The position numbers and the translations under genes were made by a program. The notes beneath the pieces are model-generated. The model made no database searches, had not been told where the DNA came from, and saw only the letters and a program-made list of their open reading frames with translations. A DNA stretch of 35,127 bases from Deltaproteobacteria bacterium. GTDB lineage: Bacteria; Desulfobacterota; Binatia; UBA9968. The DNA lies in assembly GCA_016874755.1 (NCBI GenBank), contig VGTH01000054.1, positions 1 through 35,127 of the forward strand, given 5' to 3'. Every line of letters starts with the position of its first letter. The first letter of the stretch is position 1. Positions 1 through 35,127 of this stretch are shown here, in pieces.

Positions 1-30
1 AAATATAAAACACTAACCAGATACAAGTCA

Positions 31-54
31 AGAAAAAACTCGCCCAATGGGCGA
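31..54 (-). terminator. Rho-independent terminator, minus strand
   Basis: Read on the minus strand, a perfect 6-bp stem (TCGCCC / GGGCGA, loop ATT, positions 54-40) is followed by G and then six T residues (38-33). This fits an intrinsic terminator for minus-strand transcripts such as the one carrying the SDR gene that ends at 355. The distance from that gene is about 300 bp, so the link is an inference. Confidence 0.55.
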
Positions 55-109
55 ATCCCAATACCCCAAAACTTCCTGAAAACCCTACAGTTTCTGAAAC
101 CCGCGTGGG

Positions 110-160
110 CTTAGAGCGGAGTTATGGAAATGTCAATTCGGTATGCGCTTGCGCGCGGCG
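110..160 (-). repeat. Degenerate IS91/ISCR-like 3' end (copy A)
   Basis: On the minus strand this reads ...ATACCGAATTGACA followed closely by CATAACTCCG. It matches the conserved transposase stop / TTGACA block and the CATAAC box of the better copies (for example 22761-22945), but about 14 bp of the spacer are missing and no oriIS-like terminus is visible. The rest of 1-354 contains no gene I can support. Confidence 0.35.
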
Positions 161-354
161 GGGCAGGAATGATTCGACGGCACAACTTGGCGTTAGGTGC
201 CAGGACGCCGTGGCCAGCATATTTCACGGTCAGGGCAAGTTTTACTGACGACACTACGACCGGTCAGGCGAACTGATCTAAAATGGTTTGAACAAGCACT
301 CGTCAAGGTTGAGGGTAAGGGGCAGGGGGCGCGGGCCCGGACCCCTCACCGAGC

Positions 355-1086
355 TCACTTCGGTGTGCGCAGGAAGTAGGTTTGGCCGGTGATGTATTTC
401 GCTGCGTCTGACAGCAGGTAGCGCACCAGCCCAACGATCTCGAACTTGTGCGTCAAGCCGTCCATGAGCGGCGGAATCTCTTCGCGCTTCCTAAAAGCTT
501 CATCGGTCAAACCGATGCGCGACATCGGCGTGTCGGTGGCACCGGGACAAACACAGTTGACCGTGACGTTGTCGGGCGCCAATTCCACCGCCAATGATTT
601 TGTAAAAGCGATGACGCCGGCTTTCGACGCCGCATAATGCGCCGAGCGCGGCTGACCCGCTACGCCGCGGCCGGAGGCGATGCTCAAGATGCGTCCGTCT
701 TTGCGCGGGATCATGTGGCGCGCCGCCGCCTGCGCGCAGAGAAACACGCCTTTCAGGTTGATCCGCATCAAGCGGTCCCACATCTCTTCGGGCATTTCGA
801 TGATCGGCACGCGGTCCATGACGCCAGCGCCGCAGAAGACGTAATCGATCTGGCCGAATTTGGCAATGCCGGCGTCCATCATCGCAGCGACGCTCTTAGG
901 ATCGCCCACGTCGACTCTCGCCGCGATGGCGTTGCCCTTGGCAGCGCGAATTTCCGCCGCGACTTTCTCCGCGCCGTCGATGGCGAAGTCGGCAACGACG
1001 ACGTTGAGTCCATCAGCCGCCAACCCTTTGCTGATTTCCGAGCAGATGCCGCCGGCGCCGCCGGTGACAAGAATCGTTTTAGCCAT
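355..1086 (-). CDS. SDR-family NAD(P)-dependent oxidoreductase with altered cofactor loop
   Basis: This 243-residue protein is a classical short-chain dehydrogenase/reductase, a cytosolic Rossmann enzyme that interconverts alcohols and ketones with NAD(P). The catalytic Tyr and Lys are in YAASK (Y151, K155), with Ser138 and Asn110 in their usual places. Two family signatures are degraded. The glycine-rich loop reads TGGAGGIC (residues 8-15), with Cys where the third Gly normally sits. The NNAG motif reads CGAG (85-88). The C-terminus stops after ITGQTYFLRTPK and lacks the usual V-D/N-GG ending. The start is supported by GAGGAGT upstream of ATG 1086. It may be a real enzyme with a changed cofactor pocket, or an early pseudogene. 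The substrate cannot be told from sequence. Two orphan SBP genes lie upstream on the same strand. Confidence 0.85.
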   Translation of the reverse strand: MAKTILVTGGAGGICSEISKGLAADGLNVVVADFAIDGAEKVAAEIRAAKGNAIAARVDVGDPKSVAAMMDAGIAKFGQIDYVFCGAGVMDRVPIIEMPEEMWDRLMRINLKGVFLCAQAAARHMIPRKDGRILSIASGRGVAGQPRSAHYAASKAGVIAFTKSLAVELAPDNVTVNCVCPGATDTPMSRIGLTDEAFRKREEIPPLMDGLTHKFEIVGLVRYLLSDAAKYITGQTYFLRTPK

Positions 1087-1117
1087 AACGCTGACTCCTC
1101 AATTTGATTGTGGCCGG

Positions 1118-1147
1118 ACCCTATCACTAGTGATTGTCCAGGGTCAA
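1118..1147 (-). promoter_or_regulatory. Candidate promoter of the SDR gene
   Basis: The minus strand carries TTGACC, an 18-bp spacer and TAGGGT, about 32 bp upstream of the ATG at 1086. It resembles the other TTGAC-type promoters in the window. No gene can be supported in the rest of 1087-1511. Confidence 0.35.
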
Positions 1148-1511
1148 TGTGGCGTGGTGGTGGTATTTTTCATAGGTTTTGGCGCCGTCTGCCGAAGCGA
1201 TAGCCGTTGAATAAATAGTAAACGCCGCGCCATCATCTGCAAGATAAGATTCGTCAAGACGGGCGAACTTTCGTTTCAAGTCGACCTGTCGATCCTGAGT
1301 TCCCGGGGATTCCCAGAGGTGTATCGCCAGTCGGAAACTTTTCAGTATCGAGAGCCGCGTGCGCGCTCCGAGACTTTGGCGCTTGACGATGGCGGTTCTC
1401 GTCCTTGTCCCTAAACGCGGCAAAGAGAGGGTGCCGGTGGATGCTACGACGCTTTGGAAAAAGCCGTGCGTGCGCTGCAGCAAGATCAGCATTACTGATA
1501 GCGTCGAACCA

Positions 1512-2543
1512 CTATTTTCGGAACAGCTTGCCGTACTTCTCGCCCAGCTGCTTGTAGTCTTTTTCGCTGCGCTGCGCCGACTCGATCACCTTGATCTTGT
1601 CGGCGTCTTTGAGCGGCGGGTAAACGCCGCGCAGATTGACGAACTCGCAGTCCTTGGCGAGGATCTCCATACTGTCGCGGCTATACCAGTGATCGATCCA
1701 GAGTTTGGCAGCGTTGGGGTTTTGCGCCTTGGCGCCGACGGCAACGTAGTTGCTTTCCGCCAAATAAGCCGGCAGTCGAACGTAATCTAAAGGCACACCT
1801 TTCTTGGCCAAATCGCAGACGTATTTGACGTAGTTGATGCCGAGCGGTTTCTCGCCGCTGCTGATGGTTTCAACCCCCGGCGTAAAAGAGTTGTGGAGCA
1901 TCGGCCGGCTCGCGGCTAATCGCTGGATATATTCGTCCTCTCTCCCCTGAGCGCCCAGCACCGACTCGAGGCTCGACAACCATTTCACCATCGAGGTGTG
2001 CACCGTCGGGTCGGACATAACGGTCTTACCGTCCCATTTGGGATCGACATAGTCCCAGTAAGACTTCGGCGCGTCGGCCGGCTTGATGTAGCGCGTGTTA
2101 TAGATAAAGCCGATGATCGAGTTGCGGTAGTTGGGACTATAGAATTCGTGATGAAAGGCTTTGTCGAAATTAGCCGCCGCTGGAGTCTGATATTTTAGAA
2201 ACATTCCCTCGCGGCGCATGATTTCCATGGCGTCGACGCCGGTGAAAAATACATCCCAGGTCACCCGACCGGTGCGAAACTCGGCCATCGCCCGGTCCAT
2301 CACCGCCGTCGTCGAGGCGCGCCAGTAGATCGGCTTGACACCCGGATACTTCTTTTCGAAGCTGTTCAACATATCCCGCATGACGTCGTCTTGAATGGAT
2401 CCAAAGATCGTGACTTTGCCCTCGCGTTTCGCCGCCTCGAGAATTTCTTTGTTCTCTTGGGCGAAGGCAACGCCGGTCCGCGTATCGGCGCACAGGAGCA
2501 GAAGAAAAACCCCAAGGCTCCGTCGCTTCCAAAGGCTTTTCAT
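1512..2543 (-). CDS. Extracellular solute-binding protein (iron-type ABC family)
   Basis: This 343-residue exported protein belongs to the family-1 / Fe3+-type solute-binding proteins (AfuA/FutA-like fold). It would capture a small ligand in the periplasm for an ABC importer. A signal peptide (KRRSLGVFLLLLCADTRTG...AFAQ) is followed by the typical opening of the family, with an early alpha helix (EILEAAKREGK), VTIFGS and FEKKYPGVK. I chose the ATG at 2543 because GAGGAGG lies just upstream; a start 12 codons earlier has no such support. No permease or ATPase is adjacent, so it is an orphan SBP. The ligand is unknown: relatives bind ferric iron, but also polyamines, phosphonates and thiamine, and no iron-binding tyrosine pair can be assigned with confidence. 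Confidence 0.85.
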   Translation of the reverse strand: MKSLWKRRSLGVFLLLLCADTRTGVAFAQENKEILEAAKREGKVTIFGSIQDDVMRDMLNSFEKKYPGVKPIYWRASTTAVMDRAMAEFRTGRVTWDVFFTGVDAMEIMRREGMFLKYQTPAAANFDKAFHHEFYSPNYRNSIIGFIYNTRYIKPADAPKSYWDYVDPKWDGKTVMSDPTVHTSMVKWLSSLESVLGAQGREDEYIQRLAASRPMLHNSFTPGVETISSGEKPLGINYVKYVCDLAKKGVPLDYVRLPAYLAESNYVAVGAKAQNPNAAKLWIDHWYSRDSMEILAKDCEFVNLRGVYPPLKDADKIKVIESAQRSEKDYKQLGEKYGKLFRK

Positions 2544-2712
2544 GGTTCCTCCTCGAACGATTTTAGACATGGGAGTCAAGCCGTATGCGCCAAAGTCAAA
2601 ACGAAACCGTCTTTAGCACTGCCATCGAAAAGCGTGCGCCACAAATCGCCCAAGCCCGCACCGCAAGAGGCGCAAAGCGGGCGATTTCATATTGTTGAAG
2701 TGCCTATTCGAC

Positions 2713-3726
2713 TCACTGCCAAAGCTTTTTGAAAAACCCTTCGTTCTCCAACTCTTCGACATAGCGATTCTCGTAGAATGCCTTGAGCCGCGTTTTTTGC
2801 GCCAGGTTGGGATCGACGAGGCGCGACGACGCGAGCTGATCGATCATCATCTGCAGCGCGTCGGGCGGTGTTTTGAAATCTTTGAAAAAACTTTCCATGG
2901 CCCAACGGTAACTCTCGTCGAGTGATTTCGCATCGGTGACCTTGGTGTATTTGCTTAGAGTCTTGATCGCGAACTCTTTGTCGTCGTGCAGGCGTCGCAG
3001 ACCTTCGGCGATGGACTTGATGAACCGTTTGACGACATCCGAGTTCCTCTCGGCCCAGGTGCGCTTGGCCATCAGGCCGTTCTCGGGAAAGCGTAGGTTC
3101 ATTTCTTTTAGTTGCTGCGCTCCAACGATTTCACGATAGCCTTTTTCGCGCAGGATAATGTTGTTGGGCGGATTGACCATGGCGCCATCGACATTGCCGG
3201 TCATCATGGCGGCCATGGATTCGGGAATGCCCCCGGTTTGAATGATCGTCACATCGCCCACCCTCGCGCGCCGCAAAATCGAATCGGCTGTCAGGTGAGA
3301 TACCGCGCCGATGCGGCTCACACCGACCTTTTTGCCGCGCAGTTGTTGCAGGCTGGTGATCGAAGGTTGGACGTACATCGGCGTAGTAAAAGTGTGCACG
3401 ATGCATGCGACTGCGATAACATCTCCGCTTTGCAAGACGTTGGTGACGACCGTGGGTCCTAAGCCGCCCGCCAGTTGATTCTCGCCCGCGAGAAGCGATT
3501 GCACCATGATCGGCGATGCGCCTTCGAAATACATCTCGACGTCGAGTCGGTTCTTTTCAAAGTACCCAGCGTCTTTCGCGACGAACCAAAGAAAGCCGCT
3601 AGCGGAGAGCGGCGCATAGGTGAAGCGGACTTTATCGAGTTTTTCAGCGGCGTTTGACACTGGCGCAATGTGCAGAACCCCTAGGACAATAGAAAGGCCA
3701 ATGAGCCTATTGGCACGAACTTTCAT
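2713..3726 (-). CDS. NMT1/SsuA-like ABC solute-binding protein
   Basis: This 337-residue protein of the NMT1/THI5-like periplasmic binding family has a signal peptide (RLIGLSIVLGVLHIAPVSNA) and the family signature of an N-terminal domain that senses the sulfonate/pyrimidine-type ligand (FVAKDAGYFEKNRLDVEMYFEG, then LRGKKVGVSRIGAVSHL). Relatives bind nitrate, aliphatic sulfonates, taurine, thiamine precursors or aromatic acids. The start is ATG 3726, with GGAG six bases upstream; the longer reading frame has no ribosome-binding site. It is 169 bp upstream of the iron-type SBP gene on the same strand and may be co-transcribed. No transporter subunits are nearby. Confidence 0.87.
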   Translation of the reverse strand: MKVRANRLIGLSIVLGVLHIAPVSNAAEKLDKVRFTYAPLSASGFLWFVAKDAGYFEKNRLDVEMYFEGASPIMVQSLLAGENQLAGGLGPTVVTNVLQSGDVIAVACIVHTFTTPMYVQPSITSLQQLRGKKVGVSRIGAVSHLTADSILRRARVGDVTIIQTGGIPESMAAMMTGNVDGAMVNPPNNIILREKGYREIVGAQQLKEMNLRFPENGLMAKRTWAERNSDVVKRFIKSIAEGLRRLHDDKEFAIKTLSKYTKVTDAKSLDESYRWAMESFFKDFKTPPDALQMMIDQLASSRLVDPNLAQKTRLKAFYENRYVEELENEGFFKKLWQ

Positions 3727-3756
3727 AGCGACTCCCATCTCCAATGAAGTTGCGTA

Positions 3757-3785
3757 CACCTAGTCCAAACCTGACGGTCTGTCAA
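3757..3785 (-). promoter_or_regulatory. Candidate promoter of the NMT1-like SBP gene
   Basis: A TTGACA box (3785-3780), a 17-bp spacer and TAGGTG lie 30 bp upstream of ATG 3726 on the minus strand. The -35 box is perfect and the -10 box is weak. Confidence 0.45.
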
Positions 3786-3819
3786 CTCATTACAGCATCC
3801 AGTAGCAGCTGTGTTTTTG

Positions 3820-3962
3820 TCAAGCGGTTTGAAGTGCAAAAGTTTCAGACCAACGAGTTTTGTTGTTGATCATGGCGTTAAGAAGGGTGACGAGTTTATG
3901 CATGCAACCGACGTGAGCGACTCTGGAAGGTTGCCTTTAGCTTTGAGGAATTTGTAGAAGTC
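3820..3962 (-). pseudogene. C-terminal remnant of an IS110-family transposase
   Basis: In two adjoining minus-strand frames the DNA encodes DFYKFLKAKGNLPES...SVAC and then MHKLVTLLNAMINNKTRW, ending at a TGA at 3820. This is the C-terminal block of IS110/IS116/IS902 (transposase_20) enzymes, which typically read FY..L...GK....L.A..RKL...LNAM. A frameshift at about 3903 separates the halves and the rest of the gene is absent. No element ends were found. Confidence 0.65.
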
Positions 3963-3969
3963 TCAACAC

Positions 3970-4195
3970 TCTCCCAACTGCGGCGCTAGCTTGAAGATCA
4001 TGTTCTGAGACCTCGTCGAAGGGCCGCCATCGAAGATCCGCCGGTGATCGTCAAAATCCTCGCTCGGGCGGCTGCGTCGCCCAAGCCAGCCAAAGAAAAA
4101 ACGCGTTTTCATCAACAGAAGGGTAATTGACACCCCCGCCAGTTGAGCGATATAGCTCCGATCAGAAAAAAGTTGGTTTAAATGTTCCTATACAG
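3970..4195 (+). mobile_element. IS91/ISCR-like transposase C-terminus with promoter and oriIS-like end (copy G)
   Basis: This is the most informative copy of the dispersed element. Reading + it encodes SPNCGASLKIM (zinc-finger-like CPxCG block, first Cys lost) and, after a frameshift, AAIEDPPVIVKILARA. Both are typical of the C-terminus of IS91-family (IS801-like) transposases. The frame ends at TGA 4128-4130, after FHQQKGN. The stop overlaps TTGACA (4127-4132), then an 18-bp spacer, then TATAGC (4151-4156), then GGTTTAAATGTTCCTATAC at 4175-4193. That final block resembles the ISCR oriIS terminus as I remember it. The arrangement fixes the orientation of all other copies: transposase tail, outward promoter, terminus. 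It is truncated at the transposase side and inactive. Confidence 0.7.
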
Positions 4196-4393
4196 CACGG
4201 CTACAGCCAGGTGGAGGGTGCGCGACACGTAAATTCACTACTCCACGCTAAGCGGGATCATGAACAGAGTACAGCAAGCGGCCAACTGAGCACCGCCAAC
4301 GCGCCGGCGAAAGCCCTAGTGATCGCGTTCCCCAATCGTTAGATTTGGCAACAGATTCCCGTGAAACGGCGGACGCAACAGAACAAGATCTCT

Positions 4394-4480
4394 GAAAGGC
4401 GTGGCGTTTTGACAAGCGATTAGAGCGGCTATATCACCGGGCAGAGCCTTTAGGTTGACGGCGGGATGATCTTCAACTGA
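4394..4480 (+). pseudogene. C-terminal remnant of a short-chain dehydrogenase
   Basis: One frame reads GVLTSD*SGYITGQSL*VDGGMIF and then stops (4478-4480). This is the classic C-terminal signature of an SDR (FLxSDxSxYITGQxLxVDGGM), interrupted by two in-frame stop codons at 4421 and 4451. The upstream part of the gene is not recognisable, so it is a decayed fragment. It lies 57 bp before the start of the next intact gene. Confidence 0.75.
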
Positions 4481-4488
4481 GTTATGGG

Positions 4489-4502
4489 CGCAATCGATTG
4501 CG
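4489..4502. promoter_or_regulatory. 14-bp palindrome CGCAATCGATTGCG, candidate operator
   Basis: This perfect palindrome lies 35 bp upstream of the ATG at 4538. Its arms (CGCAAT / ATTGCG) with a 2-bp centre recur at 17480-17493, where they overlap the -10 box of the ABC permease gene. That suggests a common dimeric regulator. No regulator gene is in the window to assign. Confidence 0.45.
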
Positions 4503-4537
4503 ACAGGAAGGCTTAATTTTTATCGGAGGAGAGAGTT

Positions 4538-5623
4538 ATGGCTGAGGCATATCGACTTTACGCCGGCACGCAAGCCGGGATGATTCTTTTTCGCGGCGTT
4601 GGCGATATCTGGACGTCAATGGGTGGTTCGAGAGAATTCGAGCCCTACTTCAAAGACAAAGTGGTGGATTCCGTCTACGGTTGTCGGCACAGCCCTGAAA
4701 CTGTTTTCGCCGGGGTCACCTTCGACGGTCTTTATCGCACCAAGGACGCCGGACGGCACTGGCAGCGGGTTCTCGAAGGCGATATCCGCTGGGTCACCGT
4801 CGATCCGACGGATGAGCGGGTGATCTATGCCGGCACCGAGCCGGTTCATCTTTACCGTAGCGAAGACGGCGGCGATACTTGGGAGGAGATCAAATCCCTC
4901 GTGGAAATGCCGGCTGATGTCAAATACAAATGGTATTTCCCACACCCGCCGCATCAGGGTCATATCCGGCATATCAATATTGATCCAGAAAATCCCAAGG
5001 TTATCTATCTTGCCATCGAGCATGGCGGCGTCGTGCGCAGTTTCGACCGCGGCCAGACTTGGGAAGATGTCAGCGACGGGTTCGAATATCCAGATATCCA
5101 CATGGTGGTCCGTTCGCCGGGCAGCACGACGAGATATTTCGCTGCCACCTCGCGCGGCTTTTTCATCGCCGACCCGCCGGAAAAAGGCTGGAAGCGCGCC
5201 GAAAAGGGAATGGAGAGCGACTACTTTCATGACGTGATCCATCTGCCAGGTGAACCGGCGGCGATGTTTGTCGCCGCTGGACATGGCTCGCCCCAGTACT
5301 GGGATCAACCAGGCGGTGTCCAAGGACGCATTTACCGCAGCGAGGATGCCGGTCAAAGCTGGCGCCAAGTCGGCGCCGGATTGCCGGCAAAGCATGCCGC
5401 GATGTGCTGGCAGTTGGCTTATAACCCGTTTCATAAAGATTCCATTTTCGCTGCCTTCGGCGACGTTGCCCGCGGTCATACAGCCGGCCCTCCCGGCCAG
5501 GGGGCGATTTATGTAACCTATGATCGCGGCGACACCTGGGAAGAAGTTGCGCTTCAGAAGCGCGGCACAAAGTGGCTGCAACCGCCGGCGATTCGCGTAC
5601 TCTGGGCTGCTGCGGATCAATAG
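4538..5623 (+). CDS. Asp-box (BNR/sortilin-like) beta-propeller protein
   Basis: This 361-residue protein is built of repeated propeller blades of the WD40/YVTN/BNR-like superfamily. At least five Asp-box motifs (S/T-x-D-x-G-x-x-W) occur near residues 68-75, 108-115, 168-175, 268-275 and 327-334 (RTKDAGRHW, RSEDGGDTW, RSFDRGQTW, RSEDAGQSW, VTYDRGDTW). The blades alternate with strand segments such as RVIYAGT and KVIYLAI. There is no signal peptide, so it is probably cytosolic. Sialidases share the Asp box, but no sialidase catalytic set is visible, so I do not call an enzyme. The start is well defined by CGGAGGAGAGAG before ATG 4538. The neighbouring Bug-type SBP gene follows after 183 bp. 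Its role in the cell is unknown. Confidence 0.85.
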   Translation: MAEAYRLYAGTQAGMILFRGVGDIWTSMGGSREFEPYFKDKVVDSVYGCRHSPETVFAGVTFDGLYRTKDAGRHWQRVLEGDIRWVTVDPTDERVIYAGTEPVHLYRSEDGGDTWEEIKSLVEMPADVKYKWYFPHPPHQGHIRHINIDPENPKVIYLAIEHGGVVRSFDRGQTWEDVSDGFEYPDIHMVVRSPGSTTRYFAATSRGFFIADPPEKGWKRAEKGMESDYFHDVIHLPGEPAAMFVAAGHGSPQYWDQPGGVQGRIYRSEDAGQSWRQVGAGLPAKHAAMCWQLAYNPFHKDSIFAAFGDVARGHTAGPPGQGAIYVTYDRGDTWEEVALQKRGTKWLQPPAIRVLWAAADQ

Positions 5624-5806
5624 CAGAGCGCAATGGTTACTTGGAAGGTTGGAGTTCTGGAGTATTGGGTGTTTAGAACCATCATCGCATTTGGCCGAAT
5701 GTTTGAGCCTCGGACGCATGGTTGGTGTGACTATCGCACGGAAACTACCGCTCAATGAGGCGGGCGTTGGATTGGTCCTAGAGGGGCGAATTTGAGAGGA
5801 GCCAGT

Positions 5807-6856
5807 ATGTTGAGATACAGGATGCACCTTTGCACGATGTTGGTAGCCATTGTCATGTTGATTGTTTCCGCGGGTGCGTTGTCCGCCCAAACAGATCCTG
5901 TCGCGGATTTCTATCGTGACAAGCAGATCCGTTTCATTACGGCGTACTCCGCGGGTGGGCTGTTCGATACGGCAACCCGCATTTTCGCCCGGCACATTGG
6001 CAAGTTCATTCCGGGCAAGCCCAATATCTGGGTCGATAACATGACCGGCGCAGGCGGACTGATCGCGACCAATTACCTCGCCAACGCCGCGCCGCGCGAC
6101 GGCTCGGTGATCTTAAACCTGGACGGCGCATTACTCCGATTGCAAGCTCTCGGTAATCCGTCGGCGAAATTCGATGCCCGCCTATTTAACTGGCTGCCAT
6201 CGCCCGGCCCCGATATTCAAGTTTGCTGGGTCGCTCGGCAGAGTGCCTGGACCAGCATTGCCGAAGCCATTGGCTCGACAAAAGAACTCAAGCTAGGTGG
6301 CCTTGCCCCGGGGACGTTTCCTTCCGATAACGCTCGTATTCTGCAAGCTGCAGTGGGAGTTAACATCAAGCTGGTCGATGGTTTCAAAGGCGTGACGGAA
6401 GTCCGCCTTGCGACGGACAGCGGTGAAGTGGACGGATCTTGTTCATCCTACGAGGGAGTTCAACGATCATTTCAGAAGGAATTAAAGAGCGGTGATATCC
6501 GAGTCATCGCGCAAATTGGTGAAAGGCCTTGGCCTGGACTCGAACGCGTGCCCAACGCGATAGACCTGGCAAAGACAGAGCGGGGAAAGTGGCTGCTGCG
6601 CGTGGCTGTGATTGGTGCCAACGACATAAATCGACTATTTACGTTACCGCCTGGGGTTCCGGCGGCGCGGGTGGCGGCCGTCAGGAAAGCATTCGATCAA
6701 ACCTTTACTGATGCGGATTTTCAAGCGGAGGTCGAAAAGGCGCGCGTCGTGATCCGGCCCATTTCAGTCGAGCGTATCAAAGAAATCGCCCTGCTCTGGT
6801 TGGATATGGCGGATGCCGAGAAGAAAGAGATGCAGAAAATTCTCAAGATAAATTAG
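5807..6856 (+). CDS. Bug/TctC-family tripartite tricarboxylate transporter receptor
   Basis: This 349-residue periplasmic protein has a signal peptide (LCTMLVAIVMLIVSAGALSAQ) and the Bug (TctC) fold. Motifs include FYRDKQIRFITAYSAGGLFD near the mature N-terminus and NMTGAGGLIATNYLANAAPRDG, which form the ligand carboxylate-binding loops of the family. Such proteins bind carboxylates, amides or aromatic acids for TctAB-type permeases. No tctA or tctB gene is in the window, so it is an orphan. I chose ATG 5807, with GAGAGGAG seven bases upstream, over a TTG five codons earlier. It may be co-transcribed with the propeller gene 183 bp upstream, whose intergenic space shows nothing but the start of this gene. 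Confidence 0.88.
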   Translation: MLRYRMHLCTMLVAIVMLIVSAGALSAQTDPVADFYRDKQIRFITAYSAGGLFDTATRIFARHIGKFIPGKPNIWVDNMTGAGGLIATNYLANAAPRDGSVILNLDGALLRLQALGNPSAKFDARLFNWLPSPGPDIQVCWVARQSAWTSIAEAIGSTKELKLGGLAPGTFPSDNARILQAAVGVNIKLVDGFKGVTEVRLATDSGEVDGSCSSYEGVQRSFQKELKSGDIRVIAQIGERPWPGLERVPNAIDLAKTERGKWLLRVAVIGANDINRLFTLPPGVPAARVAAVRKAFDQTFTDADFQAEVEKARVVIRPISVERIKEIALLWLDMADAEKKEMQKILKIN

Positions 6857-6883
6857 CTTCGCAGAACGGCCTGTCTCGGGTGC

Positions 6884-7645
6884 TCATGGCATATCCGCTC
6901 CGCCGTTGACGAGCAGAGTTTGGCCGGTGATATAGCGCGCATCGTCCGCGAGCAAAAACGCGACTACGCCGGCGACATCGCTGGGCTGGCCGACTCGGCC
7001 GAGGGGCAATAGCTTGCCTCGCTCAAGTAATTCTTCGCGCGAGCGAGCCTGTAATGCCTGGGCGGTTTCCGTCGCTCCGGGAGCGATGGAGTTCACTCTG
7101 ATGCCCTTGGGGCCAAGTGCCAACGCCAAGGACTTTGCTAGGCCGCGCAGACCGTGTTTGCTTGCCGAATAATGAATGCCAAGGGCATCGCCCCTATAAG
7201 ACAAACCCGACACCGTAAAGATCACGACACCGTCCCCTTGCGCTATCAGTAACGGCGCCAATTGGCGAGTGACGAAAAACGGCCCGGTCAAATTGGTGGC
7301 GATAACGCTCTCCCAGTCGTCAAGGGTGAGGTCCAGAAACGAATGGCGCGGAAAGATTCCAGCGTTATTAACGATGCCGTAAAGTGGCACACTCAAGTCG
7401 TGGGCGGCGCCGGCTAGCTTTAGGACATCATCCGATCGGCTCACGTCGCAGCGTACGAACTGCACGGCGAAACCTGCTTTGCTCAATTCCCCCTGAAGCT
7501 GGCCGCCCTGGGCACTGTCAATATCGCCGAACAAGACTTGATAGCCGTCTTGCGCCAACCGGCGCACGATTGCCGCGCCGATACCGTTGGCGCCGCCGGT
7601 CACAACCACGGCGCGTGACTTAGGAGAAACTGTTTGCGAATTCAT
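6884..7645 (-). CDS. SDR-family oxidoreductase
   Basis: This 253-residue classical short-chain dehydrogenase has all signatures intact: TGGANGIG (16-23), an acidic residue at the end of strand 2 (D41, favouring NAD), NNAG (93-96), Asn118, Ser146, YSASK (Y159, K163) and the ending YITGQTLLVNGG. It would oxidise or reduce a hydroxyl/keto group. A TTG 7 codons upstream (7666) is the alternative start; neither has a strong ribosome-binding site. The gene is about 80 bp downstream of the Rieske oxygenase gene on the same strand and is probably in its operon. A dehydrogenase acting after ring or side-chain hydroxylation is a common arrangement. The 3' end converges on the Bug SBP gene. Confidence 0.9.
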   Translation of the reverse strand: MNSQTVSPKSRAVVVTGGANGIGAAIVRRLAQDGYQVLFGDIDSAQGGQLQGELSKAGFAVQFVRCDVSRSDDVLKLAGAAHDLSVPLYGIVNNAGIFPRHSFLDLTLDDWESVIATNLTGPFFVTRQLAPLLIAQGDGVVIFTVSGLSYRGDALGIHYSASKHGLRGLAKSLALALGPKGIRVNSIAPGATETAQALQARSREELLERGKLLPLGRVGQPSDVAGVVAFLLADDARYITGQTLLVNGGADMP

Positions 7646-7723
7646 CACCGGAGTTTGGGATTCCAAGCATCATGACGATCGACCGACGGGAGATGATCCA
7701 CTTCGGTGCTGCCAGGACGGGGG

Positions 7724-8728
7724 TTATTGCCAAGCGATATTGAGCTGTCTAAGCCGCCGCCGATACTCGATGGCCGGTGTATCGGGTCCCTTGAGATGGA
7801 GCTCTTCGCTCAAATCCGTCGGTAACTCTTCCGGCCGTTGCGCTTCGACGATGACTTTGTCCTGCGCGAAAATGGTCTGGTGCTTCTGGTTCAGTAGATC
7901 GTCGGGTTGGTGGTCGCGATAATTGCGCCCGGCAAAGCGAAAAAATCTCGTTTCCTTGGAAGACATCGGCGTGCAAAGGTAAATATTGGTGTGCCGCTCG
8001 ACGCTTCCTGGCTGCCATCTTTGAATGAGCAGCATGAAGGGGAGAATGACGACGTAGCGTTGTTTCGCGGTTAGATCAGGATTGAGCCGGTTTACCGGGG
8101 TGTCGATTTCATATTGGAAACCGCCGTCGATGGTTTCCAGCTTCACTTCCGGACATAGTGGGTTGGCACGGTCGCCGAGTATGCCCGGATGAACCCAAGC
8201 GAAGTGTGAATAATCGGCCAGGTTTTCGATCATTCGTGCGGCGTTCGCATTCCAGCGGCCTTCGGAAAAATACGGTTGCCAATTAAACGACGGGTCGTAA
8301 TACTCGGGCGGAAATTCTGGAACCTCGAAGCGCGGTTCGCCAATGCAGACCCAAACCAGCCCATATTTTTCTACCGCTTTGAAAACCCGCGCTTTGGCTT
8401 TTGCAGGTATCGATTGTCCGGTCGGGAGAGAAGGTATCAAGCTGCACGCGCCATCGACGCGATACTGCCAACCATGATAGGCGCACACGAGCTGGCCGTC
8501 GGCGATCCAGCCGAGCGAAAGGGGCGTGCCACGGTGAATGCAAAGGTCGTAAAAAGCGGTGATTTGGCCGTTTGCTCGCCACAGCACCAAGGGTTGATCC
8601 AGGAGGGTAAACTTGAAAGGCTTGTCGGCGATTTCGCTAGACTTTGCTACGGGATACCAATAGTCGTGCAGCACAGCCGTGCTCGGCGACGCCTTGACCG
8701 TATTGATTGTTGTCTCGGTTAGATTCAT
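7724..8728 (-). CDS. Rieske non-heme iron oxygenase, large subunit
   Basis: This 334-residue protein has an N-terminal Rieske [2Fe-2S] domain with CIH (C63, H65) and CAYH (C82, H85), and a C-terminal catalytic domain. The mononuclear iron site is ENLADYSHFAWVH, with Asp172 bridging and His175 and His180 as ligands; a later Asp in QDKVIVEAQRP is the likely third ligand. Length and layout fit the VanA/phthalate-type oxygenases (demethylases and monooxygenases) that work with a separate reductase. No reductase gene is nearby, so it must borrow one. The substrate is probably an aromatic or methoxylated compound, but this is inference. The start ATG 8728 has a GAGG about ten bases upstream. Confidence 0.92.
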   Translation of the reverse strand: MNLTETTINTVKASPSTAVLHDYWYPVAKSSEIADKPFKFTLLDQPLVLWRANGQITAFYDLCIHRGTPLSLGWIADGQLVCAYHGWQYRVDGACSLIPSLPTGQSIPAKAKARVFKAVEKYGLVWVCIGEPRFEVPEFPPEYYDPSFNWQPYFSEGRWNANAARMIENLADYSHFAWVHPGILGDRANPLCPEVKLETIDGGFQYEIDTPVNRLNPDLTAKQRYVVILPFMLLIQRWQPGSVERHTNIYLCTPMSSKETRFFRFAGRNYRDHQPDDLLNQKHQTIFAQDKVIVEAQRPEELPTDLSEELHLKGPDTPAIEYRRRLRQLNIAWQ

Positions 8729-8792
8729 TTAAGTAAATCCTCGCAACAATTCCCAAAGAACTTCCGCTCTGCTTGGCTGCCAACTGCCGTGA

Positions 8793-8821
8793 CGCTAACA
8801 CCTGGCCGGCGCGGCTGTCAA
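8793..8821 (-). promoter_or_regulatory. Promoter of the Rieske/SDR operon
   Basis: TTGACA (8821-8816), a 17-bp spacer and TTAGCG (8798-8793) lie about 65 bp upstream of the Rieske start. Just upstream of the -35 box are two direct copies of CGCAAT (8848-8843 and 8835-8830), the same half-site that forms the palindromes at 4489 and 17480. The rest of 8729-9070, a divergent spacer of about 340 bp, holds AT-rich DNA near 9000-9050 but no further element I can support. Confidence 0.5.
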
Positions 8822-9070
8822 CAAACCCCATTGCGCTTGTCTATTGCGTATAACGCGGATAAAACACATGGCGGACAATTTCACGTGTCTCGTTCTCTGA
8901 TTGACTCCTTGTCCGAGAAAGTTTTATAGCTGCGGTGGATGGCAAGCCGCCGGTTCGAAGCAAAAAGATAGGAGAGAACTTACGGTCAAGTCTCTTATGA
9001 CTTTATTCCTTCAAACAGTCATTATTCTGTTAGATATTTGACTTTCCCCAGCCTGATAAGGAGGTTTGAA

Positions 9071-10135
9071 ATGCCTGTCGTGGACGTGGATACGCACATA
9101 GATGAACCTGAGGAAGCATGGGCGACTATGGATGGTCCTGCTGCTCGTTTTCGTCCGATTACGGTGACACCGCCAGCGGGCACCGAAGCACCCGGATTCA
9201 GCTCTGCGGCCAGCCGTTGGTGGCTGGTTGACGGACGGCTACGGCAAAGAATGATTCGCGATGACAAATCGACGGGTACTACTCTGGAGTCACGCGAACT
9301 GCTTGACGTTCGCGTTCGTCTTGAACACATGGATCGTTCGGGAGTTGATATCCACGTGATTTACCCGACGTTTTTCTTACAATACATCACAGGCAATCCC
9401 GAAGTAGAAGTAGCGCTGGCTAAAAGCTATTGCCAATATTTGGCTCGCAAGTGCTCCGAATCAAAAGGTCGTCTGCGGTGGGTCGCAGTTTTGCCTTTTT
9501 TGGATATGGATGCGTCTGTCGAACTCCTACGTTGGGCGAAAGATAACGGCGCATGTGGCGTGTTCAAGAAGGGGATAGAGCACCGAAAGCGAGCAAGCGA
9601 CCCGTACTTCTTCCCTATATACGAAGAAGCCAGCGCTCTCGGCTTACCCATTTGCGTACATACCGGTTTTGGGAATCCACCCGATGGGCCGGTCATTGGT
9701 CATGGTGATGGTCTGACTGGGCTGCCCGTCATGGATGCGTTTCATGCCCTAGTTTTATACAACATCCCGCAAAAGTTTCCGAACTTACGTTTTGGCTTTC
9801 TGGAGTCTGGTTCCACCTGGCTGCCTTATGTGATTGACCGACTGAAGGCCGAGAAAGAAAGGCGTCATTGGATACGACAATTCGACCTTGGGTCTGAGTT
9901 ATTTAGGTCTAATCGTTTTTTCGTCGCGATCGACCCTATAGAAGATATCTCTCATGTTCTTGCTCTTGGGGCTGAGGATAATTTGATGATTGGTAGTGAC
10001 TACACCCACTTTGATACTTCCGCCCAACCAGATGCATTACAACAAGTGCACCAATGGGTTGAGCAAGGTAGAATTAGCGAGACGGTTGCTCGCAAGATAT
10101 TGGCAGACAACCCTTCGGCTTTCTACGGTTTTTAA
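9071..10135 (+). CDS. Amidohydrolase family 2 (ACMSD-like) protein
   Basis: This 354-residue protein is a metal-dependent hydrolase/decarboxylase of the amidohydrolase_2 group. Seen motifs are VDVDTHIDEP (strand-1 metal site, in the D-x-H form), VHTGFG (third-strand His), FGFLESGSTWLPYVIDRLK and MIGSDYTHFD, with the catalytic Asp. ARKILADNPSAFYGF is the usual C-terminal signature (I-L..N....Y). Such proteins decarboxylate or hydrolyse aromatic or related acids. The start is ATG 9071 behind AAGGAGG; a frame 11 codons longer lacks support. Its codon use looks slightly more AT-rich than its neighbours by eye, so separate acquisition is possible. A mobile-element remnant abuts its 3' end. Confidence 0.88.
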   Translation: MPVVDVDTHIDEPEEAWATMDGPAARFRPITVTPPAGTEAPGFSSAASRWWLVDGRLRQRMIRDDKSTGTTLESRELLDVRVRLEHMDRSGVDIHVIYPTFFLQYITGNPEVEVALAKSYCQYLARKCSESKGRLRWVAVLPFLDMDASVELLRWAKDNGACGVFKKGIEHRKRASDPYFFPIYEEASALGLPICVHTGFGNPPDGPVIGHGDGLTGLPVMDAFHALVLYNIPQKFPNLRFGFLESGSTWLPYVIDRLKAEKERRHWIRQFDLGSELFRSNRFFVAIDPIEDISHVLALGAEDNLMIGSDYTHFDTSAQPDALQQVHQWVEQGRISETVARKILADNPSAFYGF

Positions 10136-10176
10136 GCTTTCCCGATTGAGACTTACCGATTGGGTTTGTCGAAGTC

Positions 10177-10473
10177 TGGATAGGATTTTTAAACCACCTT
10201 TTCTATGGCCGGAGCTATAGGGGAGAGCCGGCAGAATTGTCAATCGCTTTTCTGGTTGACGAAGAAATCACTAGCATAGCGGTCGGCTCGGCCGGAAAGC
10301 GGCCAGGAGAGGCGCGAAAGGTTGCTCTACGCGACGCTCGGTCGAGGTCCGGGCAAGCGATACCGTGGGCTTCGTTGTTGCAGCACGAGCGGGCCGGTGC
10401 GATTACGTTTGAGCCGTTCGTTGACGATGGCCGGCCGCTTGATGTAGCGGCACAGCTGCTGTAGATGCGCGCT
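10177..10473 (-). mobile_element. IS91/ISCR-like transposase fragment with promoter and terminus (copy B)
   Basis: The minus strand encodes QLCRYIKRPAIVNERLK and then PLVLQQRSPRY (10473-10360), a well-known central block of IS91-family transposases. A deletion then joins it to a shared C-terminal piece (NLSRLSWPLSGRADR*, then DFFVNQKSD and a stop). This is followed by TTGACA, an 18-bp spacer and TATAGC, and a terminus near 10178. It points into the 3' end of the amidohydrolase gene, so any transcript would be antisense to it. The hairpin GGCCG-GAAAG-CGGCC lies at 10290-10304. Confidence 0.7.
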
Positions 10474-10498
10474 CGGCGTCTCCTGCTTTAGTGTTGTC

Positions 10499-10526
10499 TT
10501 GCATAAACTGTTGCGAACCATATAAG
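10499..10526 (+). promoter_or_regulatory. Candidate promoter of the DapA-family gene
   Basis: TTGCAT, a 16-bp spacer and TATAAG (10521-10526) lie 49 bp before ATG 10575. The -10 box is good and the -35 box is fair. Confidence 0.4.
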
Positions 10527-10574
10527 CTCGCCCGTGAGCTTGATAATCGAATAGCCCCACGAGGAGAGCACTTC

Positions 10575-11483
10575 ATGGCGACAAAGTTCCGCGGCATCTA
10601 CATTCCTTTGATCACAGTATTTCATGACGATGGTGAAGTTGATTACAAAGCGACCGAGGAAGTTATCGAGTTCATGATCAACGCCGGTGTGCATGGCTTT
10701 TTTGTTTTGGGGTCGACGGGCATGGGCCCAGTCATGACGACCCAGCAACGGATCGAAACGGCGGAATTCGTCGTCAAGCGGATTAACCGGCGCCGGCCGG
10801 TCATTCTTCATGTCGGAGCTGCCGACTATCAAACCACAATGCAGCTCGCCCAACATGGCGATAAGCTCGGGGTCGATGCCATCGGCATCGTTCCGCCATA
10901 CTATTTCAGCGACCATACTCCGTGGGAAATCTTCGAACACTACAAGGGCGTTGCCAAGGCGATCAGTAGCCCGATTTTTCTCTATGACAACGAAAAGTAC
11001 TCTGGGTTTAAATTTACACCGGAGCTGGCAAAAAAACTCAAGGATGAAGTACCCAGTCTGTGCGGCATGAAAGCGAGCTATTATCCCCAGGCATTGCTGC
11101 TGGCGTATCTCGGCGCAATGCCCAAGGACTTTTCCGTGTTCTCCGGCAACACGATCGATTTGTTTCCCGCCGCGCCCCAGGGTTTATGCGGCGCGATTCC
11201 GCCGCCGACCGCTCATATTCCGGAGGTGATTGTCGCGCTTTGGAACGCTCTAGAAGCTAAGAAATATGACGAAGCGGCGGCGCTGCAAAAAAAGGCCGAC
11301 GACTATGGTCGAACCGTGGTGCGACTGGGAATGCGTTTCGGTAGAACCGTGCATCGGGATGCATTTCGACTGCGAGGGCTCAATGTCAAACGCTACCCGC
11401 GCTGGCCGGCGGAAGAATTGAGCGCCGAAGCAACCGCAACGCTGACAGCGGCGTTGACGGCAACCGGCGTCACGAGCCGCTGA
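10575..11483 (+). CDS. DapA/NAL-family (dihydrodipicolinate synthase-like) aldolase
   Basis: This 302-residue TIM-barrel protein belongs to the class I aldolase family of dihydrodipicolinate synthase and N-acetylneuraminate lyase. The pyruvate-carboxylate loop reads GSTGMG (46-51) in place of the usual G-T/S-T-G-E, so the Glu is replaced by Met. The Schiff-base lysine is K166 in CGMKAS and the catalytic Tyr is Y137 in FLYDN. The loop change argues against true lysine biosynthesis and for a catabolic lyase or dehydratase of the family. The start is ATG 10575 behind GAGGAGAG; the frame extends 28 codons further upstream without a site. A converging VOC gene follows. Confidence 0.88.
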   Translation: MATKFRGIYIPLITVFHDDGEVDYKATEEVIEFMINAGVHGFFVLGSTGMGPVMTTQQRIETAEFVVKRINRRRPVILHVGAADYQTTMQLAQHGDKLGVDAIGIVPPYYFSDHTPWEIFEHYKGVAKAISSPIFLYDNEKYSGFKFTPELAKKLKDEVPSLCGMKASYYPQALLLAYLGAMPKDFSVFSGNTIDLFPAAPQGLCGAIPPPTAHIPEVIVALWNALEAKKYDEAAALQKKADDYGRTVVRLGMRFGRTVHRDAFRLRGLNVKRYPRWPAEELSAEATATLTAALTATGVTSR

Positions 11484-11500
11484 GTAGCAATCGATCTTAC

Positions 11501-11525
11501 CGGCATCGCCGCAACCGCGATGCCG
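11501..11525. terminator. Stem-loop between convergent genes
   Basis: A perfect 9-bp inverted repeat (CGGCATCGC / GCGATGCCG, 7-base loop) lies in the 60-bp gap between the convergent DapA-family and VOC genes. It has no T-run, so it would be a factor-dependent or barrier hairpin. Confidence 0.4.
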
Positions 11526-11543
11526 CTGCGCCGATCCGGTTCT

Positions 11544-12005
11544 TTATTTGTCCGCCGATCGGGAGGCTCCCGCGGGGTTTTCCGCTTGCGGAGTCGGCTG
11601 CTGGGGTGGCGCCAGGTCCCAACCTTTGGATGACACATCGAATATGACTCGGTTGGGCCCGCGGTACTTGAGCTCGAAATAGAAATTGTGACCCGACCCC
11701 GCCGCCTCACCTAGACGTTCCGCATCCGTGTCTTCTAGAACATGGGCGGCTGCGTCGATATCCTCTACGTGAAAACCCAGGTGATGCAGGCCTTCGTAGG
11801 AAACTCCGCCTTCCATATCTGCCGCCTCGTCGGTGGGAAAGTTCAGGAAAGCGAAGTTAATATGCCCGTCCGTAAGAAACACACCGCCGCCGCGGGGTGA
11901 AGTGGGCACACGCTTGATAAACTGAAGCCCGAAGACTTTCTGATAGAAAGCCGCGGTTTTCTCGGGGTCCTTGGTCGCGATGGCAATGTGACGAAGCCGC
12001 GCCAT
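11544..12005 (-). CDS. VOC-family (glyoxalase/dioxygenase-fold) protein
   Basis: This 153-residue protein has two beta-alpha-beta-beta-beta modules of the vicinal oxygen chelate superfamily. It opens with RLRHIAIATKDPEKTAAFY (H6 is the first metal-ligand position) and the second module begins HHLGFHVEDID (H75 region), followed by FYFELKYRGPN with Glu111. The C-terminal 25 residues are a Pro/Ala-rich tail. Members are lyases, epimerases, isomerases or dioxygenases, and the exact reaction cannot be read here. The start ATG 12005 has an ideal AGGAGGT. It is the last gene of a three-gene operon, 25 bp after the diiron-type protein. Confidence 0.85.
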   Translation of the reverse strand: MARLRHIAIATKDPEKTAAFYQKVFGLQFIKRVPTSPRGGGVFLTDGHINFAFLNFPTDEAADMEGGVSYEGLHHLGFHVEDIDAAAHVLEDTDAERLGEAAGSGHNFYFELKYRGPNRVIFDVSSKGWDLAPPQQPTPQAENPAGASRSADK

Positions 12006-12030
12006 ACTACCTCCTATAAGGTCAAATCGT

Positions 12031-12750
12031 TTACGATGTAAAGTAATTCTCGTCGCGAATCGCGTGGGTCAATCCGCCAAGAAAAACGCGCCAGTAATCG
12101 AAGGATTCTTTGGATGCATCGACAATCCCCAACCAGTCTTCTTCCGACTTGGCGTATTTTTCCAAAAGTCCCATGGTTTCACTCTTATGATCTGAATCAG
12201 CTTCGCGATGGACGCGGAAATTAGGAATCTGGTCAGGAGACAAACCCAAGTCTTCAATCCAACGCTTCTCTGCACGCGTCTGATGCGCCCCGCCGGGAAT
12301 GATCTTGTCCATGTTGACGCGTTCCAGAACGGAAACCCCTCCGAGGGCCTGGACCCAAGGACGATAGATGGCTAGGTACGTCCACCCGGCCAATGCGGCG
12401 CGCGTAGTGGGCAGCGGTTCTGCGTTGATAACTTCTTCGGCCGTTAATCCGACCGCCTTGCCGTGGACCACCCAAAGACTGTAATGATCAGAATCGCAGC
12501 GTGGATCTCGGATAATCTCTTCGGCTTCATGCATCAGTAGCGCCCGGCGGGCATCGAGATATGGTGACCGGGCAATTAAGTAGGTCCATGCGGGTCTGCG
12601 ATTTTTGACGAACAGTCCAAACTGTTGAGCGATAATCTGGGCACGCCTCCGGGTAAGCTGCGTCTCAAGAAATCCGTGGACTTCGCTGGTGCGAAAAAGT
12701 TCACGGGTCATCTCGTTCAGAACTTCGTCATATTTGGTTGCTAAACTCAT
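12031..12750 (-). CDS. Heme-oxygenase-like (PqqC/TENA-type) putative diiron protein
   Basis: This 239-residue all-alpha protein fits the heme-oxygenase-like superfamily that holds PqqC, TENA/THI-4, CADD and the HDO-type diiron oxidases. Candidate metal ligands are the Glu and His residues of LMHEAEEII and SDHYSLW in the first half, and the H-x3-D-x2-H pattern in VHREADSDHKSE near residue 180. Members of the HDO group oxidise or cleave small amines and fatty or amino acids using O2. It lies between an NMT1-like SBP gene (15 bp upstream) and a VOC gene (25 bp downstream), all on the minus strand. A role in the metabolism of the imported ligand is likely. Start ATG 12750 follows AGGAAAGG. The substrate is unknown. 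Confidence 0.8.
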   Translation of the reverse strand: MSLATKYDEVLNEMTRELFRTSEVHGFLETQLTRRRAQIIAQQFGLFVKNRRPAWTYLIARSPYLDARRALLMHEAEEIIRDPRCDSDHYSLWVVHGKAVGLTAEEVINAEPLPTTRAALAGWTYLAIYRPWVQALGGVSVLERVNMDKIIPGGAHQTRAEKRWIEDLGLSPDQIPNFRVHREADSDHKSETMGLLEKYAKSEEDWLGIVDASKESFDYWRVFLGGLTHAIRDENYFTS

Positions 12751-12765
12751 ACTACCTTTCCTGTA

Positions 12766-13761
12766 TCAGCGGTAAAGCGACGCAATGAATCCATCTCGTT
12801 CCATTTCGTCGACAAAGCGCATGTCAATGACTTGCTCGAACGACAATTTTCCAGCCTGAGGGTTAAGGGTTCTTATGCCGTCGGACAATAGAGTGAATGC
12901 CCTGTTGGAGATCCGCTGCGACCGCGGAAGTTTTTCCGCGAAAAAATCATAAGTCGCTTTGACCACTTCAGCATCCTCAATGCGCAGATACTTGCGCAGG
13001 ATCGCTTGGGTCTCCTTCGGGTTGCGCTTGAAAAACGCTATCGCTTCGGTCCAAGCCTGCACGAAGCGTTTGACCTCACCGAAGTTGCTTTGGATTCGCG
13101 CACGCGTCGTAATCACAGAACTGTTGGGGTAATCGCCAAATTCGCGCACGTCCAATAATACTGAGAGACCATCCTTTTCCGCTCTAAACAAACTTGGCGG
13201 TGAAAGTACCGTGGCAGTCATCCCGCCCGGGATACTCAGCGACTGAACGCGCTGCGCCGTGTTTCCGGCAACGATGACCGTCATGTCTCGCTCCGCGAGT
13301 CCGAGTTTTTCGAGCGCGAGACGAACTGAAAGATGATTGTTGCCGCCGTACGCGGCCACCCCGACAGTTCCTCCCTTCAGTTGTCTTGGGTCGCGTATTT
13401 CCTTTCGCGCGACAAACTTGTAGGAAAATCCGAACTCCGAGGTCCCCAGAACCACCAAACCGCCGCCTTGGGCATTCGCCGTCATTACGCTCTGAAGTGC
13501 GGTTTGCGCATACTGAAAGCTGCCAGCGATCAACCCCACCGTGCTCTGAGCACCGCGGGTTAACACGGTCTCAATATCGAAGCCGTATTTTTTGCCGATC
13601 GGGGTGGACTCTAAAATCCATATGGGGAGATTAAACCCGGCGGTCCCGTCATAGGATGCCTGAATCTTGGTAAGAGTCTGAGCGTGACCAACGACTGGGA
13701 CGAGCAACCAAGCGAGTCCCACAATAAATTGCGCCGCTGTCGCCAAAGTGAAAAAGTTCAC
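12766..13761 (-). CDS. NMT1-like ABC solute-binding protein
   Basis: This 331-residue periplasmic binding protein begins at GTG 13761, six bases after GGAGGT; the 12 codons upstream have no site. A signal peptide (AAQFIVGLAWLLVPVVGHAQ) is followed by the mature start KIQASYDGTAGFNLPIWI, a Gly-rich turn (KGGTVGVAAYGGNNHLSVRLAL) and the C-terminal IDMRFVDEMERDGF typical of this SBP subgroup. It is the first gene of an operon with the diiron-type and VOC proteins. An IS91/ISCR-like end (copy C) with an outward promoter lies about 105 bp upstream and may drive the operon. No permease is linked. Confidence 0.87.
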   Translation of the reverse strand: MNFFTLATAAQFIVGLAWLLVPVVGHAQTLTKIQASYDGTAGFNLPIWILESTPIGKKYGFDIETVLTRGAQSTVGLIAGSFQYAQTALQSVMTANAQGGGLVVLGTSEFGFSYKFVARKEIRDPRQLKGGTVGVAAYGGNNHLSVRLALEKLGLAERDMTVIVAGNTAQRVQSLSIPGGMTATVLSPPSLFRAEKDGLSVLLDVREFGDYPNSSVITTRARIQSNFGEVKRFVQAWTEAIAFFKRNPKETQAILRKYLRIEDAEVVKATYDFFAEKLPRSQRISNRAFTLLSDGIRTLNPQAGKLSFEQVIDMRFVDEMERDGFIASLYR

Positions 13762-13865
13762 TGCACCTCCGCTGCTCGCACAACTGCTGCTCCGCAAGCA
13801 CTCAGTTACTCAACCTAGGTAGTCGAGTCAATAGACAATAGCTTGAGCTTGGCTAGCCCGAGAGT

Positions 13866-13945
13866 CCGTGTAGGAATTTCAAACGCGCTTTTCTATGACC
13901 CAGAGCCATAGCGCAGGACCGCAAGAGATGTCAATTCGGTTTATG
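13866..13945 (-). promoter_or_regulatory. IS91/ISCR-like end with outward promoter (copy C)
   Basis: On the minus strand the sequence keeps the transposase stop (HKPN then TGA), TTGACA (13934-13929), an 18-bp spacer, TATGGC (13910-13905), and the terminus CGTTTGAAATTCCTACACG at about 13886-13868. The terminus is the best match in the window to an ISCR-type oriIS. The promoter points at the SBP-diiron-VOC operon whose start codon is about 144 bp downstream of the -10 box. Confidence 0.6.
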
Positions 13946-13974
13946 CCGGAGAGTTAGTCAAGTCAGTCTAAGGA

Positions 13975-14047
13975 TGTCCCTCTTGTGGGTCCTCGGATTG
14001 GCCGCCGAGCCGAAGCGCTGGATCAGCGTGACTATGCCGGTGTCGGC
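13975..14047 (-). pseudogene. IS91-family transposase fragment (RFG motif)
   Basis: The minus strand encodes TGIVTLIQRFGSAAN, the strongly conserved IS91 transposase segment that precedes the His-x-His catalytic block. Here the following part has decayed to PRTHKRDIL. It lies between the carrier-domain remnant and copy C, on the same strand. Confidence 0.65.
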
Positions 14048-14062
14048 TCGGCTAACAGTCGC

Positions 14063-14240
14063 CTAGCGGCGCCGCTTTCCCTCACTGAGCAGTTTTTGTG
14101 CCTCTTCTTCCGGCAACGCTTCGATCTCGCTAAATAGCCGATCGAGATCCTTGGCTGCGGCTTCGTGCTCGGAACCTATGACCGCGGCCAACTCGCCAAC
14201 GGTTGGATACTCGAACATGCGCTGGCGCGCGGCTCTGGGA
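14063..14240 (-). pseudogene. C-terminal tail of an NRPS/PKS carrier domain
   Basis: The frame ending at 14063 encodes MFEYPTVGELAAVIG (from 14218), followed by an acidic helix (LFSEIEALPEEEAQKLLSE) and a basic end. This is how the last carrier (PCP/ACP) domain of modular NRPS or PKS proteins closes: helix 4 (FE.PTV..LA..I), then L...E.L...EA..LL. The Ser-bearing helix and the rest of the megasynthase are absent, and the frame upstream switches into IS91 sequence. It is a dead fragment, probably carried or left by a mobile element. Confidence 0.6.
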
Positions 14241-14520
14241 TGGACGCTATGGCTTGGCTCGGCAGGCTTTGCAAGCTCACCACTTTCCGCCCAGCGCGTG
14301 GGCCGAGCGCAATACGATAAGTGCACGAGGCGACTTGCAGAGTCTTGAGCGCTCCGTCGGTCTCGGTTTCGGCGAGATAGGTCTGGTCTGGTTCTTCGAT
14401 GAGAGCGCCCAAGCGCGTCAGTAAGCGCATGACGCGCTGGGTAATCTTGGCGAGTAGACCTTCAAGCTCTTCCACTGCGGGAGGTGCCGCCTCGTGGAAG
14501 ACTGCTGCACCATAAATTTA
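14240..14520 (-). pseudogene. IS91-family transposase middle fragment
   Basis: The minus strand encodes YGAAVFHEAAPPAVEELEG, LLAKITQRVMRLLTRLGALI and TYRIALGPRAGRKVVSLQS. These are the linker and following helical region of IS91 transposases, where A(C)TYRIALGPRAG(Q/R)KV is a hallmark. A stop or frame change at both ends shows it is a fragment. From 14520 to 14656 I see only a C-rich stretch with repeated TGGA/CCTTGG words and no gene. Confidence 0.7.
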
Positions 14521-14656
14521 TTCACCCTTTTTGCCCTCCGATTAAACGCGCCGCTCGAACAAGTTCCGTGGGGCTCCAAGGGTCGAAAGCCGCCAAACAC
14601 CTGGAACCGCTGGAGCCCTTGGCACCCTTGGAACATGGGCCGTCAGGCGCACCGCG

Positions 14657-15637
14657 CTACGGAATAAACATCACATCGATCACCTTCATCGCCTCTTTCG
14701 GAAAGATGCCCATCTCGGTGCTTTCGCGCAGATAGCGCTTCTCGATATCGAGATTGGCTTTGTCCGGCCAGGGGAAGTTGGGCGGCAGGAAGAACTCCTT
14801 GCTGCGGAACCAACCAAGCTTCAACTCCTCCGGCGATTCCAGACCGAAGAGGCGCTTGGCGTTCTTCATGAAATGGGCTTCGTCGGCTTGCACGCCGTTG
14901 ATCATCTCCTGCCAGGCGGCGCGCAACTTGGGAATCAGCGGCTTATTCTGCGCCGCCCAGGTGTCCACCGTACCGAGCCAGCCGAGCATTTTCACTTTGG
15001 TCTTGAGAATCCGGTTCATCTCGTCGCGCGGCGTGAGTAGGACTCGGTACTTGCCGGTGGCGAGCAGCTTCGACGCGTGGGCTTCCCAACTGTAGCCGGC
15101 TTCCACTTCGCCGCGCTCCAGCGTCGCGCTGATGCCGGCGGCGCCGAGTTTCTTCAATTGAAAAAACTTTTCGATCTGGATGCCCTCTTTGCGCATCATG
15201 TAATCGAACTGGTTGTACGCCGAGGTGATTTCGGGCGGCAGCGCAAAGGGTTTGCCCTGCAAGTCCTTAAGAGTTTTGTACGGCGCATCCCGGCGCACGA
15301 GAATCGAATTGTGCGGCGTCTGATAGGGTTGGATCAGCCTGAGCTTGATATCGCTTAGATTCGCCCGCACAGCCGACTCGGCGGTGGCAATGCCCAGCGG
15401 CACGGTGCCGAGGGCCACGAGCTTCTCCGATTCGGCCAGCGCCGCCCAGCGCGGCTTCATGACGAAGCCATGCTTGCGGTCGATGCCCTTGTCGACGACA
15501 TATTGGCCGCCCAGGCCGAACATGCCGTCTTCCGGCAGCGCCACTTCCACTATGGGCAGCTCCGCCTGACCGGCGCGCGCCACGCCGTGCGCCCCCAGAG
15601 CCAAAAAAACAACCAGCGCGAAGAAGAATCGACTCAT
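14657..15637 (-). CDS. ABC transporter solute-binding protein (SsuA/NMT1-like)
   Basis: This 326-residue periplasmic protein has a signal peptide (RFFFALVVFLALGAHGVARA). Motifs include FGLGGQYVVDKGIDRKHGF in the first lobe, the hinge-side LKDLQGKPFALPPEITSAYN, and ERGEVEAGYSWEAHASKLL. It is the binding component of the one complete ABC system in this window. Its ATG overlaps the stop of the ATPase gene by 4 bp (ATGA), so the two are translationally coupled. The substrate is unknown; the SsuABC/TauABC group imports sulfonates, nitrate, thiamine precursors or aromatic acids. Confidence 0.88.
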   Translation of the reverse strand: MSRFFFALVVFLALGAHGVARAGQAELPIVEVALPEDGMFGLGGQYVVDKGIDRKHGFVMKPRWAALAESEKLVALGTVPLGIATAESAVRANLSDIKLRLIQPYQTPHNSILVRRDAPYKTLKDLQGKPFALPPEITSAYNQFDYMMRKEGIQIEKFFQLKKLGAAGISATLERGEVEAGYSWEAHASKLLATGKYRVLLTPRDEMNRILKTKVKMLGWLGTVDTWAAQNKPLIPKLRAAWQEMINGVQADEAHFMKNAKRLFGLESPEELKLGWFRSKEFFLPPNFPWPDKANLDIEKRYLRESTEMGIFPKEAMKVIDVMFIP

Positions 15638-16413
15638 GACATCACCTCGTTTCCTTCCATGAGTTGGAGAACCGTGTTGAGCAGTTTTTTCTTGAACTGA
15701 ATAAACTCCGCGTCGTCGACATCGCGCTGGCCCGGCGCCATCGGATTGTCGAAGATCTCGACGATACGCGCCGGGCGCGCGCGCAGTATAACGATGCGGT
15801 CGCCCATGTAAGCCGCTTCCTCGACATCGTGGGTGACCATCACCGTGGTCTGCTTGAGTTTGGCGCAGATCGCCAGCGATTCTTCACGCAGCCGGCGTGC
15901 GGTCAATTGATCGAGCTTGCTAAACGGCTCGTCCATCAAGAGAACTTCCGGCTCGATCACCAAGCCGCGCGCCAGACCAACGCGCTGGCGCATGCCGCCG
16001 GAGAGATAAAGCGGAAACTGATTGCGGAACTCAGCCAAACCGACGAGATCGAGATATTTACTGAGCCGCTCCGGCCACTCGGCCTGGGGAATCTGCATTC
16101 CTTTCAACGCGAAGCTCAAGTTCTGCTCGACGGTTTTCCAGTTGAGCAGCCGGGCGTCTTGGAACACGTAACCAAGCCGGGCATCGCCCGTGGAAGCTTT
16201 GCCCTTGCCGATCACGTCCACCAGGCCGCCGTCGAGTTTTTCCAGTCCGGAAATGGCATTGAGCAGCGTCGATTTGCCGCAACCGGACGGACCGAGCAGG
16301 CAAGTGATGCCGAATTCCTTGGTATCGAATGAAACCCGGTCGAGCACGAGCATGTCCGACCCGTCTTCGCGGGAGAAATACTTGACCGCATTGTCGACAT
16401 GCACGTAGGCCAT
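15634..16413 (-). CDS. ABC transporter ATP-binding protein (SsuB/TauB-like)
   Basis: This 259-residue nucleotide-binding subunit has every functional motif: Walker A GPSGCGKST (41-49), Q-loop Gln85, signature LSGGM (137-141), Walker B LLMDEP (Asp161, Glu162), D-loop SKLD and H-loop His195 in VTHDVEEA. It would power the permease encoded upstream. The start at ATG 16413 is preferred over a TTG nine codons earlier; AAAGGGAT lies about ten bases upstream. The gap of about 195 bp to the permease gene holds a large inverted repeat, unusual within an operon. Confidence 0.92.
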   Translation of the reverse strand: MAYVHVDNAVKYFSREDGSDMLVLDRVSFDTKEFGITCLLGPSGCGKSTLLNAISGLEKLDGGLVDVIGKGKASTGDARLGYVFQDARLLNWKTVEQNLSFALKGMQIPQAEWPERLSKYLDLVGLAEFRNQFPLYLSGGMRQRVGLARGLVIEPEVLLMDEPFSKLDQLTARRLREESLAICAKLKQTTVMVTHDVEEAAYMGDRIVILRARPARIVEIFDNPMAPGQRDVDDAEFIQFKKKLLNTVLQLMEGNEVMS

Positions 16414-16434
16414 GGTTATCGGGATCCCTTTCAG

Positions 16435-16527
16435 CACCAAGGCACGAAGGACACGAAGTTAGGAAAAAGACTTTTTAATTGGCTCTCTCGTCTTTTCTTC
16501 TCTTCGTGCCTTCGTGCCTCCTTGGTG
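16435..16527. repeat. Imperfect inverted repeat (about 25-bp arms) within the ABC operon
   Basis: The left arm (16435-16458, CACCAAGGCACGAAGGACAC...) is complementary to the right arm (16502-16527, ...TTCGTGCCTCCTTGGTG) with a 2-base bulge and one mismatch, enclosing about 43 bp. A second word, CCCTTCGACTTCGCTCAGGG (16565-16584), lies just upstream on the transcribed strand. Both resemble intergenic words that I recall from many uncultivated-bacterium genomes. It may act as a transcript hairpin between the permease and ATPase cistrons. Confidence 0.6.
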
Positions 16528-16608
16528 GTGAAACGTTCCTTTCCGAACTTTGCGCCCTCTGCGTCCCTTCGACTTCGCTCAGGGCAGGCTTTGCGCGAGT
16601 GACTCCGA

Positions 16609-17472
16609 TTATCTTCGCCAGGCTTCCAGCTTGGGCCGCCAGCGCGTGACCCGGCCCTCGAGCCAGCCGATGAAGCCAAATTCGATCACGATCATCACGA
16701 TCAGAAACGTAATCGCCCAGGCGAGCACCTGCTTCATCGAAAAAACATTAAAGCCGCGCACCACTTGATAACCGACGCCGTTGCTAAAGCCGAACATCTC
16801 GACCACCACGACGACCTTCCAGGCCAGGCCCAAACCGTAGCGAATCGCCGCAAGAATGTGCGATACCAGCTGCGGCAGAATCACATCGACGATTTTCGAC
16901 CAGATGCCGGCGTGAAAGGCCGTGCTCATGTCGAGCAAGTCTTTGTCGATGGATTTCGTTCCCTGCCACAGACTGATTGCGAGCATCGGCATGATCGTCA
17001 CCGCCACCGCCGCATAGGCGCTGGTCTCCGACAGGCCGAAAAACATGATCGCCATCACCGCCCAAACCAGCCCGGGCATGGTCAAACCGAGAATCACCGG
17101 CGACTCGAAGAAACTCTCGAACCATTTGATCGTGCCCATGAGAATGCCAAGCGGAATCGCGATCAGCATGGCGATGCCGAAGCCGACGCCGACGCGGCGC
17201 AGCGTCGCGCCCATCTCGGCAAAGAACTGGCCGCTCGTCATGATCGACACCACTTCGTTGAAGGTGCTCGACGGCAGCGGGATGAGACTCGGTGGAAAGA
17301 ACAACGTCAATATCCACCAGATCGCGATCATGGCAGCGATCGAGATCGCCCTCAAGGCAAGCGTCCGAACGGCCGCGCCCGATGCGCCCCTTTTCCTGGG
17401 CGCGGCCACCTCGGTCGATGCAGTGGAGAGTGCACCTCCTGGGATCGCCACGCTCTCTTCTTCGGGAGCCAT
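16609..17472 (-). CDS. ABC transporter permease (SsuC/TauC-like)
   Basis: This 287-residue membrane protein has about six hydrophobic helices (starting ALRAISIAAMIAIWWILTLF) and the EAA-type loop near DMSTAFHAGIWSKIVDVILPQ, which contacts the ATPase. It is of the SsuC/TauC type of binding-protein-dependent permeases. I prefer ATG 17472 to ATG 17514, because a good promoter (TTGACA-N17-TAAATT) lies between them. With that start the mRNA would have a leader of only a few bases, consistent with the lack of a ribosome-binding site. The ATPase and SBP genes follow on the same strand. Confidence 0.85.
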   Translation of the reverse strand: MAPEEESVAIPGGALSTASTEVAAPRKRGASGAAVRTLALRAISIAAMIAIWWILTLFFPPSLIPLPSSTFNEVVSIMTSGQFFAEMGATLRRVGVGFGIAMLIAIPLGILMGTIKWFESFFESPVILGLTMPGLVWAVMAIMFFGLSETSAYAAVAVTIMPMLAISLWQGTKSIDKDLLDMSTAFHAGIWSKIVDVILPQLVSHILAAIRYGLGLAWKVVVVVEMFGFSNGVGYQVVRGFNVFSMKQVLAWAITFLIVMIVIEFGFIGWLEGRVTRWRPKLEAWRR

Positions 17473-17479
17473 AATGGAG

Positions 17480-17511
17480 CGCAATTTATTGCGTTCGCCT
17501 GCGGGTGTCAA
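17480..17511 (-). promoter_or_regulatory. Promoter of the ABC permease gene with overlapping palindrome
   Basis: The minus strand has TTGACA (17511-17506), a 17-bp spacer and TAAATT (17488-17483). The -10 box lies inside the perfect palindrome CGCAAT-AA-ATTGCG (17480-17493), whose arms also occur at 4489-4502. A repressor bound there would block the promoter. The start codon follows the -10 box by about ten bases. Confidence 0.6.
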
Positions 17512-17712
17512 CATAGTCTGCGACTTTCAGAGCATTCTTTGCCGCAACCCAGAACGCTACCGTTCATCGGAACATTGTGCATCGCGATAGTACGGACAGG
17601 TCGCGACCTATCCCTACGGCTCAGAGGCACAAATCATCGTCTTTGCCGCGCAAGATCTCCTGATGGGCGGCGCGACGCCGATGCTCGCCGCGGTGATGAA
17701 CGGCGCGGAGAT

Positions 17713-17752
17713 TCGTATAGGAATTGCAAACGCCCTTTTCTATGACCCAGGG
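17713..17752 (-). repeat. Partial IS91/ISCR-like end (copy D)
   Basis: The minus strand shows CTGGGTCATAGAAAAGGGCG then TTTGCAATTCCTATACG, the terminus block of the family, ending near 17713. The promoter and transposase tail are missing. It lies about 200 bp upstream of the permease gene. In the rest of 17515-18010 I see no gene. Confidence 0.5.
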
Positions 17753-18010
17753 CGAGGGCATGGCGAATCAGCAGCCGCCGTGCACTATGCCCTGTAATAA
17801 TTTGGCGAAGATAGCATGGAGTCGGGACGCACCCCGGGAGCGAGGCATGCGTACTTGACTGAATTGACAAACTCAAGGCCAACCGCGCCAGGTTAACGAG
17901 TTAGTCAATTTGGTCAAGGATGCCCCAAAGAGGCTCCCCATATTGTTCGCTTTGCTCTGTATTTCGAAGATGCATCGATTCCAAATTCCAGCGAATAGAT
18001 CGCTTGCCGA

Positions 18011-19540
18011 CTACTTCTTCACCGCCATCTCGATGGCGTACACTCCTGAGTCGGGCAGTGGTTTGTAATCGACGCGGTTGTTCAAACCCCAGAGTAGCTT
18101 GTGGCGCCAGAGGAAGCATGCGGGCGCCTCTTCGGTGATGATGCTCATCGCTTGCGAGAGATACTGGCGGCGCTTCTTGGGGTCGAACTCCTGCTGTTCT
18201 TGATCGAGCAGCTCATCGACTTTTGGATTCGAGTAGCCGATGCGCGGCGTTTCGCCGGTGCGAAAGTATTGGTGCAGCGGGCCGCTCGGGTCCTGGATGG
18301 AGCCGCGGCCAATATAATAGAAAGGTGCCGCGCCGCGCTGCACGTTGGCCCAGAGCGTCGCCCACTCCGGCGTCGCAAGCTTGGCGCGGAAACCGACGGC
18401 ATTGAGCATGGGAATCACCGCTTCGCTGACCTGTTTGTCGAGGGTATAGCGACCCACGGGAGTTTGCAGCTCGACATCGACGCCGCCGGCGTGGCCCGCC
18501 TGGGCCAAAAGCTTTCTCGCTCTCTCCGGGTCGTAGTTTAGCTTAGGCTTCAAGTTGGGATCGTAGCCGTATTGCCCGGGACCGAGGGGGCCGTCGAGAC
18601 GGCTGGCGAATCCCTCCAGCAAAGTCGCGATAATCTGATCGCGATTGATCGCATGGCAGACCGCCTGCCTGACTTCCTTTTTGTCGAAGGGTGGCTTGGG
18701 CTGCATGGCGAGAAACATGATCTCGATGGAGTCTATGGCGCTGATGCGGAGGTTGTTGTTCTTCTCAACCCGGTGGCGCATATGAGGCGGGACAAACTGC
18801 GCGATCTGGATCTCATCGTTGAGCAGAGCCGTGACGCGCTGCTCGGGCTCGCGCATGATGCGATAGACGACTTCGTCGGGGGCGCGCGGATTTTTCTTAG
18901 CTTCTGGGTGGTCTGGCCGCTTCTGCAGCACCAGGCGCTGGCCAGGAATCAGCTCTTTTAACCGATAGGGACCGCCGCCCATCATATGCTCTCGGTCGGC
19001 AACGTCCCGTCCATACTTGTCGAAAGCCGCTTTGCTGGTGACGATCAAACGGTCGCAGAGAAATGACAGCAGCGGCGCGGTGGGTTTATCGGTAGTAATC
19101 TTGACCGTGAATCTGTCGATCGCCTCGACCTTGGCTATAGACGGCGCCACAGCGACTTTCTGTTTTGACTGTGGATCGGCCATGACCCGGTTGAGCAGCG
19201 AGTGCACCACGTCGTCAGCGGTGACCGGTGAGCCATCATTGAACCTGTAGTTCTTGTTTATGTAAAAGATCCAGGTTGTCGGATTCTCAATCTTCCATCG
19301 TTCCGCCAGGCGCCCTTCAAAGTCCGCTTTGGCATAGTTGTAGGCGCAGAACGGGCCGGTGACTTCGCTCCACACGCTGTACATCAGCCGCACGCTGTCG
19401 CCGTAGGGATTGTGGGTCTCGATGGTTTCAGTAACGCCGACGGTCACCCGGGTCTGGGCGTCGACGGGGTTGCTGCTGCCCAGTAGAGAAGCGAGTGCCG
19501 AGAGGGCGATCAGCAGCCATTGTTTTTTGCGCCAAATCAT
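18011..19540 (-). CDS. Peptide/nickel-type ABC solute-binding protein (SBP_bac_5)
   Basis: This 509-residue family-5 solute-binding protein (DppA/OppA/NikA type) has a signal peptide (KQWLLIALSALASLLGSSN...VDAQ). Family hallmarks include LAERWKIENPTTWIFYI, YRFNDGSPVTADDVVHSL (the F.DG.P.TA.DV signature), GPYRLKELIPGQRLVLQK and VRQAVCHAINRDQII. It would bind peptides, opines or nickel chelates. The start is ATG 19540 behind GGAGGT; the frame reads 38 codons further upstream only because it crosses the inserted element end. That end (copy E) stops 24 bp before the ATG and offers a promoter. No transporter genes are adjacent. Confidence 0.9.
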   Translation of the reverse strand: MIWRKKQWLLIALSALASLLGSSNPVDAQTRVTVGVTETIETHNPYGDSVRLMYSVWSEVTGPFCAYNYAKADFEGRLAERWKIENPTTWIFYINKNYRFNDGSPVTADDVVHSLLNRVMADPQSKQKVAVAPSIAKVEAIDRFTVKITTDKPTAPLLSFLCDRLIVTSKAAFDKYGRDVADREHMMGGGPYRLKELIPGQRLVLQKRPDHPEAKKNPRAPDEVVYRIMREPEQRVTALLNDEIQIAQFVPPHMRHRVEKNNNLRISAIDSIEIMFLAMQPKPPFDKKEVRQAVCHAINRDQIIATLLEGFASRLDGPLGPGQYGYDPNLKPKLNYDPERARKLLAQAGHAGGVDVELQTPVGRYTLDKQVSEAVIPMLNAVGFRAKLATPEWATLWANVQRGAAPFYYIGRGSIQDPSGPLHQYFRTGETPRIGYSNPKVDELLDQEQQEFDPKKRRQYLSQAMSIITEEAPACFLWRHKLLWGLNNRVDYKPLPDSGVYAIEMAVKK

Positions 19541-19563
19541 CACGACCTCCAAAAGAATGAATC

Positions 19564-19760
19564 GCCGTATAGGAATTTCGAATCTCAATCCTCTTTCTGC
19601 AGCCCAGAGCCATATCGCGGGACCGGGAGAGATGTCAATCCGGTTTGTGCTCATTGAAAAACCCGCTGGTGTCGCAGTCAGCTCGGCCGAAAAGCGGCTA
19701 GGAGAGGCGCGAAAGGTTCCTTGGGGCGACGCTGAGCAGCCGGGCCCAACTCATCCGCGC
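19564..19760 (-). mobile_element. IS91/ISCR-like remnant with outward promoter (copy E)
   Basis: The minus strand begins with APARMSWARLL, the IS91 transposase segment that precedes the CPxCG block. It then jumps to the shared tail (NLSRLS*PLFGRADC, FFNEHKPD and stop). TTGACA (19638-19633), an 18-bp spacer and TATGGC (19614-19609) follow, and then the terminus TTCGAAATTCCTATACGG ending at about 19564. The promoter points directly at the SBP_bac_5 gene, with a predicted leader of about 60 bases. Confidence 0.65.
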
Positions 19761-19850
19761 CGGCGCACCTTGTGCGTGCGCGCCCTCGCTTGAGATCTCG
19801 GCGGCACGCTCTGGCGGAGCGCGATCGCATCCAGACGCCGCCGCCAAAAC

Positions 19851-19937
19851 TCGTCTGGCGAACAGGCCGTAGTCCTTCGCCACAAAGATCGCCGTTTCGC
19901 GCTCGCTCAAGCTGCCGAAGGTGATAAGCAGCGAATG
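19851..19937 (-). pseudogene. N-terminal remnant of an NMT1-like solute-binding protein
   Basis: The minus strand encodes LLITFGSLSERETAIF then VAKDYGLFARR. This is the first strand and helix of NMT1-like SBPs, which usually read G....(E)..(I/P)..VA...GLF.K.GL. It breaks off after 30 residues into unrelated sequence and then into copy E. It lies about 90 bp downstream of the flavoprotein gene and could be the stump of an SBP gene destroyed by the element. Confidence 0.5.
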
Positions 19938-20025
19938 GGGTGGCACCGCCGCAGGCGACGGTGCCTTCGTAAACACCAAGAGAATCAGATTTGTCCCGAG
20001 CCGGAGCGCTGCCGTAGGCTCCTCG

Positions 20026-21495
20026 TCACAGTCCCTGCGCCGCCGCGTGGCGGCCCGCCAAACGGGAGAACACGGCGTTGCGCGTCTGCCCGGTGCAGGA
20101 GGGATAGTTATGAAAAAATAAGCCGACGATATCGCCGGAGGCAAACAGGCCGCGAATCGGCTGGCCGCCGGCGTTGACGACCTGGGCGTCGGCGTTGATC
20201 TCGACGCCGCCGAAGGTGAACGTAATGCCGCCGGTGACGGGAAAGGCTTGAAACGGCGGCTCGCTGATGCGCTCCGCCCAGTTGGACTTGCGTGGCGTGA
20301 TGCCGACCGTCGAGCGGCCGTCGGTTTTGGTAGCGTCGAAGGGCACATCGTCGCGCACCGCGTTGTTGAATTCCGTCACTGTGTGGGCGAGCACCGCCGG
20401 TTCGATGCCGATCTTCGCGGCAAGCTCGACGATGGTTGCCGCTTCGATGGGGTTGGCAAATTGATAGTAGCTTGTATCCTGCAGCGCCGCGCCTTTGCGA
20501 TCAAAAATCTGATAGGCCACGCCGCCCGGCTCGCTCAACACCGCCCAGCCGGTCTTCGCGTAAGTGTACGAGATATGCGCTTCCCCTTCGTCGAAGAAGC
20601 GCTGGCCCTGGGAGTTGACGGTTATGCCGAAAGTATAGCCGTAGCGGTTGGCCTTATTGCTCAGCTCCACGTCCGGAAAGGTCGCGTCGATGGGCGTCGC
20701 ATGGGCGCCCTGCCAGTGGCCGGAGGCTTTGCAGCCGAGCGCCAGCGCCATCTGCAAAACCTCGCCGGTGTCGTGGCGGCTGCCGCGCACTTTCATCAAG
20801 TCGGCGTTGGCGCCGAGATAGCGCGCGCGCATCTCGGGATTGGCCTGAAAACCACCGGCGCAGAGGATGACAGAACCGGCGCGGATCTCATATTCCTCGT
20901 TGGCGTCGGAGACGCGTACACCTTCGATGCGCCGGTCGTTGCCCAACAGCTCGCGCACGCGCGACTCGTAGCGAATCTCGACACCCAGCCGTGTCGCGAT
21001 GTCGCGCCATTGGTTCAACTGGCTGATGCCGCCGCCGATGCCGCCGGTGGGATGAATGACGATGCCCGGCTCGAAATAGAGCTTGCCGTCGATCTCCACA
21101 TGGCCGGCCGGCTCCCACTCGATGCCCAACTCGTCCATCCAATGGATCGCAGCGTTGGATTCCTTGACCAGCACTTCGGCGAGTTTCTTGTTGATGCGCC
21201 CGCGCGTCACCCGCATCAAGTCCGCGGTGAAATCCGCGGGGGAATAACCGGGCAAATGCAGCCGGTCGAATTCCGCCGCTGGCGTGTCGCGCAGAAAGCC
21301 GCGGATCTCCGATGCATCGGAGTAGACAAAACGAAAGCCAGTGTGCGAGAAGCGCGCGTTGCCGCCGAACTCCGGCTCCGGCGCTTTCTCCAACATCACG
21401 ACTTTGCGCGCGCCGGCTTGCTTGGCCGCCACCGCCGCTTCAAAGGCGGCGCTGCCGCCGCCGACCACGACCACTTGAATGTTTTCGACTTTCAT
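20026..21495 (-). CDS. FAD-dependent dehydrogenase, TcuA/fumarate reductase flavoprotein family
   Basis: This 489-residue flavoprotein has the N-terminal FAD-binding motif VVVGGGSAAFEAAVAA (G12-G14), the family segment GITVNSQGQRFFDEGEAH, and the C-terminal FAD closure ASGDIVGLFFHNYPSCTGQT...SRLAGRHAA. This is the layout of the tricarballylate dehydrogenase (TcuA) / soluble fumarate reductase group, which also includes ketosteroid dehydrogenases. It would oxidise or reduce a C-C bond next to a carboxylate or ketone. The start ATG 21495 has only a weak AAGAGCG site. It is 145 bp downstream of an NMT1-like SBP gene on the same strand, consistent with uptake and oxidation of the same compound. 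Confidence 0.85.
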   Translation of the reverse strand: MKVENIQVVVVGGGSAAFEAAVAAKQAGARKVVMLEKAPEPEFGGNARFSHTGFRFVYSDASEIRGFLRDTPAAEFDRLHLPGYSPADFTADLMRVTRGRINKKLAEVLVKESNAAIHWMDELGIEWEPAGHVEIDGKLYFEPGIVIHPTGGIGGGISQLNQWRDIATRLGVEIRYESRVRELLGNDRRIEGVRVSDANEEYEIRAGSVILCAGGFQANPEMRARYLGANADLMKVRGSRHDTGEVLQMALALGCKASGHWQGAHATPIDATFPDVELSNKANRYGYTFGITVNSQGQRFFDEGEAHISYTYAKTGWAVLSEPGGVAYQIFDRKGAALQDTSYYQFANPIEAATIVELAAKIGIEPAVLAHTVTEFNNAVRDDVPFDATKTDGRSTVGITPRKSNWAERISEPPFQAFPVTGGITFTFGGVEINADAQVVNAGGQPIRGLFASGDIVGLFFHNYPSCTGQTRNAVFSRLAGRHAAAQGL

Positions 21496-21640
21496 CGGTC
21501 GCTCTTTTCCCGCGAGCGCGAAGCTGCTAGCCGAATATTTGGTTGTGTCACGCCGCGCTAGCTCCTTCGTGGTGAAAACTAATGCTGTAGCATGCGCGAG
21601 CCGAGAACCAGATCACTTTGTGGTGATATCCGGCCGCGCT

Positions 21641-22657
21641 CTACCGTTTCTTGGTCACGCTGTGGATAAAGCCCGAGGTCTCCAGCTTGTGCACAAACGA
21701 GTCGTCGATCGCGTTTTCGATTTTCACGTCGGCCAGTTTGGAATTGATCGAGACGAGCAAACCATGCAGCCGCTTCATACCATCCACGGTGGGAATCGGC
21801 ACGCGCTCGTAGGAATTGACCACCGCGCTGTAGGCTTCTTCTGCCTCGCTGTTGTTGGACAACCGCAAGTTGGTCGCCAGGATCCGCATAACCGTTTCTT
21901 TGTTGGCGGGATCGAGCATGAAGGCAATCGCTTCGACCAGGCCTTTTATGTACCCTTCGATGACCTGCGGCTTGGCCGCGGCGATACGCCGCGTGGTCAC
22001 CATCATCGTCTGTGGCATAGTCACGCCGGAACCTTTGAAGTTGTACAGGATCGGAAAGCCCTTGTTGCCGTAGATGTCGCCCACCGAGCCGTTCAGCGTC
22101 GTACCATCGATGCTGCCGCTTTCGAGCGCCAGCCGGCGGTTGATTTCGGTACCGGAGATGGTGATAAAAGCGATCTTTGCCTGGTTGGGGTCGACGCCCA
22201 TGGTTTGCAGCGCCAAGAGCGCCACCAGATGCGAAGTCGCACCCGGGCCGCTGATGGCGAGCTTCTTGCCGCGCAGATCTTCTTTCCTCTTGATGTCCTG
22301 CCGCACGTTCAAGCGGTAGTCGAGCTTCTGAACGAAATTGGCAACGCCGATCACGTCGGCGCCGCCGGAGCTCGCATTGACCAGATGGCCGGGGCCGATC
22401 ACCGCCACGTCGATCTCGCCGGCGAGCAGCGCCGCCACCGCCAACGGCGAGCGCGGCATCAGGATATATTGCGTCTCGACGCCGTATTTTTTGAAAAGGC
22501 CGAGATGCCTGGCCACCCACACCGACGCCATGCTTTCGCTGGTGATGCTCGAGGCGAAATTGGAGCGAGCCTGGGCCCAGGAAGCGGCCGGGCCAACGAG
22601 CATGAATAGGAACGATGCCACCAGCGCTTGCCGCCCGCGCGAATTATTTTTCCGCAT
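21641..22657 (-). CDS. NMT1-like ABC solute-binding protein
   Basis: This 338-residue periplasmic protein has a signal peptide (RQALVASFLFMLVGPAASWAQA) and the family blocks VWVARHLGLFKKYGVE, LLAGEIDVAVIGPG, LRGKKLAISGPGATSHL and the C-terminal IDDSFVHKLETSGF. A TTG two codons upstream, closer to GAGGTGA, is an alternative start. It is followed by the TcuA-like gene. An IS91/ISCR-like end (copy F) with an outward promoter lies 104 bp upstream of the start. No transporter subunits are linked. Confidence 0.87.
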   Translation of the reverse strand: MRKNNSRGRQALVASFLFMLVGPAASWAQARSNFASSITSESMASVWVARHLGLFKKYGVETQYILMPRSPLAVAALLAGEIDVAVIGPGHLVNASSGGADVIGVANFVQKLDYRLNVRQDIKRKEDLRGKKLAISGPGATSHLVALLALQTMGVDPNQAKIAFITISGTEINRRLALESGSIDGTTLNGSVGDIYGNKGFPILYNFKGSGVTMPQTMMVTTRRIAAAKPQVIEGYIKGLVEAIAFMLDPANKETVMRILATNLRLSNNSEAEEAYSAVVNSYERVPIPTVDGMKRLHGLLVSINSKLADVKIENAIDDSFVHKLETSGFIHSVTKKR

Positions 22658-22760
22658 GCTCAATCACCTCGCGATGGGTTTTGGATTCCAGATTGCCAAT
22701 TCGATATTCCACGCATGGAGCAGTGTACGTTACGGCCAGCGATGCGAAAAAGCAATTCTG

Positions 22761-22945
22761 GGGATAGGAATTTCAAACCGCCTTTTTATGACCCGGAGTT
22801 ATGCCGGAGAGCCGGCGGAATTGTCAATCCCTTTTCTGGTTGACGAAAAAATCAGTGGCCTAGCGGTCGGCTCGGCCGGAAAGCGGCCAGGAAAGGCGCG
22901 AAACGTTCTTTGTGGCGCCGCTCGGTCGAGCTCAGACCGAGCGGC
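22761..22945 (-). mobile_element. IS91/ISCR-like 3' end with outward promoter (copy F)
   Basis: The minus strand encodes the shared tail (NVSRLSWPLSGRADR*, then DFFVNQKRD and stop). TTGACA (22827-22822), an 18-bp spacer and CATAAC (22803-22798) follow, then the terminus GGTTTGAAATTCCTATCC near 22761. It is the closest relative of copy B. A GGCCG-GAAAG-CGGCC hairpin lies at 22874-22888, and an inverted pair CGCCGCTCGGTCGAGCTC / GACCGAGCGGCGCC at its far end. Confidence 0.65.
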
Positions 22946-22982
22946 GCCGGTGAAAGTCCCCATCTAGCCGCGCGGAAAATTC

Positions 22983-24011
22983 TCATCGGTAGAGCCGGTC
23001 GATGTAGCCAGACTTGTCTAATTCTTCGAGCCAGCGCGTATCGACGAAATCCTTCGGGTCGGCGGTTTTCGCCGCCGGCAGTTGATCGACCAGGTCGTCG
23101 AGAATAGTTCTGATCCCGGCGAGCGACGGATACGGTTTTACCAGCGCCACTCGCTTCAATAATTGATAGGCCTCTTCCAACTCGCGCTCATCGTTCAAGC
23201 GCATATGCCGATTGATCGCCTTCTTGGCGGTCTCCGGTTGGGTGCGCATCAGGTGAATGCTGTCGACGAACGATTTCACGACGCGGCGGGTGATATCGGC
23301 ATTCTTATTCACGTATCGTTGCGTCGTCACCAGCCCCGTGTGCTGAAATGGAATGTTCATTTCTTCGAGGTTCGCCAACACGTTCATGCCCGCGTCGACG
23401 GCCTTCCTAAATCGCGGCGGCTGCAACAGCGTGGCGTCGACGGTTTTGCCGAGTAGCGCCGTCAGCAGCGTCGCTTCACTGCCGATCTGGAGAAACGTCA
23501 CGTCCTTGTCTGGGTTCACGCCCAACCGAGGCAACGCCAACCGCAGCGCGCGATCGAGCGCCGCGCCGAAGCGCGAGGTGCCGATCTTTTTGCCTTTCAA
23601 ATCGGCCGGGCTCTTGATCTCGGCGCGCGCCACCAGGCGAAACAGCAAGCGATCGACAAAACCCAACACCATCGTGACGTCCGCGCCCTGGAGCCGCGGC
23701 GCCGAGAGCAGGGCGCCCGTCATCTCGCCAAAGGAAATTTCGCCGGCAATCAGCGCGCGCTGCACCAGGGCGCTTTCGAGATAGAGCGCTTCGACTTCCA
23801 ATCCGTTGCGCGCAAACAGGCCGCCCTCCTGCGCGATCCACAGCGGCGCCATGGTCACCGACGGCGCGCCGTAGCCGATGCGCAGTTTGTCGGCGGCAAA
23901 GCTCAGCAACGGAGAAACGAAAAACATCAGAAGAGCGACGGCGCTTCTGGCGCATCTCTTGCAGCGGGTCCGAGACCGGCCCTTCGCTGTCAACGACAAA
24001 CCATCACGCAT
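22983..24011 (-). CDS. NMT1-like ABC solute-binding protein
   Basis: This 342-residue exported protein has a long basic N-terminus (KGRSRTRCKRCARS), a hydrophobic signal core (AVALLMFFVSPLLSFAA) and the blocks LWIAQEGGLFARNGLEVE, LIAGEISFGEMTGA, LKGKKIGTSRFGAALD and VDTRWLEELDKSGYI. It is the last gene of a probable four-gene operon, starting 15 bp after the radical SAM gene. The start ATG 24011 has GGGGGCGAG upstream. The ligand is unknown. Confidence 0.87.
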   Translation of the reverse strand: MRDGLSLTAKGRSRTRCKRCARSAVALLMFFVSPLLSFAADKLRIGYGAPSVTMAPLWIAQEGGLFARNGLEVEALYLESALVQRALIAGEISFGEMTGALLSAPRLQGADVTMVLGFVDRLLFRLVARAEIKSPADLKGKKIGTSRFGAALDRALRLALPRLGVNPDKDVTFLQIGSEATLLTALLGKTVDATLLQPPRFRKAVDAGMNVLANLEEMNIPFQHTGLVTTQRYVNKNADITRRVVKSFVDSIHLMRTQPETAKKAINRHMRLNDERELEEAYQLLKRVALVKPYPSLAGIRTILDDLVDQLPAAKTADPKDFVDTRWLEELDKSGYIDRLYR

Positions 24012-24026
24012 TGTGTTCTCGCCCCC

Positions 24027-25433
24027 TTATGCGTTGGTGTGCGCGAGCACGCAAGCCTTCAGCCCGTTCCGCAAAGCGTCGTCGACGCGCGCCTCGTAAT
24101 CGTCCACTTCGTTGAGCAAGATGATGTCGTCATAAGTTCCGTGGCCGCGACCCATGATGCGCGTCTCGGGATGAACCGAGTTATGCGGCGCGATCGGCAA
24201 ACTGTATTTCTTCCAAGTCTCGTAATAATTGGCCATCAGCTGCAGGTAAAAATCCAACGGGATCGCCGGCTGCGGATGGGTTGCAACCAAATTCGACCCC
24301 GGCTCGCGGCGCCATTGGTTCAAGCGCGGGAAAACGCCGTGCTTCATCATATAGTCGAAACCCTCGCTGGTGGAATGGACCGCTTCCTTGACCGTTTTGA
24401 AACCATGCGGCTGCGCCATCTCGACGCCGCTGACGAAATTGGGCCGCACGTTGGTCTCACCGAAAACGTCGACTGCATCGACCATGCCCTGCACCCAGTT
24501 GTCCCAACCGACGCGGCGATTTTTCCCAGGATTTATCCATTCGAACAATTTGCGGTCCCACACTTCCATATTAGCGTGATGGCCGTCGACGCCAGCGGCG
24601 CGATAGCGCATGAGCGTTTCTTTCTCTTTGGCGTTGGTTTGCAAATAGACATGGCGCCGGTGGCCGCCCCATTTGAGCGCAGAAGCGTATTCGCAATAGA
24701 ACTGCTCCTCGTCTTTGCCGTGCAGCGTTTTGAGAATCGTCCCGCCGGTGATCAGGTAATCGATCAGCGGCGTGAAGCCCACCTCTTCGGTCGCGTCCTG
24801 TTCGATGGAGCGCGCCACTTCGACCATGTAGTCGAGCGGCTTTACCGGAGGATTAAAAGTAAAATCCTTCGACTCCTTCATCTGCCGGGCGTTGATGTTG
24901 ATATCGCAGAAGCGGCACTCCTCGTCCGGGCCCCAATATTGGCAGTTGCGAAACGCCGTGACGAAATAACCGTACGCGATAATCTCATGGTAGGCCGTGC
25001 CGTCGGCAAACTTGCGCGTGTAGTACTTGAGTGGCCGGGGGAAGGACACATCGCAAATCTCTTTACCCTGCAGAAACAGCTTCGCCTTACCGTCCACCGC
25101 ATCGATGACGTAGGGCGAGTTGGAGTTGAGCGTGGTCTGCACCGTCACCGGCCGCAGCCCATAAGGGCCGCCGCGCAGCATGAACCACTCGGTGATTTTG
25201 CGGTGCTCCTTGCGCTTCATGTCCTTCATCGGAATCAGATCGTAGGAAAACAGCCGGTAGGACTTCACCAGCGCATCGGAGGCCAACTCCAGCGCCGCGT
25301 CGGTAAACCAGTGGCCGTCGCGCAAAAGATCGTGCTTGAGCACCACTTCGCGCGGCATGTCGGAATATTTTTTGAAGTAAGATTCCAACTCAGCCAGCGT
25401 GCGGCCAGATTCGATTTGTGCGACAGCTTCCAT
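24027..25433 (-). CDS. Radical SAM protein with CX8CX2C cluster motif
   Basis: This 468-residue protein shows features of the radical SAM superfamily. It has a three-cysteine cluster motif in NCQYWGPDEECRFCDIN (C164, C173, C176) followed by a GGT motif (LITGGTILKT) that contacts the methionyl part of S-adenosylmethionine. The spacing CX8CX2C differs from the standard CX3CX2C. A further conserved-looking Cys-poor barrel follows, with THPQPAIPLDFYLQLMANYYETW near the end. The start at ATG 25433 behind AAAGGA is preferred over one ten codons upstream. It is in a run with an SBP gene (15 bp downstream) and an LLM enzyme and hydrolase upstream. The reaction is unknown; I do not recognise a characterised subfamily. 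Confidence 0.8.
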   Translation of the reverse strand: MEAVAQIESGRTLAELESYFKKYSDMPREVVLKHDLLRDGHWFTDAALELASDALVKSYRLFSYDLIPMKDMKRKEHRKITEWFMLRGGPYGLRPVTVQTTLNSNSPYVIDAVDGKAKLFLQGKEICDVSFPRPLKYYTRKFADGTAYHEIIAYGYFVTAFRNCQYWGPDEECRFCDININARQMKESKDFTFNPPVKPLDYMVEVARSIEQDATEEVGFTPLIDYLITGGTILKTLHGKDEEQFYCEYASALKWGGHRRHVYLQTNAKEKETLMRYRAAGVDGHHANMEVWDRKLFEWINPGKNRRVGWDNWVQGMVDAVDVFGETNVRPNFVSGVEMAQPHGFKTVKEAVHSTSEGFDYMMKHGVFPRLNQWRREPGSNLVATHPQPAIPLDFYLQLMANYYETWKKYSLPIAPHNSVHPETRIMGRGHGTYDDIILLNEVDDYEARVDDALRNGLKACVLAHTNA

Positions 25434-25573
25434 GGCGTTTCCTTTCTCGATCCGATGTACCAATCACTTTGCCATAACCCGTCCGCCCGAGGAGGGTTTC
25501 CGGCCCAACACTCGATTCGTTACATGAGCCTAATTTTCCTTCCAACAGGGGCCGGTTTAAGGGAACGCGGGCG

Positions 25574-26809
25574 TCAGGACGCTAGTGCGGCCACCGGCTC
25601 ATTGGTTCTAGGGTCTACGTCGTAAGGCCCTGGCAGGCCAAGTTCCTTGGCGATTTCCCGCATGGCCGGTAAGACCTCTTCACCCATGAGCTTCAACGTT
25701 CGCATCTGGTCTTGGTGGGACATGGCGCCGTCGCCGGTGCGAAAGATGATGGTCCCCGGCCGCAGGGTTTCCATGATGTAGCGCACCTTGGGCACCACCG
25801 TGTCAGGGGTGCCGACGATCATGCCGTGGGTCGCCACCTGGTCTTCGAAGGTTGCCCTCGCTCCCGCGCGGGTGCGGCCGGACGAGTCCGAGGCTACCAT
25901 CTTTCGTCGCAGGGCTCGGGCGCTCTTGGTGGAGATTCCCGGGGGGCCCTCAATCCATGGCCGTGGCCGCTGCGCACCGGGATCGTAGGGGCTGCGCACT
26001 CCCTGGGTTAAAGTCCGGCCGACCTCTATGGCTCTTTCTTCCGTTTCGTCGACGTGGCAGAAAAACATGAAGCCAAGATGCTGGGGCCCGGCTTCATAAC
26101 CCTCTTGCCGCGCGGCGTCATAGTAGATCTGGTACATCTGCTGGGTCAGATCCAACTGGCTGGCCAGCATCATATAGGGATAGCGATGCTTGGCCGCCCA
26201 CTCTACAGTCTCCCTGCTAGATGTGCCGGGCACCCAAATGGGCGGATGGGGCTTCTGGTATGGCACTGCCCAGGGGTTCACATACCTGTAGTGGTAGTGC
26301 TTGCCCTCCCAGCGGAAGGGGCCGGGGGTCGTCCACGTCTTGATGAGGAAATCGTGGGCTTCCTCGAAGCGCTCCCGGTTGAAGTGCGGGGGTGCGTTGT
26401 GCGCCAGGCTCTCATTGCCACCGCCGCGGACTATACCGGGGACAAGCCGCCCGCGGGAAATCACATCAATCATCGCTAGCCCCTCCGCCAACCAGAGGGG
26501 ATCGTCGTGAATGGGCAGAATGTTGCCGAGGATCACGATCTTGGCCTTGCTGGTGATGCGGGCAAGAATGGAGGCCGTGACGTTGGCTACCCCATTCATG
26601 CAGAACGGGGCGCTGTGGTGCTCGTTGACCATGATCCCGTCGAATCCCATCTCCTCAGCGTAGACCTTCTCGTCCATATATCGATTGTAGAGGTTAGCGG
26701 CGCGAAAGGGGTCGTATTCGCTGTTGCTCACCTCCATGACGCCCGACCCCCAGGCCGTGGGCCAGTCTTCCTTCTGCCAGGGTTGCTCTGTAAAGTGACC
26801 TATGAACAT
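25574..26809 (-). CDS. LLM-class flavin-dependent oxidoreductase (luciferase-like)
   Basis: This 411-residue protein of the bacterial luciferase-like monooxygenase superfamily has a TIM-barrel N-terminus (AEEMGFDGIMVNEHH), the flavin-binding strand VILGNILPIHDDPLWLAEGLAM, and SRGRLVPGIVRGGG. The C-terminal VGTPDTVVPKVRYI is the usual G.P..V...L signature. It uses reduced FMN and O2, or F420, to oxidise its substrate. The start ATG 26809 follows AAGGAG. It is 84 bp downstream of the alpha/beta hydrolase gene and 140 bp upstream of the radical SAM gene. Confidence 0.9.
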   Translation of the reverse strand: MFIGHFTEQPWQKEDWPTAWGSGVMEVSNSEYDPFRAANLYNRYMDEKVYAEEMGFDGIMVNEHHSAPFCMNGVANVTASILARITSKAKIVILGNILPIHDDPLWLAEGLAMIDVISRGRLVPGIVRGGGNESLAHNAPPHFNRERFEEAHDFLIKTWTTPGPFRWEGKHYHYRYVNPWAVPYQKPHPPIWVPGTSSRETVEWAAKHRYPYMMLASQLDLTQQMYQIYYDAARQEGYEAGPQHLGFMFFCHVDETEERAIEVGRTLTQGVRSPYDPGAQRPRPWIEGPPGISTKSARALRRKMVASDSSGRTRAGARATFEDQVATHGMIVGTPDTVVPKVRYIMETLRPGTIIFRTGDGAMSHQDQMRTLKLMGEEVLPAMREIAKELGLPGPYDVDPRTNEPVAALAS

Positions 26810-26893
26810 CGTGCTTCACTCCTTGTTCCCCGTTCCCGATCGGGAAGTGGAACCGCGCTATCTGCTGTGCGCCTGATTTGTGCCCAGTCGCTA

Positions 26894-27691
26894 TCAGGCT
26901 TCCAGAAACTCAATGACGGTTTTCGCGAACTCCTCCGGTTTCTCCATCTCGGGCATATGTCCGCAGTCCTCAATGACCGCAACCTGGGCACCAGGTATGC
27001 CCTGCTTATAAAGCTCACAACTGTTCAGCGGGACAATGGCATCCTGCCTCCCCCATAAGAGAAGGGTAGGGATTCCGATGCCGGGGAGCAGGCCGGCCAG
27101 TGTGACGCTATGCATGTAGGGACGCCAAAGGTAACGGATGGCCGCCTCTCGGTTAGTCTCTATCTGTTCAGCCTCATCCGGTGTCCAGTCTCTGCCATAG
27201 TGCTTCACGTATTCTGTCGCGGCGGAGTTAAAGAAGGACTGTCGGAACGCGTCCTTGGCACCGTTCAAAAAGTAGTCCCAGATCTCCCCCTGCCGGGGCT
27301 TGATGCCTGCTGCCCCTACCAGCACCATTTTCGAGAAGATGGCGCTGTTGGCGGTGGCAAGCTCGGCAGCGACCCAGCCACCCAAGGAGAAGCCTATGAC
27401 GTTGAGCGGGGTCAAGAGACCGTAGTCGCGTACAAACCAGTTTACCCAGGCAGACAGGTCCCGGACCGACATCATCCAATCCGGAATCTTCGAAGTGCCG
27501 AAGCCAGGCAGGGAGGGGACATACACGGAGTAGTGTTGGGCCAGCAGCTCGTGGGCGCGTAGCCAATCGGGAACACCCAGCTCACCGTGGAGAAGCAGCA
27601 ACGGTGCTCCAGAGCCGCCGCGCCGCATCTGCAGGGATGTGCCGGCTATGTTGAGGGTCTCTTCGATGCAAGCGGCGGCCGTCGTCGTCAC
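26894..27691 (-). CDS. Alpha/beta-fold hydrolase
   Basis: This 265-residue alpha/beta hydrolase has the nucleophile elbow GFSLGG (Ser102), the acid Asp217 in LLWGRQDAIVP and the catalytic His245 in EDCGHMPEMEKP. The oxyanion loop is LLLLHGELG. It resembles meta-cleavage-product hydrolases and related C-C or ester hydrolases of aromatic catabolism, but the exact reaction cannot be read. The start is GTG 27691, directly behind GGAGGAATAA. It is the first gene of the run of four (hydrolase, LLM, radical SAM, SBP), with a good promoter 30 bp upstream. Confidence 0.9.
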   Translation of the reverse strand: MTTTAAACIEETLNIAGTSLQMRRGGSGAPLLLLHGELGVPDWLRAHELLAQHYSVYVPSLPGFGTSKIPDWMMSVRDLSAWVNWFVRDYGLLTPLNVIGFSLGGWVAAELATANSAIFSKMVLVGAAGIKPRQGEIWDYFLNGAKDAFRQSFFNSAATEYVKHYGRDWTPDEAEQIETNREAAIRYLWRPYMHSVTLAGLLPGIGIPTLLLWGRQDAIVPLNSCELYKQGIPGAQVAVIEDCGHMPEMEKPEEFAKTVIEFLEA

Positions 27692-27720
27692 TTATTCCTC
27701 CATTTTGGCGCGTTGCCTGC

Positions 27721-27749
27721 ACCATAGTCGGCAGCCGCTACGACGTCAA
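27721..27749 (-). promoter_or_regulatory. Promoter of the hydrolase-LLM-radical SAM-SBP run
   Basis: TTGACG (27749-27744), a 17-bp spacer and TATGGT (27726-27721) lie about 30 bp before GTG 27691. Confidence 0.5.
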
Positions 27750-27915
27750 CCGATGCGAGGCCACCAAATACCAACGGCACCATGAGTCTACCGCATGCCG
27801 AGCCTCTCGCCTCGACGCAGCAACTCTCTCCCCCACGCGTCTCGCCCGGGTCGCTGGTCGCTTGGCGTAGAAGACGACCCTCACTTCTTCGAGTCCGGCG
27901 TGGTTTTTCCACAAC

Positions 27916-27936
27916 CCGTACCGCTAAGCGGAACGG
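27916..27936. promoter_or_regulatory. 21-bp near-perfect palindrome
   Basis: CCGTACCGCT-A-AGCGGAACGG has 10-bp arms with a single mismatch. It lies about 170 bp upstream of the promoter at 27721, inside a 540-bp stretch (27692-28232) where I find no supportable gene. It could be an operator or part of a transcript hairpin. Confidence 0.3.
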
Positions 27937-28232
27937 CTGCGCGGCGGAAACCGCCTGTGCCGCAACGTTTTCTCCGCAGTTCTCGTTGTCATCCTCGGCG
28001 CACTCAAAAGGTCGATAGCATGCTTCAGTGGCTGTGCGGCTCCATAAGTCAACGTCGAGTCGGATCGTAGTCATGAAGTCATGGGAGGAGTCGCGTTGCG
28101 GCTGGCTCCACCGCCCGGTAACAGTCGAGTTGCTCGGCCTTAAGGGTCTGGAAGACTCAGATCGCAAATCACAACCACCGGCAAAACGGCCTTGCTTTGA
28201 AGAAACTTCGAGGAGCAGACTTGTTGAGCAAG

Positions 28233-29846
28233 CTAAAGTAAAGTTTTGTCGCCACTATTTGGTGCCGGCGGCAAAGTCTCTGTCGGTTCCCTGATGCCGC
28301 GCGCCTCATGACGCTCGATGTAGCCGGCGAGGATTTGCCGCATGAACTCGAGATCGGGGCCGTAAATAGCATTGATCCGATCGATCAGCAGGTTATCGAT
28401 GTAGAACAATCGGGTCGGGTCGACGTGGAAGTCGGATTTGAGCATCCGGGCGAGGGCAAATTGACGCGCCCGCGCCGCGCGCCCAGTAATTTGAAGCTGT
28501 ACGGCCTGCTGTCGACAATCGCCTGTCATACCGGAAAATTTTAGTTTTTCCCCAACCTTGCGCAGGTGCATCTGAGTTTCAATCGCTTGTGCCAAGTGAT
28601 GCACTTCGATCGGCATGAGCGGCAGCGTCGTTCGTATTATGGCCAACAGGCGCTCGACGCCTCGCTGCAATGGCGCGGCGGCTATCCCATAGTGGCGCCC
28701 GCACAGATGTGCCAATGAGCCGTCGCTGATGGCTTGGCGAGTTTTTTCGATCAAGCGCGCGCTTAACTCAAGTTGACCCGGAATCGCCGTCGCATTGAGT
28801 GGATAGAGAACGTGCATCGCTTCGCTTTCACCGACAAGACCGCGAACCAACAGCCCCGAATGCAGCAGATGGCTGCCTGTCAACTTTTTCATCTCCGCAT
28901 CATCCGTGGCGAACTGGACAACGAGGTGCGAGAGTGTACGATCCATCGCGGTGACGGCTCGCGAAAGTTTGTCCAACGAAATAAATCGCGGGGCATTTTC
29001 GCCGAAATCCCGAAAACTACTCAAAACATCAAACTTCAAACAGCCTGATTTGTTCAGTCCCTCATGACATTCGCGGGCTTCGGCAAAGAATCGCTGCTCA
29101 GGTGCGCAGCCAATAAGCGATGTAAGCCAATCGTTTAGATCGACTGAGGCAATGCTCTGGGGACAAGCCCCACCGGTCCTGAGCTTCTCGATGGCTCGCC
29201 TTAACTCATCCTGCAGGGCGGCGAAGGCATGCATCGTTGTAGGGGCGGCCTGTTCTTCCTCCAGCAAGTTATCGCGCCATAGCTGTAGGGCGAATTTCGC
29301 ATCGACACAGAGCGCAAGCCAGAGGATGGTTGCGGTATCGTATTTGCCCGTCCCGATGAACTGTTGAAGATTTGACTTTCGGACGGGGGGTGGAGTTGCC
29401 GTGTTCTCCACCGCAGCACACAGTGCGTCCACGAGCAGCAAGATATCTTTGTGCGTCAACACGCACCGCTGCGTGACTTTTTCGATGATCGGATAGAGCC
29501 CGCGTTCAATCCGGCACCGTGCGGACAAAAAAGAGATAAAGATCTGTGCCCGTTTATGCAGGTCGCCGGCAAAAGCGTCGATCTGTGCCCGCAGGGCGGC
29601 GTATTCTGGTTTGCGCTGTTCCAGCGACGTTTCACGCAAGGCGCTGAGTCGTGGCAAAAAGTGACAGTGAAAAATATTTTTGACGCTGCCGAGCCAGAGC
29701 AACACTTTTGCGCCGGGATGGATCTGCCGCGCGTAGGTTCGGACGACGGCTGGTATTTTCGTTTCCGGGAGCCGAACCCAGACACGTTGGTGCGAATCAA
29801 TCGACTCTGTGGTCGTGGCACCGACGTTGAGGAATATCTTTGACAT
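28233..29846 (-). CDS. Hypothetical protein, no recognised family
   Basis: This 537-residue protein has no signal peptide and no transmembrane segment that I can see, so it is probably cytosolic. It is mostly helical by composition, with many Leu/Ala/Arg and about ten cysteines spread without a CxxC motif. Recognisable landmarks are a WLGSVKNIFHCHFLPRL region near the N-terminus, SHLLHSGLLVRGLVGESEAM in the middle, and FYIDNLLIDRINAIYGPDLEF near the C-terminus. I chose ATG 29846; the frame is open for 41 more codons but the extension looks unlike protein. The ribosome-binding site is weak. It stands alone between two gene-poor stretches (27692-28232 and 29847-30289), so it may be accessory. 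Its length and consistent coding pattern argue it is real. Confidence 0.6.
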   Translation of the reverse strand: MSKIFLNVGATTTESIDSHQRVWVRLPETKIPAVVRTYARQIHPGAKVLLWLGSVKNIFHCHFLPRLSALRETSLEQRKPEYAALRAQIDAFAGDLHKRAQIFISFLSARCRIERGLYPIIEKVTQRCVLTHKDILLLVDALCAAVENTATPPPVRKSNLQQFIGTGKYDTATILWLALCVDAKFALQLWRDNLLEEEQAAPTTMHAFAALQDELRRAIEKLRTGGACPQSIASVDLNDWLTSLIGCAPEQRFFAEARECHEGLNKSGCLKFDVLSSFRDFGENAPRFISLDKLSRAVTAMDRTLSHLVVQFATDDAEMKKLTGSHLLHSGLLVRGLVGESEAMHVLYPLNATAIPGQLELSARLIEKTRQAISDGSLAHLCGRHYGIAAAPLQRGVERLLAIIRTTLPLMPIEVHHLAQAIETQMHLRKVGEKLKFSGMTGDCRQQAVQLQITGRAARARQFALARMLKSDFHVDPTRLFYIDNLLIDRINAIYGPDLEFMRQILAGYIERHEARGIREPTETLPPAPNSGDKTLL

Positions 29847-30289
29847 TACTTTCAGAGGGGCGTCGCCAAATTGGCCACACCCCCGTGAGACTAGGGTGAA
29901 CCGCGATAGCGCTGCGCACCGCGATGCCGCGGACTCGCCAACAATAACCTCGTGGTGGATGGCGCGCAAGGGATCTTCATCGTCGCGCTGGTGAACACGG
30001 GTACGGCGCTACCCATAGCAATAACGACACGAAGACGCCGACCACAACCGGTGGATGATCTCAAGAAAACCGAGCGGGGCCGCTGCGCCATCCTCACGAG
30101 CTTATGAGAATGGCCTTAGTCAACTCCGTCAAGTCCGTCTCTCTTCTGAGTCCTATTCTGGGTCCCAAGGGGGTTTCCATGGTGGTGTCTCTCCTGTGAT
30201 CGGGCGAGTGTCGCCGCTCGATCAAACGCAAGGTGCTGTCGTACCCCGACTATGGAATCGAAATTTTCCCCTGAAACTACCGTGCAGGC
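29847..30289. other. Gene-poor stretch, nothing recognised
   Basis: This stretch of about 440 bp lies between the hypothetical gene and tonB. Short frames exist on both strands but none has a start with a ribosome-binding site or a recognisable motif. A word resembling TTGAC-N5-TTGACTAA occurs near 30115-30145 (minus), similar to words at 13950 and 17905. Confidence 0.5.
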
Positions 30290-31117
30290 TTAGCGCTGCA
30301 GGCGAAATTTGTAAATGTAGGTAAACTCCGCCGCCACGTTCTGGCCGTCTTTTTGCGCCGGTTCGAAGCGTGACAGCTTCACCGCTTTCAACGCTTCCTC
30401 GTCGAAGCCGGCGCCGCCGCTCTTGATGATTTCGGCTTTGGTGACGCTGCCGTTGGGATCGACTTCGATTTTCAAAGTGACGTCGGCTTCCAGGCCGGCG
30501 CGTAGCGCCATGGCCGGATAGACGGCGCGGGCGCTTTGAATCGGTTTGGCTTCGCGATGGGTGCGCAGCGGCGCGGTTGGCGCGGGCAAGCCAGGCGCGC
30601 CGGCGCCGCGGCCGAGCCCGGTTGCCGCCGTGCCGCCGCCACCGCCGGGAGTGCCGCTTCCTGGCACCACGCCGAGATCGCCTTTGCCGAACAGATTTCC
30701 TGCGCCTGCGGCGCTGCCGCCGCCTTCGACGTTGGCGCCTGGAAAAACGCTTGGCGGCGTTTCGGTTCGTGCCGGCGCGGCAGTTTTGGTCTCGTTGCCC
30801 ATGCTCGGCTCTTGCGCGGCCGGTATCGCCAGCGGCGGCGCCGGTTTAGCGATCTTGGCACTCTCGCTCTTGACCGGCAGTTTGATCTCCTTAGGCTTTT
30901 CCACTCCTCTAGGTGGTGGCGGTGGGGGTTTCTTGGGCTCCTCGATCTGCTGGACTGGCGGCGGCGTGGCGCTGCCCGGCAGGTCGACGAGAGCGATGGG
31001 GAGAAAATCCTTGCGGCGAAAATTCTTTTGGTGCAAAACGAAAGACAGCAGCACAAGGACCAGCAGGTGGATGGCGCAGGAGAAGAGGAGCGGGATGCCA
31101 AGAACCTCCTTTTTCAC
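30290..31117 (-). CDS. tonB: Energy transducer TonB
   Basis: This 275-residue protein has an N-terminal transmembrane anchor (LLFSCAIHLLVLVLLSFVL), a Pro/Lys-rich periplasmic spacer (KKPPPPPPRG), a Gly/Ala-rich linker and a C-terminal TonB domain (YPAMALRAGLEADVTLKIEV ... FDEEALKAVKLSRFEPAQKDG). It carries energy from the ExbB-ExbD motor to outer-membrane receptors. The start is GTG 31117, whose bases overlap the exbD stop by 4 bp (GTGA), which indicates translational coupling. The Gly-rich linker (GTPGGGGGTAATGLGRG) is longer than in enteric TonB. Confidence 0.92.
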   Translation of the reverse strand: MKKEVLGIPLLFSCAIHLLVLVLLSFVLHQKNFRRKDFLPIALVDLPGSATPPPVQQIEEPKKPPPPPPRGVEKPKEIKLPVKSESAKIAKPAPPLAIPAAQEPSMGNETKTAAPARTETPPSVFPGANVEGGGSAAGAGNLFGKGDLGVVPGSGTPGGGGGTAATGLGRGAGAPGLPAPTAPLRTHREAKPIQSARAVYPAMALRAGLEADVTLKIEVDPNGSVTKAEIIKSGGAGFDEEALKAVKLSRFEPAQKDGQNVAAEFTYIYKFRLQR

Positions 31118-31527
31118 TGCCGGGTGTCCTTGGGCTTGACCGCGATGGCCATTTTGGCGACGCCAGCCTGGCGCGCCGCGTCCATGATCTCGACGACGAC
31201 GCCGTGTTCGACTTTCTCATCGGCGTTGATCAGCACCAACAGCGCAGGATTTTTCGTCAATCGTTCCTGCAGCACCGCGCCGACTTGCCCGCGCGCCACC
31301 GGCTGTTTGTCGATGGCGACGGTGCCATCGGGCTGGATCGTTACCGCAGCGCTTTCAGCGGGGGCTTGATTGCCGCTCGCCGCTTTCGGCAGGTTGACCG
31401 GCAGGCCGCCGTATTGCGCCATCGATAGGGTCGAGATCATGAAGAAGACCAGCAGAAAAAAGATCGTGTCGATCATCGGGATGATCTCGATGCGAGCTTT
31501 TTTCACAGGGCGTTGGCGCAGGCGCAT
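31114..31527 (-). CDS. exbD: Biopolymer transporter ExbD
   Basis: This 137-residue inner-membrane protein has one transmembrane helix containing the essential Asp (IPMIDTIFFLLVFFM, Asp20), which conducts protons in the ExbB-ExbD motor. The periplasmic domain follows (VTIQPDGTVAIDKQPV, LVLINADEKVEHGVVVEIMD). It starts at ATG 31527, sharing one base with the exbB stop (TAATG), and overlaps tonB by 4 bp. The tight exbB-exbD-tonB order behind the receptor gene shows a dedicated energising module. Confidence 0.92.
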   Translation of the reverse strand: MRLRQRPVKKARIEIIPMIDTIFFLLVFFMISTLSMAQYGGLPVNLPKAASGNQAPAESAAVTIQPDGTVAIDKQPVARGQVGAVLQERLTKNPALLVLINADEKVEHGVVVEIMDAARQAGVAKMAIAVKPKDTRQ

Positions 31528-32132
31528 TACTTATCCTGGCTGCCGCCGAGCGCCAGTTCCAGCCGTGAGGCGTAGTACTCGATTTCTTCCAGCTCGCGTT
31601 CGGCGCGGCGGGTGAAATAGTTGTAGGGCACCAGGGTGAGGATCGCGATCAACAAGCCGGTCGCGGTGGCGATCAGCGCTTCGGCAACCCCGCCCGTGAC
31701 GGCATGCGGCTGGCCCATGCCGGCCGCGGACATGATGTCGAACGAGCCGATCATGCCGACGACCGTGCCGAGCAAGCCGAGCAGCGGCGCCAGGGTGATT
31801 ATCGTGTCGAGAATCGTTAGCCTTTGTTTTAGCACGGGAACTTCTTTTTGCGCCGCGACTTCGAGCGCTTTGGCGGCAGCGGGATTGCGATGCTTCAGCC
31901 CGGACGCCAGGACGCGGACTAACGGCGCGTCGACGCGCCGCGCGGCATCTGACGCTTTGCTAAAGTCGCCGCGCTCGGCTAGCCCAAGCACTTCTTCGGC
32001 AGCTTGCCGATTGCTGATACGCCGCCAAAACAGAAAACGCTCGATGACGACGGCGAGCGCGATTACCGAGCACAGCAGCAGCGGCGCCATGACCAGGCCG
32101 CCTTTGACGATGATGTCGATGAAACTAAACAT
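31527..32132 (-). CDS. exbB: MotA/TolQ/ExbB proton channel protein
   Basis: This protein of about 201 residues has three hydrophobic segments: GGLVMAPLLLCSVIALAVVI, LAPLLGLLGTVVGMIGSFDIM and ALIATATGLLIAILTLVPYNYF. These match the MotA/TolQ/ExbB signature, including the conserved LLGLLGTVxGM and AL..TA.GL blocks. It forms the pentameric proton channel with ExbD. The frame could start ten codons upstream at GTG 32162, overlapping the end of the receptor gene; neither start has a strong ribosome-binding site, and coupling to the receptor stop is plausible. Confidence 0.9.
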   Translation of the reverse strand: MFSFIDIIVKGGLVMAPLLLCSVIALAVVIERFLFWRRISNRQAAEEVLGLAERGDFSKASDAARRVDAPLVRVLASGLKHRNPAAAKALEVAAQKEVPVLKQRLTILDTIITLAPLLGLLGTVVGMIGSFDIMSAAGMGQPHAVTGGVAEALIATATGLLIAILTLVPYNYFTRRAERELEEIEYYASRLELALGGSQDK

Positions 32133-32155
32133 CGAAAAGCTCAATAAGAAGCCGG

Positions 32156-34210
32156 TTACCACAAACGCACGGTAAAGCCCGCCTTGACCGTGAAAGGATC
32201 GCCGGGTGTAAAATGCGAATCCAGCACCGGCGCCACTTCACCTAATCTCTGCGACTCGAAAAAAGTTTCCGCCGAGCGCCACTTGGTGTTGGCGAGATTC
32301 TCAAAGGACAGAAACACGTCGTAACGTTTGTAGGTGTATTTCAAGAGCAGATCGAAAATCGTGTAGGCGCGAGTCTTCAAGTTGGTATCCTCCGCGCCGT
32401 AGCGCGAGCCGACGTGGCGCATCTGCAGGCGACCTTGCAGACCAGAATCATGGCGCGCGGTCAGGCCGCTCAGTACCGTCAAGCGCGGCGCCAGCGGCAC
32501 ATGGCCGCCGCTATCGACCATGCGCGCCCAGGTGTAGGAAAAGTCTTGGTCGTAGGACAGCCAGGGTAAAACGTCGTAGCGGATTTCACTCTCGATGCCT
32601 TGGCGGCGGCTGCGGCCGCCGGCTTCGAAGGTGCCGGCGTCGCCCACGAAAGTCAGCTCGCTTTCGAGATGGGCGCGCCAATAGGCCAGGCTGACGTCGA
32701 CTCTGTCGAAAAAGCGCGAGCGGTAGCCCAACTCGCCGCCCAGGTAGCGCGGGATCTTCTTGTCTTTATCCTGGACGAAGACGCGGGCGTCGTTCGAATG
32801 ATAGCCGCCGCCGAAGTTGACGAAGAAGTTGATGTTCTTGGCAACCTGGTTGTCTTTGAACGGGGTGAAGATGAAGTTGACTTTGGGATTGACAATCGTT
32901 GCCGAGCCCCGGCCGGAGATCGGTTCCGCTACGTCAGCGGGATCGCCTTTTTGCCTGACGGTGAACCAGAAATTGTCCATGCGGGCGCCCAACTGGAAGC
33001 GCAGCCAGTCGGCAGGTTTGACTTCCTGCTGGATAAACCAGCCGAGGTTGGTCTGCTCGATATTGTTATGATTGGTGATGCTGGTGCGTTCGCGGTTGGT
33101 TTGATTGAACAGGCCAATGCGGACGTGATCGAAGCGGCTTTGAAAGCCGACGAAGGTTTCCATCGGCAAGCCCCACAGGTTGTAGCTGCGCCGATAATTG
33201 ACGTTGTTGCCGACTAGAAATCTTTTGTCGTTTTGCTCGATGCCGTCGCCGTTTACCGGGTCGTTGGCGAAGAACGTGAAGTTCGACCAGAGCCGCAGGC
33301 GGTACCAGGACGACCATGTCTGGATATTCAGCGACTGGTTAGCGTCGGTGTAGTTATAAATGAGGCTCAAGTTTTGTCGTTCCGATTTGCCGCCTTCGCT
33401 TGGGTCCAGGGTGCCAAAGCGCCCGAGGCTGCCTTCGCGCACGGCGCGCGCCGGGATTTGCCCGGAAGCGTCCCAGGCGGTTTTGAAGAACGTCGCGAGG
33501 AAATTCAGTTTAGAATTTGGCGTCGAGAGCAACGTCAGTTTGGTCAGCAAATTATAGCGGTTGTAGTTGTTCTCGCTCTTGAACGCGCCGTCGTTGTGGT
33601 AGGCCTCGAAGGCTAAATAGGGCGCCAAGAATGTTCCTTCGGGAGGCGACAGCACGCCGAGATAGCGCTGGGTGTTGTAGCTGCCGCCGGCGACGCTGAA
33701 CCAGGTATTCTGGTCGCGCCGTTTGGTGATGATGTTCATGGCGCCGGATGTGGCGAAGTCGCCCAGGTGGGCGAAATAGGGACCTTTGTAGATTTCCACC
33801 CGGTCGATGGTCTCGGGGATGAGCCAATGCAGGTCGGCGTAGCCCTGACCGTGGGCGTGGCTTACCATGTTGACGGGGATGCCGTCGACGAATACGGCGA
33901 AGTCGGTGCCGTGGTCAGCATCGAAGCCGCGAAACAAAATCTGGTCGGCTTTGCCGCCGCCGTGGTGCTGGCCTAAGACCAAACTCGGTGTGAGACGCAG
34001 CACATCAGTCGGTGTATTGGTGGGCCGCAGCTCCAGATCGCGCGCGGCGCGGGTTTGTTCACTCGCCGCGAAGGTTGGTTGTTGGCCCCAGACGTAGACT
34101 TCGACAGGGGCGTTCGCATCGGCAGCCGGTGCGGGAGCCGCCGAATAGAGCGGCGCAGTTCCGGCAAGCAGACAAAATAGCCGAGCGGCGCTGCGAAACG
34201 ACTTCACCAT
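32156..34210 (-). CDS. TonB-dependent outer-membrane receptor, probable nickel/metal uptake
   Basis: This 684-residue receptor has a signal peptide (ARLFCLLAGTAPLYSAAPAPA), a possible TonB box (VEVYVWG), a plug domain (ILFRGFDADHGTDFAVFVDG, then TIDRVEIYKGPYFAHLGDFA and SGAMNIIT) and a long beta-barrel ending in an aromatic residue (...GFTVRLW). The plug has unusual His-rich stretches (LGQHHGGGKADQ, MVSHAHGQGYADLHW) that could bind a metal. Immediately downstream come exbB, exbD and tonB, and nikR lies upstream, so nickel (or cobalt) uptake under NikR control is the best guess. That is inference from context. The start ATG 34210 follows GGGAGG. Confidence 0.9.
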   Translation of the reverse strand: MVKSFRSAARLFCLLAGTAPLYSAAPAPAADANAPVEVYVWGQQPTFAASEQTRAARDLELRPTNTPTDVLRLTPSLVLGQHHGGGKADQILFRGFDADHGTDFAVFVDGIPVNMVSHAHGQGYADLHWLIPETIDRVEIYKGPYFAHLGDFATSGAMNIITKRRDQNTWFSVAGGSYNTQRYLGVLSPPEGTFLAPYLAFEAYHNDGAFKSENNYNRYNLLTKLTLLSTPNSKLNFLATFFKTAWDASGQIPARAVREGSLGRFGTLDPSEGGKSERQNLSLIYNYTDANQSLNIQTWSSWYRLRLWSNFTFFANDPVNGDGIEQNDKRFLVGNNVNYRRSYNLWGLPMETFVGFQSRFDHVRIGLFNQTNRERTSITNHNNIEQTNLGWFIQQEVKPADWLRFQLGARMDNFWFTVRQKGDPADVAEPISGRGSATIVNPKVNFIFTPFKDNQVAKNINFFVNFGGGYHSNDARVFVQDKDKKIPRYLGGELGYRSRFFDRVDVSLAYWRAHLESELTFVGDAGTFEAGGRSRRQGIESEIRYDVLPWLSYDQDFSYTWARMVDSGGHVPLAPRLTVLSGLTARHDSGLQGRLQMRHVGSRYGAEDTNLKTRAYTIFDLLLKYTYKRYDVFLSFENLANTKWRSAETFFESQRLGEVAPVLDSHFTPGDPFTVKAGFTVRLW

Positions 34211-34520
34211 TTGTTTTCCTCCCGTGGAACATTAGTGGTGATGGGTGGCTAACTTCGTGGGCGAGTTGACTCGGTGCGATATCTCGGAGCCGCCCTAGGA
34301 AGATGCAGGTGGTCGCAAGAACAAACGAAGCCGCCATGGCGCCGAAGGCGGCTTTGAAGCCGAGCCACTGGCGTAGGACCAAGGGAAAGACCAATGGCTT
34401 AAGCGCCGACTGGGCGTGGTTGATGCCGTGGGCGAGGCTGATCAGAGTGAGCGCCGTGCCCGAACCTTGCGCGTGGGCGGCTGGGGTGTCGGTCTCGTGG
34501 CTATGTTCGGCGCGGCTCAT
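34211..34520 (-). pseudogene. Internally deleted MFS transporter
   Basis: From ATG 34520 the frame encodes a His-rich N-terminus, then LISLAHGINHAQSALKPL and VFPLVLRQWLGF, the first helix of an MFS permease. It then jumps without a frame break to KAAFGAMAASFVLATTCIFLG, the last helix. About ten helices are missing, and the frame runs on into the receptor gene without its own stop. It is a deleted remnant of an MFS gene that once lay between nikR and the receptor. Its leader still sits between them and may carry the promoter for the receptor operon. Confidence 0.7.
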
Positions 34521-34588
34521 GGTTATTTCCGATAGTTATCCGAATAGCAACATTCCTAGATTCGTGTTACCCAGGGGCAAAAAAAATT

Positions 34589-35005
34589 CTAGTGCTTTAG
34601 CTCCGGAGTGGTGGTTACTAATTTGCCGTTCTGCACCCCTTTGGTGGCGATCAGCTTGCCCGAGATCTCGTGAACTTTGTCGGCGCGGCCGCGAATCACG
34701 ATTACTTCGAGACAGTTGTGTTCGTCGAGATGGATGTGCAAGCTGGCATTCACGTTGACCTCGGCTTTGTGTTGCATGTCGGCCAAAACATCGCTCAGGT
34801 GGTGCACCCTATGGTCATAGACCAGGGTTACCACGCCAATCACCTCGCTGGCGCCATGATTGATCTTTTTCTGGATCAAATGATCACGGATCAGATCGCG
34901 AATCGCCTCGGAACGATTCTGATAGCCCTGCCCGCCGATGCTCTTGTCGAAAGCTTCAAGCAAGTCGTCTTCCAGCGAAACGCCGAATCGCGATAGGTGG
35001 TGCAT
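34589..35005 (-). CDS. nikR: Nickel-responsive regulator NikR
   Basis: This 138-residue ribbon-helix-helix repressor has an N-terminal DNA-binding domain (SRFGVSLEDDLLEAFDK ... NRSEAIRDLIRD) and a C-terminal ACT-like nickel-sensing domain. All four high-affinity nickel ligands are present: His79, His90, His92 and Cys98 (in SLHIHLDEHNC). With nickel bound it represses uptake genes. It is upstream of the MFS remnant and receptor genes on the same strand. The start ATG 35005 has a weak ribosome-binding site. Confidence 0.95.
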   Translation of the reverse strand: MHHLSRFGVSLEDDLLEAFDKSIGGQGYQNRSEAIRDLIRDHLIQKKINHGASEVIGVVTLVYDHRVHHLSDVLADMQHKAEVNVNASLHIHLDEHNCLEVIVIRGRADKVHEISGKLIATKGVQNGKLVTTTPELKH

Positions 35006-35017
35006 GGTGATCTTGAC

Positions 35018-35076
35018 CTACGAATTGCGTAGCACTTTTTTAAGATTTGTGTCAACATGATATATGACGAGTCATG
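35018..35076. promoter_or_regulatory. nikR upstream region with inverted repeats
   Basis: On the minus strand TTGACA (35055-35050), an 18-bp spacer and TACGCA (35031-35026) lie just upstream of nikR. Two inverted repeats flank it: CTACG-N5-CGTAG (35018-35032), over the -10 box, and CATGA-N11-TCATG (35056-35076), next to the -35 box. Either could be a NikR operator for autoregulation or for a divergent gene to the right. Confidence 0.45.
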
Positions 35077-35097
35077 GCACGAAGAGCGCTTGTCAAG

Positions 35098-35127
35098 AAG
35101 GAGGTATCACTTGCCCCCCCCCCCCAA
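35098..35127 (+). other. Ribosome-binding site and C12 run at the window edge
   Basis: AAGGAGGT (35098-35105) is followed six bases later by TTG (35111) and then twelve C residues (35114-35125). This could be the start of a divergent gene cut by the window, or an assembly artefact at a contig end. Confidence 0.3.

Follow-up and report, generated by a model that had tools for sequence, protein, structure and literature searches.

The window, the whole 35,127-nt stretch of DNA analysed here, belongs to a genome assembly of 5.56 Mb in 101 contigs. We label its group Binatia-type after the record titles of the nearest named relatives of the SBP_bac_5 gene discussed below, which are Deltaproteobacteria, Candidatus Binatia or Syntrophobacter MAGs. 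This gene, encoding a peptide-type solute-binding protein (SBP), is read from the minus strand and follows a short leader, which in turn adjoins a copy of a 180-nt repeat (Table 1). The window holds several copies of this repeat; the focal one (19569-19753, minus strand) carries a 5-nt insert near its terminus that is absent from the other copies in alignment A1. Further upstream are a flavoprotein gene (20026-21495) and, next to it, an NMT1 SBP gene (21641-22657).

Table 1 Features of the SBP_bac_5 locus and the other repeat copies of the window.
Feature	Position	Strand	Remark
SBP_bac_5 (peptide-type solute-binding protein) gene, extra copy	18011-19540	-	Pfam PF00496, E 1.5e-72; second copy at G000:C6
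Junction and leader with GGAGGT ribosome-binding site	19541-19568	-	
oriIS end of ISCR-type element (copy E), solo	19569-19753	-	Profile match to model 22-180, envelope to 19753; alignment A1
-10-like hexamer TATGGC, 18 nt from -35	19609-19614	-	TAT conserved in 26/27, 27/27 and 24/26 copies
-35-like hexamer TTGACA of putative outward promoter	19633-19638	-	24-27 of 28 copies agree at each position
Fragments of the NMT1-type SBP gene located behind the flavoprotein gene in G004	19823-19952	-	Beside the element
TcuA-like FAD-binding protein (flavoprotein) gene	20026-21495	-	Conserved neighbour used for locus comparison
oriIS end, full length	22764-22943	-	107 nt before NMT1 SBP gene; -10 weakened to CATAAC
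oriIS end, last 31 nt	17717-17747	-	Without promoter pair
oriIS end, truncated	13871-13947	-	110 nt before NMT1 SBP gene; TTGACA-N18-TATGGC
oriIS end, full length	10180-10359	-	Intact pair; faces 3' end of convergent gene
oriIS end, truncated	4063-4191	+	Intact pair; 347 nt before co-oriented gene

The sequence CCTATACGG terminates at 19565 on the minus strand, 24 nt upstream of the ATG at 19540, the distance given in an earlier note on this DNA. This ATG (or a GTG at 19543), with GGAGGT in front, is the likely start codon of the SBP_bac_5 gene. A longer open reading frame from 19654 was rejected as the start, as it would begin inside the element. The pair TTGACA-N18-TATGGC, which the same note had placed before the gene, is found on the minus strand at 19638-19633 and 19614-19609. 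Its -10-like hexamer lies 68 nt from the ATG, and not at the roughly 60 bases given earlier for the pair. Transcripts generally start about 7 nt past the -10, so that it is the predicted transcript start that falls about 60 nt before the ATG.

Transposase frames upstream of the copies, with their family matches, and a tail similar to that of ISCR1 and ISVsa3 identify the repeat as an ISCR-type oriIS end, from a rolling-circle element of the IS91 family. When the window and 14 stretches were searched iteratively with a profile, 32 copies were obtained at E ≤ 1e-3, the window itself contributing six. The 3' end of the repeat is sharp (..TTCCTAT) and its opposite end is variable. Directly upstream of several copies we found the C-terminus of a transposase (IEDPPVI.KILSHLGLPTRAPPRAPARR.DLFQTI type), whose stop is 41-42 nt ahead of the repeat in four cases. 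In L086, L139 and L090, a broken transposase is followed by a repeat copy within about 1 kb, and stop-free pieces of such broken frames beside copies match NCBIfam ISCR_clade_Ia with E-values of 1e-23 to 1e-24.

A related 464-aa transposase frame on contig C10, 88% identical to the L139 fragment and cut by the contig end, matches Y2_Tnp and Zn_Tnp_IS91. Against ISCR_clade_Ia (NF052416) it scores 439 bits (E 1.9e-131), below the curated cut-off of 925 bits, and is therefore taken as a relative of ISCR clade Ia and not filed as a member. In L158, the stretch at that contig end (G000:C10), the long open frame runs up to the end, as if a repeated element had broken the assembly. It suggests that the genome may contain a complete element; none with both ends was found in the sequences examined. 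Another IS91-type transposase frame, distinct from the first and matching Y2_Tnp, occurs at L137:1379-3363, minus strand, directly behind a frame that, judging by a motif, presumably resembles a tyrosine recombinase.

Around the matches we collected 72 distinct copies, identical repeats being counted once. The 3' end is retained in 62 of them, 38 of which are cut on the other side, and is missing from the remaining 10. A constant oriIS end opposite a variable one is the arrangement of IS91/ISCR rolling-circle elements. The tail differs from the ends of ISCR1 and ISVsa3 by 3 and 4 substitutions in 17 nt, respectively; a third record (L157) has no oriIS match within 4 substitutions, and a comparison of the repeat consensus with plasmids gave no DNA match.

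The hexamer pair is more frequent than chance predicts. TTGACA-N16-18-TAT occurs five times in the window against 0.27 expected, a number reached in none of 100 shuffles, and four of the five sites fall within repeat copies. Genome-wide, TTGACA-N18-TATRGC is present 14 times, compared with 2 for the reversed control, and by coordinates 11 of the 14 sites are inside matches to the repeat model. A generic sigma-70 scan, which requires T at the last -10 position, misses the focal site and returns 7 sites versus 6.1 in shuffles; TATGGC agrees with TATAAT at 3 of 6 positions. The native -10 motif derived from 107 upstream regions is weak (TTGAC, 47 sense versus 33 antisense).

Both hexamers are conserved among the covering copies in the alignment of 32 (Table 1). 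Some spacer positions are nearly free and others are conserved, for instance one C in 28 of 28 copies; the tail is conserved too. Since this is also expected of a replication origin, the conservation pattern alone cannot separate a promoter from an origin function. In its sequence, a sigma-70-like pair pointing outward across oriIS corresponds to an outward promoter of the ISCR POUT type. The earlier proposal of an ISCR-type element end with an outward promoter thus holds for the type of oriIS and for the conserved, outward-facing promoter-like pair; that the pair is active we infer by analogy with ISCR1, where activity was measured.

The SBP_bac_5 gene has a second copy in its own genome (C6), 81% identical, with its own TTGACA pair and without the element. 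We inspected by eye the upstream stretches of 10 of 42 relative loci and of 8 stretches, 4 of which are the same records. All of these relatives, the C6 copy among them, have TTGACA ahead of the gene, followed by an A/T-rich hexamer. This -10-like hexamer was measured in six cases, where it is 36-52 nt before the start (for L140, the ATG at 47 and not that at 35 was used). The element was detected upstream of none of them, by BLAST in the ten loci or by the profile in the eight stretches. The earlier note had held that the same upstream sequence in genomes without the element would speak against it; the relatives without the element do not share that sequence. In the tree, the window gene stands beside the copy of G003 on a long branch, with a weak support of 0.70. 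A recent duplication of the C6 copy finds no support in this grouping, itself supported at only 0.70.

The flavoprotein and NMT1 genes are adjacent in G001 and G004 as well, where the flavoprotein is 88% identical, and at a G003 locus that has diverged further (74%) and is perhaps a paralog. Over the 9-19 kb compared in each, the matching loci of G001, G004 and G003 contain neither the oriIS end nor this SBP_bac_5 gene. In G004, the flavoprotein gene is followed by an NMT1-like SBP gene, whose product is 28% identical to the NMT1 protein of the window. Fragments of this G004 gene are recognizable beside the element, at 19861-19952 (84% over 92 nt) and 19823-19855 (85% over 33 nt).

As the relatives possess their own pair and the matching loci lack both gene and element, we regard the SBP_bac_5 gene as an extra copy joined to the element end without a native promoter. 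Judging by these comparisons, gene and element end are joined in a rearranged place. The claim that the upstream region of the gene had been replaced needs amending: the upstream sequence of the relatives is indeed absent, but it was not simply overwritten in place, the gene being an extra copy that is missing at the G001 and G004 loci.

In its own genome, the repeat model has at least 37 matches at E ≤ 0.01, and at least 8 of 25 family genomes have matches at E ≤ 0.001; the best 146-150 candidates were scored per genome, so that all these numbers are minima and the lack of a match in the other 17 is no proof of absence. Two weak matches of the own genome at E ≤ 0.001 (C4:116106 and C2:128979) were left out of the copy stretches. 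Genes were predicted with a home-made codon model. Of the copies with a 3' end, 59 were counted and 3 of the 62 were dropped for having no called gene downstream in the stretch; a first census had dropped 1 of 29.

Most copies point at a nearby gene. Fifty of the 59 are co-oriented with the next gene, compared with 33.1 for random intergenic points in the same stretches (0 of 2000 draws reach the observed number). The start of a co-oriented gene is within 200 nt for 44 of 59, in 8 Binatia-type genomes (null 15.8, 0 of 2000 draws). Short matches could partly be native promoters, and for this reason the full-length subset matters: 15 of 22 full-length copies are near a gene start (null 6.2, 0 of 2000), and co-orientation alone is not significant among them (16 of 22, null 13.2, P = 0.16). 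The downstream proteins, 43 of which were scanned, are diverse, with NMT1 (4) and TctC (3) as the commonest families. At L084:1874-1943, a copy without the oriIS terminus still has TTGACA-N17-TATAGC, 67 nt before a co-oriented gene; it is a candidate for a promoter kept after decay of the element end.

Clinical resistance plasmids have provided the known examples of outward promoters at ISCR ends. According to PMC6218425, the ISCR1 promoters PCR1-1 and PCR1-2 at the oriIS end work in E. coli, 946 of 1127 sequences have the adjacent gene co-oriented with ISCR1, and outward promoters are also found in ISEcp1, IS1999 and other insertion sequences. PMC13393415 likewise states that ISCR ends have outward promoters. 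The present element resembles ISCR1 in its transposase (48% identical over 431 aa), its oriIS tail, a putative outward promoter just inside the end and the prevailing co-orientation of the adjacent gene. The position is also similar: by our own reading, PCR1-1 ends 16 nt before the tail AAAAAGG, and 12 nt separate the end of the pair from AAAAG in the copy at 13871. The hexamers differ, PCR1-1 being given in PMC6218425 as TAAACG-N17-TAAGAT, versus TTGACA-N18-TATRGC here. In contrast to ISCR1, the ends described here are solo and mostly truncated, chromosomal, from uncultured bacteria and placed before ordinary genes, with no tie to class 1 integrons. To ISVsa3/ISCR2 the likeness is in the transposase (50% identical over 427 aa) and the tail; no TTGACA-N18-TATRGC pair was seen in the ISVsa3/ISCR2 end inspected. 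ISEcp1 and IS1999 are similar by description only, as element ends supplying a full promoter to the next gene.

We consider it likely that a solo oriIS end with an outward sigma-70-type promoter (TTGACA-N18-TATRGC) serves the extra SBP_bac_5 gene, which lacks a native promoter, and that transcription most probably starts in the element. An ISCR-type rolling-circle element would have left the solo end behind. Rolling-circle movement or recombination between element ends, as follows from the family, would have brought the gene and the end together. The oriIS end would provide the promoter recognized by RNA polymerase, on which the gene would depend, and the gene would contribute its own ribosome-binding site; the transcript would thus begin inside the element, about 60 nt upstream of the ATG.

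Another function for the same block, which we hold to be unlikely, is that TTGACA/TAT is conserved for the rolling-circle transposase at oriIS and is no working promoter, the SBP gene being either not expressed or transcribed by read-through from the flavoprotein gene. The tail and part of the spacer are indeed conserved as strongly as the hexamers, and the copy at 10180-10359 has no gene to drive, yet its pair is intact. Read-through into SBP_bac_5 is possible because the upstream flavoprotein gene is co-directional with it, and there is no excess of terminators (18 terminator-like sites in 9000-24000, versus 17.3 expected). However, copies near a co-oriented gene more often have the pair: 33 of 39 copies with an intact pair by our criterion are near and co-oriented, versus 11 of 20 without (Fisher 0.025, uncorrected and one of several comparisons). 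Moreover, the copy at L084:1874-1943 has lost the terminus and yet retains the pair before a gene, and in ISCR1 promoter activity was measured at a comparable position (PMC6218425). That the repeat is instead a regulatory region native to SBP genes which has been duplicated is very improbable. Several copies do precede SBP genes, as the NMT1 and TctC counts attest, but transposase remnants upstream of several copies largely refute this reading, and the ISCR-like tail, the diversity of downstream genes and the absence of the repeat from the relatives of the SBP gene all argue against it.

The closeness of copies to gene starts could also reflect an insertion preference of ISCR-type elements and not selection for promoters, an explanation that is plausible though somewhat doubtful, and under which the promoter may nonetheless be active. 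Closeness to gene starts is already seen among full-length copies, and co-orientation is not significantly commoner in truncated copies (33 of 36) than in full-length ones (16 of 22; Fisher 0.07). CCTAT is followed by AC in 31 and by CC in 12 of 49 copies, which would fit a preferred target, although these bases may belong to the element itself. Against a preference speak the overrepresentation of intact pairs among copies that are near and co-oriented with a gene, and the lack of any clear longer target word. In this group of uncultured bacteria, solo oriIS ends may, tentatively, have been co-opted as dispersed, ready-made promoters, with dozens of relics before unrelated transport and metabolic genes kept by selection after the death of the element.

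Outward promoters of ISCR elements being already known, the novelty lies in the group of bacteria that hosts the element, in the TTGACA-N18-TATRGC design and in how many solo ends stand immediately before unrelated genes. No title found in an open-access library describes such ends in Binatia, which does not prove that none has been described. The general design known from the resistance plasmids recurs in the chromosomes of an uncultured group, in many decayed copies before ordinary genes. Rewiring of gene expression by rolling-circle element ends in nature becomes testable from sequence together with metatranscriptomes.

Elsewhere in the window, an apparent coding fragment (17600-17716, identified by eye) abuts the 31-nt oriIS remnant. 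No Rfam family matches the window at its gathering score, and a structured RNA in the focal copy was rejected, its fold z-score being +1.1. The full-length copy at 22764-22943 has a 14-bp perfect hairpin (22914-22948) in its inner part, just behind the expected end of the transposase gene, and its fold is better than that of any of 200 shuffles (z -3.9); the focal copy is without this hairpin. It may be the terminator of the transposase gene or a part of the origin.
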